Positions 1 to 64,000 of a DNA stretch of 64,000 nucleotides are shown piece by piece. Position numbers and translations under genes: made by a program. Source of the DNA: Methylovulum miyakonense HT12 (lineage in GTDB: Bacteria; Pseudomonadota; Gammaproteobacteria; Methylococcales; Methylomonadaceae). Where the stretch lies: positions 2,378,690-2,442,689 of the forward strand of contig NZ_KB913025.1 of NCBI RefSeq assembly GCF_000384075.1. The letters are read 5' to 3'. The notes beneath the pieces are model-generated. The model saw only the letters and a list, made by a program, of their open reading frames with translations, was not told the origin of the DNA and ran no database searches. How positions within the stretch are numbered: the stretch's first letter is position 1; every line of letters begins with the position of its first letter.

Positions 1-4
1 ACTG

Positions 5-1453
5 TCACCAATTTTCCAACAACAATTCACACGCCTTTTTCGCATCATTGGGTGCATCAAACCAGTATTCGTCAAGTAAAGGGCCTATTTCGGTTTCCAC
101 CACCTGCTTAAACCACTTTTTAGTGTCTCGCTCTTGTTTTTCATCGGAAGGCGTCACATAACTGTGGCCGACCTGAAATTGTTTGCCCAAGCGGGGATCA
201 GCAATAATCTGCTTATTCAACTCGTTGATCCTACGTTCAATGTCGACTACCAAGGTCGAATCGATGTTGCACTTATTGACCACCCAATCTTGCCAGGTTT
301 TACCCAATTTGGGTTCCAGTCCGACAAATGCGAATCGACGGCGTAGCGCCAGATCAACCAAGGCCAATGATCGATCAGCGATGTTCATTGTCCCGATCAC
401 ATAAAGATTCTCTGGCACATGAACCCGCCGCTCGCCATTTTCATCTGGGTAGCAAAGCTCCAGAGCTTCATTGGGATTGCGTTTACCAGACTCCAATAAA
501 GTAAGAAGTTCACCGAAAATCTGCGCCGGGTTACCCCTGTTAATCTCCTCAATCACCACGACGAACTTTGACGATGGATTCTTCAATGCCGCTTTAATGG
601 CTTCCATAAAAACGCCATCAGCCAACGATAATTTGCCCTCGCCTGTGGGACGCCAACCCCTTACGAAGTCTTCATAGGATAAGTTCGGGTGAAACTGCAC
701 AGCACGGATTTTGCTCTCATCCTTCTGCCCAATCAATGCAAAGGCCAGACGTTTTGCCAACCATGTTTTACCGGTTCCAGGCGGGCCTTGAAGGATTAGA
801 TTCTTTTTGTCACTCAGACGGTCAAGCAGACGACTGATTTCTTCAGGCTTAAGAAAGCAGCCGTCTTTCAGAATATCCTCAACGGTATATACCTCGTTTG
901 AGAGACTGTTATCATTTTTAACTTCTTGGTTTTCGTCAGCATCTTCAGGCACGCTACTAATTTCTGTTGGCGAACTGATTTTTTTCTGCCAATTAGGCTC
1001 ATTACAGAAGCGATTTATGTCTTGAACCTGGTTGTCGAAAGCGAAGGCAATCAAACTATCCGCCTTCCATTCTCCAGGAAGTACACGCCAGATTGTTGGC
1101 TGGTAGGTATAAAAGTACCATTCGCGAATAGGCTCCACTTTCGTCCAGTTGACTCGTACTCGTTTGCCATCGTTCAGATTCTCTATGATTGTCCCAATAG
1201 CCTTGATAGCCATCACCGATACAGTGTGTTCTTTGTTGTCGAACGGTAAACCATGTTTGCGCGTGTAGGCTGCTTTAATTGCGATACGCTCGCCTGGTCG
1301 CATCGATCGCACCACATCAAGGTACTGATCATCGTAACCATTCTCCCAAATACCTTCATCGAGGAAACGCTGCGTCTGATCCTCAGTACCTCCATAACTG
1401 GCACCAACAAACCAGTAGGACGGTGTTGCGGTAGTATTTGTATCTTCATTCAT
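5..1453 (-). CDS. mcrB: McrB-like AAA+ GTPase with N-terminal PUA/EVE-like domain
   Basis: Predicted motor subunit of a McrBC-type modification-dependent restriction system, which cuts DNA carrying modified cytosines together with the McrC nuclease. The N-terminal part (about 12-140) looks like an EVE/PUA-type modified-base reader (motif SYWFVGASYGG, aromatic-rich strands). The AAA+ domain has Walker A GPPGTGKT (223-230), Walker B VVVIEE (298-303), the McrB-type MNIADRS sensor (356-362) and RRRF arginines (371-374). The protein is complete at 482 aa, with its stop at 5-7. No mcrC is in the window; it would be the next gene off the left edge, which cannot be checked. It is the last visible gene of the long defence operon and starts 42 bp after the HNH gene. 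Confidence 0.85.
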   Translation of the reverse strand: MNEDTNTTATPSYWFVGASYGGTEDQTQRFLDEGIWENGYDDQYLDVVRSMRPGERIAIKAAYTRKHGLPFDNKEHTVSVMAIKAIGTIIENLNDGKRVRVNWTKVEPIREWYFYTYQPTIWRVLPGEWKADSLIAFAFDNQVQDINRFCNEPNWQKKISSPTEISSVPEDADENQEVKNDNSLSNEVYTVEDILKDGCFLKPEEISRLLDRLSDKKNLILQGPPGTGKTWLAKRLAFALIGQKDESKIRAVQFHPNLSYEDFVRGWRPTGEGKLSLADGVFMEAIKAALKNPSSKFVVVIEEINRGNPAQIFGELLTLLESGKRNPNEALELCYPDENGERRVHVPENLYVIGTMNIADRSLALVDLALRRRFAFVGLEPKLGKTWQDWVVNKCNIDSTLVVDIERRINELNKQIIADPRLGKQFQVGHSYVTPSDEKQERDTKKWFKQVVETEIGPLLDEYWFDAPNDAKKACELLLENW

Positions 1454-1495
1454 AATGCAGTTCTCAAATAGGTAAGGGATAATTGACTCTTAGAT

Positions 1496-2350
1496 TCAAG
1501 CGACCAACCTCGCTAGTTGGGGATCGTTCCGAAACAGCACGCACCATTTTGCGACGGCAGAAAGCTCGGCATCGTGGCGGGTCATGGATTTAATTTCCTG
1601 CAAGCAGTCGCACACCTTTTGTTTTGCTGCCGGATTAACGCCATTACATCGTGCTTTTGCAGTTTTGTACTGTTCAATGGTTCTGGACATCTTTTGCCAA
1701 ACCTTTTTGCGTTCTTCGGTTAATGCCAGATGTTCGTTGAGCTTTAAACGCTTGATCGTTTCATCAACCCGGCTTCCATCCCACGCCGATACGCCCGGCG
1801 CAGCAATTGCTTTGCCTTCCTCGTCAAAAGCTAGCAGATTAACATCGTCAATGTCGATAGGGTCAAGCAAATAATGGCTTTCAGATTCTTCGCAACGCAA
1901 GTCGTAGGTTGAATGCTGAGAACCTGTATTTAACGGAAACCAACCGCCTTTCTTGCGATTGCCGACATTGCCGCAGGCGCGGAAATTCATATAATCAAAA
2001 GCCAGCCACCAATAGCCATCGCGAACAGTTCCATCAAAAGCCTTCGCCTCTTTTTTCGGGCGAAAATGTTCAACATCTAGGTGTGAGTAAATATCCCTAG
2101 CTTCAGAAAACCAGCATTTCCCAGCCGAAAGTGCCAAAAGCCAAGGTTTAAGTTTTCCCCAATGGGCACTATTGGCGTCAATCAGGGCATTGCGCGTAAG
2201 AATATCGCCCGTTTTTTGTAAGCGCACCAGCTCAGTCGATAGTCTTTCCGACTCGGTAAGCCATGCTTGCCATGTTGCATCAGGCCACGCCGACCATTTC
2301 GGAATATCAGTGTCGGTGGGGCGGCGATTTTCCAGATCAATCCAAATCAT
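1496..2350 (-). CDS. HNH endonuclease, PtuB-like (TIGR02646 type)
   Basis: Predicted DNA-cutting effector of a Septu-like anti-phage pair with the ATPase encoded immediately upstream. The 284-aa protein has the HNH core of this family: Cys79, the DVEHFRPK segment (92-99, His95), and MN at 121-122 followed by Cys126. The first metal-type cysteine pair is incomplete: the context is KCWFSEA rather than CxxC. Its ATG overlaps the ATPase stop by 4 bp (2347-2350), so the pair is likely co-translated. Such ATPase/HNH pairs are known inside type I restriction loci as restriction-associated genes and in Septu (PtuA/PtuB). The family assignment is by motif recognition only. Confidence 0.8.
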   Translation of the reverse strand: MIWIDLENRRPTDTDIPKWSAWPDATWQAWLTESERLSTELVRLQKTGDILTRNALIDANSAHWGKLKPWLLALSAGKCWFSEARDIYSHLDVEHFRPKKEAKAFDGTVRDGYWWLAFDYMNFRACGNVGNRKKGGWFPLNTGSQHSTYDLRCEESESHYLLDPIDIDDVNLLAFDEEGKAIAAPGVSAWDGSRVDETIKRLKLNEHLALTEERKKVWQKMSRTIEQYKTAKARCNGVNPAAKQKVCDCLQEIKSMTRHDAELSAVAKWCVLFRNDPQLARLVA

Positions 2351-3966
2351 TCGCCACCGCCTTTACGAAGCAACTCGTTGATGATTTCATCGGCAATCTC
2401 ATCCTGTGCCTGCTGTTCTTCTGGCGACAAAACCTGTTTGTGAAAACGGGTGTGCAATGCCATTTTGCGCACAAACATCGCGTAATACGGGTCTTTAAAA
2501 TCAGAATTAGAAAAACCCAAGTCGGCGAGTTCTTCGCTCAAGCGAGTCATTTCAGCGTCTTCGTCTGGGCTGCGCAGTTTATCCAGCGCATACAAATAGT
2601 TACGGCGGTGCAATCGGCGTTCGGTTTCGGTATCTAAGGTAGAAGCCAGCCCAAACAAGTCGCTTTTGAGTAAGCCGGTCAAGCCCATGCCTTGCGGGTT
2701 TACGTCAGGAATATCCACCACCGACCTGTTCCCCTGCTTGCGCAAAATCCGCACTTGCTCACGTTTAAGGCTGCCCACCATGATCGGATCATGCGTGGTG
2801 ACAATAATTTGCGATTCGCCTTGCAGCGTCGCGCCTTCGCGGGGTTCAATCATCCGGTTGATGTCGTCGAAATAGCGCAGCTTCCAGATGGGGTTCAAAT
2901 GCGTGTCGGGTTCGTCGAGCAGGAACAAACAATGGTCTTCGTGGGTGATGCGCATCAAACCCAGCACGGTGAGCATTTGCAGTTCGCCTTCGGAAAGCTG
3001 GGTAAAGCTCACGTTGCCTGCGTTTTCTTCGCGTTTTTTAATGGTGATGCGGACTTCTTCCAGCAAATCGCCGATGTAAGCGCCTTCGGCATAACGGAAG
3101 AAGCGATCCGGCGTGCCGACTAACGCGCCGAGTTCATTTAGCTTCTGACGGTTAGGCACAAACAGGTACAGCCGTTTTTGCTTCTCAGGCCGCCGCCGGA
3201 AATCGATTTGCACATCCTTGGTTTCTTCAATCGGTGCCCAAGCGACTTGCCACAGCTTATCCAGCAAATCCGTTACCACCGTGCCACGTGCATACCAAAA
3301 ACGTGGATCGCCTTCGAGAATGTCTTTTTCCTTTAAGTCGCGTAGCGTGTGCGGTTGCTTGAGGATAAACAGCGCCGACTCCAACGCCTGAATATCCAGA
3401 TTTTCCAGCAATTGGGCGAAGACGGGATCATCCGACAGCAAACAAGCCAGCAACACCAATTGGCTGTGACCGCCACGGCAATAAAACAAACGCCGCACCA
3501 AATCATCGCCATCGCGTTTGAGCAAATTTTTAAAGCGCTCCTGGTGCGCCTGAAACAAGGCTTCAAGCCGCTCGTTCTTGCCAGAATAATAAGCGAACAC
3601 ATGCGACGGCAGATATTCTTTGGCATGTTCGCTCAGATGGCTTTGCGATGATGGCTTGCCGTTAATTGTCACGACAGGGCGATTGCCCAATGCGCGGTCG
3701 GCTTTGAGCGTGATGGCATGTCCGCGAACCTGGTAATCCAGTTCATAATCGAAGCCGGCATCATGATTCAAGTCTACATCGCGGAAAATGGTAATGATGG
3801 CTTCAATCAGATTCGACTTACCCGTGCCGTTCTGACCGATTACAGCATGGCTTCGGATAGGCTGGTTAGGCTTATCGCCAGCCGACGGCTCAAAAAACTC
3901 GCTGAAGCTAAGCTCAATATCCTTCAGATTTTTAAACGCCTCGATTTTGATCCGTTGCAAAAACAT
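2347..3966 (-). CDS. SMC/ABC-type ATPase, PtuA-like, restriction-system associated
   Basis: Predicted sensor/ATPase of the Septu-like pair. From ATG 3966 it is 539 aa. Walker A GQNGTGKS lies near residues 44-51, followed by the ABC signature SEGELQML, Walker B LFLLDEPDTHLNP and a TTHDP switch histidine, the AAA15/RecF-like arrangement of PtuA and OLD-type ATPases. A longer reading from 4026 exists, but 3966 is preferred: AAGGTAAG lies about 10 bases upstream, the protein then begins MFLQRIKIEAF directly at the first family strand, and overlap with the preceding small gene disappears. It overlaps the HNH gene by 4 bp. Alternative: a TIGR04435-type restriction-associated ATPase, which is essentially the same family group. 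Confidence 0.82.
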   Translation of the reverse strand: MFLQRIKIEAFKNLKDIELSFSEFFEPSAGDKPNQPIRSHAVIGQNGTGKSNLIEAIITIFRDVDLNHDAGFDYELDYQVRGHAITLKADRALGNRPVVTINGKPSSQSHLSEHAKEYLPSHVFAYYSGKNERLEALFQAHQERFKNLLKRDGDDLVRRLFYCRGGHSQLVLLACLLSDDPVFAQLLENLDIQALESALFILKQPHTLRDLKEKDILEGDPRFWYARGTVVTDLLDKLWQVAWAPIEETKDVQIDFRRRPEKQKRLYLFVPNRQKLNELGALVGTPDRFFRYAEGAYIGDLLEEVRITIKKREENAGNVSFTQLSEGELQMLTVLGLMRITHEDHCLFLLDEPDTHLNPIWKLRYFDDINRMIEPREGATLQGESQIIVTTHDPIMVGSLKREQVRILRKQGNRSVVDIPDVNPQGMGLTGLLKSDLFGLASTLDTETERRLHRRNYLYALDKLRSPDEDAEMTRLSEELADLGFSNSDFKDPYYAMFVRKMALHTRFHKQVLSPEEQQAQDEIADEIINELLRKGGGE

Positions 3967-3979
3967 CGTTTTACTTACC

Positions 3980-4171
3980 TTAACAGTCTGGATTGGGTTT
4001 GCACTCGGCGGGCGCATCTTCGCCAACCAAGACGGGTTTATTGCCGTCCCACAGAACCGCGTAATGGCCTAATCGGCGTTTACGGTCTAAGGTCTTAGCC
4101 ACGGCATGGCGCAAGCTATCCAGCATGGCTTGGGTATCGGCATCGGGTGTCGGGGTGATGGAAGGTGTCAT
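3980..4171 (-). CDS. Small protein, candidate antitoxin partner of zeta-like kinase
   Basis: A 63-aa acidic protein whose ATG overlaps the stop of the zeta-like gene (ATGA, 4168-4171), the arrangement typical of toxin-antitoxin pairs. An N-terminal predicted helix ([15 protein letters not shown], then [13 protein letters not shown]) is followed by a short strand-rich tail ([16 protein letters not shown]). No catalytic motif is seen. Small proteins of this type are commonly found next to zeta-like kinases, and the antitoxin role is inferred from this context. It ends 13 bp before the PtuA-like gene and is clearly part of the same transcript. Confidence 0.65.
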
Positions 4172-4740
4172 GATCGTGCGGCCTGTTGCAATTGTTCAAA
4201 AAGTTCGGTTTGAAATACTGTCTGCTGTGTTTGGATTTGTTGAAACACCAGTTCGGGTTGTTCGCCACTGTTTATAAAGCAACGCGTCTGATCGACTAAC
4301 GGGGCAAACAGATGGAATAGATTATGTAGACTACGCGGGAAACGGCGAATAATATCCTCCGAGGGTATGTCATGACCACCATGAGCGACCCGTTCGGCAA
4401 CACGCAAGCGCGAAATTTCGGCACTGGGCAATGCCAAATAGATCAATTCCACCCGCCAGCCATCCGCCTGTAAGCGGTGAACCAACTTAAGATAACTGCG
4501 TCCGGCGAGCGTGGTTTCAAAAGCAAAATCCTGTTTGGCGGATAGACAATCCTCAATTTCCTGCAAGAACAAACGGCTGGCTGCCAGTAATTGTTGTTCC
4601 GGTGCCAATGGCGAAAGTCCGGCGGCGATGAGGTCGGCGTTGATGAAGCGCCGACAGCGCGACACTGTTGGTAGATATTCCAAAGCAAACGTGGTCTTGC
4701 CCGCGCCATTTGGGCCGGCGATGATCCAGCAAGTCGGCAT
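4168..4740 (-). CDS. Zeta-toxin-like P-loop kinase
   Basis: A 190-aa P-loop protein with Walker [10 protein letters not shown] at residues 8-16 and the zeta/PezT-like continuation ([27 protein letters not shown]). In the zeta family these residues position the substrate; those kinases phosphorylate UDP-N-acetylglucosamine and poison wall synthesis. Proteins of this compact branch are usually annotated as zeta toxin family or AAA ATPase, so the substrate is uncertain. It shares one base with the hsdS stop (TAATG at 4738-4742) and overlaps the following small gene by 4 bp. A toxin-antitoxin module inserted in a restriction operon would stabilise it; that role is inferred. Confidence 0.75.
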
Positions 4741-6725
4741 TAGCCCGCCTCCGTTTCCCGCATTTCCGCGATTGCAGGCTCTGCAATCCAGCCCTTGCCG
4801 ACTTCCTGTTTGAGCTGGGCGTAGAAAGCGTCAATTTCACCGCCGTAGCGTTGCCATAAATCACCAGCGGACATTTCACCCTGATGCCGCGCCAAGATAG
4901 CCGCCAGCGGCGCTTGCTCTTTGTTGTTGGGGCTGTTGGCTAGGCGCAGCTTGGCGATCAGTTCGGTTTTTGGGGGTTTCAATGCTTCTTCCTCTTCTTC
5001 GTTACGAATGCCGGTGATGGCCTCTACACCCGCTTTGGCAAGGTTGCTTGCCAAAGTTAGTTTTTTTTCTAGCTGCATAGCCAACTGATCACAGCGTTCG
5101 AATAACTGATCAATGAGCTCTACAATGCGGTCTTGCTCGGACTTCGGCGGAACCGGTACTAACAAGTCCTCAACTCCGCCGACTCGTAGATGTTTCACTG
5201 TCATTCCAATAGCTCCTTCGACCATGCGTAATTGGAAGCTTGGGCTTTGAATAGCATAGAGAAGAAACTGATTGTTGAAGTATTCCGGGAATAGGCGAAC
5301 CAACATTGTTCTTTGCCCAAGACAAACTTTATCTCCTTCAGGAACGATTGCCGCTTCACCCATCGGTGCTTCCCTTGTGAAGAAAACATCGCCAGACTTT
5401 GGAGGCATTCGTCGAGACCAGAATGCATAAGTTTCTTCAGAAATTTTCCTGGTGTTTTTCAAATCCATACGTCCGTTACGAATATCGGTTGTACGAATCA
5501 GGTGAATTCCGTTGCTTACATAAGGCGCTGTCTTATTGTGGCAATCCACCACTGCTTGCGCGATTTGAAGAAAAGAGCCCCACGTCCAATGCTCCGGCAA
5601 TGTTGATTCTGGAAGATTTAGCTTCTGCGTCCGAATCTTTTTTAGCATGGTCTGAGTTTCTTTTTGTTCTTGCCCTTCCACTTTTTTCGACCATGCAATA
5701 CGTGCTGACAATATTGTTTCCAGCAGGGCTTTACCTGTAGTCGAAGCTTTATCCTGTGGTTTCAAAAGCTGTCCAGACATTGCTAAATCTAAGATGGCTC
5801 CTTTATAGGAAGTAATGCTCTCTGGACTATCCAACAATTCAGTTGCTTCGCGTTGTACTCTAAGCCAAGCATCTGAAAGCTCTTTAGGTGACTGCGCTTC
5901 GGACAGTGAGCGAAATACAGTGGTTCGGGTAAGTGAACGCAGTGTTTGTTGATCCTTCTGTTGCGCTTCCATCTGGTCGCACAAGGCCATCAGTTCATCG
6001 ACTTTGGCGACGATGCGTGGAATCTCTTCTTCCGGTGGCAGTGCCACCAAAATATTCGATATAGAATCTTGGTTAAGCGTATTGCCCTTGATGGCAGCTT
6101 TATTGCCAGCATTGAGATCAAAGCCATTGAGACACTTAAAAAAATAATCTTTTAAAATCGTAGCAAATGGGTAAATGGCGATGATTGCCTCATTGTGGTA
6201 GGCATCTACTCCCAAGACTGAAAGTTTGCCAATCGAAAGTTTGAAACTCATGAGAAGAGTCCCCGCTTCAACAGGGGCGCTCTTAAAAACCTCGTCCCTT
6301 GCTACTTGCGAAATAGACTCACTGGAATGGTGAATCACTGCCCCATGAACGAGGTCTGCAATTGAAAACCACGGATAATTTCCCGTGTTCCAGTACTTAC
6401 CTTCTTTGCGAGATGGGGTGCGCCCCGCAGAGAAAGAGCAAAGTTCAGCCAACCTCACCCATTTCCAACTTGAAGGAATCTGCCACGGAGGATTAATTAC
6501 GTCTTCGAGCAATTTCTTATTTTTTTTGAAAGCGCCAAGTTGAATTTGCTTAGCGCGTTCTCGTTCAACTTTTTCAATGAAACTGTTTGACGATTCTCCT
6601 AACTGTTGAGGAACAAGTTTCCCAGAAACAGCTAGATTTAATATCAAAGCCCGAAGTTGAGAAACGCCCCCCGGCGCATTCGCAATATGCCCAAACTCAG
6701 CCAAAAACCGCTGCGCATCCATCAA
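4740..6725 (-). CDS. hsdS: Type I restriction-modification specificity subunit HsdS
   Basis: DNA-recognition subunit that directs both methylation and cleavage in the HsdRMS complex. The 661-aa protein has two target-recognition domains, beginning near [13 protein letters not shown] and [13 protein letters not shown]. Each is followed by a conserved helical spacer ([16 protein letters not shown] and [16 protein letters not shown]). A C-terminal extension of about 90 residues after AGVEAITG is lysine/glutamate rich and not part of the canonical TRD-helix repeat. The start is ATG 6725 (an MM pair), overlapping the YhcG-type gene by 4 bp. The sequence targeted cannot be read from the protein. 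Confidence 0.93.
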
Positions 6726-7777
6726 TCTTCCTCCACTTGCCTATCGCCCAACCGCTGCCGAGAGTTACGAATGGCCTCATGCAGTTTTTGTTGCAATACG
6801 GCCTTGGGCGGCAGTTCGGTCAGGTATTCGGCGACATGGATGCTGGTCTGATCCAGTTCCAGTAATTCGATTTGTTCCTGTTTTTTGCCGCTGCACAGAA
6901 TAATACCCAGCGGCGAGGCTTCGCCGGGTTCTTGTTCGTATTTGGCTAACCAGCGCAGGTAAAGCTCCATTTGGCCTTTGTCGGCGGCTTTGAAGTCGCC
7001 CAGTTTCAGGTCGATAGCCACCAGCCGTTTCAAGCGGCGGTTGTAAAATAACAGGTCGATATAAAAATCGTCGTTGTCGATTTGCAAGCGTTTTTGTCGG
7101 GCGACAAAGCTAAAGCCCGCACCCAATTCCAGCAGGAAGTTTTCCAGTTCCCGCAGAATGGCGTCTTCCAGGTCTTTTTCCAGATAGCGGTCATTGAGCT
7201 GTAGAAAGTCCAGCACATAGGGGTCTTTGAGTACAAGATTGGGCGTAACTTCGCCCGTTTCGCGCAATGCCGCCAGTTCGGCAGTCAATACCTCATCGGG
7301 TTTGCGCGACAGTGCGGTGCGTTCAAACAGCATGGAATCCAATCGCCCTTGCAGGGTGCGGGTGCTCCAACGTTCGGCCTGGCACATTTCAATATAGAAT
7401 TCGCGTTTCAGTGGATCGTTGATATAAATCAGGCTACGCAAGTGAGTCCAGCTTAATTGTCTACTCAGTGCGTAGACAATCTCTTCGACCGGAAAGACAT
7501 CGGCAAAACGCAACATGTGGCGCAGGTTTTTGTTGGAAAAACCGCGCCCATAGTCGCGTTCCAGTTGCTTGGACAGGCTGGCAATGATTTGCTCGCCGTA
7601 TTCTGCACGCTCGCCTTTGAGCACTTCGCTTTGGATGCGCCGACCGATATGCCAGTAAAGTACGGTCAACGCGCTATTGACAACGGTGGCAAGTTGCGCA
7701 CGGCTTTGGCTGATGAGCTGACGAATATCGCTTAGCAGGGCTTGCGCGGCGGCAGGGTCGGTAGCGATGGGTTTCAT
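6722..7777 (-). CDS. YhcG-type PD-(D/E)XK nuclease (DUF1016 family)
   Basis: A 351-aa member of the YhcG/DUF1016 family. An N-terminal helical DUF1016_N domain (YWHIGRRI, GFSNKNLRHMLRFAD, LSWTHLRSLI) precedes a C-terminal restriction-like fold with FYIDLLFYNRRLKRLVAIDLKLG, which carries the D...DxK catalytic pattern. Members of this family are often embedded in type I restriction operons, as here between hsdM and hsdS with 4-bp overlaps on both sides. The role is probably an accessory nuclease, but no function is established from this sequence. The protein appears intact. Confidence 0.88.
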   Translation of the reverse strand: MKPIATDPAAAQALLSDIRQLISQSRAQLATVVNSALTVLYWHIGRRIQSEVLKGERAEYGEQIIASLSKQLERDYGRGFSNKNLRHMLRFADVFPVEEIVYALSRQLSWTHLRSLIYINDPLKREFYIEMCQAERWSTRTLQGRLDSMLFERTALSRKPDEVLTAELAALRETGEVTPNLVLKDPYVLDFLQLNDRYLEKDLEDAILRELENFLLELGAGFSFVARQKRLQIDNDDFYIDLLFYNRRLKRLVAIDLKLGDFKAADKGQMELYLRWLAKYEQEPGEASPLGIILCSGKKQEQIELLELDQTSIHVAEYLTELPPKAVLQQKLHEAIRNSRQRLGDRQVEED

Positions 7778-9528
7778 GCTTCAGCCTCCGTGCTAAAGTG
7801 ATGCGCCAATGCCGCCGCCAGCTCGCCCTTCAACTGGTTTTGCGTGTCTTCAATTTGCCCCAGCAATTCTTTGTATTTTTGCAGCAGCACATCGGGGTCG
7901 TGGATTTCGTCCGCCGCTGCATTGGGGTTTTTGATGTCGAGGTTGTAGATAGGCCAGTACAGGCGGTCGCCCGCGGTTTGCGCATCGCGGGCGGCTAAGC
8001 GCAGGGTGTCCGCTTGTTCGCGTAGCACTAGGATTTGCTCGTCCACTTGTTTGCGTTGAACGGCATCGGTGACTCCGGTGAGGGAGCTTTTTAAGTCTTT
8101 GCTCTGGTTGTCCAGTGCGGCGGCTTGGTTGTTCAGTTGCTCGGCTTTGTCCCAATGCGGTTTGGCGGCGGCTTCGGCTTCGAGTTTTTTGGTTTTGAAG
8201 TCAATTTTCCAGGCGTTTTCGCTCTCCACGCGTTCGGCAAAGCCGTTTTCTTCGTTGCCCCACCAATCCTGTTCGGCTTTAAATTCGCGGTAGTCTATCG
8301 GCTTGGTTTTGGAGTAACTTTTGTAGCCTGCCGGATAAGGGTGTTCGTAAAACCAGATGGTTTCGGTCGGTTTGCCTTTGGTAAAAAACAGCAAGTTAGT
8401 TTTGATGGTGGTGTACGGCGCGAAAACGCCTTTGGGCAAGCGGATGACGGTGTGCAAATTGCACTCGCGCAGCAACAGTTCTTTCAGTTTGCCTTTGATA
8501 CCGTCGCCAAACATCGTGCCGTCCGGCAATACCACCGCACCGCGTCCGCCATCGTCTTTGAGCAATTTTTTGATAATCAGCGCCATGAACATGTCGGCGG
8601 TTTCGCGAGTTTTCAGGTCGCTGGGGTAGTCGATGCCGACACCATCATCTTCGTAGCCGCCAAACGGCGGATTGGTAATCAGGCAAGCGACTTTCTCATC
8701 GGCTCGCCAATCGTTCCACGGGCGGCCCAGCGTATTACTGTGGTCAATCTGGCTAGGCACGTCGATGCCGTGCAGCAGCATATTGGTGGTGCAGAGTAAA
8801 TGCGGCAGTTGCTTTTTCTCGATGCCGTGGATCAGTTGTTCAATCGCGCGTTTATCGTCGGCGCTGGATTTGTCGCTGAGTTGATGGCGGAAGTGGTCGA
8901 TGGCTGCCGTTAAAAAACCACCAGTGCCACAGGCCGGATCCATGACGGTTTCGCGTTTGGCTAGATTCGGGTTGATACGCTCGACCATGAATTGGGTGAT
9001 GGCGCGGGGCGTATAAAACTCGCCCGCATTGCCCGCACCGCGCAAGTCGTTCAGCAATTGTTCGTAAACATCGCCGAGATGGGCGCGGGTTTTGAAATCG
9101 TGGAAGTTAATCGCGTCTTCCAGTTTTTCGATCACCGCCAGCATCAGCGAACCGTTTTTCATGTAGTTGTTGGAGTCTTCGAAGACCTGCTTGATAACTT
9201 TTTGGGTAGGGCTGTCCGACGCGTCGATGTCTTTTAATGCTGGAAAGAGTTCGTTATTGATGAACGGGGTCAGCTCGCTGCCTTGGATTTGCGGTTTTTT
9301 CTTGCCTTCGCTGTCAGCTTTGTAGGCCGCCCAGTTGCGCCAACGGAACCGTTCCGGGATCGGTGATTGATAGGCTGAGTTATCATCCTCCCATTCCTCT
9401 TCGCGCTGGTCGAAGACTTTGAGGAACAACATCCAGGTCAACTGACCGATGCGCTGGGCGTCGCCATCGACACCATCGTCTTTACGCATGATGTCCTGGA
9501 TGGATTTTATGGTACTGCTGATATTCAT
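7774..9528 (-). CDS. hsdM: Type I restriction-modification methyltransferase HsdM
   Basis: Adenine-N6 DNA methyltransferase subunit of the type I enzyme. The 584-aa protein has an N-terminal helical HsdM_N region, FYTPR (171-175), the SAM-binding motif DPACGTGGF (197-205) and the catalytic NPPF (286-289). The C-terminal part contains a long helical segment (EAEAAAKPHWDKAEQLNNQ and beyond) for contact with HsdS. The start is ATG 9528; the gap to hsdR is 48 bp, while downstream coupling to the YhcG-type gene is a 4-bp overlap. Confidence 0.95.
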   Translation of the reverse strand: MNISSTIKSIQDIMRKDDGVDGDAQRIGQLTWMLFLKVFDQREEEWEDDNSAYQSPIPERFRWRNWAAYKADSEGKKKPQIQGSELTPFINNELFPALKDIDASDSPTQKVIKQVFEDSNNYMKNGSLMLAVIEKLEDAINFHDFKTRAHLGDVYEQLLNDLRGAGNAGEFYTPRAITQFMVERINPNLAKRETVMDPACGTGGFLTAAIDHFRHQLSDKSSADDKRAIEQLIHGIEKKQLPHLLCTTNMLLHGIDVPSQIDHSNTLGRPWNDWRADEKVACLITNPPFGGYEDDGVGIDYPSDLKTRETADMFMALIIKKLLKDDGGRGAVVLPDGTMFGDGIKGKLKELLLRECNLHTVIRLPKGVFAPYTTIKTNLLFFTKGKPTETIWFYEHPYPAGYKSYSKTKPIDYREFKAEQDWWGNEENGFAERVESENAWKIDFKTKKLEAEAAAKPHWDKAEQLNNQAAALDNQSKDLKSSLTGVTDAVQRKQVDEQILVLREQADTLRLAARDAQTAGDRLYWPIYNLDIKNPNAAADEIHDPDVLLQKYKELLGQIEDTQNQLKGELAAALAHHFSTEAEA

Positions 9529-9576
9529 GTTTTCCGTTCTTTTGTTTTATAGCGGGATGGGTTTAAGTTTTGCGGC

Positions 9577-11994
9577 TCAGGCCGATTTTTGTTGCAAGGT
9601 TTCGTCGTAGAGGGCTTGCTCCAGCTCGTGTATGGCCTGTGCGTAGTTCTCGGTGCTACCGAAAATGCCGCGCCGGATTTGGGTTTTGGTGCCGATTTGG
9701 TCGAAGGGCGGTAACTCCAGCACTTTGCTGTCTTCGATGTCCTGCACACCGTGATCGGCGAATTTATCGAGCAGGGCTTCCAATACCATTCGCGCCTGCT
9801 CGCCGTATTTGCCGAATATATCGCGCTTTTTGACTTGGTTGGCGCGTTCGCGGCGCGTCAGCGGTTTTTGGTTAAAGGCGACATGAGCGACCAGGTCGAA
9901 CATATCCAACTCAGCACCGTTAGCAACGGCTTGCTGCAAAACTTCCAGCGGTATGCCCTGATCTTTGAGTTCGTCTAGTATGGCTTGCTTGCGTTCGGAC
10001 TCCGACCAGCGCCGCAAGAAATCGGTGAGCGAACCGAATTGGGCTTGCAGCGATTTTTTGATGTCGTCTTTCAGTAAGACGCGGTAGTCTTCGGTGATAA
10101 GTTTTCCGTCTGCATCCAGGTATTGCGAACGCTCGACGGCGACACGCACATCGACATCGTCCAACACATATTTGGTGCGGCCTTCGCCGACGCCAGCAGT
10201 TCCCTCGCTACCTACGTCGTAAGTACCTTCATCCGGTGGAGGCGTGGGATTGCCTGTGGTTGTGGGTTGATCGTCAGGTGGAACCACAGGCTCATCCGGT
10301 TTGGGTTCGTAGATAATCACCGGCTCGCCGTCGAAATCAGGGTCTGCGAACAAACGCGTCGCGCCTTTGAAATCCATGATGGTGAAGTAGAGTTTTTGAT
10401 AATCCTCGCGCAAACGGGTGCCGCGACCGATGATCTGTTTGAATTCGGTCATCGAGTTGATGTTTTGATCCAGCACGATGAGCTTGCAGGTTTTGGCATC
10501 GACGCCTGTGGTCAGCAGCTTGGAGGTGGTGGCTATGACGGGGTAGGGCTCATCGTTGTCGATAAAATAGGAAAGCTGGGCTTTGCCTTCGTTATCGTCG
10601 CCCGTGATACGCATGACATAGCGGCGATTACTTGCGGCGGCGGGGATGAGCCGGACCAATTCCTGGCGCATACGCTCGGCATGATCCTGGTCGTCGCAAA
10701 ACACGATGGTCTTCGCCATCGGGTCGGTGTTTTTCAGGTATTCCCAGACCCTGCTTGCTACCAGTTTGGTGCGTTTTTCCAGGACAAGGTTGCGGTCAAA
10801 ATTCTTGGTGTTGTAGTGGCGTTGTTCGACAGCTTGCCCGTGCTTGTCGATTTTACCTATTTCAGGCGTGTAGCCTAGCGCGTCGGCATCGGTGACGATA
10901 CGGATAACTTTGTAGGGCGCGAGAAATCCATCTTCGATACCTTGTTTGAGGGAATAGGTATAAACCGGATCGCCAAAGTAGGTGATGTTGCTGACTTCTT
11001 TGGTTTCTTTTGGGGTTGCAGTTAAACCCAAGTGCGTGGCTGAGCTGAAATAATCGAGGACTTCGCGCCATGCCGAATCATCGGCGGCACTGCCACGGTG
11101 GCATTCATCAACGACCACCAGATCAAAAAAATCAGCGGGAAACTGGCGGTAAATCTGCTGCCATTCTTCCTTGCCCGTGACTGCCTGATAAAGCGCAAGA
11201 TAGACTTCGTAATTCTTTTTAACTTCCCGGTTGGTGATCTTGTGCATGACCTCGCCAAAAGGGGCAAAGTCTTGTTGCATGGTTTGGTCAACCAGGATAT
11301 TACGGTCGGCGAGAAACAGCGTGCGCTTTTTGGCTTTGGCTTTCCACAAACGCCAGATAATCTGGAAAGCGGTGTAGGTTTTACCAGTGCCGGTCGCCAT
11401 GACCAAAAGTACCCGTTGTTGGTTTTTGGCGATAGCCTCAATGGCACGGTTGATCGCGACCCGTTGGTAGTAGCGCGGCGCACGACCGCTTCCGTCGCTG
11501 TAGTAAGGTTGCTCGACTAGCTTAACGGCGTTAGGATCGGTGAGGTCTTTCCATTTCTGGTAAATTGCCCACAGTGTCGCCTGACTGGGGAATTCGCTGA
11601 GCGATAGTTCACGTTCTACAGGTTGCGATAAACCCGTGCGGTCATGCAGTAAAAACCCGTCGCCGTTACTGCTGATGGCAAAAGGCGCATCCAGCAGTTC
11701 GGCATAAGCCAAGGCTTGCTGCATGCCATGTCCCACCGAAAATTTGTTCTGTTTGGCTTCGACGATAGCGATGGGAATACTGGAGCAGGCGTAAAGGACA
11801 TAATCGGCGCGCTTGGGGCCGCCTTTGACATCCGGGTTTTTGATACGGGCAGCCAGATTGCCGCGCACCATGACGCGACCATCCGTGAGCCTTACTTCTT
11901 CACGAAAATCCTGTTGCTGCCAACCGGCCTGTTGGATAGCCGGGGTGATGAATTTTGTGCAAATGTCGCGTTCACTGAGGATTCGTTTGTCCAC
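9577..11994 (-). CDS. hsdR: Type I restriction endonuclease subunit HsdR (EcoEI-like)
   Basis: Motor and nuclease subunit that translocates and cuts unmethylated DNA. The 805-aa protein starts with a PD-(D/E)XK nuclease (Asp63 in RADYVLY, EAK 79-81). The SF2 helicase follows, with Walker A ATGTGKT (200-206), DECH (296-299), TATPKET, and late motif QIIGRGTRLREDY. The C-terminal domain (LLKDDIKKSLQAQFGSLTDFLRRW onward) fits the EcoEI_R_C family. The start is GTG 11994, preceded by AGGGAAT. It is the first gene of the defence operon. Confidence 0.95.
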   Translation of the reverse strand: MDKRILSERDICTKFITPAIQQAGWQQQDFREEVRLTDGRVMVRGNLAARIKNPDVKGGPKRADYVLYACSSIPIAIVEAKQNKFSVGHGMQQALAYAELLDAPFAISSNGDGFLLHDRTGLSQPVERELSLSEFPSQATLWAIYQKWKDLTDPNAVKLVEQPYYSDGSGRAPRYYQRVAINRAIEAIAKNQQRVLLVMATGTGKTYTAFQIIWRLWKAKAKKRTLFLADRNILVDQTMQQDFAPFGEVMHKITNREVKKNYEVYLALYQAVTGKEEWQQIYRQFPADFFDLVVVDECHRGSAADDSAWREVLDYFSSATHLGLTATPKETKEVSNITYFGDPVYTYSLKQGIEDGFLAPYKVIRIVTDADALGYTPEIGKIDKHGQAVEQRHYNTKNFDRNLVLEKRTKLVASRVWEYLKNTDPMAKTIVFCDDQDHAERMRQELVRLIPAAASNRRYVMRITGDDNEGKAQLSYFIDNDEPYPVIATTSKLLTTGVDAKTCKLIVLDQNINSMTEFKQIIGRGTRLREDYQKLYFTIMDFKGATRLFADPDFDGEPVIIYEPKPDEPVVPPDDQPTTTGNPTPPPDEGTYDVGSEGTAGVGEGRTKYVLDDVDVRVAVERSQYLDADGKLITEDYRVLLKDDIKKSLQAQFGSLTDFLRRWSESERKQAILDELKDQGIPLEVLQQAVANGAELDMFDLVAHVAFNQKPLTRRERANQVKKRDIFGKYGEQARMVLEALLDKFADHGVQDIEDSKVLELPPFDQIGTKTQIRRGIFGSTENYAQAIHELEQALYDETLQQKSA

Positions 11995-12067
11995 ACAATT
12001 CCCTAACCTAATAAATATCGAAAGGTAATCATTGCTTCTCTGTTAGGCCAATGTCCTTGATGACTTT

Positions 12068-12331
12068 TTAGAATTTGCATTGCAGGTCTACCCACTTTTC
12101 TACAGTATCCATGTCCTCTAAAACACCTTCATCAGCCATGATAAAGCCTTGGTTAAAATGTTCTGTTAGTCGCGTTTTAAAACTATCAAAGTCCAGACCT
12201 GCCATATGCGCAGCACTGGCAAAGCTTATTTTTCTGGCGTGATACAGACTTGCTGCTAGAAAAAATTCCGCCGCATGGCTACCCAGTGCCTGTAGTATGT
12301 CATCAAATTCAGGCGGGAATTGTATGTACAT
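12068..12331 (-). CDS. UPF0175 family small protein (orphan antitoxin-like)
   Basis: An 87-aa protein with the UPF0175 pattern: a helical AASLYHARKISFASAAHMAGL segment that resembles a helix-turn-helix, followed by DFDSFKTRLTEHF. Members act as antitoxins for PIN or other small toxins, but no toxin-like neighbour is present on either side, so it is either an orphan or a stand-alone regulator. It lies 73 bp beyond the hsdR start on the same strand and could be co-transcribed with the restriction operon. The function is inferred only. Confidence 0.7.
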   Translation of the reverse strand: MYIQFPPEFDDILQALGSHAAEFFLAASLYHARKISFASAAHMAGLDFDSFKTRLTEHFNQGFIMADEGVLEDMDTVEKWVDLQCKF

Positions 12332-12651
12332 CTTTTCCTTATGTTTGGCCGATCAATTATGGACTCGGTAACTGGCGTTTAGATAAACCTGTGGGGAAAA
12401 GCCGCTTTGGAAATGGCTCATCCTGAAGCTTGCTTGTCCATTATTGTAGGAAGCAAGGCATTCGTCCAAATCTTTTTATAACTTGGATAATTCTTGATGA
12501 TGGTATGACGCCTGAAAATTTAGCAAAACGCTTGCAAAATTGTGTTACCGAAAGGTGGCGGATAATCCTGGATTAGCGTTTTCATCTTGTTAATAGGGTT
12601 AGCCGCTAAAATTATTGGTATTTTAGTATGGTGGACAACCCCTTCATCCTA
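12332..12651. other. Gene-free stretch at the defence/ICE boundary
   Basis: About 320 bases between the UPF0175 gene and the next minus-strand gene. No open frame with a plausible start or protein-like composition and no strong hairpin was recognised. It may hold the right boundary of the defence block; no repeats were found to prove this. Confidence 0.5.
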
Positions 12652-13308
12652 TCAGTTTTCAATCTCCGCTTCATCAGGCTCGCTCCCGTTGTCATTTTCC
12701 GATGGATCTTCTGGCTCAGCCATCAACCCCGATTCCTCCCTAGCCATTCGCACTTCCTCCCCACGTCCCTGCGCATAAGCCGCCTGATGTGCCCGTTGCT
12801 CTATCGTCACAATACGCCGTGCCAGCCGATGTAACCGCTGTTGCCACTGGTATCTTGCGGTTGAACATTGCTTGCTGGTTAAAATCTGGCACAGCCAAAG
12901 GGTGTCCATGGCAATCATCAACAGATCCAGTAATTTGATCAGTTCGACAAACTGGGCAATTTGCGGTGAGGTGATTTTGGCTTTGAAATCCGTTGGGTTG
13001 GTATATTTCGGCGATTCGGCAATGCCGTTATCGGCGCATAGTTTATCGAGCCGGGCTTTTTCCTGTTGAAGCTGTAAGGCACAGTCGCCGATCATTTTAC
13101 TGACCACCGCTTCGATGTCGTCAATCGCCTGCTCTTGTCCGACGATCCGCAAGATGACATCAATCGCATAGAGCGAGCGGATCAGACGGCCATAGCTGCG
13201 GCGGATCACCCGGATCGCCTGTTCGCTGTGGATCTTGATGCTGCGTTCAAAAACCGGGCGGCTGATCGCCGGGCGGATGGTTTTTTCGGGTGCTGTATTG
13301 TCTGCCAT
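12652..13308 (-). CDS. Helical ICE protein, possibly AcaB/DUF1845-like
   Basis: A 218-aa mostly helical protein: a basic N-terminal segment with RVIRRSYGRLIRSLYAIDVIL, a middle coiled region, and an acidic tail (SENDNGSEPDEAEIEN). ATG 13308 is preferred over 13356 because AAGGAA sits 7 bases before it. General shape and location beside recombination genes recall the DUF1845/AcaB regulators of IncC/SXT-type elements, but no diagnostic motif could be confirmed and this naming is tentative. It is transcribed away from the bet gene; the 436-bp region between the two starts holds the bet leader. Confidence 0.6.
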   Translation of the reverse strand: MADNTAPEKTIRPAISRPVFERSIKIHSEQAIRVIRRSYGRLIRSLYAIDVILRIVGQEQAIDDIEAVVSKMIGDCALQLQQEKARLDKLCADNGIAESPKYTNPTDFKAKITSPQIAQFVELIKLLDLLMIAMDTLWLCQILTSKQCSTARYQWQQRLHRLARRIVTIEQRAHQAAYAQGRGEEVRMAREESGLMAEPEDPSENDNGSEPDEAEIEN

Positions 13309-13514
13309 GCGTGTTCCTTGGGAGGTTGGTGGTTCACACCCGATGGTAAGTGGCATTTTTCTTATCCGAGTTGCAAAAGATGGGTGATGGGGCGGTTTTT
13401 TGTAGCGGTTGATCGCGTGTTTTCCGCTTCAATGTCCAGCGATTGCGCTGAAATCTAAATTTTTAATCAGCAACCTTTTTCAGTGATCTGTTTAACTTAT
13501 CTCTGAGCTCCCAA

Positions 13515-13617
13515 CACTTCATGCCGCCTTTCGGGACGGCTTGATCCGGCGTTGGTCGGCGTTCCGCTTGCAGGCGGCGTGGATGGTTTCCATCGACGTG
13601 TCGGGTGCGTTAAGCCC
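13515..13617 (+). ncRNA. Repeated structured leader motif, copy 1 (upstream of bet)
   Basis: A stretch of about 103 bases nearly colinear with 24195-24297. Shared blocks include TTCATGC, CTTTCGGG, GATCCGG, CGGCGTTCCG, AGGCGGCGTG and TCGGGTGCGT..AAGCCCG. It can fold into consecutive hairpins: GCCGCC/GACGGC; CCGC/GCGG; GATGG TTT CCATC; CGGG/CCCG. Where the copies differ, base pairing is kept. It lies about 130 bases before bet, so it is probably a transcribed leader or cis-regulatory RNA; the class is unknown. Confidence 0.6.
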
Positions 13618-13687
13618 GATGATCTGAAGGCATACCAAGCCTTGATTAACCCGCCGCGCAGCCAGTGCTGTTGCGGTTTTACCCACT

Positions 13688-13719
13688 GGGGACGCTCCCC
13701 ATTGGGGCATGGCGTCCTC
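13688..13719 (+). promoter_or_regulatory. Leader hairpin just upstream of bet
   Basis: GGGGACGC (13688-13695) pairs with GCGTCCTC (13712-13719, one G-U), enclosing CCCC ATT GGGG. The ribosome-binding site AAGGAG follows at about 13732. The same CCC-nTT-GGG core recurs before the genes at 26277 and 26948. Confidence 0.55.
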
Positions 13720-13744
13720 TGATTTATTGATAAGGAGAAACGCC

Positions 13745-14797
13745 ATGAGCCATACAGCCAAAAACAACTCCCCAAACACCCGTAACCTGCCGATGCCGGT
13801 TGACGCCCATCAGGTTTACGGCTTGTCGGAGCAATCCTGGAAAGTCCTGACCGACGTCACGTTCCCCACCGCCAAAACCCCGGAAGCCATCCTGATGGCG
13901 CTGGATTACTGCAAAGCCCGCAAACTGGATATTTTCAAAAAGCCCGTGCATGTGGTGCCGATGTGGAATGCCAGCTTGGGGCGCAGTGTCGAAACGGTCT
14001 GGCCATCCATTATGGAAATCCAGACCACCGCATCCCGGACGGGACTGTGGGCGGGCATGGACCGGCCAGTCTGGGGGCCTGATATTACCCGAACGTTCAC
14101 CGGCAAATTCAAGGACGACAATGACATCTGGCAGGAAAGCACCGTCACGGTGACCTTTCCTGAATGGGTGGCGGTGACGGTCTACCGTCTGGTCGGTGGC
14201 TGCCGTTGTGCCTTCACTGAAGAAGTGTACTGGCTGGAAGCCTACAGCACGATGGGCGGCAAATACTCCCAGCTGCCGACTGCCATGTGGATCAAACGCC
14301 CCAAAGGCCAATTGGGCAAATGCGGCAAAGCGGCATCGCTACGGGCGGCCTTTCCGGAAGAATGCGGATATGCCGCCGAGGAGATGGACGGTAAAAGCTT
14401 GGACGATATGACCGAAGCCACCGTGATCAATGGCAGTACCAGCCGCATCGATGATGCCCCAGGTGCTGGTAATAATGCCGCCAGCCTTGCGGAAGCACCA
14501 GTCGTGATTGACTTGACCATGATCAGCGTAAAAGTCCAGAAAGCCGTCAAGGAACTGGTCAGGCGCACGGTCGAAGCCCAAGCCTGGAAAGCCGCTTACG
14601 ACTATGCCAACCACAAATTTAGCGGGCTGGATTTGACCTATGCCATCACTGAATTGGACAAAGCTTCGGAAGCGGCCAAAGCCTCGTTGGCCAATACCCT
14701 GGGCAACCAGACCATCGACTACGCGTCAATGCCGCCAGTGGCCACACCCGCGTCGGAAGCCTTGCATAAAGCCCGTGAGATGTTGGTTACTCCGTAG
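13745..14797 (+). CDS. bet: Bet/RecT-type single-strand annealing recombinase
   Basis: A 350-aa RecT/Bet-family protein, which anneals complementary single strands during recombination with a 5'-3' exonuclease. Family segments are visible: PEAILMALDYCKARKLDIFKKPVHVVPMW, followed by WPSIMEIQTTASRTG, YWLEAYSTMGG and KCGKAASLRAAFPEE. The start at ATG 13745, not the earlier in-frame 13709, is supported by AAGGAG 8 bases upstream. Bet followed by a YqaJ-type exonuclease is the SXT/R391 ICE arrangement. The C-terminal third (after GSTSRIDDAPGAG) is a less conserved linker and helical tail. Confidence 0.92.
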   Translation: MSHTAKNNSPNTRNLPMPVDAHQVYGLSEQSWKVLTDVTFPTAKTPEAILMALDYCKARKLDIFKKPVHVVPMWNASLGRSVETVWPSIMEIQTTASRTGLWAGMDRPVWGPDITRTFTGKFKDDNDIWQESTVTVTFPEWVAVTVYRLVGGCRCAFTEEVYWLEAYSTMGGKYSQLPTAMWIKRPKGQLGKCGKAASLRAAFPEECGYAAEEMDGKSLDDMTEATVINGSTSRIDDAPGAGNNAASLAEAPVVIDLTMISVKVQKAVKELVRRTVEAQAWKAAYDYANHKFSGLDLTYAITELDKASEAAKASLANTLGNQTIDYASMPPVATPASEALHKAREMLVTP

Positions 14798-14852
14798 TTA
14801 ATCCATTACCCATTCCGTTCTTACGGCTGGCAGCCGCCATTCACCATTATCA

Positions 14853-14901
14853 ACCCCACCAGGGCGTCATGAAGCGCCCTAGGGGTCATTCTTGACGCCC
14901 T
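14853..14901 (+). promoter_or_regulatory. Mutually exclusive hairpins between bet and the next gene (attenuator-like)
   Basis: AGGGCG (14861-14866) can pair with CGCCCT at 14875-14880, extended by ACCCC/GGGGT (14853-14857 with 14882-14886). Alternatively AGGGCGTCA (14861-14869) pairs with TGACGCCCT (14893-14901), followed by TT. The second form resembles an intrinsic terminator with a weak tail. The next ribosome site AAAAGGAG begins a few bases later. Confidence 0.5.
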
Positions 14902-14919
14902 TTAATAAAAGGAGAGGTC

Positions 14920-15252
14920 ATGAATGCCATTGATCAATCATTGAACCGGATACCCTGCCATACCGATTGGCACCGCTACGATTCACCCACCGTGATTCGC
15001 CGGCATGGCCGCAGTTTTCTGGAACGTTCCTGGAAACCGGCCTGGGCAACCAAAAACCCGGTCAACTTATCCCTAACCGAACTTCACACCTTGGTTGACA
15101 GTTATGGCGGCCACTGTGTGGCAACCGTCGACTATCAACTGCTACTGTTTGATGACCATCATCGTGCCAGACGTTGTGACAGCCAATTGATCAAGCTGGG
15201 ACTGTCGACACAGCGTTGGGGCTGCCACATCCAACTGTTTGGGGTGGCGTGA
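14920..15252 (+). CDS. Small ICE protein between bet and exo
   Basis: A 110-aa protein of unknown function with a good ribosome site (AAAAGGAG before ATG 14920). Its stop overlaps the exo ATG (TGATG at 15250-15254), so it is translated with exo. The composition is rich in His/Trp/Arg (WHRYDSPTVIRRHGRSF, QRWGCHIQLFG). No motif was recognised; it is not an Ssb. The tight coupling suggests a recombination accessory role, which is inference. Confidence 0.7.
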   Translation: MNAIDQSLNRIPCHTDWHRYDSPTVIRRHGRSFLERSWKPAWATKNPVNLSLTELHTLVDSYGGHCVATVDYQLLLFDDHHRARRCDSQLIKLGLSTQRWGCHIQLFGVA

Positions 15253-16157
15253 TGAAAGTCGTCAACGTTTCGCAGCGGTCACCGGAATGGCGGCACTGGC
15301 GGGAACAAGGGGTCAGCGCTAGTGAGGCGGCGGTCATTATGAACCGCTCCCCGCATAAGACCCCGTGGCGGTTATGGGCCGAGAAAACCGGATGGGTGCT
15401 GGAGCAAACCCTGGACAACAACCCCTTGGTGCGCATTGGTATTGAGGAGGAAGCCAAAGCCTTGCAATGCTTTGAAGACAAACACGAGGTTCTGTTGCTG
15501 CCGCTCTGTGGCGAGTCTGAGCGTTATCCCTTGATGCGGGCTTCGTTTGACGGTTTGTCGGACAGCAACGAACCCGTGGAGGTGAAATGCCCGCATGAAA
15601 CCACCTTCCTGGAGGTGCTGTTACACCGCGAGCAATCGCCTGTGTACCAACTGCACTGGTGCCAAGTGCAACAGCAACTGTTGGTCGCTGACGCCGGGCG
15701 GGGCTTTTTGTATTTTTATCACCAAGGCCAAGACCTGGAGTTTGTGGTTGAGCGGGATGAAGCCTTTCTCATGCAACTGATCGATACCGCCATGGATTTC
15801 TGGTCGGCCATCAAAACCGGCAAAGAGCCGCCCAAAGACCCCGGACGCGATTTGTATCTGCCCGAGGGTGCTGCCGAACAGCAATGGCAAGCCTTGGCGG
15901 CAAGCTATCGCCAAAATGCGGCGAAGATGGACAGCATAAAAACCGAGCTTAAAGCCCTGGAAGTACAGCAAGCCAGCATCGAACACACCTTGGTGGGTTT
16001 GATGGGCGATTACCTGGCCGCCGAACATTCCGGTGTGCGGGTCAGCCGTTTCCTGGTGCAAGGCAGTGTCGTCGTTATTCTAGCCAAACAGGAACGATCA
16101 TTTAATTTGCTACTATATAAAGCCTTCGTCCTTAAAAATAACAAAATCATCCTATGA
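15252..16157 (+). CDS. exo: YqaJ/lambda-Exo-type exonuclease with replaced C-terminus
   Basis: 5'-3' double-strand DNA exonuclease partner of Bet. Visible features are QRSPEWRHWREQGVSASEA, RASFDGL, PVEVKCPHE (the catalytic D...ExK set) and QVQQQLLVADA. From ATG 15252 it is 301 aa. After FLVQGSV (near base 16070) the family sequence stops and is replaced by about 29 unrelated, AT-rich-encoded residues ending NNKIIL, because a cargo segment has been joined here. The frame overlaps the next start by 4 bp. The nuclease core is intact, so activity may survive; the lost tail is normally short. The call of a junction is from comparison with remembered SXT-type Exo ends. Confidence 0.85.
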   Translation: MKVVNVSQRSPEWRHWREQGVSASEAAVIMNRSPHKTPWRLWAEKTGWVLEQTLDNNPLVRIGIEEEAKALQCFEDKHEVLLLPLCGESERYPLMRASFDGLSDSNEPVEVKCPHETTFLEVLLHREQSPVYQLHWCQVQQQLLVADAGRGFLYFYHQGQDLEFVVERDEAFLMQLIDTAMDFWSAIKTGKEPPKDPGRDLYLPEGAAEQQWQALAASYRQNAAKMDSIKTELKALEVQQASIEHTLVGLMGDYLAAEHSGVRVSRFLVQGSVVVILAKQERSFNLLLYKAFVLKNNKIIL

Positions 16158-18278
16158 ATAACTCAGGCGCAAAAGCTGCATTAAAAGGCTACCGGTTCCA
16201 AACGTTATACACTTTAGTTGAAATCCTTGAATCCAATGACAGTGATAACGTATTTCAACCTGAAGGAGAAGAAGACTTAGCAATTCAAAGAAGTGGCGAA
16301 TTAACTCGTGTAATTCAAGTAAAAGCCAGAAATGAAAAGTTGACGTTATCCAGTTTTAGCCCCGAAAAGAAAGATTCATTTTTCCACAGGGTATCCGATT
16401 TACTAAGCACACATCCTGGTTTATCCATTGAAGTTGTCAGCTTTGGGGAAATCGGCACTGAAATAGAAAAAGCGTGGTCAGGAGATGAGAAGAACCGTTA
16501 TTCAATCACTGAAAAACTTAAAAAGCATGGTATTGATAAAGAAAGAATTGAAAGTTTATTTGAGAAAATACAATGGCTTGTTGTATCGGAACAGGATTTG
16601 CAAAGCAGGCTGCAAAACCATTTAACTAAAACAATGACCGCTGGCGACCCTAGCAGTGCTTTTTCTTTATTATTGGCTTGGCTTTATTATGCGGCTGAAC
16701 ATCAAGAAAAAATCACCAAACAGGATTTAATCAATAAGATTTATGCCGTTGGTAAATATCTATCAGAAAGAGCCGCGCACCATCAGGAATGGTTCAAATC
16801 AATAAAGCCTTTAATTGAAGAAGATCAAACCTATCAACAAGAGCATCTTGCAAGCGAATTTTATAAGGGTGTTTCCTCCCGTTTTAGCCACATTCAAGCG
16901 GGCTTGGATATATCCCGTTCAGAACAAATCGGCAAGATTGAGCAGGCATTCCTAAACGGGAACCGAACGGTCATTGTGCATGGTGCTTCGGGGCAAGGTA
17001 AAACAACGCTGGTCTATCGTTACTTGCATGATTTTGTTCCCGAAGAGTGGCGTTTTCAAATCAGTTTTATCGACAGCCGAAGCCATGCCGAAAGTATTGC
17101 TTCGGCGATAGCTGATCATTTGTCAGTTTTTAAAGCCGACTTGTACCTTTATATCGATGTGTCGCCGCGAGATTTGGATTGGACAGCCCTGGTCAAAACG
17201 TTATTGGATAAACCGAACATCAAAATTCTTGTCACGATCCGGGAGGAAGACCTGGCTCGGCAAAATATGCCAAATGTTGAGTTGGGCTTTCCTTTGGGTG
17301 TGCCGTTGCATTTCAATCAATCAGAAGCAGAAAAAATCTACCAAAACCTGCTGGATAAAAAAGTGGCTAATTCATACCCATCTTTTAGTGATGCTTGGCA
17401 TCGGTTTGGCGGCAATGGGGCGTTACTCGAATACGTTTACTTTCTTACCCAAACTGAGTCGCTCAAAGACCGATTGGGATTTCAGGTCAATCGCCTACGA
17501 GAAGAAACAAGACAATCAACATTAGAAGCCGCCACTTTAAAAGCGTTGTTTTACTGCGCGGTAGCAACCGCGTATGAATCTCGTATACAACTGCTTGAAT
17601 TGGTTAAGATTATCAATTTATCCGATCCAACAGGTACGTTCGGGTTGTTTGAAGAGGAATATTTAATTCGCTGCTCGGACGACAAAAGATACATTGAGCC
17701 ATTGCACCCCTTACGCTCAAAATTGCTGGTCGAGGTTATGAGCGATCCCGCGTTCAACCCGTGGATAAACGCTGCAACAGCGGTGCTTCCCTGCATAATG
17801 GAAGCAGATTTGGAAAGTTTTTTGTTGTACGCCTTTGTTGAGCATCCACGGGAATATCCCGCCATTTACCAAAAGCTTGCAGGGCTAACACTTCATAGCT
17901 GGCAAGGTTATGCAGGCGTATGTAAGGCTTTAATCTGGTATGGCATTTACGCTTATGTCGAAACCAATAAAGATGTAATCGAGCAAGCCCGTTTGATGGC
18001 AGGCAATAGCGGCTGGAAATTTCTGCTAAGACCTGATCTCACGAATGTGTTGGATGAAGACCCTACCGAATCCATCTTAGAAATGTTGGGTAAAAATAAT
18101 CCAGAAAAACTGGCTGAGACCAAGCGTCTTAGAAATCAAGTATCGTCACCAGACATTATTTATCAAGGTTTGAAAACGTGGCTAAATAACAAGTCATTTG
18201 ACCTAGCTAAGCCAGAAAATGAAACCGATTGGCTTGGTTTGAGTGAAATCCTATTTTGGCTTGGGTGGTTAAAAATTA

Positions 18279-19368
18279 AGTAATTTGACATAAGTTTTAT
18301 GGTATAAAATATAAGCTTTTTGAGCCACCGCCCCCATGCCACGTTTAAAATTTGTCCGGCCACTCAGCGACACAGACAAGCAAGAGTTGGATGCGCTTTA
18401 CAAGACCCACCCAAACTTTAAGGTGCGAAGACGCGCCCACGCCTTGTTGCTGAGCGGCAGCGGGCATACGATAAACCAGCTACAAGCCATTTTCCAGGTT
18501 GACCGTGACCCTATCAGCCAGTGGATCAACCGCTTCAACGCGCAAGGTGTCGGCGGGCTTGGGGATTTACCGCGCCCCGGGCGTCCACCGATTTACACGC
18601 CCGAAGAAATCGCACTGTTCCGGGCCCAATTGGACGAAGAACCGCGCCAAATCAAGCAGGCCCAAGCCCTTCTGGAGGCCCGGACCCGGAAAAAGTCGGC
18701 GACCGGGACGTTAAGGCGCATTTTAAAAAAACCGGTTATTCATGGCGGCGGTGCAGGCGCTCCGTAAAAAGCAGGCGTTGTGCCGAGGGCTTTGCCAAGG
18801 CCAAGGACATCCAAACCGTCATGAAACAATGGGCCGATGAAGACAAAATCAGCCTGTTCTATTTTGACGAATCCGGCTTCAGCACCACGTCCTCCGTGCC
18901 TTACGCCTGGCAACCCAAAGGCCAGACGTTGGAAATCCCCTGTTTCCATAGCCAGCGCCTCAATGTCCTGGGGTTTGTTTCCCGGGACAGCCGGTCTTTT
19001 TTCCACACCGTTGAAGGGAGCGTCAAAACTGAACAGGTGGCCGGGGCCTTCGACCTGTTTGCCGCACACTATGGCGACGGCTACGCCGTCCATAAAAAAC
19101 CGTGCGTCGTCATTATTGACAACGCTTCCATGCACACCAGCCGCGCCTTTTTGGCACGCCGCGACGACTGGATGGCGCAAGGTGTCGTGTTGCATTATCT
19201 GCCGCCCTATAGCCCTGAGCCCGACCTGATCGAAATCGTCTGGCGCAAGATCAAGTATGAATGGCTGCCCCTATCGTGCTATGCCAGTTACGGGACATTG
19301 AAACAGGCCGTATTGGACATCCTTTCAAAATTCGGCGATGAATACCGGGTTACTTTTGTGTAATTACT
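18279..19368 (+). mobile_element. IS630-family insertion sequence (copy A, about 1090 bp)
   Basis: Ends form an imperfect inverted repeat: AGTAATTTGACATAAGT at the left and, read on the other strand, AGTAATTACACAAAAGT at the right. TA is duplicated on both sides (18277-18278 and 19369-19370), the IS630/Tc1 signature. It carries one transposase split over two frames. It is inserted in the STAND defence gene. Confidence 0.9.
18336..19363 (+). CDS. IS630-family transposase, two frames joined by likely -1 frameshift
   Basis: Frame one (18336-18767) encodes the helix-turn-helix and winged-helix part (RRRAHALLLSGSG, INRFNAQGVGGL). The DDE part continues in the -1 frame from about 18735 to 19363 (KKTGYSWRRCRR, FDESGF, IIDNASMHTS, PPYSPEPDLIE). 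The switch falls on a run of seven A in TTAAAAAAACC, where a -1 slip joins ILKK to TGYSW. The same arrangement occurs in the unrelated IS630 at 21950-23169, so a programmed slip is more likely than decay. The acidic triad appears present. Confidence 0.85.
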
Positions 19369-21949
19369 TACTGAACGTTATGGTGCAAAATGGCTGCTAA
19401 AAAGTGACGTAGTTTCAAAAATTTCCAGCATCGCCTGTTTATCAGAATTAACGTTAGCCCTTTATTATTACGATAAGCAAATCTACCACGGCTTTATCCA
19501 TTTCAATAAATCAGAAATTGAAAAGCTATTTCAAAGACAAACCAATACCTTGTGGCTAGAGCAGAAACCAGGAAATCCAATTGCTCATTACATTGTGCCG
19601 ATGGCATCGACTCATGAGAACGATAATGAAGACTTTTCATCGCGACTCAATAAGCAAACTGTTTACCGTGCTGAAATTCTTAGAAGACTATTTCCTGATG
19701 CCGAAAAATTTGGTGGGAAAGGCTATGGGCATCATGTTGCCTTTATGGAGTTACCCTACGACGAAGCAAACAAACCGGGTATTTTAAAATCATCTTTGCC
19801 AATAAATCGGTTGGTAAGTATCAATTCGACTTACTCCAACTTATCGGACTATCTGTATCGCCCTGACGATTGGAAAATATATGCAGAAAATATCATATTA
19901 AATCGGCAGCAAATTGTTGACGGTTTAACTTGCCTTAATAAAGCGTTAATCGCCTTTTTTAAAAATCGCAAGCCACCGTCAATCATGGGTTGGAAAATAG
20001 ACGAACGTTATTGGGAAGAGTTGTCGAGAATCAATATGATGTCTTCCATGCTCCCCAAGTTAGCTGTTGATCATTGGGGATATACTAGCGAAGGTACTGA
20101 AAATAACTCAGAAAACATACAATCAAATCGCCCAACTCAAATAAATGCCTCTGTGATGTTAGCCGAATATAAAAATTATCAAAAAGCATGGAGTGACTAT
20201 TTACACAGTATTATCAATTTTATTACACAATCCCATCTTATTTTAACCGTTAATGGTTTTATCGGACATCGACCAAAATCTGAACATGCGCTGGTATATC
20301 AAAAAGCTGAAGAACTTGGTCATTCCTGTTCTCCGCAACATATTCATCTAACCGTAGTGAATCTGAATAATGCCAAATGTGAGCTTAAGAGCTTTCAAAC
20401 GGAATTCAGTAATAGATTTAAAGACTTAGTTAATATATCTGCGTTAATAAAACTCGAAAAACAAGAGGCGGTTAGCCTCGAAAAAGTCTGGCATCTTTGG
20501 TATCAATTTGCCCATCATCCCGAGCAATACTGGAAAGAAGCACCTGATGTGCGTGCGGCGGCGATTACCAGAAAGGTACAGGTTGGTTTAATAAACGCTA
20601 TCAAAAAAGCGCTAGCTAATCCCCAGGATTCTGAATGGCAAGCCAAGCTGCTTAGTGACACCTATTGCTATGAAGAACAACCTGCTTTGTGGATCAATTT
20701 GGAATTAAAGGATTTAACTTCATTGGAAAGGGCGTATGCCGAAGTTGTTGATGTACTGATTAATGCAATTCGTCCTCTTGCATATAAAGATTTAAAGTAT
20801 TTTGTGCTGACTAACTATTGGCAGCATGTTGTTATTATTCCAATGCTACAGGGATTGACTTCAAATCATATTGCTTGGCGAATATTAACCAGTTCATTTG
20901 CGGGTGATGAACCTATCCTGTCCGACGAGAAATCTTGGAAAAACATCCCGCAAGCCCTTCCCGAAAACGCTGTAAATCACTTTCAATTTGAACAAATCAA
21001 GGTTGATAACTTTGAGAAGACGCAATCTCTTGGTAAAGAGTTAGCTGAGTTGTATGCAGCGACTTCACATTTATCGAATTTTATTGAAATATCGAAAAAA
21101 TTGAACAGTGTAGGTCTGGATATACTGCAAGATTATTTATCAAAATTTTATAACAGGCTTGCTGAAAATATATCAACTGCTGACTCCATCATAACGGATT
21201 TAAAAAATGGAATAAAAAACGATGATGACCCTAGATTAGAAGCATTGAGACAATGCGAAAACGCCATATACCCTTATGGCAAGCCAGATGATGACCAAAT
21301 AATAGTTAATTTGAACGATTGCAAAGAATGGTCATTACTTATTCATCAAGCGTTGGCTTTTTTACAAATAATGGAATGGGTTGAATTTTAAGAACAAATT
21401 ATCTTGCTGATATTTTGTATGGCTATGCATTGAAAGCCTGCGTGCGGGGGTGCTCGGTCAGGTGGCGTTAAATCCCTAGGTCGAATTGAGAGAGTCAATA
21501 TAGACAGGATGCAAACAGTGCCCAGTCCCCGCAAGTTGAGCGTGCTGATGACAGTCACGCTGAAAGTGAAGATGAAACGGTGGGCAACCCAGACTTACCG
21601 GATCAGGGAAGGCCAGACAATGACCTCACGCATCCACCTAAGGCCGCATCATCACAACCTCACGGTAATGACTGCGACACCGGCATCACGGAACCCAACC
21701 CGATGTTGGACGCGTTATGGAATGCCGGGGATGGCGACATTGACCCTGATATTTTCGACACCGTCAAGTCGGCACTGGCGTTGGCACAGGATAGCGTTTC
21801 AGAGGTGATTCTGCCCATCGGCGATGAGCCCACGCTGGATGAACAGGCGGGGTTGGCATTGTTCCGCAAGGTGCAAGGCGAATCGGTGAAAATCCGGGCC
21901 GCATTGCAAGGCCTGGTGCAATCGCAAAGCCTGACCCGTCCGCAGCCTA

Positions 21950-23169
21950 GTACTCAGTCATTTTTTTATTGTCGGGTAAAGTTTTTTCAATTTTACCCGG
22001 GCATCTTCACTGGTAAACCGCCATTCCATAGGCTGGGCAATAGCATTTCTTTGTTCTTGCCAAGCTGCGATTTCCATCCTTAATGTTTCTTGGTCCGGAA
22101 TGCGCCGATCCAGACATTGGCGGGACAAGATGCTCAATTCTATTTCCGCCATATTTAACCAACTGCCATGTTTGGGCGTGTAGTGGATTTCCAATTTATC
22201 CAGAATTCTTCGCGCTTCCTCAGGGGCGAACGCCTTATACAGCGATGCTCCCGTGTGGGTGTTCAAATTATCCATAACCAGTGTGATGCGCTCAGCACGA
22301 GGGTACCCGACATCAACCAGGTTGCGGATTTGATGCGCCCAATCCACCGCCGTCCGTTGATCCGTTACCACCACATGCCGTTTCCCCTCTAACGGTTCAA
22401 AAAATAGGAACAGATTACTCACCCCATTACGTTCATACTCCGTGTCATACTTTTCGACGGTGCCTGGTTTTGCCGGTATCGGCTGACGTGTTTCCTTAAT
22501 GTGTTGCTTGCTGCTTTCGTCCATACAGATCAAGGGATGCGTTTCATCATACGCGCGTTGATAAACTTCCAGAACATCTTCCATGGCGCAGACAAATTCC
22601 GCATTCTCTTTAGCCGGAATACACCATTCTTTATTCTGCCAAGGTTTCAACTCATTTTTTTTAACGTTTGCCGGATAGTTTCGTGGGATACGCTTTCCAC
22701 ATGGCCCAGTTCAACCATGTGCTGCCCAAGCAATCTCAGTGTCCAGCGACTGCGTCTATCAGGGGCATCACCATAGGCTAACGCGAGCAGATGCGCTTCC
22801 TTTTCGCCGTCAATGACACGGCTTTTAACCCGGATCGGTTTAGCCCGGTTTAAGGCGGACTCCAAGCCTTCTTGAACCCATCGTTCCCGGACTCGTTCAA
22901 CGGTGCGTGTGGAAATGCCAAAGGCTTCACTGATTTGACTATCCAGCCACGGGTCGCCCCATTCACTACTATCTGTCTTGAGCAGGATTTCTGCGTGAAG
23001 CCTTTTATGGGCAGCCACTTTGCCTTTATGAATCAAACTTTCCAAATCAGTACGTTCTTCTTCTGTCAGTCGTACAATGTATTTTTTCGCCAATTGCCAG
23101 TTCCATGGGGTAATGAATAAACTCATCATATGGGGGCTGTAACTCGACATAACAATAATGACTGAGTAC
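21950..23169 (-). mobile_element. IS630-family insertion sequence (copy B, about 1220 bp)
   Basis: Terminal inverted repeats begin GTACTCAGTCATT at both ends, with further matching to about 25 bases. The target was CTAG with TA duplicated (21948-21949 and 23170-23171), the known IS630 preference. It differs from copy A in ends and transposase. It sits in the CobT-like gene in antisense orientation. Confidence 0.92.
21958..23150 (-). CDS. IS630-family transposase, two frames joined by likely -1 frameshift
   Basis: The first frame (22647-23150) encodes the DNA-binding half (ISEAFGISTRTVERVRERW, SHETIRQTLKK). The second (21958-22650) encodes the DDE half (ICMDESSKQH, LVMDNLNTHT, HGSWLNMAEIELS). 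The frames meet at a run of eight A before TGAG (around 22651-22658), where a -1 slip turns LKKMS-stop into LKKNELKPW. All three acidic residues of the catalytic core are visible, so the element may be active. Confidence 0.88.
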
Positions 23170-23654
23170 TAGCACGCGGGGACGGCTGGATGGCAGGCGC
23201 TTGCATCGGGTGTGTTTCGGTGAAACGAAGGTGTTCCAGCGCAGTGCCGTCAAACCCTCGCCGAATACCGCAATCCATCTGTTGCTCGATAAGTCCGACA
23301 GCATGGGGTATCAAGTAAACGATACGCGGGGACAGGCGATGGGCACGCGCCTGCCGATGGCGTTGGAAGCGACTCTGGCATTGGCCTTGGCGTTTGAAGG
23401 GCTGTCCGGGGTGAATCCCGGCATCACCGCTTTTCCGGGTGACCAGGATGGCTCGGTTTACCGCTTGCTGGATCACGGCCAACGCATCCGGCAGCGGGCA
23501 GGGGCCTTTTCGCTGCTGGCCAATGGCGGCACGCCGATGACCGAAGCCATCTGGTTCGGTGCCGCCGCGCTGCTGCGTTGCCGGGAACCGCGCAAGGTGC
23601 TGATGGTGATGACCGATGGCCAACCGGACGATATGGTCAGCACGCTGGCGCTGC

Positions 23655-23917
23655 GAGACAGGAGTCGAGTAGTCCCCAGAAGCGATAGGGCTGGGCGTTT
23701 TCACGAAGCGCTTTTTGTGTAGTGAAAATGCAAAGCATCCCGAAATCGCGTCGAGTCATTGGGATGATGTGAGCCACCCCCCGTTGGGTGGCGAACGAGA
23801 GACTCAGGACGGCTGGGGCGCCGCAGGCATTAGCGGTCGCGTGATTTTTGCCGCTTGCTTGGGTTGGGAGACCCAAAACAAGCTTTCGCAAAAATAGCGA
23901 CTCCCCGCCCATTTTGC
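23655..23917 (+). ncRNA. 263-bp structured insertion in the CobT-like gene, candidate mobile RNA element
   Basis: A segment inserted in frame-breaking fashion, with TGC at both junctions (23652-23654 and 23915-23917). It contains no gene but many hairpins: outer GGAGTCG/CGACTCC (23661-23667 with 23898-23904), CATCCC/GGGATG, CCACCC/GGGTGG, CCGC/GCGG and TTGGGT/ACCCAA. This density suggests a folded RNA such as a HEARO/omegaRNA-like or intron-derived element. No class was recognised and no ATGA/GTGA target is evident. Confidence 0.5.
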
Positions 23918-24081
23918 AGCGTTGCCGTGACAGCGGCATCGAAACCGTGGGTATCGGTTTGGGGATAGAGGTCAGCCATCTGTTTCCCATCGCCATCACT
24001 ATTAACGGGCTTCAGGAACTGAGGACGCAATTGTTCGAACTCTCGAAATCGGTGTTGTTGGCAGCCTAACGCCCTGCAGTT

Positions 24082-24130
24082 ATCAATAGCCCAATCCCTG
24101 GCCTCAAGCCAGGTGGTTGTGGCTATTGAT
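24082..24130 (+). terminator. Long nested hairpin after the CobT-like gene
   Basis: ATCAATAGCC (24082-24091) pairs perfectly with GGCTATTGAT (24121-24130) and encloses CCTGGC/GCCAGG (24097-24102 with 24108-24113). It starts 12 bases after the stop codon. There is no T-run directly after it, but a second hairpin AGGGG TTTTT CCCCT follows near 24145. A transcript end or RNA-stabilising structure is likely. Confidence 0.5.
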
Positions 24131-24194
24131 GACTGATCTTTCAAGGGGTTTTTCCCCTGGCTTTGTATAAGCCGAGGCCAAGGGAAAAACAAAC

Positions 24195-24297
24195 ATTTCA
24201 TGCGTTCTTTCGGGAATGCAGGATCCGGTTTCAGCCGGCGTTCCGTCTTTAGGCGGCGTGCATCAGCAACGATGCGCGGGTCGGGTGCGTCAAGCCC
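24195..24297 (+). ncRNA. Repeated structured leader motif, copy 2
   Basis: Copy of the motif at 13515-13617, aligned without gaps for about 80 bases. Stems are kept with changed bases: GCGTTC/GAATGC in place of GCCGCC/GACGGC, and GCATC/GATGC in place of GATGG/CCATC, while CGGG/CCCG is identical. It lies about 100 bases before the membrane-protein gene at 24400, the same relation as copy 1 to bet. Confidence 0.6.
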
Positions 24298-24399
24298 GTC
24301 AATTCAACGTGCCTTTGGCACTTATTCAATCCCACTTCGGGCGATCAAGACCCGTTGGAGGGATTGTTCATTCGAAGTTGCACAATTAGGAGACTTTCA

Positions 24400-24936
24400 A
24401 TGAACTTTATCTTTGGCATGATCGTATTGGCGTTGACCATCATCGCCGTCCGGGTGATCTGGACAACCCTGTGGCAAACCCTCACTTTTTTGAAATCGGC
24501 TATCCGCCGGATCCAATTGAAAATGGCGCAGCGGAACCTGAAGTCCATTTCACCGGTGACGATGCCTTGCCTGCCAGCCCAGGCTGACTGGGACATCATG
24601 GCGGAGAGCGTCCGCTATGAAATCCAGCGGCGCAACACGGGGCTAGACCGGGAAGCCAACCGGCTGGATGCCCAGTTGCAGGCGAAATTGAAAACCCTGG
24701 AGCTAATCAAGGCCGACATTCAAATCGCCAAACTGGAGCAGGAATTGCAAAAAGTCAGGCCGGCTGTGCTGGTGCAGGTGCCTGAAGCTAAAAAGCGCAA
24801 GCGCACGAAAGCATCAGAACCAGTGGTGTCAGGGGAAAATGTCTCCACTGTGCCGCATCAGGTCCACCAGTTACGGGCGGCCTTGAAGGGCGGTGCTGTA
24901 AAGGTGGATAACGCTAATGGGATTGTCCGCCATTAA
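24400..24936 (+). CDS. ICE membrane-anchored coiled-coil protein
   Basis: A 178-aa protein starting at ATG 24400 (AGGAG 9 bases upstream; an earlier in-frame ATG at 24355 lacks such a site). One N-terminal membrane segment (FIFGMIVLALTIIAVRVIW) is followed by a basic stretch and a long coiled coil (EANRLDAQLQAKLKTLELIKA and beyond), ending in a KKRKR-containing tail. Function is unknown. The position after the CobT-like gene suggests an ICE backbone protein. Confidence 0.7.
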   Translation: MNFIFGMIVLALTIIAVRVIWTTLWQTLTFLKSAIRRIQLKMAQRNLKSISPVTMPCLPAQADWDIMAESVRYEIQRRNTGLDREANRLDAQLQAKLKTLELIKADIQIAKLEQELQKVRPAVLVQVPEAKKRKRTKASEPVVSGENVSTVPHQVHQLRAALKGGAVKVDNANGIVRH

Positions 24937-25291
24937 AAACCGAAAGTGTTGTCCCAGAAGGGGTCATCACGGTTCGGACGGGGTTCAGGGCGGTTTGCCG
25001 TTTATTTGCCGTGGATATCCGGTCAATAGGTGACAGCGTGGCGAACTCTTGTTGGGTTTCGCGCCGCAGTTGGCGGATTTTACTCAAGAGCGGCCAGGCC
25101 TTTTCAGGATCATAAATGTCGTTGAGCACCTCGGCTTCCGCCGCATCCAGTTCGGTGAAAATTTTCTGGCATAAGTGGCGGTTGTGGGCGTTTGAGGCGA
25201 CCGGGATTGCCATCGGTTTTCGTGGTTGGGAGTGTTGCCGAGTCCGGTTTGGACTGAGGCATTGAAAAATGCGGGCAAATCGCTGGAACAT
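24914..25291 (-). CDS. Hypothetical protein, antisense between ICE genes
   Basis: A 125-aa frame with GAGAG before ATG 25291. The central part is protein-like and helical (CQKIFTELDAAEAEVLNDIYD, LSKIRQLRRETQQEFATLS). It overlaps the end of the coiled-coil gene by 23 bp, tail to tail. No family was recognised. A shorter start at 25213 (MAIPVASNAH) is possible. Confidence 0.4.
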   Translation of the reverse strand: MFQRFARIFQCLSPNRTRQHSQPRKPMAIPVASNAHNRHLCQKIFTELDAAEAEVLNDIYDPEKAWPLLSKIRQLRRETQQEFATLSPIDRISTANKRQTALNPVRTVMTPSGTTLSVFNGGQSH

Positions 25292-25456
25292 GGCGTTCTC
25301 TCAATAAAATCAAGGAATTTGGCTACGATATACCGAATTTATTGCAAAAACAAGCGTGCTGGTGAAGGCTTTTTTAGGGCTTTAGCAGCGTTATTTAACC
25401 GGCAGGAACCCTTATCCTGCCAGATGGGTGTTGCTGCCTTTTTGGAGGAACAGATC

Positions 25457-26092
25457 ATGACAACATCACCGATTGATGCCAATCAATCAGATTGTGAAAC
25501 TATGCCCGTGCGGTATTTAAACCATTACCGCTGCCCCACTTGCCAACAGGATTGGCAGGATGAATGGGACTGCGCTTGTAATGACCGTTGCCCGTCCTGC
25601 GATAAGGAAATTGTCCCTTATCATAGCGATTTGTTGGGTCTTAACCCGGAAAGCTGTGCCCAATTGGATCAGAGGCCTTTACCTATGGCTGAAGCACAGG
25701 CGACCAAGAAAAAGTTTGTCGTCGCCTATGAGATCGATTATGTCCACCGGGTAGTGGTCGGCATAGCAGCGTTGAATGAAACGGAGGCCAAGCAACTTGC
25801 CGAACAGGCTTTCAATGACGCCACGATTTGGGACGACACCGAAGCCATGCCGCTATTGTCCGATGATTACCATGAGTCGGGTGATGAAAGCCTGGTCTGG
25901 GAATGTGAAGCGGTTGAACACTACCCCGCGCCTGATTATTCGGTGCGGCAACTGCATAAAGAACAGGCCGCCCTTAAGGTTTGCCGGGGGCTGGTTGAGG
26001 CTTATCAACAGGGGGAAGCCGCCAGAGGTTCCATCGGAGGGGAAGACCTGGACCAATGGCTTCCCTGGGCGATGAAAGCCGTGGCCAGCTAA
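25457..26092 (+). CDS. Zinc-ribbon ICE protein of unknown function
   Basis: A 211-aa protein starting at ATG 25457 with GGAGG 7 bases before it; the open frame reaches back to 25226 without a ribosome site. A zinc ribbon is visible at residues 24-53: YRCPTCQQDW, then CNDRCPSCD. The following half has a strand-helix pattern (FVVAYEIDYVHRVVVGIAALNETEAKQLAEQAF) and a helical end. It may bind DNA or protein; the role is unknown. Confidence 0.75.
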   Translation: MTTSPIDANQSDCETMPVRYLNHYRCPTCQQDWQDEWDCACNDRCPSCDKEIVPYHSDLLGLNPESCAQLDQRPLPMAEAQATKKKFVVAYEIDYVHRVVVGIAALNETEAKQLAEQAFNDATIWDDTEAMPLLSDDYHESGDESLVWECEAVEHYPAPDYSVRQLHKEQAALKVCRGLVEAYQQGEAARGSIGGEDLDQWLPWAMKAVAS

Positions 26093-26217
26093 CCGCTGGT
26101 ATCTGGAACACGACGATTGTTGGAGGCAATTTTGAGACACCCTTTTGAAACGTCACATCGTCCACCACAATCCGAGTTAGCCCAATCGTCATTGATGGGC
26201 ACTCACACTTAACCCGA

Positions 26218-26258
26218 CGGGAAAGCCATTCCCTTTGGGGGAGTTCATGGTTTTCCCG
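26218..26258 (+). promoter_or_regulatory. Leader hairpin before the 26277 gene
   Basis: CGGGAAAGCCAT (26218-26229) pairs with ATGGTTTTCCCG (26247-26258), with one mismatch. The loop contains CCC TTT GGGGG. The ribosome site AAAGGAG follows at once. It is similar in plan to the hairpins before bet and the GHKL gene. Confidence 0.55.
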
Positions 26259-26276
26259 CTTCCAAAGGAGATTCCC

Positions 26277-26777
26277 ATGAACCAAACATTTTTTGAACAT
26301 ACCTTTAGCCTTGGACAGGCTATCCGTTACCGCCGTTTGCCATCCGGCACTTGTTATCACGCGGACACCCCGGAAACAGTGGTGGCGATCCTGGAAGCAT
26401 GCCGCCAGAACCGATGCGAAATCCGGTTGTATTACGGTGACACACAGACCGGGCAATCCTGGCTCGATGAGCACGATATCATCGGTTACATAGGCCGTTC
26501 AACCGGAATCGTCAAAGTGCCATTGCTGGTTCCGCCCGGCGATAGCGGCGGCCCGGCGTTGCTGGACCATTGTATTATCCGTATTGATTCACCGACTAAG
26601 GTGCTTTACCAGCATGGGCAATTTCATGTCGGCGATATCACCCTGGTTCAGGGCAAACTGAAACAACTGCCTTGGGAGGTGTTAATCAACTGGACTTTAC
26701 AGGCCCGCTTCCCAGCAAAACGGGAAGCCAAACACTACATCGATTTTCTACAGGGCAAGCGTTTTGCGCTGGAATAA
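26277..26777 (+). CDS. ICE hypothetical protein
   Basis: A 166-aa protein starting at ATG 26277 (AAAGGAG 8 bases upstream). It contains short hydrophobic strands and the phrases LYYGDTQTGQSWLDEHDIIGYIGRS and VPPGDSGGPALLDHCIIR. The latter resembles a protease GDSGGP motif, but the rest of the serine protease fold (His, Asp) is not evident, so this is probably coincidence. It sits in the same transcription direction and spacing pattern as neighbouring ICE genes. Confidence 0.72.
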   Translation: MNQTFFEHTFSLGQAIRYRRLPSGTCYHADTPETVVAILEACRQNRCEIRLYYGDTQTGQSWLDEHDIIGYIGRSTGIVKVPLLVPPGDSGGPALLDHCIIRIDSPTKVLYQHGQFHVGDITLVQGKLKQLPWEVLINWTLQARFPAKREAKHYIDFLQGKRFALE

Positions 26778-26887
26778 ATGGATAGCCATACGGTTACTAA
26801 AGCCGCCAATGGTTACTTGCAACCTAAAACATCACTAACCCGACTGACCCTGCCAGTTTAACCCGCCCCAGGGAGATGACCGTCTTC

Positions 26888-26901
26888 TCCCGTTGGGGGA
26901 T
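26888..26901 (+). promoter_or_regulatory. CCC-GTT-GGGG leader element before the GHKL gene
   Basis: CTCCCGTTGGGGG forms a small hairpin. Competing pairings are GGGAGA (26871-26876) with TCTCCC and CCCCA with TGGGG. It matches the cores at 13697-13707 and 26231-26240. Confidence 0.45.
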
Positions 26902-26947
26902 CCGTCTGTCTTGTTTTCCTTGGGGTCATACCATGAGGAACCAAACC

Positions 26948-28549
26948 ATGAACATGACACAACTTTCTGTCAATCCGGAAAACCTGGTCAAGAACCTACG
27001 TTTCAGCTTTACCCAAGCCACCACGGTATTGGGCGAGCTGATGCAAAATGCCCGCCGTGCCGGCGCCACTTCCGTCAGTTTCGATTATGTTGAAGCCATA
27101 CGGCAACTGACAGTGAAGGATAATGGCGGTGGTATATCGTGCCTTAAAACCTTGTTGACCGTGGCCGAATCCGGCTGGAATGCCGATATTATCGAGCGCG
27201 AACACCCGTTTGGGCTCGGCTTTCTGTCGGCGTTGTTTTCCTGTGAGTCCATCAGTGTGGCAAGCAAAGGGGGTTATTTTACGGCACAGACCGAAGACAT
27301 CCTGTCATTCAAGCCAGTCACGATCAGCCCGGTGACGGATTGGGACGGCATAACGACAATTACCTTACACGGCTTGAAGCCAGTCGCACATCAAATTGAA
27401 GAACATTTGCTGTGTTTGGCCAAAGGCTTTCCGATTGGCGTCCTGCTCAATGGCGTAGCCCTGGGTCGCCTGCGGGCAATGGATGCTGGCCTGGCGTTTG
27501 TCGATACCGGGATAGGTGCCGTGTACCTTCGTGGCTTGGCGGACGGTGAAAATTGGTTGCAAACCAGCGACTGTTTTCATCTGTACTTACAAGGCTTGCC
27601 CGTCTATCACAGTGATCTGGAGCGTCATGCCGGGCATATCGTGCATCTGGATACGCTACGGTTTCGTGCCCGCTTGCCGGATCGGGACAAGCTGATTAAC
27701 GAGGCGGATGTCGTTGCCGAGGTAAAACTCGCGTTACAAGACGAAGCGCGGCGGAAACTGGAACGGCTGAAACAGCAACTGCTGCCTGCCGATTTTGTCG
27801 AAGGTTACGACACGCTCAGGGCTTACCGTTGCCTGGATCTCTTGAACGATGTGCCGCTGTTGCCCAAGCAAGTGCTGGCAACCATTCAAGACTATCCGGT
27901 CATGGAAGGCTGTGGTTCATTTAATCTCGGCATCTATGAACAGCCGGTGACTCAGGAGGATGTGCTCACTGGCAAAGTCAGTATCGTTGAATTGGACGAT
28001 TTTGACAGTGCGGGGGCGGCGCGGTGGATGTTTGCCTGGCAGAAAGAATTGATAATCTACCAGCCCGAATTAGATCGCGGCCATTGGCTGTTTCAACAGC
28101 TCGTTGACCTGAATGCACTGCCGGTGCGGATAGATATCATCACCGAAAGCCATCGTGCGGCATTCGAAGGGCAATGGGTCGATGGCGAAGCGGTATTCTG
28201 TGAACAATACAGGCTAAGTGTTGGCGAGGCGTCGGTGGTCATTGAAAACGACGCGTTTTACGACGGGAGCCACTGCGTGTTCATCGTGCCGAAAGGGGAT
28301 GCCTCCGGTTCCGTTATCGGGCAGGCGTCATCTTATCAAGACGAATGGGACAGTTTTAACGAGGCGGTCAAGGAAGCCGATGACTGGGCTTTCCAGAATT
28401 TTGTGATTGCCAACACCTCGTCCGATCCGGCGCAAGCCTTGCTGCGCTTATTGCCCTCGTTCAGTGGATGCCCGGCCTTGTTTGCCAAGCGGTTCCAGTT
28501 GGAATTGAACGGGCGTGGCCAGGTTGTCGCTGTCGTTGAAATCCGGTAA
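26948..28549 (+). CDS. GHKL-family ATP-binding protein of the ICE backbone
   Basis: A 533-aa protein with an N-terminal HSP90/histidine-kinase-like ATP site: ELMQNARRAGA (N-box), VKDNGGGI (G1), GWNADIIEREHPFGLGFLSALF (ATP lid and G2). A long C-terminal region without recognised motif follows, with an acidic middle. No kinase His domain or MutL/gyrase transducer was identified. Related ATP-binding proteins occur in SXT-like elements; the task is unknown. Start choice: ATG 26948 with GAGG 9 bases upstream; ATG 26933 is an alternative. A strong terminator follows. Confidence 0.75.
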   Translation: MNMTQLSVNPENLVKNLRFSFTQATTVLGELMQNARRAGATSVSFDYVEAIRQLTVKDNGGGISCLKTLLTVAESGWNADIIEREHPFGLGFLSALFSCESISVASKGGYFTAQTEDILSFKPVTISPVTDWDGITTITLHGLKPVAHQIEEHLLCLAKGFPIGVLLNGVALGRLRAMDAGLAFVDTGIGAVYLRGLADGENWLQTSDCFHLYLQGLPVYHSDLERHAGHIVHLDTLRFRARLPDRDKLINEADVVAEVKLALQDEARRKLERLKQQLLPADFVEGYDTLRAYRCLDLLNDVPLLPKQVLATIQDYPVMEGCGSFNLGIYEQPVTQEDVLTGKVSIVELDDFDSAGAARWMFAWQKELIIYQPELDRGHWLFQQLVDLNALPVRIDIITESHRAAFEGQWVDGEAVFCEQYRLSVGEASVVIENDAFYDGSHCVFIVPKGDASGSVIGQASSYQDEWDSFNEAVKEADDWAFQNFVIANTSSDPAQALLRLLPSFSGCPALFAKRFQLELNGRGQVVAVVEIR

Positions 28550-28574
28550 TCGGCAACATTCATCATAAAACGGC

Positions 28575-28615
28575 AAAGGGCGCACTTATCCATTGGGTAA
28601 GTGCGCCCTTTTTTT
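28575..28615 (+). terminator. Intrinsic terminator after the GHKL gene
   Basis: AAAGGGCGCACTTA pairs with TAAGTGCGCCCTT around a 9-base loop and is followed by seven T. It closes the 13.7-28.5 kb plus-strand ICE block. Confidence 0.92.
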
Positions 28616-29193
28616 GTTTGGTAGGTGGTGAAATGACTATTCCTAAGCTCTGTCCTCCCTGATATTATCTGATCGAACCATTCTCAGGCCAGCATAAACC
28701 TCGATTTTTTAGCACTGGCTTCAAATATTTTCAATGTCGCTGACCATTGAAATCAAACTGGCTAGGACAAAACGACACCCAAAGCAGTCACTGGAAGTTA
28801 TGGATTAATGCCATGTTGGTCGGCCGATATCGACCCACAAGAGACATTTGAGCTAGATTTACGAATGGCAGCAGACCCACTGAAATCGGCCATTCGGTCA
28901 AATACAGTTTAGGGAGACAGCATTTATTAAAATACCGGTTCAGACTGAATTGTATATCCCACCAGCGTAAGGTAGACGAGCGCTCCAATTTTAGCTCCAG
29001 AGCTGTCTTTTCGTTACCACAGAACTGATATGGGTACACTAAACTGGACACCTCAATTCGCTTATCTTCAACCAGCCAAATATTTGTTGCTGAAAGTTTA
29101 CTTTCCGCGTTAGACTCAAACCATAATAAATACAAAAACTTCAATGTGTTCTGCATCCATTTGGCATGGCAGGCAAAATAAGGGGAATCTGGT
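28616..29193. other. Gene-poor stretch before the giant secreted protein
   Basis: No confident gene. A minus-strand 146-codon frame (28788-29228) has protein-like aromatic content but no ribosome site and overlaps the signal peptide of the next gene; it may be a decayed gene. The promoter of the 3159-codon gene should lie here, but no convincing -35/-10 pair was identified. Confidence 0.5.
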
Positions 29194-32100
29194 ATGGGCT
29201 GGCAATATTCCACATGTTTCAAAATCATCTGTCGGTTGGTGTTGATCTCGTTTTATTTTCAGAGCGTCAATCCGGTCAGTTATGGCTACCACCCGCAAGG
29301 ATTTGACTGGCCTATCGGCTTTAGCGAAGCGGCGGCAGAACCCCCAAATTCAGGTGTTTCACCTAATGCAACAGTCAAGTCCGCTACCAAAGCCCCGGTT
29401 ATAGCCCCTACGCTTGCCCCCGGTGATTACCTCGGCTCCACCCCCGAAGCTAACACCTCCGACCCCTACATCATCCAAAAAGCCACCGCGCTTAACCACG
29501 ATCCGGCAAAAATCTTCCAGTTCGTCCGCGACCAGATTGGCAACGAAGTCTACAAAGGCTCATTGCGCGGCGCACGCGGCACCTTGTGGAGCAAGGCGGG
29601 TAATGCATTGGATAAGGCCAGCTTATTGGTTGCTTTGTTGCGGGTTTCCGGTATCCAAGCCCGATATGCCCAAGGCACATTAGCAGATGCGCTGAGCAAG
29701 CAAATCATCAATTCCATGTTCAAAATGCCATTGAACGTGGTGGGTTGTCCTGACGAAAACGCCCCGCGCTCAACACCCGACACTAATGCCGGTTTACTAA
29801 CGGAAGCACGTGGGCATTTCTGGGTTGAATACAATAATGGCAGCGGTTTTCAGGCGGTTGATCCCAATTTTCCAAGCGCAACAGTAGGCAAAACGTTTAC
29901 CGCAACGACAACCACATTCGCGGAAATACCGGATAGTTTGCGCCATAAAGTGACAGTACGGTTGAAACGGGAATTATACGGCCAGTTTGCCGGCATACTC
30001 GGAAACAACGACGCCCAAGACATGAAAACCGCACTGGAGCGTACTTTTACGACGGTGGAACTGGTCGGTAAGCCGCTCTCTATCGGGCATTTCGTCAATT
30101 CCTCTTCGGTGGGCGGCTTCGGTTTAAGTTCAACCACCAACACCTATTCCCCATATTTTCTGCTGGGTCAAGGCGATAGCGACATTAGCGACGACACCAT
30201 TATCCGTGGCACCGACTATCAGGAACAACTCACCAATTTTCCGCTGGCAAGCACTTACCTATCCGGTGTTTTCCTAGAATTTGAAGTGTTTGATGCTAAC
30301 GGCAAATCACAGCTTTATGAACGCACCATCGCCGACCGCATTGGTTACGCGGCACGCCAAAATGGCGGCACGAGTACTCCTACAACATTGACTGCTGACC
30401 AAACGCTGGTTACCGAAATGGATATTGTTACGGCGAATATTTTGCCGGGTTTGCAAGAGCCGTTGGCATTGAAACCACAACAGGATCGTTTGAAAAAATT
30501 GCAGGATCAATACAATGTCATTAAGCCAGTGCTGGATGGCATTCCATCTACGGGAGCGGAAACCGACGCACAGAAACAAGCTCAAAATAAAGCCGTGTCC
30601 ATAAGCAGGTCTATGGCTTCGGTTACTAATGAAAATATCGGTATGACTTTTTCGTTATCATCCGATGTATCGTTAGGCCAATTAGAAAAAGGCTACATGA
30701 CGAAAGCCTATTTTGCTTCCCCTCGCATAACCTTAGCTCAATCTAAATTGGACGGAGATAAATTTAGATTTTCGATCGACCTACGGAAAAACGATGTTCG
30801 TACCCACGGTTTTCCAGGACAAGTTGAAAATGTCGAATATCCGTTTGAAATGATGCGCGGTTTGATGGAAAGCTCGCTTGAAGGAAAGGTCTTAGCCGCG
30901 AACCTAGGTCAATCTATCATTTCAATAGCGGATGTTTTCTCTAACGTTACAGGCGATAACGGTATTGTTTTAATCACGCCGGATAGCAAAGAGCAAATTG
31001 CTTTGCTTCAATTGTCTGCAGATGCGAAAGCAAGGATAACCAAGGCAGTCAATTCAGGAAAAATAGTCGCTACACCGACTAATAATGTCACTATCAACGG
31101 ACAAGAAATTGTTAAGTGGCTTGAAACTGACACCGTAACTGGTCATACAATTAGTGTGTCTGAAGATGGAGGTCATAGTGAGTTTATTGAGTATATTGCA
31201 ACACTCAATAGTGCAATAAATAAAGTAGCATTCGCTTTTGTTGGAGCAACTCAAGGCTATGCGGTAGCACAGTTCACCTTTATTGGGTCATTGCTTAACG
31301 GTATTAACGATATTACGGAGAATACAGAAATCAGCACAATAATCAAGAAAGCCAAGCATGATGTCGGCGTTAGTTTAATTACATCCATCATACAATTTGG
31401 TATAGGGAAAGGGATAGATCGAATAACAGATGTAAAATCCTTAAAGAATCTTGGTCTTAAAGCTATAACCTGTGGATTATTTGGTGTGGCACAAGGAGAT
31501 CTTACTGTCGGCGGCGTGATTCAATGTCTTGTCAAGGAGATAGGAATACCTAGCATTGATGCTCATGATTTAGTTGAGTATTTCGACTTAGGTATGCTGG
31601 CTGGTATGGGAGCGGCTCTTGTCTGGATAGATCGAAATTTTCCCGTAGACCCTGTTGTTTTCCCCTATCTCTCTAGCGACCTAGCACCAGTACCTGCATT
31701 AATAACACCAAACCCTAAACCAGGGCTATCGCTAAATATCGCCACAGATACGCTGTTTACTTTCCCTGTTCACGGAGGAGCAGAAATCCCCTCTGTTTTC
31801 AAAGCGCAAATCCGCAACACTGGCCCGACCCAAGACACCTTTAAACTGGTTTTCAGCAATGTTCCGGCGGGCTTTAAGGCGCAAAGCAGTATTCCCACTG
31901 TAACCATTCCGCCAGGTGCCACGGCTGAAGTAGGTGTTTGTGTCAGCCCAACCAATGGTACTACGCCGCCAAAAGGCACACCCGTACCCTTTACGCTAGA
32001 CGTTTCTAGCACCAGCAAACCCAGTGTGAAGGCTACCGGTAACCAAAGCTTTACAGTGCCGGACATCCATTCGGTTAGCTTCGATTTAGACAAAGCTGCC

Positions 32101-35100
32101 GTCAGCACCACACCCAACAGCAGTTTTAATACGACGCTGAGCATTGGCTCAACGGGCAACGCCAGTGAACAAATCACCTTAAAAGCCACCATCCCCAGCG
32201 GTTTGCATGTCACTGGCTTACCTGCAAGCCTTGCCCTGAACGCTGGCGAAACTAAACAGTTGCCGCTGACGGTGAAGGTTGATACGGGGATTGCCATCGG
32301 TCAATCATTCGATGTGGTGTTAACAGGTGACTTGGCAGGAACTTCGCCCGCCATCCAGCAAACCGCCACGCTGCATGTTGATGTGCGCTCGGCTCAGGGT
32401 GTTGCTATCGACAATTCTATTGTCCAAGCATCAGTTGGTGGTAACAACCAATTGCCTGGCGTGTTAACGGATTTACGCAATACGCTAGACCAATGGAAAG
32501 GCGACCCTAACAACAAGAGTTTGTGTGAACGCGCCCGTCTGGCGTTGGATAATATTTATAAAGTCGCTTCGGGCGATCCGTTGTTGAGCAATTTTGGTAA
32601 TGACATCACCACACTGCGTAATCTAGTGAAAAGCTGTGATGTCACCACGTTGTACCCGCAAGTACCCAATGTAGTGACGGAACTGGCACAAACCAGTGCG
32701 ATGGGCGTGGTGGCAGAATTGTCGCCCAATATGGCGGCTACTCCACCCAAGCTTGCCAAGTCGGTCAACCTGACCTTGAAAAATCGCGGCAAGCAGCCTG
32801 CTTCGGTTAGTCTTGCTCTAACGGGGTTATCTGCGTCGGTTAAGGCGGCGTTATCTTCCAGTACCGTTACCTTGGCGGCTGGGGAAAGCAAAACTGTACC
32901 GATTACCTTAACACCTTCGGCATCAGGCCGTTTCCCGTTTAAGGTTGTGGCGACAGTGGCGGGCTTTAAACCCACCGCCAATGCTTATGGCTTATTGGTA
33001 AGTGCCAATGCTTCCGTCAATATTATGTCGGTCAATAGCTCATCACCGTTTATTTTGGCAGGCGGCACAACGCAAATCCAAGCCTCCATCGCCAATACGG
33101 CGGGGATACCCATTCAAGCCAAGGCGGTGGTGACCATTAAGGATTCGAAAGGCGTGTTGCGTTACCAAAGCCCGTCGCCAACCTTATTGGACATTTCAGA
33201 AGGCGATGCGGGCATTCCGTTTAACCTCGACAATATAACGGCGAAAGACTGGGCTAATGACACTTATACCGTGCAATTGCAGTTGCTGGATCAGAATAAC
33301 CAGCAAATTACTGGCGGATTAAGAAGCGGGATTTTGAGCGTCGGCACACCGATCAAAGCCAGCGCAACCGCCAGCCCTATCCAAGTGCCACCTGGCAATA
33401 GCCTAGTGACCACGGCTATCAATGTCAAACCCGCTTTCTCTGGATTGGGCGGGGCGATTGGCTTGGTGCCGACTCCGGCGGATAAAGACCGGATTAACTG
33501 GGCGGCGGCAAGTCGGGGGGCAAAAATACAAGTGACCAATCCTGGGCCGGCAAATGGGGTTCCGTCTTCACTGATTGATGAACTACCCGGCGTAGCAAGC
33601 AATGAATGGATCGGCGTATTGTGGGCTAAACCTTCTGGCAGCTATTTGGTAGATTTAGGGCAAGCCCGCAATATTGATACCGTCCAACTTCATGTTTGGG
33701 ATGGTGATAATCGGTATGCCCGCTTCAAAGTTGAAGGTTCGCTTGATAATAAAACCTTCTTTTTGCTTGCCGACCGTTCTACAGGGGAATATCGCGGTGT
33801 GCAAAAAGTCGCTTTTACCGCAAGGGATATTCGTTATATCCGTATCACCGGACTCTTTGACAGCCAAGAATCGTCTTTCTACCTTTATGACGAAATTTTA
33901 GCGATTGGTGATGATGCGGCAACGCCAGTCCCTACCCAAACCGTGGATGTCGATGCGGTTATCAATGGCGGGGCTGATTTCACTGTCGGCCAGAAAGTCA
34001 CGCTGAATGCCGGGATTTATGAGCTTAAACAGACCAGTGGAGCGGTGTCATTATATCCTGCTGACACTGACAACAACGGGCTGACTTGGGGTTCCCAAAT
34101 TAGGGTGAGCCTACCTGCTGTTAATAAAGATTATCTGACTGGGACTACACTGTATTATCAAACCAAAGCGGAAGCAGAAACGGCAGTTTTAGGACAAACG
34201 ATAAAGCTCTATCTTCCTGTCCATGCCGATGTGTATCTATGGGTTTCAGATAGTGTCCGTGAAGATAATCGAGGTTCAGAAACAGTCGAGATTCGGCAAA
34301 TTTCAGGGCCTAACGATCTGTTGCCTGTTCGGATACGCGATGCCATGACCCGAAGCGTGTTATGGGAGCAGGAAGATGTGGCGTGGTGGAATGGCTTTGG
34401 GGGTCAACCATGGACGCAACAACAAAACAATGGTTATTACTGTTCGGGTTGCCATGTGCAAACCCAAGCATCCACTGGCTTACAAATTTCCAAGAAAAAA
34501 TTGCCTGAATTACCGATTGATTTGGATTTACAAGAAAAATTTGTTGATGCTTATGCGGTTTGGCAAAACCCGGATGCAGGTTGGGTATCCCCTTTTCATG
34601 GTGGTGGTTACGCGATAACGCAAACCTCTTTGTGGGCTTGGGCGGTTTCCCGTTTTGATGGCGTTCAGTTTGACCGACTTGCAGGAAACTTAACCGCCGC
34701 TTTGGATTGGTTGATACAGCAAAATCCTGATGGAGGATGGATAGACGATCACGGTAGTTCGCAACTTTATGGCGATGGCGGAGGTAATGTTATTAGTGCC
34801 ACCCACACCGCCGGCAATATTCAGGCTCTGTCTAAGGCATTAGGCTATATGGTTGGCAAAAACGTCATCGCTTTGCCAGAAAACCAAGTGTTGGCAACAA
34901 ACGGACAAGCCTCATTCGATCATGATTTAGGCAATAAAGCCGAGATATACGGTTTCAAGACCATTGATAATATTACTGGGATAAAAGTCACCGTAAATGA
35001 TGGCTTCCGTGATGACGGGAATTTTCTGATAGAAGAGTTGCAGGCTTTCATTGGCACAACCAAACAAACGCCAAGTAGTGCCAAAGCAAATTTCTCGCAA

Positions 35101-38100
35101 ACAGGTTCTGGCATTGACCAAACGATAGACGGCATTGTCGCCGATACCGCAAACGGTTGGGCCTATGCCCCGCAAAGTGTCAAAACCACCCCTGCGCAAG
35201 GTTTGTGGGTGTTTAACACACCAGTAAACTTAGATAACCTGCGTATCACCCAGGCTGACGGTAATCGCCTGAAACAATTCACCATCGAGTACACCACCGA
35301 TGCGAACCCTACGTTGTCCAGTAAGTTCTTGCCTGTCAGCGAGTTGCAAGTGGGTTACTCAACCGCTGATCGGGTCAGCAATTATAGGGATGCCTTGATT
35401 CGTGCCGCAAATACTTTTATAGCGTCTGATTGGCCTTACACAAGGAATATCCGCACTGCCGCGCAAACGATCATCGGACTGAAATCGGCAATGCCGTATT
35501 TAAGTACCGATTCCGCCCAAGCGGCGGACATTCGTATTAAAGAGGTGGCTAATTATTTACGTAGCCAGCAACGCAGTGACGGCGGGTGGAAAGATTCTAC
35601 GGATGGCAGCAATGACTTTTCACAGGCGTTGCCGTCAGCCGAAGCTTTGGAAGCCTTATTGTTGGTGACCAACAATAGCGTCGATCCTGGCGTTATCGCA
35701 GGGGCGGAATATCTTTTATTGACCCAATCAGGCCAAGGCTCTTGGGCTCCGCCACCGGGCTTGGCAAGGGCGCTGGCATCAACGACTTGGGTGGAAATCG
35801 CTTTGCCCACCATTTTTGAGAATCTGGCATCGGTCACTCTGGGCGTTGACCACAGCATTCCGAGCAACGTATTCCCTGTAACAGGTTCGTTTAACCCCGT
35901 ACCTAAATCGCAAACTGCAACGGCATCGCACTGGGATTCCCTATTGAACTCGGATGCAAACGGGCAAACCTTCTCGTTCTTGTCAGACATACAAAACATG
36001 CGGCCCGGTGAAGTCCGGCAGATCAGCAATGCCACCAAAGTAAGTTTTAACAGTATTGCCGGAAAGGGGGTCGTCAATTTACCGCCCATTGTGGTCAATG
36101 CGAAACATATCTTGGCACTGACCCCATTCAAGCAAACGATAGCAGCCGGAAGCACGGCAACGTTTAATTTGACACTTGAAAACCCATTTGCCACCGCCAC
36201 GGATTTTGCTTTGTCGGTCAATGGCTTGCCGGATGGCCAATATGTATTGCCTAAGGCCCTTACTTTACTCCCAAGTGAAAAGAAAAGCTTTGAGCTGAAT
36301 GTTTATGCTCCGGTCAATAGTTTGGGGGGAGATGTTGATTTTGCTGTAAACGCTAAGTCAACATCAGGCACAACGGATACGGTTTCCGGCATACTCTCCA
36401 TCACCGAAGGCAAAAACAACCCGCCGCCTGATGTCAATTTGGGGGACTCCGCCGTCAGCCTGTCGTTGTTGCCTGCTTTAGCCCAAGCAGGGCAAGGAAC
36501 ATCCGCACAATACACGTTACGGGTTTACAACATGGGCGACAAGACCCAAAGCTTCCTATTGTCTTCGACCAGCGAAAGCTCAATTGGAGTCCGTTTAAAC
36601 ACAACCGAAATTGTTGTGCCGCCAGGCATGATTAATTATCGGGATGTGGCCGTTACGGCAATGCCTTCTTTGGGAACGGTCACCGGTAACCATAATATTG
36701 GCTTCACAGCCATCCAAAAATCGGACAACGCTATAAAGAATGTGGCGTCCGGCGTTTTGAATGTGCAGAAATTAGGTGTGAGCATTGCTTTCAATCAATC
36801 GACAGGAAATGTGGGCAGTATGTTCTCGTTGCGAATCACCAATACGGGGACTGTAGCTGATCTGTTTGACCTATTTTTGGGTGGGCCGGCTTCATTGTCT
36901 GCGACGTTAAGCCAAAAAAGCGTCAGTTTGGCAGCAGGGGCATTTGTTGACTTTAAGATCACCTTGGGCAAATTTGACTGGTCGCTACCGGGTAGTGTCA
37001 CGCTGGTTGGAAAAGCAGTATCCCATACCAATACGGCAGTGAATGCCAGTGATGATGCCACCATCAATGTTGCCGGGCTCAAGTCTATGAGTGCAAGCAT
37101 GTCCCCTGCAACCCAAACCTTGGCGACACCGGGGACTGCCAATTTTACTGTGCAGGTAAAGAATACCGGGAATATCGAAGATGCCTATTCCGCCTTCATC
37201 ACTCAAGTTACCGGGTCTGCAACAGCGACATTGACCGGACTGGATGGTAGTCCGGCACAAAGTATCCCCTTATTCCGCTTACCTGGCCTGGCCTCAGGAA
37301 ATTTAAACCTGTCAACCCGCCTGAATCAGCCTGGTACAGGCATTGTGAAGGTGCGTGTCAGTTCAACGACCAACACGTCGATTTTTAAAGATGTTTTGGC
37401 ACAAATTAACGTGCCCATCCCGAATAAACCGCCAGTCGCCAATGCCGGAGTGGATAAAAACGTTTTTACACAATCCGATGTAATCCTCGATGGTTCCGCC
37501 AGCAGTGATCCTGACGGCGATTTGATCACTTATTTATGGCATTTTGTCTCCGTCCCGGCGGGTAGTGCCATTAATGATACGGCCTTTGACAATAAAAAAG
37601 CCGCCAAACCAAAATTTAAACCTGATTTGGCTGGCATCTATCAAGTGAATTTGGTGGTCTCTGACGGTCAATTGGCAAGTAGTCCGGACGTGGTGAAGAT
37701 TACGGCAGCCAAGCCCAATATTCCTCCCAATGCTTTGGCGGGTGCGGATAAAACGGTTGCTTTAGGCAAGTCGGTAATTTTGGACGGCAGTGCCAGCAAT
37801 GACCCTGATAAAGGGCCGGCCGCCCTAAGTTTTGCTTGGAGCTTGAAAACAGAGCCCGAACCTGGGCATGGCTTTCTTAAAGATGCCAACAAATCCATTG
37901 CCGGCTTCAGTGCAGATGTACCGGGCGCATACACTTTGGCCTTACGGGTATTTGACGGCAAAGATGTTGGCAATGACACCATGAACGTTACGGTAACGTA
38001 CGACAATGTACCGCCTGTCGCCAATGCCGGAACTGACTTTGATATTCATCTGGGTCAAGCAGCGGCCCTTAACGCCAGCAGCAGCCACGATCCCGATAAT

Positions 38101-38673
38101 GGCCCACAACCGCTGTCCTATAGTTGGAGTTTTGTGTCCATGCCAACCAGCAGCCATCTTTCTAATGCGGCAATTGTTGCTGACCCCAAAGTTCCGTCTA
38201 AAGCTTCTTTTATCCCTGAAGTGCAGGGTGACTATATCCTTCAAGTCAAGGTATCAGACGGGAATGATGAAGCAACGGATAACATTTTAGTAAAAGTCTT
38301 GCCTGCCTTAGTCCTGGGCAAGCCAAATTTCTTGGCCAGTGTCATTAGCCAAGCAACTGTTACAAAAGGCGTTTACAAGCTAAATGTCCAGTTCACTAAT
38401 ACTGGCCCCGGTACAGCCAAAAACGTTCGCATTACTAATCTGGTATTTAGGACGCTTAGCGGTACGGGTACGGTAAGCCTTAATGCAACACTAACGGCAT
38501 CTTTGCCGCTGATAACACCGAGCGTCGACATAGGCTCATCATTCACTGTGCCAATAGTTGTTAATGTTGCCTCTGGTGTCCTCCGATTTAGCTTAACGGA
38601 ATCAGGGAATGTAGCCGATTTGAAAGGTGGAATCTATACATTCTCAGAAGTGCAATCCGTGATTCCAAAATAA
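29194..38673 (+). CDS. Giant secreted multidomain protein (3159 aa)
   Basis: Likely exported by an N-terminal signal (hydrophobic FKIICRLVLISFYF). In order: a transglutaminase-like domain (about 90-230; GNALDKASLLVALLRVSGI with Lys where catalytic Cys is expected, but GHFWVEY and VDPNF present); a region of about 600 aa with hydrophobic patches; NEW3/Ig-like beta repeats (about 850-1270); a discoidin-like domain (about 1446-1572); a CSGCH haem-type motif (1750-1754); alpha/alpha-barrel repeats like terpene cyclases (QQNPDGGW, QQRSDGGW; about 1760-2210); more NEW3-like repeats; three PKD domains (about 2748-3040); and a final beta domain. No sortase or barrel anchor is visible. It is followed after 21 bp by an autotransporter gene. 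The function is not known; a cell-surface or extracellular binding role is inferred. Confidence 0.85.
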   Translation: MGWQYSTCFKIICRLVLISFYFQSVNPVSYGYHPQGFDWPIGFSEAAAEPPNSGVSPNATVKSATKAPVIAPTLAPGDYLGSTPEANTSDPYIIQKATALNHDPAKIFQFVRDQIGNEVYKGSLRGARGTLWSKAGNALDKASLLVALLRVSGIQARYAQGTLADALSKQIINSMFKMPLNVVGCPDENAPRSTPDTNAGLLTEARGHFWVEYNNGSGFQAVDPNFPSATVGKTFTATTTTFAEIPDSLRHKVTVRLKRELYGQFAGILGNNDAQDMKTALERTFTTVELVGKPLSIGHFVNSSSVGGFGLSSTTNTYSPYFLLGQGDSDISDDTIIRGTDYQEQLTNFPLASTYLSGVFLEFEVFDANGKSQLYERTIADRIGYAARQNGGTSTPTTLTADQTLVTEMDIVTANILPGLQEPLALKPQQDRLKKLQDQYNVIKPVLDGIPSTGAETDAQKQAQNKAVSISRSMASVTNENIGMTFSLSSDVSLGQLEKGYMTKAYFASPRITLAQSKLDGDKFRFSIDLRKNDVRTHGFPGQVENVEYPFEMMRGLMESSLEGKVLAANLGQSIISIADVFSNVTGDNGIVLITPDSKEQIALLQLSADAKARITKAVNSGKIVATPTNNVTINGQEIVKWLETDTVTGHTISVSEDGGHSEFIEYIATLNSAINKVAFAFVGATQGYAVAQFTFIGSLLNGINDITENTEISTIIKKAKHDVGVSLITSIIQFGIGKGIDRITDVKSLKNLGLKAITCGLFGVAQGDLTVGGVIQCLVKEIGIPSIDAHDLVEYFDLGMLAGMGAALVWIDRNFPVDPVVFPYLSSDLAPVPALITPNPKPGLSLNIATDTLFTFPVHGGAEIPSVFKAQIRNTGPTQDTFKLVFSNVPAGFKAQSSIPTVTIPPGATAEVGVCVSPTNGTTPPKGTPVPFTLDVSSTSKPSVKATGNQSFTVPDIHSVSFDLDKAAVSTTPNSSFNTTLSIGSTGNASEQITLKATIPSGLHVTGLPASLALNAGETKQLPLTVKVDTGIAIGQSFDVVLTGDLAGTSPAIQQTATLHVDVRSAQGVAIDNSIVQASVGGNNQLPGVLTDLRNTLDQWKGDPNNKSLCERARLALDNIYKVASGDPLLSNFGNDITTLRNLVKSCDVTTLYPQVPNVVTELAQTSAMGVVAELSPNMAATPPKLAKSVNLTLKNRGKQPASVSLALTGLSASVKAALSSSTVTLAAGESKTVPITLTPSASGRFPFKVVATVAGFKPTANAYGLLVSANASVNIMSVNSSSPFILAGGTTQIQASIANTAGIPIQAKAVVTIKDSKGVLRYQSPSPTLLDISEGDAGIPFNLDNITAKDWANDTYTVQLQLLDQNNQQITGGLRSGILSVGTPIKASATASPIQVPPGNSLVTTAINVKPAFSGLGGAIGLVPTPADKDRINWAAASRGAKIQVTNPGPANGVPSSLIDELPGVASNEWIGVLWAKPSGSYLVDLGQARNIDTVQLHVWDGDNRYARFKVEGSLDNKTFFLLADRSTGEYRGVQKVAFTARDIRYIRITGLFDSQESSFYLYDEILAIGDDAATPVPTQTVDVDAVINGGADFTVGQKVTLNAGIYELKQTSGAVSLYPADTDNNGLTWGSQIRVSLPAVNKDYLTGTTLYYQTKAEAETAVLGQTIKLYLPVHADVYLWVSDSVREDNRGSETVEIRQISGPNDLLPVRIRDAMTRSVLWEQEDVAWWNGFGGQPWTQQQNNGYYCSGCHVQTQASTGLQISKKKLPELPIDLDLQEKFVDAYAVWQNPDAGWVSPFHGGGYAITQTSLWAWAVSRFDGVQFDRLAGNLTAALDWLIQQNPDGGWIDDHGSSQLYGDGGGNVISATHTAGNIQALSKALGYMVGKNVIALPENQVLATNGQASFDHDLGNKAEIYGFKTIDNITGIKVTVNDGFRDDGNFLIEELQAFIGTTKQTPSSAKANFSQTGSGIDQTIDGIVADTANGWAYAPQSVKTTPAQGLWVFNTPVNLDNLRITQADGNRLKQFTIEYTTDANPTLSSKFLPVSELQVGYSTADRVSNYRDALIRAANTFIASDWPYTRNIRTAAQTIIGLKSAMPYLSTDSAQAADIRIKEVANYLRSQQRSDGGWKDSTDGSNDFSQALPSAEALEALLLVTNNSVDPGVIAGAEYLLLTQSGQGSWAPPPGLARALASTTWVEIALPTIFENLASVTLGVDHSIPSNVFPVTGSFNPVPKSQTATASHWDSLLNSDANGQTFSFLSDIQNMRPGEVRQISNATKVSFNSIAGKGVVNLPPIVVNAKHILALTPFKQTIAAGSTATFNLTLENPFATATDFALSVNGLPDGQYVLPKALTLLPSEKKSFELNVYAPVNSLGGDVDFAVNAKSTSGTTDTVSGILSITEGKNNPPPDVNLGDSAVSLSLLPALAQAGQGTSAQYTLRVYNMGDKTQSFLLSSTSESSIGVRLNTTEIVVPPGMINYRDVAVTAMPSLGTVTGNHNIGFTAIQKSDNAIKNVASGVLNVQKLGVSIAFNQSTGNVGSMFSLRITNTGTVADLFDLFLGGPASLSATLSQKSVSLAAGAFVDFKITLGKFDWSLPGSVTLVGKAVSHTNTAVNASDDATINVAGLKSMSASMSPATQTLATPGTANFTVQVKNTGNIEDAYSAFITQVTGSATATLTGLDGSPAQSIPLFRLPGLASGNLNLSTRLNQPGTGIVKVRVSSTTNTSIFKDVLAQINVPIPNKPPVANAGVDKNVFTQSDVILDGSASSDPDGDLITYLWHFVSVPAGSAINDTAFDNKKAAKPKFKPDLAGIYQVNLVVSDGQLASSPDVVKITAAKPNIPPNALAGADKTVALGKSVILDGSASNDPDKGPAALSFAWSLKTEPEPGHGFLKDANKSIAGFSADVPGAYTLALRVFDGKDVGNDTMNVTVTYDNVPPVANAGTDFDIHLGQAAALNASSSHDPDNGPQPLSYSWSFVSMPTSSHLSNAAIVADPKVPSKASFIPEVQGDYILQVKVSDGNDEATDNILVKVLPALVLGKPNFLASVISQATVTKGVYKLNVQFTNTGPGTAKNVRITNLVFRTLSGTGTVSLNATLTASLPLITPSVDIGSSFTVPIVVNVASGVLRFSLTESGNVADLKGGIYTFSEVQSVIPK

Positions 38674-38694
38674 TTTTAAACCGGAGAACTTGAC

Positions 38695-41079
38695 ATGAAG
38701 CTGACAAATTTTAGTGCTCTAGTAACTGTAACCTGTTTGCTGGCAAACCATGCTTACGGGACACCGTTTACATTTTCGTTTTCCACATTGCCTTCTTCCG
38801 GGCAAGTAACAGGAAGTCCTGACCAACTTGTGGGATGGGGGTACACATTGTCAAATAAAGATAGTGTTAACTGGTTTGAACCAACTGATTTGAGTTCAAG
38901 TTCATTTACCGTCGGTGTTCCCGATGCGAATTATTTTGATTTTCCGATATTGAAACCTGGCCAGACGGTGACCAGCAATTTTGACCTTAGCAGTACCAGC
39001 GGATTATATGGGTTGAAAATTTATAATTCCGCTAAAGAAGGACAAACCGATAGCGGGATTTTTACTATTCGTGGGGAATGGTGGAGCGGAGACCCTCTGT
39101 CAGGGGGCACTTTTATACAAAATGCTGTTTTGCAGTATGTCCCTTTTTCAGTGCTCGTATCAAGTTGCGGCTCTTATTTGGGTTCCCAAATTGGCACAGG
39201 TAAATGTATCGAAAATGGCACGATGACGGTGGATGTCAATGATCAAAATGTTACTGGGACACTTGATGTCCGTAGCAAAGGTGGTTTCATTGACACCAAC
39301 AGCATCAACGGGACGGTAAGCGGTGTCATCAGTGGTGCTGGCGGGTTAACTAAAATCGGGCTGGGCACTTTAACGTTGACCGGCGCCAATACATACCTGG
39401 GCGGCACAACGATCAACCAAGGCACATTAGCAGTAGACGGCTCATTGGCTTCCGGTGTTACCGTCAACACCGACGGAACCCTACGTGGGATAGGGGTGGT
39501 GAACGGCAATACCAGCGTTGCAGGCCGATTGGCACCGGGCAATTCGCCAGGCACTTTGACTGTGAACGGTTCTGTGTCTATGGCTTCTACCAGCAAGCTT
39601 GAGATTGATATAGATGGTACTGGAACCGGCAACGGTGCAGGCAATTATTCTAGAGTTTTGGTGCAAGGGTCAGGTAATACGTTTACGGCGGCAGGTGATT
39701 TGCAGCCTGTGTTGCGGGGTATTACGGGTGATGCGAAGAATACGTTTAACCCTGTCATCGGTCAAAACTTCCAAATTGTGACTGCCACAGGCGGAGTAAA
39801 AGGTACATTCAATTCATTAACGCAACCCACAGCGGGATTGCCCACGGGAACGCGCTTCGATGCTTTGTACGATGCCCATTCCGTGCGTTTGGCACTAACG
39901 CCTAAATTTTACAGTGATCTGCCTAATATCGATCTGAAAGGTAATGCCGGCGCTGTGGGAACTACCCTGGATGCCATACGTCCTGCCAGCTTTGCTGCCA
40001 AAAATCCGATCTTCCAAGCATTGGCGACACAGTCAGAACCGCAAGTCGCCACAACCTTGCAACAAATGGATGGAGAAATCCACGCCGATCTGCTCGCCGC
40101 CAGTTTCAATGCCCACCGTTTGACCAGACAAGCCGTCTTTGGTCGTCTGAGTGATGTACGCTTGGGACGTTCATCGTCTATGACGGGTATCACCGCCCCA
40201 AATAACGAAAGCCTAGTTGGACAAGCCGCCAATAACGCCGCACAAAATTTGGAAGCGCAAGCCAATAAAAATCTCTGGGTGCGTGGCATGGGCGGCTTTA
40301 CGTCCACCTATGCTGACAGGCAAGCCAATGGGTTCAATGAAAGCCTCTACGGTGTCATGCTGGGTTCCGATTATGCCATCGCCGACAATTTACAATTGGG
40401 GGCGGCCATTGGCTATGTCCACAATCAGGTGAATGCAAACCAGGCGAGTAGCGGCACAACCGACAGCATTCAATTTTTGGGGTATGGACTTTGGCAAAGG
40501 AATACCGAATTCCTGAATTTCGCATTCGGTTATGGACGGGACAATTACACCAGCCAACGCACGGTCAATTTGGGCGGTAATTCCGGCTATAAAACCGATG
40601 TTGACGGCAATAGCGGTTCCTTAGACGTGGAAGCCGGTACCCGCAGACGCATGGGCAGTTACACTATTGAACCCTCATTCGGAGTGCGGGGTGACATTAT
40701 CAGCCGAGACGCTTTTAACGAAGGTGGTGTGGTGGGACTTAAAGCCAATTCGACAACGCTTTCTGCTGCCCAAACCCGTCTCGGTGCTAAATTTAGCCGT
40801 GGCATTGTGTTTGGTATCAATAAACGTATCACCCCGGAACTTCGTGCCTATTGGTTACATGATGAAGGCGATTCAATAGCCAGCCAATCACAAGCAACAT
40901 TACTAGGCCAGGCTCTGCGCATCAATGCCGCCAATGCGGGACGCGATGCGGCTTCTCTGGGGGCGGGCGTAACGGTGGAAGTCGGCAAGAATATTGCCTT
41001 ATTTGCAGATTACAATTATGAACACCGTAATGCCGCGAATGGACAAAATATCTTTGGTGGGGTGAGATTGAGTTGGTAA
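38695..41079 (+). CDS. Autotransporter (type Va) outer-membrane protein
   Basis: A 794-aa protein with signal peptide (VTVTCLLANHAYG) and a short passenger containing the autotransporter-associated repeat (TKIGLGTLTLTGANTYLGGT). The C-terminal autotransporter barrel runs from about 520 onward (NLWVRGMGGF, YAIADNLQLGAAIGYV) and ends in the typical RLSW. The passenger is small and lacks a recognisable catalytic domain; its first 150 residues are of a DUF-like secreted type. The 21-bp gap to the giant-protein gene, with CCGGAGAA as ribosome site, indicates one operon, so the two may act together at the surface. Confidence 0.88.
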   Translation: MKLTNFSALVTVTCLLANHAYGTPFTFSFSTLPSSGQVTGSPDQLVGWGYTLSNKDSVNWFEPTDLSSSSFTVGVPDANYFDFPILKPGQTVTSNFDLSSTSGLYGLKIYNSAKEGQTDSGIFTIRGEWWSGDPLSGGTFIQNAVLQYVPFSVLVSSCGSYLGSQIGTGKCIENGTMTVDVNDQNVTGTLDVRSKGGFIDTNSINGTVSGVISGAGGLTKIGLGTLTLTGANTYLGGTTINQGTLAVDGSLASGVTVNTDGTLRGIGVVNGNTSVAGRLAPGNSPGTLTVNGSVSMASTSKLEIDIDGTGTGNGAGNYSRVLVQGSGNTFTAAGDLQPVLRGITGDAKNTFNPVIGQNFQIVTATGGVKGTFNSLTQPTAGLPTGTRFDALYDAHSVRLALTPKFYSDLPNIDLKGNAGAVGTTLDAIRPASFAAKNPIFQALATQSEPQVATTLQQMDGEIHADLLAASFNAHRLTRQAVFGRLSDVRLGRSSSMTGITAPNNESLVGQAANNAAQNLEAQANKNLWVRGMGGFTSTYADRQANGFNESLYGVMLGSDYAIADNLQLGAAIGYVHNQVNANQASSGTTDSIQFLGYGLWQRNTEFLNFAFGYGRDNYTSQRTVNLGGNSGYKTDVDGNSGSLDVEAGTRRRMGSYTIEPSFGVRGDIISRDAFNEGGVVGLKANSTTLSAAQTRLGAKFSRGIVFGINKRITPELRAYWLHDEGDSIASQSQATLLGQALRINAANAGRDAASLGAGVTVEVGKNIALFADYNYEHRNAANGQNIFGGVRLSW

Positions 41080-41283
41080 ACGGTTAATTTTTTATGAGAC
41101 AGCCATGCGCCCTTATGATCCGCAAGGGGCAACTCGCCGGGAAGACACTTCCCGTCTACCAGCAATTTATGAATTTGGAAGGCTAGTTTTGCCCGCCAAT
41201 CAGAGCCAGGCTTAAGGCATACCCTAATTAAGCGTATAGCATTCCAATTATCTTAATCCACATTTTACAAAAAGGTTATAGAC

Positions 41284-41958
41284 ATGAAGATACATACACG
41301 ATTACTAACATCCGTAATGCTAGGGTTCGTTACCCAGATTGCCAACGCATTAGATGGCGCGCAAATTAATACCAGTGCGCTAATTGGGGATTATGTTACC
41401 AGTAACAAAGGTCTTGAAACCGTTGTGCCTTATTGGTATCCATCCGACTCTGATGGGGATGGTAAATTTGATGGACAAAAATTTCATTTTGATGTTTATG
41501 CACTAGGAACAACTAAAAAATTGTTTTCTACTCCGGATCAATTTTTTAAAACATATATTGAAGATTTAGGCATAATAGCTAGTGGTTATAATTTTAATAA
41601 CGCATTAAACATAGATATAAAGCGTATTGCCAACACGATAATATTATCTGCGGCAACCTACGATGTTGATGAATCTTTTGGTGGCAACAGGGCGATTTAT
41701 ATATACGCGGTTGATCTTTCCGTAGCGGGTAACACAGCTTGGTATAAAACCTATACTTCAGGCCAAGGCCTTATAGGAACAGGCATTTTGCCAGATATAA
41801 ATGGTAACGGTATAGGCGAATTATCAGTAACAATGTGGACATATAAGTTTTCACTTACTGGTGCTGTCCGTGACACTGCCAATATGGTTGTTTATGTTTA
41901 CGATGGTAAAACGGGTGAATCACTGGCTGCACCTAAAACCTATCCGATGCAGCGTTAA
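41284..41958 (+). CDS. Secreted hypothetical protein with Ca-binding-like loop
   Basis: A 224-aa protein with signal peptide (LLTSVMLGFVTQIANA). The mature part is beta-rich, with an acidic DSDGDGKFDG loop at about 57-66 and DINGNGIGE near 176-184, both like EF-hand/FG-GAP calcium loops. AAAGG precedes the ATG. The lower G+C than in the upstream gene is visible by eye. No enzymatic motif was found. It probably belongs functionally with the two preceding surface genes, but a separate promoter is possible in the 200-bp gap. Confidence 0.72.
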   Translation: MKIHTRLLTSVMLGFVTQIANALDGAQINTSALIGDYVTSNKGLETVVPYWYPSDSDGDGKFDGQKFHFDVYALGTTKKLFSTPDQFFKTYIEDLGIIASGYNFNNALNIDIKRIANTIILSAATYDVDESFGGNRAIYIYAVDLSVAGNTAWYKTYTSGQGLIGTGILPDINGNGIGELSVTMWTYKFSLTGAVRDTANMVVYVYDGKTGESLAAPKTYPMQR

Positions 41959-42751
41959 TAAATGGATCAACTGAGCGGGACGGGGTTTCGTAACCTGTCT
42001 CTTGATCACAATTTAGCCTGACTGAGCTGGTAGCCCTGGAGCCGCTCTTGTAACCGGAACCAACCGTGCCACAGGGTGTCCCAACCGACGCGGCCTGTGC
42101 GCTTTGTGTCGGAAAAGCCACCCAATTTTGCAATGGCGTAATACGCCCAGCGTATGAGGGGGCGGTTTCTGGTAAGGGCTTATGGGCTGCGTTACATCAG
42201 ATATTAAGGCCAAGATGAAAAGCATTGGAATCTTGGATTAGGCGTTTATAGGGAACCTTGGCGGGAAGATCTTGCAAATCAAGTATCCATATCTAAGCTG
42301 GAAGGCAGGTAACCATTCTACTGCGGTCACTAACACTCGAAACTTAGTCGTCAGCAATTGGCCGTTGCCGACCACTCCCCCCATATTACCGACGGCTGCT
42401 TTTGGCATTAGTTGAGGTGGCGAAAATATTTCTGAGGGCTGCGGTAATGAAATAGGTTGGTCAACGTTGATTTCAAGGTTGGCCATTTGACGCGAGAAGA
42501 CTCACAAGTGCCACAGCCTGGAAAAAAGCAGCCATCTTTGTTAGTCCGCGTTTTAGACCGATTTTGTGACCGGTATCACCGAACTCTAAGAAAACGCTCC
42601 CTTTTGGGGTTTTTAAAAAAATCCCCAACCTCCCGCCCCGCAAAGCCTCCCACGTTTTGTGCATCAAAACCATTATCTTCCGTACAGGACAACGCCAATA
42701 ATCCTCGCCTAACATGGTGCCCACTATCGTAAATTGGCCTGAGGACTCCCG
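41959..42751. other. Long non-coding stretch before the FlhDC-like operon
   Basis: About 790 bases without a convincing gene; the open frames on both strands have poor protein composition. Near 42600 there is CCCTTTTGGGG followed by T- and A-runs, reminiscent of the CCC-nTT-GGG leader cores elsewhere in the element. It probably includes the promoter of the FlhD-like gene. Confidence 0.5.
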
Positions 42752-43057
42752 ATGTCGACCCTCGAACAAGACCTTGCCCACTTGAATTTTGAATACCTGA
42801 TGCTGGCACGGGAATGTGCCCGGAGCAATCCCTTGGAAGCCGCCTGGCGGTTTGGTGTTGACCCGGAGCAGATCGGGGAAATTGCCGGGTATTCCTTGGA
42901 AAGGATACGGGAACTGTCAGACATCGCGAGAGCCGTAGTGACGCTCATTCCGCTAAACACGTCACAAAACGTCTCTTTGGCATCCCATAGCGCATTACTA
43001 ATCCCCGTTAAAAAGCATAAGATGGAGGGGCTAAATGCCCCGCTTACCCGCCAATAA
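42752..43057 (+). CDS. FlhD-family transcription activator subunit (SetD/AcaD-like)
   Basis: A 101-aa protein. The segment LNFEYLMLARECARSNPLEA followed by AWRFGV matches FlhD (INLSYLLLAQRL...MFRLGI), and the next helices also fit. FlhD-type proteins dimerise and, with FlhC, activate sigma-70 promoters; in SXT and IncC elements the same pair (SetCD/AcaCD) switches on transfer genes. The location near int/xis and absence of flagellar genes favour the ICE role. GAGG precedes ATG 42752. It overlaps the FlhC-like gene by 23 bp. Confidence 0.8.
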   Translation: MSTLEQDLAHLNFEYLMLARECARSNPLEAAWRFGVDPEQIGEIAGYSLERIRELSDIARAVVTLIPLNTSQNVSLASHSALLIPVKKHKMEGLNAPLTRQ

Positions 43058-43628
43058 ACTGTCTGACATGGGCTATATCTGGGTTGTTGCCGATAAACTG
43101 TTCAGATTGGGCGCGAGACCTCCCGTCGTGCGCTCTTTGTGCCCTATCGGCAAAAAAACCGCGATACGCCTTTACCAAACCATCTACCAGCAATCACCCA
43201 AACAAGGCCTGTTGCCTTATGATCCCTACTGGATTGTCCGTTCTTCGGTGATCAATATCCATGCGTCAATATTCCTGGGGCTTTTTCAGGATTTCACCCG
43301 GCAGCAAAACCAAGACGGATGTCCTGCGGAGACATTCATTGCCGCCTATGAACTGTATTGCCGGGTAGTGGCACATAATCCTCATCCCAGCAAACTGGAA
43401 GCCGGGGTGACACAAGCCATTTTGTTGGACATTAACCGGGCATGGCAATTATCCGGGCAATTGCGGGCGGGTGAAATAGGGCTGGTCATTTGCGGGAAGT
43501 GCCAGGCAAGGCATGTGGTGCTCACTAAAATGCCCAAGCCTTTCCAACAATGCCCGATCTGTGAGGTCTGGGCTGACAAGTCGGGTCGGCGCCGATGGGT
43601 TACTGTCAACGCAAGGAAAATTACCTGA
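43035..43628 (+). CDS. FlhC-family transcription activator subunit (SetC/AcaC-like)
   Basis: A 197-aa protein with the FlhC plan: LFRLGARPPVVRSL near the N-terminus, GLLPYDPYWIV (FlhC GMLPFSTDWF), INIHASIF (FlhC NVHASMF), and the zinc site CGKC...CPIC near 150-175. It should form a heterocomplex with the preceding FlhD-like protein. GGAGGGG lies before ATG 43035. The gene is intact. Confidence 0.85.
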   Translation: MPRLPANKLSDMGYIWVVADKLFRLGARPPVVRSLCPIGKKTAIRLYQTIYQQSPKQGLLPYDPYWIVRSSVINIHASIFLGLFQDFTRQQNQDGCPAETFIAAYELYCRVVAHNPHPSKLEAGVTQAILLDINRAWQLSGQLRAGEIGLVICGKCQARHVVLTKMPKPFQQCPICEVWADKSGRRRWVTVNARKIT

Positions 43629-43700
43629 CCGGCTATCTGTGTTCATGGACAGTTTTTTGAAACCGGGAATGATTGGACAATCGCCTGGGGGAGAAAGAAA

Positions 43701-44297
43701 ATGTTTATCGCTGTTAAAAACATGACCGACCTAAAAATTCCCCAACCTTGCCATGGTAAAAGTTTGGCGAGGTTAGCCCGTGAATGCTTTACCAGTCACC
43801 AGGCCTTAATTGTCGATTTCGACGGTGTCGGTGCGATCAGCCAAGGTTTTCTTCAGGAATTGTTTTTGCCTTTGGTGGCGGAATATGGCGCTGATTTTCT
43901 TCGTAGCGAATTACAGGTTACTAACGTCAGCCCGGATGTTGACGAGGCCATGAAGTCGGCTTTCAACACCAGTGCGTTGAATCATTTCTTTGACCAACGA
44001 GAAAACCTGCTCAATCAAGCCGGTGACGGGGAAATTTATGAGCTGAACCTCGCCTGGCTGATCAAAGCCCGTGAATTGGCCAGGGAAAACGGGATACTAG
44101 CCGAATTGATGATGGGGATAGGCGATGAAGCGCTCCGTCTGGCGATCAGCCAGTTGTCCATCAACGATATCCAGCAGCTTGCCCAAGCCGGTTGGCTATG
44201 TTTTGCGCCGCGATTTACGGCCAACTTCCTCCAGGACTTGCTAACCCGGCCTCATGACGTGGTGGATGTGCTTTTGGGTTTGAGTGGCCCGCACTGA
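43701..44297 (+). CDS. STAS-like DUF4325 domain fused to FlhD-like domain
   Basis: A 198-aa two-domain protein. Residues about 18-85 match the STAS-like DUF4325 pattern (ALIVDFDGVGAISQGFLQELF). Residues about 112-175 are FlhD-like (LNLAWLIKARELARENGILA, then LMMGIG, LSINDIQQLAQAGWLCF), closely following FlhD's LPQMVKLAETNQLVC. GGGGGAG precedes ATG 43701. It overlaps the next, FlhC-like gene by 14 bp. This fusion suggests an activator subunit carrying its own switch or interaction module. The fusion is read directly; its role is inferred. Confidence 0.82.
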   Translation: MFIAVKNMTDLKIPQPCHGKSLARLARECFTSHQALIVDFDGVGAISQGFLQELFLPLVAEYGADFLRSELQVTNVSPDVDEAMKSAFNTSALNHFFDQRENLLNQAGDGEIYELNLAWLIKARELARENGILAELMMGIGDEALRLAISQLSINDIQQLAQAGWLCFAPRFTANFLQDLLTRPHDVVDVLLGLSGPH

Positions 44298-44793
44298 CCC
44301 GTGGGTACAGGGTATGTTCAAGAATTCTGCCCGGCAAGCATTGGCACTGGAACTGCTGAAACGTCATGCCAGGATCTCAATCGTCCACAGGGAAACCGCA
44401 ATACCCAAGCAAGTGCTCAGAGAAGCCTACCGTGAATTGCATAGCCGCTCGCCAAGTCCGGGCGCGTTGAAATACTCCACCCAAGGGCTGACACGGAGCG
44501 TGAGGAAACGCAAGGCCGTGACGCTGTTTGCCGTGTGCTTCCAAACCGTCGAATCACATAACCGGAAGGATAACCACCAAATCCAAAAGGTACTCGTTGC
44601 TTTTGACTTGTTCAAAAAGTTTTACCCGGACAGCCCACTGGATTTTTCGGAGGCATGGGTGGTTGCACGGGATCTGATGGCGAAACAAATTGAGGTCGTT
44701 AGATGCCCTTACTGTGGATCGGCAGTTTTGATAAATGGACGAGATGGCAGTAAAGAACGTTGCGATGTTTGTAACAAAGCAATTGAATCTTAA
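44284..44793 (+). CDS. Second FlhC-family activator subunit
   Basis: A 169-aa protein (GTG 44284; ATG 44314 is an equally possible start giving MFKNSARQALALELL). FlhC-like features are LLKRHARISIVHRETAI, a helical middle with SPSPGALKYS, and the zinc cysteines CPYC...CDVC near 140-165. It is shorter and more divergent than the first FlhC-like protein. It is translationally coupled to the DUF4325-FlhD fusion, so these two probably form the second complex. Confidence 0.78.
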   Translation: MARTDPWVQGMFKNSARQALALELLKRHARISIVHRETAIPKQVLREAYRELHSRSPSPGALKYSTQGLTRSVRKRKAVTLFAVCFQTVESHNRKDNHQIQKVLVAFDLFKKFYPDSPLDFSEAWVVARDLMAKQIEVVRCPYCGSAVLINGRDGSKERCDVCNKAIES

Positions 44794-44937
44794 AGAACTG
44801 GCGTTATGTTAACCATAATTTCTAGAATAGAGATAGCATCCCAATTACCTAATGTTGATCAAAACAGGCTTAATTTAGGGGAGTATGGTTCGGATGATAG
44901 GTATCTTGGATGTCAATCATAGGCTATGTCAGAGTTT

Positions 44938-44967
44938 TTTCTTGAAAATTATTATATTTACAAGAAA
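44938..44967. promoter_or_regulatory. Inverted repeat upstream of excisionase
   Basis: TTTCTTG (44938-44944) and CAAGAAA (44961-44967) form a perfect 7-base inverted repeat around an AT-rich 16-base spacer, 101 bases before xis. It could be an operator or a directionality-factor/integrase arm site. No more can be said from sequence alone. Confidence 0.35.
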
Positions 44968-45067
44968 CGTCTTATTTAATGCGGATTTTTGTTTTCACTC
45001 TAAGCCACTTCAAATGCAGGTACCATAATTAAAGGTGACATAACTATCAAATAAGACAGGAGTATTG

Positions 45068-45268
45068 ATGAGCAAAATTCTGTACATTAATGATTTGGCA
45101 AAAGAGTTGGGTACTACCACGGATGCTATACGCGGTCACATCCAGCGGAAGAGTGATGCAATACCACCTTTTTTCAAGCGGGGTCGACGTATTTGTTGGA
45201 GCCAAGAAACTGTAGATGCGTGGATAAAAAAGATGGATTGCAAGGGGAGAAAGGCTTTAGGCATTTAG
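45068..45268 (+). CDS. AlpA/Xis-type excisionase
   Basis: A 66-aa DNA-binding protein with an HTH_17-type winged helix (LYINDLAKELGTTTDAIRGHI, RGRRICWSQETVDAWIKK). Such proteins direct excision by tyrosine integrases or activate the integrase gene. AGGAG precedes ATG 45068; a TTG one codon earlier is possible. Its stop overlaps the end of the convergent integrase gene (45265-45268). Confidence 0.85.
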   Translation: MSKILYINDLAKELGTTTDAIRGHIQRKSDAIPPFFKRGRRICWSQETVDAWIKKMDCKGRKALGI

Positions 45269-46226
45269 CCCAGGCGTTTTGCAAGATCCGAAGCTGCAAT
45301 ATGGGTATAGCGTTGCAGCATGGCTAAAGATTTGTGTCCGGTGATACTGGCAACTTCCATAATAGAAAAGCCCCGTTCAAATAGCCGGCTTGTCGCCTCA
45401 TGCCGTAAATCATGAAATCTCATCCCCTCCACGCAGCATTGCAGGCTGCTTTGAAACGATGTGTCATGTCATCAATATATAAGCCAAACACCCGGCCGTC
45501 TTCGCGGCGAGGTAGCGCTGAAAGGGTCTTTTTGGCAACCGAGGATAGGGGGACATGCCGTACCGTTCCATTCTTGGTTTCCTTAAGGGTTACCACATCA
45601 CCTCGAATCATATCCCAACGGAGGGATGCAATTTCGCTGCGGCGCATAGCTGTTTCGATAGCGATTGTTATGACTGCGTTCATTTCAGGATTGAGATGTT
45701 CCCGGATGACGTCTTCTTCGCCAAAACAAAAGCGGCGATCTCGTGCGTTGTTAACCTTGGGTGATCGAACAGACATTACTGGGTTCGTAAGATATTCCAT
45801 ACCCCATTCTTTCCTGCAGATGGTGAATAAATGGCTTATAGTCGCCATCTCAACTTGAACGGTTCTTGGTGAAACTTCCTTGAGCCTGGCGTCACGGTAT
45901 GTGGCAATATCAACGCCACGAACTGATGCTAAATAGCGACAGCCAAGCGTACTTTTTTGAAGCAACATAATGCGGGAGCGCTCGCGTTTAGCACCTTTCT
46001 TTGTTGGGGTGATTTCTGTTAGATATCGATCCCAAGCTTCCGCAAGGGTAGTGCGTTCAGATTCCTTAGTACAGATAAAGGAACCGCGAAGCATTGAAGA
46101 TTCAATCTCAGTCGCCCAAAGTTCAGCCTCTGGACGAGTTGAGAATGCTTGTGATTTCTCAGGATAGCCTGTTCGACGTACGCGAACGAACCACTTGCCG
46201 TTAGATAGTTTACGAAAAGCTGCCAT
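45265..46226 (-). pseudogene. int: Tyrosine-type integrase with a single-base frameshift
   Basis: Phage/ICE-type integrase beside the tRNA. The first frame (46226 down to 45420) has an N-terminal arm domain (WFVRVRRTGYPEKSQAFST), a core-binding domain and the first catalytic arginine (ETAMRRSEIASLRWD). It then ends AAWRG-stop. The remaining catalytic part continues in another frame down to 45265: HDLRHEA, GHKSLAMLQRYTHI (His, Arg, Tyr). One base is missing near 45433: GCTGCGTGGAG instead of an expected GCTGnCGTGGAG (NAGVEGMRFHDLRH). So the gene is probably inactive, unless this is a sequencing error. Confidence 0.85.
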
Positions 46227-46315
46227 TTTGTACCTATAATTTTCACTATTGGTAATAAAATGGTAACGAATTTTTCTAATCTGTCAAGATGGTTGTGCTA
46301 ACTGTTTGAATTTTA

Positions 46316-46402
46316 TGGTGCCTCGGGCCGGAGTCGAACCGGCACGGTGTTACCACCGAGGGATTTTAAGTCCCTTGCGTCTACCAATTTCGCCACCGAG
46401 GC
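46316..46402 (-). tRNA. tRNA-Leu (anticodon UAA), likely ICE attachment site
   Basis: An 87-base tRNA with encoded CCA, long variable arm, and anticodon loop CTTAAAA giving TAA. The integrase reads away from the tRNA 3' end 90 bases further on, the normal arrangement for a tRNA used as attB. The 3'-end repeat expected at the far end (attachment copy) was not found in the window. Confidence 0.95.
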
Positions 46403-46583
46403 ATCTATACCTTGCAGTAAGCCACGTATTATATAGCAAGAATTAAAATAAACTAGCCCCGGTTGCCTTATTTTTCATAAGAGGGTAAAAATGTTAACGG
46501 GAAGGCATAGGTTTAGATGTTGTCGGGCGGGCTGATGTTTCATCCATGGCGACCAGAGAAAATCGGTATAGCCTTAAAAGACG

Positions 46584-46619
46584 AAGGCCATAAAGTAACG
46601 GTCAATGCTTTGTGGCCTT
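46584..46619 (-). terminator. Hairpin downstream of fhs
   Basis: AAGGCCATAAAG (46584-46595) pairs with CTTTGTGGCCTT (one G-T), 35 bases past the fhs stop. There is no strong U-tract, so termination would be weak. Confidence 0.5.
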
Positions 46620-46653
46620 TGTGATTAGTAAAGTTTTGATTAATGTTAGGTGT

Positions 46654-48327
46654 TTAAAATAATCCGGTGATTTTCCCATTATCATCAATATCAATGCGTT
46701 CCGCCGCCGGGACTTTGGGCAAGCCGGGCATGGTCATCATGTCACCGGCGATGGCGACGATAAAGCCCGCTCCATTGGCCAAGCGTACATCACTGATTTC
46801 CACGGTATGCCCGGATGGTGCGCCTTTGGCGTTGGGGTTGGTGGAGAAGGACATTTGGGTTTTGGCCATGCATATCGGGAAGGTGCCGTAATCTTTTTGC
46901 CAAGTGGCCAGTTGGGCTTTAATTTTGGGGTTGGCGTTGACTGTCCCTGCCCCGTATAACTTAGTGGCGATGGCTTCGATCTTTTCCCATAAGCTTAAAT
47001 TTTCATCGTAGACAAAGGTAAATTCCGGTTCGCGGTTATCGACGATCTTGGTGATTTCTTGTGCCAAGCTTTCCGCGCCCGCACCACCTTCCGCCCAATG
47101 TTTGGACACAATGCAAGTAGCCCCTAGCGCCGCGCATTTGGCTTGTAACAAGGCAATTTCGGCTTCGGTGTCGAAGGTGAAATGGTTGACGCACACGACG
47201 CAAGGCAAGCCGTAATGTCCGGTGACGTTATGGTAATGGCGTTCCAGGTTGGCGAACCCTTGTCCTAATGCGGCAAGGTTTTCTTGGTTAAGGGCTTCTT
47301 TGGCAACACCGCCGTGGAATTTTAATGCCCGGACGGTGGCGACCAGCACCACGGCGGAGGGTTTCAGGCCAGACATGCGGCATTTGATGTCGATGAATTT
47401 TTCCGCACCCAAATCCGCGCCGAAGCCTGCTTCGGTGACGACATAGTCCGCCAGTTTCAAGGCCGTTTTCGTGGCGGTGACGGTGTTGCAGCCATGGGCG
47501 ATGTTGGCGAACGGGCCGCCGTGGATGATGGCGATATTGTTTTCCAGCGTTTGCACCAAGTTTGGTTTTATCGCGTCTTTCAACAATGCCGCCATCGCGC
47601 CGTGGGCGTTCAGGTCGCTGGCGTAAACGGGCGTGATTTTGTCAGATTTATAGCCGATGACGATACGCCCTAAACGCGCTTTCAAATCGGCGCGGCTGGT
47701 GGCGAGGCACAGGATTGCCATCACTTCGGACGCGACGACGATGTCATAGCCGTCTTCGCGTAAATAGCCGTTCGCCGCACCTCCCATGCCGACGACGATA
47801 TGGCGCAAGGCGCGGTCGTTCATGTCCACGACGCGCTTCCATTGGATGCGGCGTGGGTCTATGTCCAGATCATTGCCGTGGTTGATGTGGTTGTCGATGA
47901 GTGCTGACAACAAATTATGCGCCACGCCAATGGCATGGAAATCGCCGGTGAAATGCAGGTTGATGTCTTCCATTGGCACGACTTGCGCGTAGCCGCCGCC
48001 CGCCGCACCACCTTTGACGCCAAAACATGGGCCCAGCGATGGCTCGCGCAAGCACATGATGGTCTTTTTGCCAATGCGGTTCATCGCATCGCCCAAACCA
48101 ACGGTGGTCGTGGTTTTGCCTTCGCCCGCAGGGGTCGGGCTGATCGCGGTCACGAGAATCAGTTTGCCGTCTTCTTGGTCGGCGAGGCTGTTGATGTATT
48201 CCAGCGATATTTTGGCTTTGTAATGGCCGATGGGATCGAGATGTTCGGCGGCAATGCCATAACGTCGTTCGGCTAAACCGATGATCGGCTGCATTTTGGC
48301 TTGTTGGGCGATTTCTATGTCAGACAT
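46654..48327 (-). CDS. fhs: Formate-tetrahydrofolate ligase
   Basis: ATP-dependent enzyme forming 10-formyl-THF from formate; in methylotrophs it links the formate and folate C1 pools. The 557-aa length is usual. Visible motifs are the ATP loop [17 protein letters not shown] (about 66-82), [23 protein letters not shown], and [19 protein letters not shown] lies before ATG 48327. The gene is intact, monocistronic and the first resident gene right of the element. Confidence 0.97.
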
Positions 48328-48472
48328 TCTGGTTCCTGGGTTAATTTTTATGCGGATTGCTGGGTGGAGGCTAGCCCTAAGAGGTGGGTCGCGGCGGTTA
48401 TAATTTGAATGTTCAAGCGCTATTTTACTGTTTCTGTAGGGCGGAGGTGGAAATTTTCAGGAGCTTGGGGTA

Positions 48473-48505
48473 ATTGTTGACTAAACTACTGGGTATAGTC
48501 ATAAT
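48473..48505 (+). promoter_or_regulatory. Promoter of erpA with possible IscR type 1 site
   Basis: TTGACT (48477-48482) and CATAAT (48500-48505) are 17 bases apart, a good sigma-70 promoter. Overlapping it, 48473-48496 (ATTGTTGACTAAAC through ACTGGGTAT) resembles the IscR type 1 consensus, one base short in its right half. This would allow Fe-S-responsive repression, as for E. coli erpA. Confidence 0.5.
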
Positions 48506-48541
48506 CAGTGTTAGTTTTATTGAAAAAGAAGAGGTTTAATT

Positions 48542-48874
48542 ATGGCTGATCCAATTATTTTTACCGACAGCGCCGCCGGCAAAGTCAGTGAATTAATCGC
48601 CGAAGAGGGTAATGACAACCTGAAATTACGGGTGTATGTTTCAGGGGGCGGCTGTTCAGGCTTCCAATACGGTTTTACGTTTGATGAGGAAGTCAATGAA
48701 GATGACACGCAAGTGGTGAATGGCGGCGTGACGGTGTTGATTGACTCGATGAGCATCCAGTATTTGGCGGGTGCGCAAGTGGATTATAAGGAAGATTTGT
48801 CAGGTGCGCAGTTTGTGATCCGTAACCCGAATGCGACGACGACTTGCGGTTGTGGATCGTCTTTTTCTACATAA
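48542..48874 (+). CDS. erpA: Iron-sulfur cluster insertion protein ErpA
   Basis: A 110-aa A-type carrier that delivers Fe-S clusters to target enzymes. The three family cysteines are present: [11 protein letters not shown] and the C-terminal TTCGCGSSF. Length and ending fit ErpA rather than IscA/SufA. GAGG precedes ATG 48542. It is monocistronic, with a strong terminator 30 bp later. Confidence 0.95.
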
Positions 48875-48904
48875 CTTCGTTTCTAAGCCTGCAAAAGCGG
48901 TATG

Positions 48905-48941
48905 AAAAAGCCAACATCCTTTCAAAGGATGTTGGCTTTTT
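48905..48941. terminator. Bidirectional terminator between erpA and anmK
   Basis: AAAAAGCCAACATCC and GGATGTTGGCTTTTT form a perfect 15-base stem around a 7-base loop. It has T-runs on both strands and serves both convergent genes. Confidence 0.95.
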
Positions 48942-48949
48942 AGCTTCAA

Positions 48950-50059
48950 TCAACAAGCCGGATAAATCCCGCCTAACACGACCGTCTTATCGGCTCCCGT
49001 CACTTCTTTCAGGTTGCCAGGCAAATGCTGTAAGGTTTGCCGCGCCAACCACGCAAACGCCATCGCTTCGACATGGTCTGGATGGATGCCAAATGCTTCG
49101 CTGGACTGCACAGGGCAGGGCAGGTATTGTGCGAGCAGTTCCAGCAAATAGCCATTATGCGCCCCGCCGCCGCAGATGATCGCTTGCCCGGTGCCAGGGG
49201 CGTAGTGCCTGATGGCGTCGGCGAGCGTGAGCGCGGTCAAGGCACATAAGCTAGCTTGGATATCTTCGGTGCGGTATGCCGCCAGCGGGGTTTGTTGTTC
49301 CAGCCACGGCAGGGAAAAATATTCCTTGCCCGTGCTTTTTGGCGGGGTGGCTTGGAAATAAGCGTCTTCCCGCCATTTTTCCAGCAAACCCGCTTGGATT
49401 TGTCCGGTTCTGGCCCAGGCGCCATCGGCGTCATAGGGTTTGCCTTGGTGCCGGGCTATCCACTGGTCCATCAGTATATTGCCAGGGCCGGTGTCGAAAC
49501 CAATGACGGGGCTTTGGTTGTCGGCCGGCAAAACGGTGATGTTGCCGATGCCGCCGATATTGGCGATGCAACGCGCCACGCCAATTTCGCTAAATACGGC
49601 TTGATGGAAGGCGGGGACGAGCGGTGCGCCTTGCCCGTTGACGGCAAGGTCGCGGCGGCGGAAATCGGCGATGGTGGTGATGCCTGTGCGTTCGGCAATC
49701 AGGTTCGGGTCACCTATCTGTAAGGTAAAGGGGGAGTCGCCATTTGGCGCGTGGTAGACGGTTTGCCCGTGGCTGCCGATGGCGCGGATTGCCGTGGCGG
49801 GAAAGCGGGCTTTGTCGAGCAAGCTGTTGGCGGCGTTGGCAAACAGGCAGCCTAGTTGCATGTCCAATGTGCCGTAATCTTTCAAGGGGATCAGGGCATC
49901 GGCGACGCTGATATGCGCAATCGCCGCTTTCAAATCGGCGGGGTAGGGCAGGTATTCAAACTCAACCAATCGGATGTGGGAACCGCTAAAATCCACCAGT
50001 GCGGCGTCTATGCCATCAATGCTGGTCCCTGAAATTAGGCCGATATACAATTCGGGCAT
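48950..50059 (-). CDS. anmK: Anhydro-N-acetylmuramic acid kinase
   Basis: Cytosolic murein-recycling enzyme: hydrolyses and phosphorylates anhydro-MurNAc to MurNAc-6-P. The 369-aa protein starts at ATG 50059 (MPELYIGLISGTS); an earlier frame extension overlaps the upstream gene and is rejected. Motifs are GTSIDGIDAALVDF, IGSHGQTVYHAP, NIGGIGNITVLP, GFDTGPGNILMD and CGGGAHNGYL. It starts one base after the M23 peptidase stop, so the two wall-related genes are an operon. Confidence 0.95.
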   Translation of the reverse strand: MPELYIGLISGTSIDGIDAALVDFSGSHIRLVEFEYLPYPADLKAAIAHISVADALIPLKDYGTLDMQLGCLFANAANSLLDKARFPATAIRAIGSHGQTVYHAPNGDSPFTLQIGDPNLIAERTGITTIADFRRRDLAVNGQGAPLVPAFHQAVFSEIGVARCIANIGGIGNITVLPADNQSPVIGFDTGPGNILMDQWIARHQGKPYDADGAWARTGQIQAGLLEKWREDAYFQATPPKSTGKEYFSLPWLEQQTPLAAYRTEDIQASLCALTALTLADAIRHYAPGTGQAIICGGGAHNGYLLELLAQYLPCPVQSSEAFGIHPDHVEAMAFAWLARQTLQHLPGNLKEVTGADKTVVLGGIYPAC

Positions 50060-50060
50060 A

Positions 50061-51350
50061 TTAGCGTGGTGCTTGCTGGTTTTTGGCGAACAAAGTCTTA
50101 GCTTTGGCCGAGTAAAGCTGGGCGACAATAGTCCGGGTTTGCGCTTTAAAGTCTTGCAATGATTCCCTGTTTAAAGCCATGGCGTTACGCGAACCGGAAG
50201 CGGTTGTTTCGGGGTTGCGGTGCATGCCATCGACCCGGAATTCATAATGCAGATGCGGGCCTGTCGCCAAGCCGGTTTGCCCTACATAGCCAATGACATC
50301 ACCCTGGGAAATGCTGTCGCCTTCCGTTACATTCGGGCTAAAACCGGACAAATGCGCGTACAGCGTTTCAAAGCGTTCGCCGTGCTGGATAATGACGACC
50401 TGTCCGTAACCGCCTTTACGGCCCATAAAAACGATGGTGCCGTCACCCGTAGACTTAACGGGGGTGCCAGTCCTCGCCGCATAGTCGACCCCTTTGTGCG
50501 CACGGATACGGTTGAGGATAGGGTGCCGGCGGTGCGCATCAAAATGCGAGGTGATGCGCGCATAATCGACTGGCGTACTTAAGAAGGCCTTGCGCATGGC
50601 TTTACCTTCCGGGGTGTAATAATTGACATTACCCTCGGCATCTTCATAACGTACCGCCGTCAACACTTTCCCTTCGGTCACAAACTCGGCTGCAATAATA
50701 CGTTCGTCGTCTGTCCCGTTGCTTTGGTATATGACGGTAAACTCATCGCCGACATGTAAATTGGTCGCAAAATCAATGTCCCATGCAAAAATATGGGTAA
50801 GTTGCGTGACCAGCCCTTCTGATAAACCAGCTTCTTGTCCGGCATCCTCTAAAGAAGAGGTGATGGTGCCATGCGTGGTTGTGTAATCGTAGGAAATGTC
50901 GGCGTTATTTGAGTGGTCAATCGCCTCGGCCTGATGTTCGCTTGGGATAAACGAATGGATACGGGGGGTGGCTGCGGTAGGTTCCATCTCAGTTTTGATA
51001 AACTGGTTTTGCGATGGCAGATGGGGGATGGTCACGGTGAGCGGCGGCAGGATTTTTTCCAGATAAGTCCTACCTGCCTTATGGATTTTTTTCTTGCTGA
51101 ACAGCCGTTTTTGCGCGAATGCCACATCATGTTGCTTGTGCGCGTTTTTCAAACGGGCAATGAATTTGTGTTTGCCGAGCGGGCGTGCCGCAGCCCGCTT
51201 AACGGGTGCTTGGCCATGTTTTTTAGGCGATTTGGCGGCAACAGATAACTGTCTTTTATGCGCAGTATGAGCTGGTTTTGCATAACTAGACGTGGTTAAA
51301 ATGGCTAAACCTACACCTATTATTAAGGATGTATAAAATTTATTTTTCAC
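50061..51350 (-). CDS. M23 family murein endopeptidase (MepM-like)
   Basis: Periplasmic metallopeptidase that cuts peptidoglycan cross-links. The 429-aa protein has an N-terminal signal or anchor (FYTSLIIGVGLAILTTSSYA), then a Lys/His-rich linker. A MepM/YebA-type middle domain follows (LTHIFAWDIDFATNLHVGDEFTVIY). The C-terminal LytM/M23 domain has HPILNRIRAHKGVDYAARTG (HxxxD-type zinc ligand set), GRKGGYGQVVIIQHG and TGPHLHYEFRVDG (HxH). The catalytic residues appear complete. It is expressed with anmK. Confidence 0.93.
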   Translation of the reverse strand: MKNKFYTSLIIGVGLAILTTSSYAKPAHTAHKRQLSVAAKSPKKHGQAPVKRAAARPLGKHKFIARLKNAHKQHDVAFAQKRLFSKKKIHKAGRTYLEKILPPLTVTIPHLPSQNQFIKTEMEPTAATPRIHSFIPSEHQAEAIDHSNNADISYDYTTTHGTITSSLEDAGQEAGLSEGLVTQLTHIFAWDIDFATNLHVGDEFTVIYQSNGTDDERIIAAEFVTEGKVLTAVRYEDAEGNVNYYTPEGKAMRKAFLSTPVDYARITSHFDAHRRHPILNRIRAHKGVDYAARTGTPVKSTGDGTIVFMGRKGGYGQVVIIQHGERFETLYAHLSGFSPNVTEGDSISQGDVIGYVGQTGLATGPHLHYEFRVDGMHRNPETTASGSRNAMALNRESLQDFKAQTRTIVAQLYSAKAKTLFAKNQQAPR

Positions 51351-51476
51351 GTAACGTTAGTTAAGTAGTTGAAAAAAATGAAGAACGTCAAAAATACCTG
51401 TCCTTTGGAAACATTTTAAGGGTTTTGTGAAATATTACCAAGTTTTAATTTGCCCGCTTTTTGCCGTTGGTGCGGG

Positions 51477-52274
51477 TTACAAGCGGCTTAACAATTCCGC
51501 TTTTTTGTTGTTGAATTCAGCATCGGTCAAGATGCCTTTTTCGCGCAGGATCGCCAATTTTTCGATCGCACCAAAAATATCGTCTTCCTGGTTTGACGAA
51601 AGGGCGTTGCCGGATGGTTGGGCAACATAGGTGTTGGCTGCCTGGGGTGCAACAGGGACATTGTCAATTGAGATGACAGGTAGGCTTTGGACATCCACTA
51701 CCCCGTATTGGCTGTTAAAAGTGACCGAGCTGCCGCCAGATTGTTGTTGCGAAAAGCCGCCGATTTGATGGTCTAGCGTGTCATACAATGTCACATGCCC
51801 ATTGGCTTCGATGGCCAATCGCCGGATCGTCGCAAAGTAAGCGTATTTGATGTTGTTTTGTGATCCCGTGCTGTTAGGGAACTGTAGGCCTTGGGGCCAC
51901 CAATTGCCAGTGTTGCCGCCAGTGGGTTGGACGAACAAACTGACTGGGCCGGCGGTGTTCGGGTTGCCTTGGGTTTGGCTTTGGAAGGTATGGCTTTGCA
52001 ATACATTCGGTTGGTTGGCAAGCAAATTGGCCAGTTCTTGGCACAAATTGCCGATGCTGTTTTTCAGGCCGTTATTGAACATATCGCCAATCATAATCAT
52101 GCCGCCCCGCATCCATTGCCCGGAACCGCCAAATTCAGGATGGCTAAATTGCGCCATGGAGCCGTTGCCGTTTTGGACGGATTGCAACAGGCTAAGCACG
52201 GCGTCAACGCTGAAGTGGTAGCGTTGCGCGATATTGTTGATAATCTGCTGACCTTCAGGTGTGAGCTGCGTCAT
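51477..52274 (-). CDS. SHOCT-domain protein
   Basis: A 265-aa protein of unknown function with a C-terminal SHOCT domain (IEKLAILREKGILTDAEFNNKKAELLSRL), a short helical oligomerisation module. The N-terminal helix (INNIAQRYHFSVDAVLSLLQSV) is followed by a Gln/Asn/Gly-rich flexible region and a beta-rich middle. No signal peptide is present. No functional link to the flanking wall or glutamine synthetase genes is visible. Confidence 0.8.
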   Translation of the reverse strand: MTQLTPEGQQIINNIAQRYHFSVDAVLSLLQSVQNGNGSMAQFSHPEFGGSGQWMRGGMIMIGDMFNNGLKNSIGNLCQELANLLANQPNVLQSHTFQSQTQGNPNTAGPVSLFVQPTGGNTGNWWPQGLQFPNSTGSQNNIKYAYFATIRRLAIEANGHVTLYDTLDHQIGGFSQQQSGGSSVTFNSQYGVVDVQSLPVISIDNVPVAPQAANTYVAQPSGNALSSNQEDDIFGAIEKLAILREKGILTDAEFNNKKAELLSRL

Positions 52275-52404
52275 AATAAAATTCCACGTTAAAAACTAAA
52301 ATTGGGAGGTTATCAGGGCGTCACCTGATTTGGATTGGTAGCCAGTTTAATGCAACGGACGGTTAAAAGCACGGGTTAGATGACGCTTTTAATGGCATTG
52401 AAGT

Positions 52405-52435
52405 GGATCCCCCAACCTGAGCAGTTGGGGGATCC
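52405..52435. terminator. Perfect 12-base inverted repeat between GSIII and the SHOCT gene
   Basis: GGATCCCCCAAC and GTTGGGGGATCC are separated by CTGAGCA. It lies 104 bases past the glutamine synthetase stop. There is no T-run on the minus strand, so it may be a processing structure rather than a true terminator. Confidence 0.5.
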
Positions 52436-52538
52436 GTTTAAATGAAGGCATTTTGAGTGCGTCATGGCCTAGGAAGGTGGTCGGACAACCTTGGCTATGC
52501 GCTACGGGGGCGGGGTTCCTGGCATTGCGCCAGAGCGG

Positions 52539-54713
52539 TTATTTTATGAACAACATCTCTTGGTAAGTGGGGAATGGCCACAATTCATCTGCAACTTCAC
52601 TTTCAAGGGCATCGGCATAGCTGCGGACTTCATCCATCAATGGGCGGATGGTTTTGGCACAAAACTGCATGTGCCCTTCGGTGTCGGCAAAATCGTGTTG
52701 GCCGAGCGCGTTGCTGAGCTTGCCGACCGTCGCCATCATGGTGTTCAAGGTGGTTGAGACCTTGATAAGGTTTTCATTGCCGAGTTCAACGCCATTGGAT
52801 TTCAGGCAACTGATCGTGCCGGACAAATCAGACAGGTATTTTACGACTGCCGGATAAATGCCGGTTTTCGCCATGCTGATGACCAATTTGGCTTCCACTT
52901 CTATCGCCAAAATATATTGCTCGGCATAGATATCGAAACGGCTGGCAAGTTCCACGGGTGACAAGACACCGAGCCCGTCAAACAAGGCTTCAATTTCCTT
53001 TTCTTTCAACACGGGCAGGGCATCGGCGGCGGTGCGCAGGTTGCGCAAGCCGCGTTCTTCAACCGCCATTTTGTGCCATTCGGCGGAATAGCCGTTGCCG
53101 CCGAAAACCACGGCACCGTGGTTGTCGATGATTTCTTTCAACACCGTCAGAATGGTGGCGTCCAAAGTGCCGCCTTTAGCCAATTCGCTTTCCATGGCGT
53201 CAGCGACCCAGTTCAGCGAATCGGCGAGCATCGTGTTCATGGCGACCAAGGGGCCGGCGACGGATTGGCCTGAACCGACGGCGCGGAACTCAAACCGGTT
53301 GCCGGTAAATGCAAACGGGGAGGTGCGGTTGCGGTCGCCTGCGTCTTTGTTAAATGTCGGTAGGGTCTTGATGCCCAAATCCATGACCCCGGCATTCAAG
53401 GAGCCCGTGATTTCGCCTTTGCTGATTTGCTCAAAGACGTTATCCAGTTGCGTACCCAGATACACCGACATGATCGCTGGCGGCGCTTCGTTCGCGCCTA
53501 AGCGGTGGTCGTTGCTGGCGGTGGCGATGGCGGCACGTAACAAGGGGCCGAACTTGTGGACGCCCCGGATCACGGCGCCGCAAAACAACAAAAATTGCGA
53601 GTTGGAATGGGGCGTCGAACCGGGGTCGAGCAAATTGCCCTGGGTGGCGTTGCCGACTGACCAGTTGACGTGTTTGCCGGAGCCGTTGATGCCTTTAAAG
53701 GGTTTTTCATGCAGCAAGCAGACCAAACCGTGCTTCTTTGCGGTATTCCTCAAGACCGTCATCAGCAATTGCTGGTGGTCGGTCGCCACGTTGGCGGATT
53801 CAAAAAACGGCGCGATTTCAAATTGCCCTGGGGCGACTTCGTTATGGCGGGTTTTTGCAGGGATGCCGAGCCTGTACAGCTGCTCTTCGACATCCTGCAT
53901 GAACACCTGGATGCGTTCAGGGATGGCGCCGAAATAATGGTCGTCAAATTGCTGGCCTTTGGCGGGGGATGCGCCGAACAAGGTGCGGCCCGCCAACAAC
54001 AAATCGGGGCGGCTGCTGACAAAGTTCGCATCGACCAGGAAGTATTCCTGTTCTGCGCCGCAACTGGAATTGACGGGCGCGATGTCGGTGTGTCCCAGCA
54101 ATGACAACACCCGATGGGCGGCTTTGTTCATGGCGGCATTGGCGCGTAGCAACGGGGTTTTTTTGTCCAGCGCCTCGCCGGTCCAAGATACGAACACCGT
54201 GGGGATGCACAGTGTCGCACCGTTATCGGTGGTCATGATGAACGCGGGGCTGGTCACGTCCCAGGCGGTATAGCCACGGGCTTCAAAGGTCGAACGGATG
54301 CCGCCGTTGGGGAAAGAGGAGCCGTCCGGCTCGCCTTGCACCAACACTTTGCCGCTGAATTCGGAGATCACCGAGCCGTCGCTTTGCACGGAAATGAAGC
54401 CATCGTGTTTTTCGGCGGTGGCGTTAGTCAAGGGATAAAAAACGTGGGCGTAATACAGGGCGCCTTTTGATAAGGCCCAATCTTTCATCGCCAAGGCAAC
54501 GACATCGGCGATGGAAACATCCAATTCCGAACTGGCTTCAATGGTTTTTTTCAACGATTTGAAAATTTCCTTAGGCAAGCTTTCCTTCATTTTGCTTAAG
54601 GTGAAGACATCGCTAGCCCATAAGCTGTCAAGCGTTGAAGGTGGCTTAACTGGCATTGGTTGGCGGTTGGTGATGGTCTGGATAGCCTGAATACGCATTG
54701 CATTTCCACTCAT
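52539..54713 (-). CDS. glnN: Glutamine synthetase, type III
   Basis: ATP-dependent ammonia-assimilating enzyme of the large GSIII class. The 724 aa fits the class (about 700-730, versus about 470 for GSI). Motifs are [56 protein letters not shown] and [22 protein letters not shown] sits 8 bases before ATG 54713. No PII-type or amtB gene adjoins it. Presumably it supplements the usual GSI elsewhere in the genome. Confidence 0.95.
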
Positions 54714-55184
54714 TAATTTGCTCCTGATCAGCTATTGAATTTACTATGGTAGAAAGCAATAAGCGAACCAACTTTAGTGTTGAGTCAGGTTTTCCGGAAA
54801 ATCACGCGGAAAATGCTGGTTTGTCCCGGATTGTGGGGAATTTTTCTGGGTAAAACGTTGGTTCTTCGGTCAGTTTCAGTGCGATGGCCTGATTGATAAT
54901 GGTGCGTTTGGTGGATCCGTTCCTTTCAAGGTTTTGCGGGGTTCAGCCAGTAAGCTTAAGCCTAATAACGGGGGTTTTCTTTCCTACGTCCTACGGGCCG
55001 CATGGGGACGTTGCAATACACACAGTATTTTTGATGGGCATATCCCATACCTTAAAATCCTTTGCGGCGGCTTCGTCCCGGATTTCGCCAGCCACCGCCG
55101 ATCCTTAGCCTGCACCGCCTTTGGCATAATATCTGCTGTTTCTATCGTGTAAATCTTTCAATAACCCAACAATAAATAATAACA
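54714..55184. other. Divergent intergenic region, glnN / GH15
   Basis: About 470 bases between divergently read genes; it should hold both promoters. No convincing NtrC-type or sigma-54 site and no RNA structure could be recognised by eye; open frames here lack protein character. Confidence 0.5.
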
Positions 55185-58100
55185 ATGAAGCAAAATGTTG
55201 ATCTTGAACAGCTAGAACGCTATTTCCAACAAGTGCAAGGCATTATCCTCAGCCGGCAGCACTGGATCAGCGGCTTGTTGCCTGCCAGCACCGCCGTGAC
55301 GGCGCATGGCAATTACACGGATGCCTGGGTCAGGGATAATGTCTATAGCATTTTGGCGGTGTGGGGCTTAGGCCTGGCTTACCGCCGGGTGGAAGGCCAT
55401 CCCGAAAATAACAACAAAGGCCGCACTTACTTGTTGGAACAAAGCGTGGTCAAGCTGATGCGTGGCCTGTTGGCGGCAATGATGCGCCAATCGCCCAAAG
55501 TGGAAAAATTCAAGCACACCCAAAACCCGCTGGATGCTTTGCATGCCAAATACGACACCAAAACGGGGGCGGTGGTCGTCGGCGACCATGAATGGGGGCA
55601 TTTGCAACTGGACGCGACGTCGATATTCTTGTTGATGTTGGCGCAAATGACCGCCTCCGGTTTGCGCATCGTCTTTACCCTTGATGAAGTCAATTTTGTC
55701 CAGAACCTGGTGCATTACATCAGCCGCACTTACCGCACGCCTGACTATGGGATCTGGGAGCGCGGCAATAAGATCAACCACGGCATCGCGGAACTGAACG
55801 CCAGTTCCATCGGTATGGCGAAGGCGGCCTTGGAAGTCATGTCGGGGTTTAATTTGTTCGGTAAAGACGGCGGCCAAGCTTCGGTGGTGCATGTGATCAG
55901 TGATGACATTGCCCGTACCCGGATTACCTTGGAATCGTTGTTGCCGCGCGAGTCCATCTCCAAAGAGGCCGATTCGGCGGTGCTCAGCATCACCGGATTT
56001 CCTGCGTTTGCGGTGGAAAACCAGGCGATTAGGGAAAAGACCGAGAAACTGATTTGTGACAAGCTCCAAGGCCGTTATGGCTGCAAGCGCTTTTTGCTGG
56101 ACGGCCACCAAACCGTCATCGAAGACAGCAAGCGCCTGCATTACAACCCTCAGGAACTGAAGCAATTCATGCACATAGAATGCGAATGGCCGTTATTTTT
56201 CAGCTATTTGCTGCTCAATAAGCTGTTTTCTGGGGATACGGTGGCCGCGGCCGATTACCGCGCTAAATTGGAGGGTTTGCTGGTCGATCATAACGGGCAA
56301 AAACTCTTGCCTGAGCTGTACGTTGTCCCTAAAGAAGCCATCGAAGCTGAAAAGGCCAAGCCCAACAGCCAAACCCGTGTGCCGAATGAAAACGTCCCGC
56401 TGGTTTGGGCGCAAAGCCTGTTTATCCTCGGTAGCCTGATCCAGGACGGCTTGCTGGGCATTGATGATATTGACCCCTTGGGCCGTTACAAGATGGCCAG
56501 CCAGCGGCAAGATTGCACGTTGCAGATTGCGGTCCTGGCCCAAGATGAAAGCGTGCAAAAAGATTTGCTGGCTTGTGGTGTCCGGGCCCAAACCTTGACC
56601 GAGGTGTCGCCGGTCCAGATCCGGGACGCCAGCGAATTGGCGGCGGCCTACACCCACGTCGGCCGCAATGACCGTTACGAATTGACTGGCCGTCCGTTGC
56701 GGCAGTTACGCACCTTGTCAACGTCCAAGCTGTATGTTTTATCAGGCGCGCAATTGGTGTTCCTGCCGCAATTCCTCAACCAAAAAGGTTTTTACCTGGC
56801 GATGGACAACCGCCTGCTGATACAGCGCTTACGTTTGGAATTGTCGTATATCTACAAACATTGGGACAAGGCGGGTAACCCTTTGGTGGTCATCAGCATC
56901 AAGCAAAACATGCTGGAAAGCCATAACCGCGCCGTATTGGTTGAGTTCATCGAAGAGCTGCAACGAGGTTTTGTCAATAAGGTCCCGATAAAGCTGGGTT
57001 TTATCAGCGATTTCACGGGGACTTCCAATGAGGAAAAAATCAATTACCTGCATGATTTTGAGTTTTCCAAAGCCACTTGGCAGGAAACCGAGCGGCCTTT
57101 TTTCCATGTCCTGCCATTTGATGACGGGCCTTCCAAACCCTTGGACACGCTGTTCTTGACGGTTTGGGAAATCAGCGACGACAAGGCCTTGCAGGAGCAG
57201 TTGGAAACCAACAGCAATCTGTATGTGCAACTGGAAGTGTTGGGCCAATTGGGGCAACGCCATGGTTTGGATTACGCGCTGGAATTGGCGTCCGCCGGCA
57301 CCCAAACCTGTACGGTGCGTGATTTGTTGGAAGAAATCTACGAGCGGGCCGGCGACCAACATGCCTGGTATGTGGTCAGGCGTTGCGCCGGCTTGCTGGG
57401 CAAATATGACATCAATCTGGAACAGGCGGCGACCGATATTCTGGTGCGCCAGCATTTATTGACCGTTGGCCGCGCCTATAGCGGACGGGCCACGCTGACC
57501 AGGCCTACGGATTCCTGGGAAATTTTGCAGACCATCCGCACTTTCAACAACAACAACGCCAGCGAGTTGATTATTATCCAAGAGCTGATCCTATATCTGG
57601 GCATGTTGGTGAAATCATCGCCTGAGCTGTTTGCCGATATGCACACGGTCAGGGTAGGGCATATCCTGCAATTGATTTTGGTCAGGCAAAAACGCGAAAC
57701 GGGCTGTACGCTGGATGGGGCTTTTAATGAAATCCTGTTTTTGTCGCCCTACCAGTTGTCGCAAAAAGTCCGTGAGACTTTGGCGGATTACAGCAACACC
57801 GAAAGCCAGTTAAGCCAGGTCGAAGCCCTTAATTATGAAGGCGATTGCAAGGATTTGGGGCAGGCACGGTTTTCCAAGTCCATGGATGCCGAAGACCATG
57901 CCGGGACGGCGGACTGGTATGACTGGCGCGAACGGCAAGGCAGTGTCGGGCGCGAAAACGATGCCTTTTTTGCCAGCGTTTGGACGATCCTGCATCACTG
58001 CAATGGCCTGATGATAGGCGAAAAACTCAACAGCAAACGCCGCTTGGACAGCGAGACGATCTTGTCGCAAATGACTTCCGGCGAACAAAGTTTCAAAATA

Positions 58101-58430
58101 CACGTCAGCCATTTGCTCAACAAAATCCAATCGCCCGTTTATCGGCAGCTGACCGTTGAGGCGATCAAGGCCATCGCGTCAATTTTCCATAATAATTCTT
58201 TGCAGATTGATGATACGCTAGTCACCGATGTCATTATCGGGCATGCGGTGCGGATTTGTTGGCTACAGGCCCATCCGCAGCATAAGGACAGTTATGAAGA
58301 ACACGTTTCGATTGCCTGGCAAGCGTTTTACCAACTGCCGCCGCATCGGGTCGCTAACGGCATCTTGGACGCAATCGTACACTTACTGAATAATAACAAT
58401 AAATTACAGACAGAAGAGGCAAACGTATGA
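55185..58430 (+). CDS. GH15 / phosphorylase-b-kinase alpha-like protein
   Basis: A 1081-aa cytosolic protein of the glycoside hydrolase 15/phosphorylase kinase regulatory family. The N-terminal half is an alpha/alpha6-barrel (GNYTDAWVRDNVYSILAVWGL, LDATSIFLLMLAQM, GIWERGNKINHGIAELNASSIGMA). The middle carries LPELYVVPKEAIEAEK and PLVWAQSLFILG. The C-terminal half resembles the helical PhK alpha/beta tail (HNNSLQIDDTLV, HKDSYEEHVSIAWQAFYQLPPH). It overlaps glucokinase by 4 bp, so a glucan-degrading or regulatory role in glycogen use is likely. Whether it hydrolyses glucan or only regulates cannot be decided from sequence. Confidence 0.85.
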   Translation: MKQNVDLEQLERYFQQVQGIILSRQHWISGLLPASTAVTAHGNYTDAWVRDNVYSILAVWGLGLAYRRVEGHPENNNKGRTYLLEQSVVKLMRGLLAAMMRQSPKVEKFKHTQNPLDALHAKYDTKTGAVVVGDHEWGHLQLDATSIFLLMLAQMTASGLRIVFTLDEVNFVQNLVHYISRTYRTPDYGIWERGNKINHGIAELNASSIGMAKAALEVMSGFNLFGKDGGQASVVHVISDDIARTRITLESLLPRESISKEADSAVLSITGFPAFAVENQAIREKTEKLICDKLQGRYGCKRFLLDGHQTVIEDSKRLHYNPQELKQFMHIECEWPLFFSYLLLNKLFSGDTVAAADYRAKLEGLLVDHNGQKLLPELYVVPKEAIEAEKAKPNSQTRVPNENVPLVWAQSLFILGSLIQDGLLGIDDIDPLGRYKMASQRQDCTLQIAVLAQDESVQKDLLACGVRAQTLTEVSPVQIRDASELAAAYTHVGRNDRYELTGRPLRQLRTLSTSKLYVLSGAQLVFLPQFLNQKGFYLAMDNRLLIQRLRLELSYIYKHWDKAGNPLVVISIKQNMLESHNRAVLVEFIEELQRGFVNKVPIKLGFISDFTGTSNEEKINYLHDFEFSKATWQETERPFFHVLPFDDGPSKPLDTLFLTVWEISDDKALQEQLETNSNLYVQLEVLGQLGQRHGLDYALELASAGTQTCTVRDLLEEIYERAGDQHAWYVVRRCAGLLGKYDINLEQAATDILVRQHLLTVGRAYSGRATLTRPTDSWEILQTIRTFNNNNASELIIIQELILYLGMLVKSSPELFADMHTVRVGHILQLILVRQKRETGCTLDGAFNEILFLSPYQLSQKVRETLADYSNTESQLSQVEALNYEGDCKDLGQARFSKSMDAEDHAGTADWYDWRERQGSVGRENDAFFASVWTILHHCNGLMIGEKLNSKRRLDSETILSQMTSGEQSFKIHVSHLLNKIQSPVYRQLTVEAIKAIASIFHNNSLQIDDTLVTDVIIGHAVRICWLQAHPQHKDSYEEHVSIAWQAFYQLPPHRVANGILDAIVHLLNNNNKLQTEEANV

Positions 58431-59407
58431 TACTTGCAGGCGATATAGGCGGCACCAAAACGGTATTGGCATTATTAAGCAAAGAGGCGGATGGCACACG
58501 GAGCGTCCAGTATGAACAAGCGTTTGCAAGCCTTGCCTACCCAGAGTTTGAAGACATCCTGAAAGAGTTTTTGCCCATTGATGTCAACATCAGTTCGGCT
58601 TGCTTTGGCGTGGCGGGGCCGGTGGTCAACCAGCGTTGCCAAACCACCAATCTGCCGTGGTTGTTGGATGCCGAACGGCTGAAAGCCCAATTAGGGACGG
58701 AAAAGGTAAAGTTACTGAACGACCTGGAAGCGATGGCGTTGGGGATGTTGTTTTTGCCGGAAGACGACTTGCTGGAATTAAACCCGAACGCGCAAGAACT
58801 GCCCGGCAATATCGCCGTGATAGCCGCCGGAACCGGGTTGGGCGAGGCGATTTTATATTGGGACGGCAACCAGCACCACCCGATCGCCACCGAAGGCGGC
58901 CATTGCGATTTTGCCCCGCAAACCGAGCAACAGGACGCCCTTTTGGCTTACCTGAGGAATAAATACCCCGAACACGTCAGTTGCGAGCGGCTGGTTTCCG
59001 GCATGGGCTTTAGCAATATCTATGATTTCCTCTGTGAACACGATTTCGCCACCGCCTGTTTGGCCGTGCCGGAGGTCAATGACATCGACAATGGGATAGA
59101 TAGGAACGCGGTCATTTCTAGGCTTGGTGTCAGTGGCGAAGATGCCTTATGTGCCGAAGCGGTGCGTTTGTTTGTCGAACTTTATGGCGCGGAAGCCGGC
59201 AATCTGGCGTTAAAAGCCTTGGCGATAGGGGGGGTGTTTATTGGGGGTGGCATAGGCCCGAAAATTTTGCCGATGATGCAGGACGGCAAGTTCATTTCGG
59301 CGTTTAAGGCCAAAGGCCGTTTCGCCGGGTTGTTGGATAAAGTGTCCGTGAAGTTGTCCTTGAACGCCCGCACGCCCTTGATCGGGGCGATTAATTATTT
59401 TGCCTAG
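58427..59407 (+). CDS. glk: Glucokinase
   Basis: Cytosolic ATP-dependent kinase forming glucose-6-phosphate. The 326 aa has LAGDIGGTKTVLALL (phosphate loop), SACFGVAGPV, LLNDLEAMALGM, IAAGTGLGEAI, EGGHCDFAP (catalytic region) and AIGGVFIGGGIGPKIL, all typical of the Glk (bacterial group A) family. ATG overlaps the GH15 stop (ATGA). The pair would turn glucose released from glucan into glucose-6-P. Confidence 0.96.
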   Translation: MILAGDIGGTKTVLALLSKEADGTRSVQYEQAFASLAYPEFEDILKEFLPIDVNISSACFGVAGPVVNQRCQTTNLPWLLDAERLKAQLGTEKVKLLNDLEAMALGMLFLPEDDLLELNPNAQELPGNIAVIAAGTGLGEAILYWDGNQHHPIATEGGHCDFAPQTEQQDALLAYLRNKYPEHVSCERLVSGMGFSNIYDFLCEHDFATACLAVPEVNDIDNGIDRNAVISRLGVSGEDALCAEAVRLFVELYGAEAGNLALKALAIGGVFIGGGIGPKILPMMQDGKFISAFKAKGRFAGLLDKVSVKLSLNARTPLIGAINYFA

Positions 59408-59472
59408 GCGGCAAACTTTAACGTGTGGGGCGGATGTGCCACACTTATCCACGCTGATTGCCTCCTTTTCCT

Positions 59473-60672
59473 ATGCCAACCGATGACCCAACCCTAAACG
59501 GCTTGCATCCCCGAATGCGTGAATGGCGCCGCCACCTGCACCAATATCCGGAAACCGCTTTCGAAGAAACCCAAACCGCACAATTTGTCGCCGATAGGCT
59601 CACCGAATTTGGCCTGGAGGTACACCGGGGATTAGGTAAAACGGGCGTGGTGGGGACGCTAAGGGCCGGAACCCCCGGCAAAAAAATCGCCCTGCGGGCC
59701 GACATGGACGCCTTGTTCATCCAAGAACACAACGGTTTTGCCCACAGATCCCGCCACGATGGAAAAATGCACGCCTGTGGCCATGACGGGCATACCGCTA
59801 TGCTGCTAGGGGCGGCTTGCCATCTGGCCAAACACCCTAATTTTAACGGCACGGTCTATTTCATTTTCCAGCCCGCCGAAGAATGCCGTGCCGGGGCTAA
59901 GGAAATGATCCAGGACGGTTTGTTCAGCCACTTCCCCGCGGATTGCGTGTTCGGGATGCACAACTTCCCCGACATCCCCACCGGGCACTTTGCCGTCAAA
60001 TCCGGCGCGATGATGGCTTCCTTTGACTGTTTTGAAATCATCATCAAAGGTGAAGCCACCCACGCCGCGATGCCGCACTTGGGCAATGACGCCATTGTCG
60101 CCGCCGCGCAACTTATCACGGCCTTGCAGACCATCGTCAGCCGCAACCTGAACCCCGCTGATGCCGCCGTGGTCAGCATCACCCAAATCCATGCGGGCGA
60201 CACTTGGAACGCCATCCCTGACACCGTGACCTTACGCGGCACCTTGCGTTGCTTTAAAACGTCGCTGCAAACCGAAATCGCAGACCGCATCCAACATCTT
60301 GCCACGGGCATTTGTGCGGCATTCAAGGTCAGTGTGCAGGCCGTTTTCAACCCCGAAAACCTAGGTTATCCGGTCACTTGGAACAGCGAGGCCGAAACCG
60401 CCCTGGCCCGCCAAGCCGCCACCGCCGTGGTGGGCATGGACTGTGTGGACTTGCATCCTGTGCCCAGCATGGGCTCGGAAGATTTCGCCTTTATGTTGCA
60501 GGAAAAACCCGGTTGCTACCTTTGGATAGGCAATGGCCCGTCCGCCAACAGCTGCTTGTTGCACAACCCGCATTACGATTTTAATGACGGGATATTGCCG
60601 ATAGGGGCGGCGTATTGGGTTAAGTTGGTGGAGACGGTGTGTGCAGATGCCGAGAAGCAATTCTCATTATGA
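59473..60672 (+). CDS. M20-family amidohydrolase (hippurate/IAA-amino acid hydrolase type)
   Basis: A 399-aa metallopeptidase-like amidohydrolase. Metal-site motifs are LRADMDAL, HACGHDGHTAMLLGAA, FQPAEEC, GMHNFPDIPTGHF and SMGSEDFAFM, with a lid/dimerisation domain (EATHAAMPHLGNDAI). The actual N-acyl substrate is not predictable. ATG 59473 was chosen; a TTG five codons earlier has no ribosome site either. It is 65 bases after glk, possibly the same transcript. Confidence 0.9.
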   Translation: MPTDDPTLNGLHPRMREWRRHLHQYPETAFEETQTAQFVADRLTEFGLEVHRGLGKTGVVGTLRAGTPGKKIALRADMDALFIQEHNGFAHRSRHDGKMHACGHDGHTAMLLGAACHLAKHPNFNGTVYFIFQPAEECRAGAKEMIQDGLFSHFPADCVFGMHNFPDIPTGHFAVKSGAMMASFDCFEIIIKGEATHAAMPHLGNDAIVAAAQLITALQTIVSRNLNPADAAVVSITQIHAGDTWNAIPDTVTLRGTLRCFKTSLQTEIADRIQHLATGICAAFKVSVQAVFNPENLGYPVTWNSEAETALARQAATAVVGMDCVDLHPVPSMGSEDFAFMLQEKPGCYLWIGNGPSANSCLLHNPHYDFNDGILPIGAAYWVKLVETVCADAEKQFSL

Positions 60673-60683
60673 CACTTAGCAAA

Positions 60684-60762
60684 GTAGGCTGGGGTGACGC
60701 AAGGAACCCCAGCAGAGTGGCTTGTGGTGCTGGGACTGCGCCACCGCTTCATCCCAGCCTAC
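60684..60762. repeat. Palindromic intergenic repeat
   Basis: GTAGGCTGGG (60684-60693) and CCCAGCCTAC (60753-60762) form a perfect 10-base inverted repeat around a further-folding interior (GGGGTGACGC, CCCCAGCAGAG). It looks like a REP/MITE-type genomic repeat. Only one copy is in the window. Confidence 0.5.
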
Positions 60763-60804
60763 GACACGAAGGTTAAAAGACTTTTGGACGGTTACTTATG
60801 ACTT

Positions 60805-61806
60805 ATGGCTAACGGCATTGGCTTGGGCTCCTCCCCGCAGATTGACCCGCGCATCCCGGTGACTCTTCTCAGCGGCTTCCTAGGCAGCGGCAAAACTACT
60901 TTGCTCAACCGTCTGCTAAGCCAGGCGCCACGTTCGGCAGTCATCATCAATGAGTTTGGCAGCACGCCGATAGACCAGCAATTGCTTAGGGAGCACAATA
61001 TCCCGCTGAGCACTTTGGCTGGCGGGTGCCTGTGTTGCCAAGTGATGGGCTCGCTGGCGCCGTTGTTAAAAAATTTGCGGATGGCGTGGGATGCCCATCC
61101 GTCCGGCTCCAGCCATGGCAAGCCATTTGACCGGGTCTTTATCGAAACCAGCGGCGTCGCCAATCCCGCACCGGTGTTGGACATATTGTTGCGGGAACGT
61201 TGGTTGGCCGCCCGTTACCGTTTGGACGGGATCATTACGATGGTGTCGGCGGCTCAAGGCGCCGAGGCGCTATGCCGGTTCCCCGAAGCGCAGGCGCAGG
61301 TAGTTTGGGCGGATGTGCTGGTCATCACCCAAGCCGATTTGGCAACGGCAGGGCAAATCGGGGCGTTGACGGAACAATTGGGCCACTTGGCTCCGGCAAC
61401 CCCGTGTTTGCGGGCAGACCAAGGGGTTATCGGCTTGGAATCCCTCATGGCTTTTGTGAGGCCAGAAGCTCCCCGGCTGAGAAAGGTGGCGCCGGTTCCG
61501 GGCCACAATTTTCATAGCGTCTGTGTGCAACTGGACCAGCCGCTGGTTTGGGGACGGTTAAGGCCGGTCTTGGCAAGTTTACTAAACCGATACCCAGGGC
61601 AATTGGTGCGTTTAAAAGGCGTGGTTTATACCCTTGATGGGAGCGGGCCCCTGGTTGTGCAGGGCGCTACCGGAACGCTTTTTCCGCCCGTCCGCTTGCC
61701 TGCAACGGCGGCTGATGACGGGCGCGGGCGGTTGGTGTTCATCACCGATGGCGAGATCCCCGGCTTGCCTCACATTGTCATCGAGATGATACGGGCTGGC
61801 GCCTGA
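60805..61806 (+). CDS. CobW/G3E-family GTPase
   Basis: A 333-aa metallochaperone-type GTPase. Walker A GFLGSGKTT (24-32), the metal-binding GGCLCC (73-78), ETSGVANP switch and a GTPase-like TQADLATA (in place of NKxD) are present. The C-terminal CobW domain is present (LLNRYPGQLVRLKGVVYT). The metal (Zn, Co or other) cannot be assigned; no histidine-rich loop or Zur site was noticed. It stands alone between the palindromic repeat and sufU. Confidence 0.9.
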   Translation: MANGIGLGSSPQIDPRIPVTLLSGFLGSGKTTLLNRLLSQAPRSAVIINEFGSTPIDQQLLREHNIPLSTLAGGCLCCQVMGSLAPLLKNLRMAWDAHPSGSSHGKPFDRVFIETSGVANPAPVLDILLRERWLAARYRLDGIITMVSAAQGAEALCRFPEAQAQVVWADVLVITQADLATAGQIGALTEQLGHLAPATPCLRADQGVIGLESLMAFVRPEAPRLRKVAPVPGHNFHSVCVQLDQPLVWGRLRPVLASLLNRYPGQLVRLKGVVYTLDGSGPLVVQGATGTLFPPVRLPATAADDGRGRLVFITDGEIPGLPHIVIEMIRAGA

Positions 61807-62071
61807 GCGCGCTGTGTCGGGCCATGGAATCCGGTTTTTCAAAACCTTTGGGGGATTACAGTCCGATAAGGTGGGGTGGCGGGAATTTAAAAAGGTTAAT
61901 TATTGACGTGGCTATAGGGGGTGGCAAGATAATAGCCTAAACTAAGCGGTTATAAAACGGCAGAAGCGAAACTGCAAACAGAGCCGGAATCGCTGGTGAA
62001 CTTGAAAATGGCCAAGGTTGCCCCACAATCCTCAGTCATTTTGGAACTGAACACAATTACAGAGACTAACC

Positions 62072-62524
62072 ATGTTTGAAGACCTACGCGACCTCTATCA
62101 AGAGGTCATATTTGACCATAACCGCAACCCGCGCAATTTCCGCGTCATTGACCATCCTGACCGTAAGGTGGAAGGTTTTAACCCTTTATGCGGCGACCGT
62201 TTGACGCTGTATTTAAAAATGGACGGCGGCACCATACAAGACGCCAGTTTCCAAGGTTCCGGTTGTGCGATTTCCACGGCTTCCGTGTCCTTGATGACGG
62301 AAATCATCAAAGGCAAAACTGAAGCGGAAGCGGAGGCTTTGTTCAAGACTTTCCACGACATGACCACGGGCAAAGGCGAAGACATCCAACTGGAAGCGGT
62401 AGGTAAGCTGGCGGTGTTGGCGGGCGTGCGGGAGTATCCGGCGCGGGTGAAGTGCGCGACCTTGGCGTGGCATACCTTGGATGCGGCATTGAAGAACGAA
62501 ACCCAAGCCATTTCTACGGAATAA
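62072..62524 (+). CDS. sufU: SUF-type NifU/IscU-like Fe-S scaffold (SufU)
   Basis: A 150-aa scaffold or zinc-dependent sulfur-transfer protein. The family cysteines are in NPLCGDRL, GSGCAISTASVSLM and VKCATLAWHTL. Asp in CGD and the SufU-type insertion (MTTGKGEDIQL) distinguish it from IscU. The partner sufS/sufBCD genes are not next to it within the window, which is unusual; they may lie elsewhere. A possible promoter (TTGACG at 61903, GATAAT at 61928) precedes it with a longer than ideal spacing. Confidence 0.92.
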   Translation: MFEDLRDLYQEVIFDHNRNPRNFRVIDHPDRKVEGFNPLCGDRLTLYLKMDGGTIQDASFQGSGCAISTASVSLMTEIIKGKTEAEAEALFKTFHDMTTGKGEDIQLEAVGKLAVLAGVREYPARVKCATLAWHTLDAALKNETQAISTE

Positions 62525-62552
62525 GCAGCAAACCATTAGGGGGGCGTTGAAA

Positions 62553-63353
62553 ATGATTCATCGTAAATTTTTCGCCATGGCCGTCATGATAGTGGCAATG
62601 ACCGCTTGTGCCAATAATCAGGACATCAGTGGTTATAACCCTATTGCACGCCCTTATTTACCGGTGGACATCAGTGTGCAAAGTGATAATGGCGGGGGCT
62701 TGCAACAGCTGCCTGTCAGTGGCAATACAGCGGATTACCGTGCTTATGTAGCCGCCATGCCGAATGAGCGTTATAAATTGCGTGTGGCCAATAACAGCCG
62801 GCAGCGGGTCGGTGTCGTCATTGCCGTGGATGGGCGTAATATCATCAGCGGCCAGCAGTCGTGGTTACGCAATAATGAGCGCATGTACATTCTGGATCCG
62901 TATACCAGCGCTGAATATGAAGGCTGGCGCACCGGGGCGGACCAAGTCAACCGTTTTTATTTTACTGAGGCGGGCAACTCTTATGCGGCGGCCTGGGGAG
63001 ACACCTCTGCACTGGGTGTCATTGCCATGGCGGTCTATGCCGAGCTACCACGTCCGGAAATCTATGGCCGGATGTCAGGGGCGGCGGAGGGGGCGGCTGG
63101 TGATTCAGGGGGCTTGGCCAGGCAAGCCGCGCCAGGGACAGGTTTTGGCGAAACCAGGTTTTCACCCAGCTATACGGTGAATTTTGAGCCGCTCCCGGAT
63201 CCGATAGAAAAAGTGTTTCTTAAATACGAATGGCGCGAGACCCTGTGTGCCAAACGGATTTTGCCGGACTGCCGGAGAAGTGTCGGGGGCACGGATGACA
63301 ACCGTTTCTGGCCCAATAACGGTGGTTATGCCCCGCCGCCACCTCGCCGCTAA
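62553..63353 (+). CDS. Lipoprotein of unknown function
   Basis: A 266-aa protein with a lipoprotein signal (HRKFFAMAVMIVAMTAC; lipobox MTAC). The mature protein contains a beta-rich domain (YKLRVANNSRQRVGVVIAVDGRNIISG, YILDPYTSAEYEGWR, VNRFYFTE) seen in uncharacterised periplasmic proteins, and ends PPPPRR. It probably sits in the inner leaflet of the outer membrane. ATG 62553 is preferred over a TTG two codons earlier. Confidence 0.82.
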   Translation: MIHRKFFAMAVMIVAMTACANNQDISGYNPIARPYLPVDISVQSDNGGGLQQLPVSGNTADYRAYVAAMPNERYKLRVANNSRQRVGVVIAVDGRNIISGQQSWLRNNERMYILDPYTSAEYEGWRTGADQVNRFYFTEAGNSYAAAWGDTSALGVIAMAVYAELPRPEIYGRMSGAAEGAAGDSGGLARQAAPGTGFGETRFSPSYTVNFEPLPDPIEKVFLKYEWRETLCAKRILPDCRRSVGGTDDNRFWPNNGGYAPPPPRR

Positions 63354-63374
63354 GCCAGGGTTACCTTATTGCAA

Positions 63375-64000
63375 ATGACTATTACGCAGCCTGGATACGT
63401 GGGAAAACTGGCGGTACTTTATGATGGGCATGGTGATATTTCGCCATTTCAACAGCTTGCAGAAAGGCTTGCTGTGCCGTTAAGAAACTCATCAGAAGCA
63501 GGCTTTGACCAGCATGAGGCGTTTTTTTTAAGCTGGCGCGATGGCTGCCTAAAACTGCTCGATAAAGAGTTGTTGAAAAAAGGCGGTATGGCGGTTGAAA
63601 TCGGGCCGCGCCAAGGTGAGCAACGCTCTTGGCCAGCACCTAAAGACGGGGCGTTGGCGAAAGCCTTGGGGCGCAAAACCAAAACCGTGGTGGACGCGAC
63701 CACGGGCTGGGGGCAGGACAGCCTGCATATTTTCCGCATGGGTTATGAGTTGTTGTGTATGGAACGCTCGCCGCTGATGGCGGTTCTGCTTGCCGATGGC
63801 TTCAAGCGGTTGGCGCAGGAGGAGTGGATGCAACGCTTGCAGTTGGAGCCGCCACGTTTGCTGGTGGGCAATGCGGTTGAATTGCTGGCTGGGCTGCCGG
63901 AACCGCCGGATTGCATTTATCTCGACCCGATGTTCCCGCCCAAACGCAAAAAATCGGCCCTGGCGAAAAAATCCATGGTAGTGCTGCGGGATTTGTTAGG
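63375..64000 (+). CDS. rsmJ: 16S rRNA (guanine1516-N2)-methyltransferase RsmJ, cut by window end
   Basis: SAM-dependent methyltransferase for 16S rRNA G1516. The visible 208 residues include AVEIGPRQGEQR, VVDATTGWGQDS (SAM loop), MERSPLMAVLLADG and the family hallmark IYLDPMFPPKRKKSALAKK. The frame is open to the last base; about 30-50 residues are missing. The start is ATG 63375, 21 bases after the lipoprotein gene, so a common transcript is possible. Confidence 0.93.
   Translation, partial: MTITQPGYVGKLAVLYDGHGDISPFQQLAERLAVPLRNSSEAGFDQHEAFFLSWRDGCLKLLDKELLKKGGMAVEIGPRQGEQRSWPAPKDGALAKALGRKTKTVVDATTGWGQDSLHIFRMGYELLCMERSPLMAVLLADGFKRLAQEEWMQRLQLEPPRLLVGNAVELLAGLPEPPDCIYLDPMFPPKRKKSALAKKSMVVLRDLL

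Follow-up and report, generated by a model that had tools for sequence, protein, structure and literature searches.

A conserved structured RNA of about 105 nt, built of five simple hairpins (H1–H5) and lying on the sense strand, occurs twice in the window, the stretch of 64,000 nucleotides analysed here, each time ahead of a gene of an ICE. Its fixed position and orientation relative to these genes, together with its sense-strand structure, mark it as a probable cis-regulatory mRNA leader. Two further hairpins (H7 and H8) follow the domain, and we consider it probable that the two parts act together as the cis-acting mRNA leader of an SXT/IncC-like element, in which a shared, probably factor-sensing domain sits atop a translational attenuator. 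The initial annotation, made from the window sequence, had noticed the two copies; it did not see that an element normally carries three such domains, that a start-codon-sequestering attenuator stands behind them, or that the family appears to be limited to the methane-oxidizing Methylococcales.

Two stretches of about 103 bases had been reported to align almost without gaps some 100–130 bases before ICE genes. Both were found in place on the + strand, with the start of bet (recT) at 13745 and that of the second gene at 24400, 128 and 103 nt past the ends originally assigned. A blastn search of the full 4.69 Mb genome with one copy retrieved the other at 72% identity (E = 1.2e-7) and gave nothing better than E = 0.1 besides. 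An 11-base core, GGTGCGTYAAG, is unique to these two sites within the window, and covariance model scores are 112.8 bits for copy 1 and 111.5 bits for copy 2. Copy 1 (13516–13623, + strand), delimited by its model match, helices and covariation, folds into H1 (13523–13528/13535–13540), H2 (13546–13550/13555–13559), H3 (13560–13568/13573–13579), H4 (13582–13586/13590–13594) and H5 (13601–13605/13615–13619, loop UGCGUUAAG). Copy 2 (24195–24303, + strand, model match), which is position 3 of the three-copy set, comprises H1 (24202–24207/24214–24219), H2 (24225–24229/24234–24238), H3 (24239–24247/24252–24258), H4 (24260–24264/24271–24275) and H5 (24282–24285/24295–24298, loop UGCGUCAAG). The compensatory changes first proposed for two stems hold with two small corrections: GCCGCC/GACGGC forms five of six pairs with one C.A mismatch, although GCGTTC/GAATGC in the other copy forms all six, and the exchange of GATGG/CCATC for GCATC/GATGC is truly compensatory, but the stems are offset by one column. 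The motif is also larger than described, its five hairpins being followed by H7 and H8, which reach the start codon.

Covariation was assessed by an average-product-corrected G-test in a structure-free MAFFT alignment of 48 copies under 95% identity, and the null was generated by redistributing the observed substitutions over the tree. By this phylogenetic null, our own R-scape-like re-implementation and not R-scape itself, 9 of the 32 proposed pairs covary significantly (E < 0.05). Each of the five helices contributes one or more of them, whereas pairs that do not belong to the proposed structure all stay at E = 1 or above over all pairs of the 48-copy alignment. Unguided RNAalifold recovered H2–H5, with 13 doubly changed pairs. 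Across 80 distinct model-aligned rows, an alignment that leans to the model for that reason, pairing is kept in 94.4% of cells vs. 33–49% with the partners slid, and 432 cells are doubly changed vs. 136 expected in shuffles. Because G.U cells (254) far exceed A.C cells (32), the gene-sense strand is the structured RNA; the conserved structure suspected from two copies is thus borne out by covariation in all five helices and by strand-specific G.U pairing. The H5 loop, UGCGUYAA, and the GGCGUUCCG junction between H2 and H3 are near-invariant. The motif is not part of a coding frame, since its copies differ by single-base indels.

Comparison with Rfam placed H1–H5 in no existing family. At gathering thresholds, Rfam 15 matched only tRNA among RNA families in the window; up to E = 10 nothing related appeared, the strongest matches on or close to the copies (E = 4.9 and 0.35) belonging to unrelated families far below their thresholds, and the homologous loci likewise matched no family.

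Further copies were found by blastn in 101 relatives and in plasmids, where all matches fell in Methylomonas and pLM6 and pUP202 carry three copies apiece. We built a covariance model (R1; 12 sequences, 31 pairs) and ran 1,341 genome-searches altogether, recovering, as the initial annotation had proposed to look for, over 100 homologues in ICEs and plasmids. Within the family, R1 found 104 copies in 23 of 201 genomes; within the order, 39 of 251 Methylococcales genomes matched at E <= 0.01, about 36 of them strongly and with a second family included. Only chance-like matches were returned by a class sample of 369 genomes, and in a phylum sample of 398 the genome of origin alone was matched. 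A pattern scan of contigs from 84,980 species bore out this distribution by name, with Methylomonas, Methylobacter, Methylovulum, Methylomicrobium and Methylocaldum. Viral contigs gave no pattern match and phages no match, and the motif is absent from plasmids of Allochromatium and Azospirillum that share the gene module. The domain appears, on these searches, to be restricted to Methylococcales, with no convincing match elsewhere among the genomes scanned. Several candidates were set aside: three weak class-level matches (L063–L065), in which H4 or H5 is broken, attain E of about 0.001–0.005 over 369 genomes and are attributed to chance; pattern matches in Sphingomonas, Kribbella, Pseudomonas and similar genera are unsupported by the covariance model; and binning errors probably account for two MAG contigs, one of Geobacteraceae with a score equal to that of a Methylobacter contig and one of Methyloversatilis.

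The usual dose is three copies per MOBH-type ICE or plasmid, spaced about 3–6 kb along one colinear gene string. Orientation is always sense, and where the gene is identified its start codon nearly always follows 92–152 nt downstream. At position 1 the gene is ssb, or bet as in the window; at position 2 it is a small gene of about 70–96 aa, which in several loci is followed by a CbbQ-type AAA ATPase; and at position 3 it encodes a membrane protein of 166–180 aa with an N-terminal hydrophobic segment. The genes downstream of the leaders serve recombination, not metabolism. Across nine genomes that carry bet, the motif adjoins 21 of 24 bet genes. Where the comparison was made, in this genome among others, a MOBH relaxase lies 43–113 kb off in the same direction. 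Most copies resemble others of the same position more closely than those of other positions (mean identity 77% for ssb and 79% for the membrane protein, vs. 57–67% across positions), which argues for descent in place.

The sequence upstream of the domain has features of its own. A further hairpin (H0) directly precedes H1 in the window (24110–24193) and in many position-2 and position-3 copies (e.g., loci L025, L042 and L072), with arms such as TTTTTCC...GGAAAAA or TTTGTCGAATG...CATTCGACAAA that apparently covary, as judged by eye only. Long palindromes, e.g., TTGCAATAAATTGCGAATTCGCAATTTATTGCAA, lie upstream of ssb copies (L117, L119, L099), and GCTTCAAT is common to ssb copies about 50–80 nt before H1; both are candidate activator or operator sites. 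A scan of the upstream regions for the sigma-70 consensus found no promoter, a result that is uninformative for activator-dependent promoters.

The element in the window has an SXT/IncC-like (MOBH) layout, with a MOBH relaxase, an FlhCD-type activator, an integrase and a bet/exo module, and the ICE context proposed at the outset was confirmed by the activator genes, the tRNA-adjacent integrase and the relaxase. Behind copy 1 lie bet, encoding a RecT family single-strand annealing protein (13745–14797, +; PF03837 at 4e-15, TIGR01913 over cut-off), and exo, of the lambda-exonuclease (YqaJ) family (15216–16157, +; PF09588, TIGR03033). Copy 2 precedes a gene for a 178-aa protein with an N-terminal hydrophobic segment (24400–24936, +), which is conserved behind position-3 copies and for which neither NCBIfam nor Pfam gave a family over cut-off. 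FlhC, FlhD and FlhC-like genes occupy 43035–44793 (+; PF05280, PF05247), in a family that includes SetCD and AcaCD, the activators of SXT and IncC elements (PMC4344509, PMC4207636). An integrase gene (45420–46226; PF00589) beside a tRNA gene (46319–46402), both on the - strand within 45420–46402, likely marks the ICE end.

This ICE is degraded and has lost its middle leader copy. Colinearity with contigs of the same genus (L080 to 16064, L086 from 21416) delimits a replaced stretch (16158–21415), in place of which relatives carry leader copy 2 of 3, the small gene, an AAA ATPase and DUF3150; in the window it now holds a Cap4/STAND-like gene, an IS630-type transposase (assigned by eye) and others, and no AAA or DUF3150 match. 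The divergent gene at 12652–13356, in a stretch colinear with L080 and L120, stands where relatives have the gene that faces away from the operon head. The Cap4-nuclease/STAND-NTPase-like gene, directly after exo (16154–18283; Pfam matches just under cut-off), is possibly a defence gene. A VWA (CobT-like) gene is interrupted at about 21940–23180, where 38-nt inverted repeats (79% complementary) make an insertion sequence probable. Large ICE cargo lies at 29194–38673: a protein of 3,159 aa that combines transglutaminase-like, F5/8 and PKD domains, followed by an autotransporter-like gene.

The second part of the leader is a pair of predicted hairpins. In the RNA fold of 13515–13765, H7 of the bet leader (13682–13706, +) places CCCA/UGGG outside UGGGGA/UCCCCA, a layout it shares with the IncC bet leader (compared with pAR060302), and H8 (13708–13747, +) pairs CAUGGCGU (13708–13715) with ACGCCAUG (13740–13747), so that the start codon is predicted to be base-paired and the Shine-Dalgarno to lie inside the hairpin. 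Behind copy 2, H7 (24328–24365, +) has AAUCCC/GGGAUU around CGGG/CCCG, and H8 (24366–24405, +) pairs GUUCAUU-CGAAG with CUUUC-AAUGAAC, in a predicted fold that fully pairs the start codon (24400–24402). In the leaders of bet, the small gene and the membrane protein, H7–H8 is predicted to pair with or enclose the Shine-Dalgarno and the start codon; ssb leaders have a terminator-like hairpin in place of a clean H8, and their control may perhaps be transcriptional. The IncC bet leader contains the same hairpin pair, CAUGGUGU with ACACCAUG vs. CAUGGCGU/ACGCCAUG in the window, and the start-codon stem changes in a compensatory manner (GGUGU/ACACC in IncC). A passage in a review states that bet/exo expression in SXT is held back by a strong translational attenuator ahead of bet, and that IncA/C plasmids have this attenuator too (PMC4542580). 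That passage and the comparison with the IncC leader suggest that H7–H8 is the SXT attenuator, and the window bet leader, with its Shine-Dalgarno and start codon predicted to be sequestered, appears to be an attenuator hairpin of the SXT/IncC type. Start-region pairing in bet and ssb leaders was not significantly above that of control genes of the same plasmids, partly because the control genes carry attenuator hairpins too; those of pLM6 have strong start hairpins as well.

We propose that H7–H8 would keep the recombination genes poorly translated, which is what has been reported for bet of SXT, and that H1–H5 would be the shared receptor for a putative trans-acting factor, which might be a small RNA, a ligand or an RNA-binding protein encoded by the element. 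Through H1–H5 such a factor could adjust translation of the three gene groups together, and the recombination genes would be made only when needed, e.g., after DNA damage or entry into a new cell.

Start-codon hairpins are a wider pattern in IncC plasmids. In the IncC recombination module almost all genes carry a strong hairpin over the Shine-Dalgarno or start codon (L125 4652–22297, L124 530–9899), and in pAR060302 the 36 module genes fold with a mean of -18.5 kcal/mol vs. -10.1 for 72 other plasmid genes (p = 8.5e-12; folding window -48 to +9). IncC plasmids also have a repeated leader domain of their own, with six copies in L125 (pAR060302 78000–100500) at 4521, 5565, 10400, 14232, 18646 and 22428 and others in L128 and L129; it occurs in 869 plasmid records, with 4–7 copies in most listed records, and matches no Rfam family. 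Comparison of IncC, Vibrio and Aeromonas plasmids shows covariation in its stem (GCGA/UCGC, GAGA/UCUC, GAGG/CCUC, ACGU/ACGU), and its invariant AGCUG...CAGC could form a pseudoknot.

A broader reading, which we advance tentatively as a possibility rather than an expectation, is that these leaders represent a new class of regulatory RNA: conjugative elements would set H1–H5 at the start of a single long recombination operon and again within it, start-codon hairpins would block the translation of each gene of this operon separately, the RNA would recruit an element-encoded antitermination or RNA-binding factor or sense a conjugation or DNA-damage signal, and in IncC resistance plasmids an unrelated domain would have evolved to do the same work. 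The alternative that H1–H5 serves processive antitermination or counters polarity, being loaded at the operon head and two internal points, seems to us unlikely, though it deserves some weight. Sequestering hairpins would lead to poor translation and expose RNA polymerase to Rho, and H1–H5 would keep transcription going. The put RNA of phage HK022 is a comparable antitermination RNA. The spacing of the three copies along a single gene string, the start-codon hairpins on many module genes and the presence in IncC of an unrelated domain repeated inside the module are all consistent with this logic, as is the treatment of the homologous SXT string as one large SetCD-activated operon (PMC4344509); H1–H5, however, resembles no known antitermination RNA in Rfam.

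Rather than opposing termination, H1–H5 might choose between a terminator and read-through on sensing a ligand or protein, as in a riboswitch-like or transcription-attenuation leader. Such attenuation would be most plausible at ssb, where a hairpin with a U-rich tail separates H5 from the Shine-Dalgarno (L040 1671–1692 and others); its CCGCGC loop could pair with GCGCGG further downstream, and in L096, read by eye, the two change together to CCGTGC/GCACGG. In the leaders of bet, the small gene and the membrane protein, however, the stretch from H5 to the start codon holds no convincing terminator (the bet leader gave a single weak match, which shuffles equal; the others were read by eye), and no known aptamer fold matches, which leaves this account distinctly improbable for the family. 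A role at the DNA level, with hairpins of the transferred strand serving as single-strand promoters, recombination sites or protein-binding sites, would suit their strength and a module that encodes single-strand annealing and exonuclease functions, but the excess of G.U over A.C pairs points to RNA and position and orientation before genes are fixed, and we regard it as very improbable. That the domain is a MITE- or REP-like mobile repeat, spread without function in host genes, is suggested by several similar copies per genome but is barely credible given three fixed positions, descent in place and long-term compensatory change.

The reading of H1–H5 as a probably factor-sensing domain above a translational attenuator joins familiar kinds of element, structured leaders and the bet attenuator, to an H1–H5 family, a triple use per element and a coupling to the attenuator that are undescribed as far as Rfam and the literature searched show. 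It adds an RNA family with strong covariation and no Rfam match to elements related in layout to SXT and IncC, which are major carriers of antibiotic resistance, and ties it to control of their recombination genes; work on H1–H5 also led to the start-codon hairpins and the repeated leader domain of the IncC module. The system offers a testable case of whole-operon control at the RNA level, a layer for which we found only the bet attenuator described in the literature searched.

Among known RNAs, the radC motif is linked to mobile DNA. It is, like H1–H5, a candidate cis-regulatory RNA of Proteobacteria (RF01754, listed in PMC2864571), but neither window copy matches its model at E up to 10. The STAXI motif, too, is structured and recurs close to ssb and other genes of DNA handling, but is described as tandem pseudoknots (PMC2864571), whereas H1–H5 is five simple hairpins, not tandem and without an Rfam match at E = 10. 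The IncC repeated leader is, like H1–H5, reused several times in a homologous module upstream of similar attenuator hairpins, yet is unrelated in sequence and fold (one hairpin plus GCGA-AGCUG-UCGC and a downstream CAGC). The attenuator of SXT/R391 ICEs and IncA/C plasmids concerns the same gene, bet, in the same type of element with FlhCD-like activators, and the H7–H8 pair is common to the window and IncC bet leaders; unlike IncC, which is without H1–H5, the Methylococcales elements add the 105-nt domain upstream and repeat it at three genes.

Follow-up and report, generated by a model that had tools for sequence, protein, structure and literature searches.

The analysed window comprises 64,000 nucleotides of the Methylovulum miyakonense HT12 genome (contig NZ_KB913025.1, positions 2,378,690 to 2,442,689). 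It contains a gene for a giant protein, followed by genes for an autotransporter and a 224-aa protein, a phage-type integrase gene and a tRNA gene. In window coordinates, the features are as follows.

29194..38673, + strand: giant protein, 3159 aa (ORF call and domain scans)
29194..29340, + strand: probable N-terminal export signal, judged by eye from a hydrophobic stretch
29476..29865, + strand: transglutaminase-like domain, aa 95-224 (Pfam and alignments)
29866..31743, + strand: family-specific scaffold, aa 225-850, partly common to stand-alone transglutaminase-like proteins
33547..33894, + strand: discoidin/CBM32-like domain, aa 1452-1567 (Pfam and structural matches)
34327..34851, + strand: first helical part of a predicted alpha/alpha toroid, aa 1712-1886 (low-confidence model)
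34441..34455, + strand: CSGCH motif, aa 1750-1754, followed by VQTQ (sequence)
34864..35361, + strand: beta-rich insert that splits the toroid, aa 1891-2056 (from the model)
35365..35826, + strand: second helical part, containing the toroid's DGGW repeat, aa 2058-2211 (model and profiles)
35476-35748, + strand: SQHop match inside the second helical part (Pfam)
35806..36228, + strand: trailing domain closing the exchangeable slot, aa 2205-2345 (identity and profile)
37423..38298, + strand: PKD-type domains, aa 2744-3035 (Pfam)
38695..41079, + strand: autotransporter, 794 aa (ORF and Pfam)
40273-41016, + strand: autotransporter barrel (PF03797, 3.8e-48)
41284..41958, + strand: 224-aa protein whose N-terminus looks signal-like by eye; no family matched in Pfam or NCBIfam
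45420..46226, - strand: phage-type integrase
46316..46402, - strand: tRNA-Leu(taa), the likely insertion site of an island

The original prediction that a single giant chain combines transglutaminase-like, discoidin, CSGCH, cyclase-like/DGGW and PKD parts was borne out by the open reading frame and by Pfam. Transglut_core was recognised at aa 95-224 (1.3e-9), F5/8 type C at aa 1452-1567 (2e-9) and a K319L-like PKD domain three times (1.7e-29). SQHop_cyclase_C matched aa 2095-2185 at 1.3e-5, below its curated cut-off, when the whole giant was scanned, and at 2.7e-7, above the cut-off, when the module alone served as query. The chain also holds Ig-like spacers (FixG_C), which had been overlooked, as had the beta insert within the toroid and the island context. 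Within the N-terminal hydrophobic stretch, the pattern CR..L...F..Q is conserved among the window protein, G111, G131, G149 and L034.

The giant gene lies beside the integrase and tRNA-Leu genes, with defence genes nearby, and is probably carried on a mobile DNA island. The 3' end of the tRNA-Leu gene had no copy of at least 14 bases in the 39 kb to the left of the window, and its last 23 bases had no second copy in the window at up to 3 mismatches.

The transglutaminase-like domain was aligned, with the register set by eye, to transglutaminase-core proteins from the window's own genome. Ala138 (29605-29607) occupies the Cys position, where the window reads GNALDKAS as against, for example, GVCQDFAH; Cys is present in 7 of the 10 same-genome transglutaminase-core loci among those listed. 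His208 and Asp223 are retained. All nine aligned members of the fused family to which the giant belongs have Ala (four) or Ser (five) at the Cys position, and their His and Asp are invariant. These alignments show the nucleophile to be replaced in the predicted protein. The domain had been described as a Lys-for-Cys transglutaminase; the loss of the nucleophile stands, but the Lys was a register error, since it lies at position 141, outside the Cys position. Comparison of the domain with the PDB by phmmer gave no matches, and the scaffold profile gave a single one (E 0.15). The structure model of aa 60-850 (9 rows) was poor, with a mean pLDDT of 54.1, and Foldseek returned nothing for it at E <= 0.001.

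The central module carries the CxxCH motif, which appeared in none of 2000 shuffles of the giant. C-x-[GA]-C-H-[VI]-Q-[TA]-Q is present in all seven toroid modules, and its cysteines are the sole two in each. The CSGCH of the window is thus conserved, both in the four fused-family members that keep the module (the window and three homologues) and in three otherwise different giants. One of the seven, G112, was found via the motif pattern and so cannot count as independent support for the motif; the remaining six, including that of the window, were found via other stretches. A DNA pattern for CxxCHxQTQ matched 5 of 301 order-level genomes, and a reversed control matched 2. The matches in G000, G059 and G112 lie in giants, that in G074 lies in an unrelated 431-aa protein, and that in G1281 is contained in no ORF of at least 100 aa. 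Because of the reversed control and the last two matches, the pattern count was not used as evidence. Among 398 genomes of the phylum, the module profile picked up, besides the window, a partial toroid in G949 and a match to the discoidin part in G905.

The giant shares with c-type cytochromes the CxxCH motif and a host gene for the haem maturation protein CcmE, covalent haem in the window giant being a prediction. CcmE was found in six of the seven CxxCH hosts, namely the window genome and five of the six others; G949 gave no match. Across the seven modules, no Met or second His is invariant as a distal haem ligand. Some c haems have no distal ligand.

The window module is predicted to form an alpha/alpha toroid with QW/DGGW repeats. 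The toroid matched squalene-hopene cyclases in the PDB by profile (E 1.9e-15), and the SQHop profile of Pfam also matches the toroid modules. The structure model of the central module (831 aa, 4 rows) was poor (mean pLDDT 50.5), and nearly all of the 28 chains found with it by Foldseek at E <= 0.001 have discoidin/CBM32 domains, so that the toroid fold rests on the profiles and a second-look structural alignment. In that alignment the toroid model matched alpha/alpha barrels at up to Z 13.9; such matches weigh little, because Z below about 13 is common for helical models, according to the tool's own warning, and because the models were poor. In its DGGW/QW-type repeats and profile-based toroid the module resembles the squalene-hopene cyclase and prenyltransferase toroids (PF13243, PF13249, TIGR01507). 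Unlike squalene-hopene cyclase, it lacks the D-x-D-D catalytic motif, has an added CxxCH and is split by a beta domain, and it scored 26-32 bits against the 431-bit equivalog cut-off of TIGR01507. A propeller-like stretch lies at the position of the beta insert in G112.

Such a toroid might be a secreted epimerase-, lyase- or cyclase-like enzyme acting on a polysaccharide or isoprenoid, with CxxCH as a metal or structural site. Of the 50 matches listed for the low-confidence toroid model, the best include cellobiose 2-epimerase (Z 13.9), drimenyl diphosphate synthase (Z 12.9) and, at Z about 11, D-glucuronyl C5 epimerase; a CBM32-like domain adjoins the toroid. However, D-x-D-[DT] is absent from six of the seven modules, including that of the window (G112 has one DPDT), a common barrel fold does not demonstrate enzyme activity, and the invariance of both Cys and the His of CxxCH fits haem c. 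We consider an enzyme of this kind unlikely.

The thioester motif of complement and alpha-2-macroglobulin is GCGEQ. Were C-H-[VI]-Q a thioester-like site at the start of the toroid, the giant would be a covalent surface adhesin, and the Gln at Cys+3 is indeed invariant in all seven modules; the toroid profile also touches complement C4 (E 0.03). We give this reading hardly any weight: the Gln is preceded by Val or Ile instead of Glu, and two residues for which a thioester has no use, the first Cys and the His, are invariant in the modules. The C4 match spans the repeats rather than the motif, and no TED chains are among the 50 toroid model matches listed.

Among homologues, identity to the window protein, calculated segment by segment along the chain, is high on both flanks of a central slot. 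The segment at aa ~1400-2200 is retained in G111, L034 and L035 and replaced in G131, L036, L039 and L040. In three of these four, the replacement matches the propeller of LVIVD-repeat surface proteins (PF08309; see PMC2447325), which is absent from the window giant; that of L036 matches no family. Comparison of the predicted proteins thus shows that the central slot of an otherwise conserved scaffold is exchanged, being filled by the CxxCH-toroid, an LVIVD propeller or another module. Clear members of the fused family are rare, occurring in 4 of 151 relatives and in 1 of 369 class-level genomes (the window's genome is part of both counts), and the homologue L041 is a broken gene. A scaffold search of 240 genomes from the phylum of L039 returned the seed genome only at E <= 1e-40. 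In viral contigs, one stretch matched a pattern and no contig coded for a protein related to the toroid region, and the five plasmid records that matched parts of the giant covered 13% of it at most.

A gene for a small PEP-CTERM-like protein is the upstream neighbour in five of nine homologues, and an exosortase was found in 9 of the 10 host genomes that were searched (the window genome among them). The window giant itself has no PEP-CTERM signal matching PF07589 or TIGR02595 (Pfam, NCBIfam), and its upstream neighbour is of another kind.

The same predicted CxxCH-toroid occurs in two protein architectures, the second consisting of two genes that are adjacent elsewhere. Of the 10 testable genomes, 7 (G000 with its locus at 3.03 Mb, G010, G033, G090, G112, G120 and G139) have, directly upstream of a transglutaminase-like gene and on the same strand, a gene that matches the module profile; G112 helped to build that profile, and without it the count is 6 of 9. 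Only the trailing domain matches in G010 and G090. The profile-matching giant of G062, which is split, lies one gene further upstream, the upstream giant of G070 was missed by the profile and recognised by reading only, and no giant lies upstream of the transglutaminase-type gene of G133. A profile of the trailing slot domain matched five of nine two-gene giants at E 1.2e-4 to 1.1e-7 and two more at 0.002-0.005, leaving two unmatched, compared with none of 169 other ORFs at E <= 0.01; the former E-values refer to 18 sequences, and when scaled to 169 the two weak matches fail the control's limit. The left flank of the slot is clear in only one of the nine (G949), and also in the split giant of G062, within its N-terminal half. 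Of the stand-alone transglutaminase-like proteins, most match the window N-terminal profile twice, in the core and at roughly aa 515-695, and RHS-type transglutaminase proteins match it in the core only. The window gene seems to be this two-gene system in single-chain form.

RHS polymorphic toxins are described as likewise having an N-terminal transglutaminase that has lost its catalytic residue and follows a signal-like N-terminus, together with Ig-like domains (PMC3482391); the same text proposes that the inactive transglutaminase binds peptides and so anchors the protein at the surface. The giant could then be a polymorphic toxin of this type, toxin-less or with a toxin that escaped detection, and in G139 a transglutaminase-RHS-AHH protein adjoins a toroid protein. 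This appears very unlikely. Neither RHS repeats nor a toxin domain, at the C-terminus or elsewhere, turned up in the giant with Pfam or NCBIfam (E <= 0.1), whereas the same Pfam library found RHS_repeat in G139; the giant's exchange takes place in the central slot, not at the C-terminus; and the downstream genes (38695-41958) match no immunity family in Pfam or NCBIfam.

The giant and autotransporter ORFs lie on the same strand, 21 bp apart, with GGAG just before the second ATG. None of the terminators listed by a consensus scan lies in the gap; overall, that scan gave no clear excess over shuffles (promoters, 15 versus 20.9; terminators, 21 versus 16.9, sd 4.0). The C-terminal barrel (PF03797) is that of a classical autotransporter. 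It starts at aa 527 by Pfam, the TIGR01414 match starts at aa 281, and about 250 aa of the protein's own N-terminal sequence remain, with one PATR repeat, so that the earlier description of an autotransporter with almost no passenger was too strong.

From this arrangement, it had been proposed that the two proteins work together, with the barrel exposing or anchoring the giant. Searches by tblastn with the passenger and barrel, for which the window was the positive control, found no autotransporter near any of the nine homologues (12 stretches; best E = 1.7); in eight of them the search reached 3.4 kb or more behind the giant, the end of L041 not being placed. Of 101 relatives, only the window's own genome had the passenger (aa 1-209), and no plasmid record did. 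Because the pair is absent near the homologues and the passenger is found only here, these data give no evidence for the autotransporter as exporter or anchor, and we regard a functional pair as decidedly unlikely. Operon coupling remains favoured by spacing, strand and the lack of a listed terminator, but the pairing is not conserved. The autotransporter is probably co-transcribed with the giant, yet a separate surface protein.

We see about an even chance that the giant is an exported envelope or matrix protein representing the fused form of a system of a dead transglutaminase and a head-carrying giant. In most related genomes examined, this system would comprise two neighbouring genes, for a Cys-less transglutaminase-like protein and a giant with a central head. 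The N-terminal signal would export the giant, the dead transglutaminase would bind a peptide or envelope partner and anchor or position the chain, the Ig-like and PKD domains would form a stalk, and the slot would hold the working head. In the window, that head would consist of the CBM32/discoidin-like domain and a c-haem-bearing (alpha/alpha) toroid split by the beta insert. Its ligand would be a glycan or a small molecule, and redox chemistry may be involved; this core looks like a haem-binding, sugar-sensing helical ring. Judging from sequence, the giant is most likely exported and serves in recognition or as a matrix protein, anchored through its dead transglutaminase and bearing a ligand/redox head that can be swapped.

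More tentatively, the proteins may represent a modular family in which a central socket takes different heads, one of them a terpene-cyclase-like toroid with a single covalent c haem and an exchangeable sensor insert, and in which the dead transglutaminase acts in cis or comes from a neighbouring gene. A literature search on LVIVD, PEP-CTERM, transglutaminase, thioester and CxxCH/terpene cyclase found no title naming this architecture. Methylomonas sp. LW13 has in L034 a full-length homologue that bears the same module, and published work reports mutation of this strain (PMC5874918, PMC11072679). Thus, the function is directly testable. If the socket reading is true, central head exchange, rather than a C-terminal toxin tip, would be a second route to diversify giant surface proteins, and the module would be a new domain in which a cyclase-type toroid is combined with what is probably a c-type haem.

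The giant, a 3159-aa protein to which residue numbers refer here, is followed by an autotransporter gene. Its domains were searched with Pfam and NCBIfam.

Features of the giant and of the autotransporter gene
29194-38673, + strand: giant, ORF of 3159 aa (ORF call)
38695-41079, + strand: autotransporter, ORF of 794 aa (ORF call)
Giant, aa 95-224: Transglut_core (Pfam/NCBIfam)
Giant: FixG_C-type Ig domains (Pfam/NCBIfam)
Giant, aa 1452-1567: F5/8 type C (Pfam/NCBIfam)
Giant, aa 2095-2185: squalene-hopene-cyclase-type repeats (Pfam/NCBIfam)
Giant, aa 2744-3035: K319L-like PKD domains (Pfam/NCBIfam)

The transglutaminase-like, discoidin, cyclase-like repeat and PKD parts that the original prediction had placed in one chain were all recognized in these searches. 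Searches along the scaffold gave homologues in 4 of 151 relatives (G111, G131, G149 and the genome of the window itself), in one of 369 genomes at class level, again that of the window, and at 8 loci in an 84,980-species collection: Methylomonas sp. LW13 (L034) and MAGs of proteobacteria (L035 and L036), Methylococcaceae (L037 and L038), Verrucomicrobia (L039 and L041) and Acidobacteria (L040). With L037 and L038 counted as the same as G149 and G131, there are 9 distinct homologues. Among those aligned to the giant, both flanks of a central slot are conserved. The slot itself (aa ~1400-2200) is retained by just three of them, G111, L034 and L035, and another sequence takes its place in G131, L036, L039 and L040; L041, where the gene is broken in the assembly, was left out of these classes. 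Three of the four replacements match the LVIVD family (G131, L039 and L040); that of L036 gave no family match. L035 and L039 align weakly or not at all at the PKD end. By these alignments, this is a family with an exchangeable core between conserved flanks.

Set by eye against transglutaminase-core proteins from the same genome with the cysteine still in place (GVCRDLAH, GVCQDFAH and GSCRDFAT), the giant reads GNALDKAS. Ala138, rather than the lysine of the original prediction, occupies the Cys position, and the lysine sits at 141. Aligned family members have Ala (4) or Ser (5) there, so that 9 of 9 are without the cysteine; His208 and Asp223 are invariant. The stand-alone and RHS-type relatives whose sequence was read lack it too: G133 has Asp, and the ones listed have Ala. 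Judged from these residues, the transglutaminase of the giant is dead through loss of its nucleophile.

Four fused members keep a slot module with a CxxCH motif and an alpha/alpha toroid, and the giants of G112, G059 and G949 carry it in otherwise different proteins. The pattern C-x-[GA]-C-H-[VI]-Q-[TA]-Q occurs in all 7 modules (576-728 aa), and its cysteines are the sole two in each. The expected conservation of CSGCH in homologues was thus borne out, with G112 found through the motif pattern itself and G059 and G949 through other toroid stretches. The chain C-terminal of the motif is an alpha/alpha toroid, as read from profile matches (squalene-hopene cyclases in the PDB, E 1.9e-15) and a low-confidence model, which aligns with cellobiose 2-epimerase over 245 residues (rmsd 4.0) at a Z of 13.9, barely above common helical-model values. 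The window toroid lacks a D-x-D-D motif and is split, in the structure model, by a beta-rich stretch; that of G112 is split by a stretch weakly matching the propeller profiles Vgb_lyase and SGL, across which G059 and G949 align. The likeliest reading of the motif is covalent attachment of haem c, and CcmE is present in 6 of the 7 module hosts, with no match in G949. The invariant Gln at Cys+3 would also fit a thioester-like site at C-H-[VI]-Q, to which we assign a low probability.

Elsewhere the two parts mostly lie on neighbouring genes. A same-strand, stand-alone transglutaminase-like gene comes directly after the CxxCH-toroid giant in G112 (gap, ~26 bp) and G949, where the mechanical ORF extends back into the giant and a start just behind it is inferred. 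Among the 151 relatives, 10 genomes have assembled surroundings of a transglutaminase relative (G059, with both genes at contig ends, was excluded). There, the directly upstream same-strand gene matches the module profile in 7: the window's own genome at 3.03 Mb, G010, G033, G090, G112 (itself a profile-builder), G120 and G139. The match is confined to the trailing slot domain in G010 and G090. The matching giant of G062 lies one gene further upstream; the 2582-aa giant of G070, 47 bp upstream, was missed by the profile and recognized by reading; no giant precedes the gene of G133. Across 178 scanned ORFs, module-profile matches were all these giants or those of G059 and G949, both profile-builders. 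The trailing-domain profile, built from the fused family, matched 5 of 9 two-gene giants at E 1.2e-4 or better and 2 more weakly, left 2 unmatched and hit none of the 169 other ORFs at E <= 0.01, these E-values coming from databases of 18 and 169 sequences. The left-flank profile was clear in G949 (9.8e-8); its matches to other giants were weak or lay in another part of the chain, and the single hit among the 169 was to the split G062 giant, in its N-terminal half. Most stand-alone proteins share two blocks with the N-terminal profile of the fused family. The sequences are most simply explained if the window gene is the two-gene pair in fused form, with no direction, fusion or split, implied.

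In G139 (L031, 3486-12534) and G033 (L029, 5762-14588) a toroid-type protein, with IPTL-CTERM in G139, directly adjoins a long transglutaminase protein, which in G139 carries RHS repeats and an AHH nuclease domain. The pairing, by its domains, occurs in polymorphic-toxin form too. In the window's own genome (L028 and L070; G000, 3.012-3.050 Mb) a 2849-aa giant is followed by several transglutaminase-like copies, of which one is a fragment.

Co-transcription of the giant and the autotransporter gene is plausible because a 17-pair terminator-like hairpin (28575-28611, consensus scan) lies 3' of the gene preceding the giant, no terminator was listed in the 21-bp gap between the two by that scan (whose totals do not clearly exceed those of shuffled sequence), and GGAG stands before the second start. 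The pair was predicted to recur elsewhere and did not: no autotransporter lies near any of the 9 homologues. In G111, G131, G149, L034 and L036 the upstream gene encodes a small protein whose tail resembles PEP-CTERM; no such gene was seen by reading in L035, L039, L040 or L041. Four of the five PEP-CTERM-like proteins were scanned, giving PF07589 E values of 0.0026-0.027, under the curated cut-off, and TIGR02595 over cut-off in G111 alone. Those of G111, L034 and L038 are mutually homologous (42-56% identity), and the likeness of the L036 protein to the others is limited to the tail. Of 10 host genomes searched for exosortase, 9 have it, the window's among them; it was not found in that of L035.

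The giant sits left of an integrase and a tRNA-Leu gene. Further left are type I restriction-modification, Septu PtuA-like, Cap4-nuclease/STAND-like and RecT genes, and FlhC/FlhD-like regulators lie to the right. We infer that these form one island, whose left border was not found. The PtuA-like ATPase (2347-4026; PADLOC PDLC00293, E 6.8e-194) and the adjacent restriction-modification set (4740-11994) make up a defense-rich stretch. The Cap4-nuclease/STAND-like protein (16154-18283) has an LmuA-like N terminus, and near it lies an unassigned 613-aa gene (19550-21391). A 557-aa protein (26876-28549) with a weak HATPase/sacsin-like N terminus matched no defense model. At 43035-44793 an FlhC-like gene, a STAS(DUF4325)-FlhD-like fusion, which looks unusual, and a second FlhC-like gene are consecutive; together they resemble the SetCD/AcaCD activators of integrative elements.

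Passages of PMC3482391 propose that inactive transglutaminases anchor RHS polymorphic toxins via peptide binding. By analogy, the dead transglutaminase of the fused family would most likely serve in anchoring or partner binding, with the Ig and PKD domains as a stalk and a head exchanged between lineages; the window head would be a toroid that binds a glycan or ligand and probably carries haem. The export of the giant, its haem and its ligand are predictions. In Methylomonas LW13, whose epsH exosortase affects exopolysaccharide according to passages of PMC11072679, the proposed mechanism could be put to the test.
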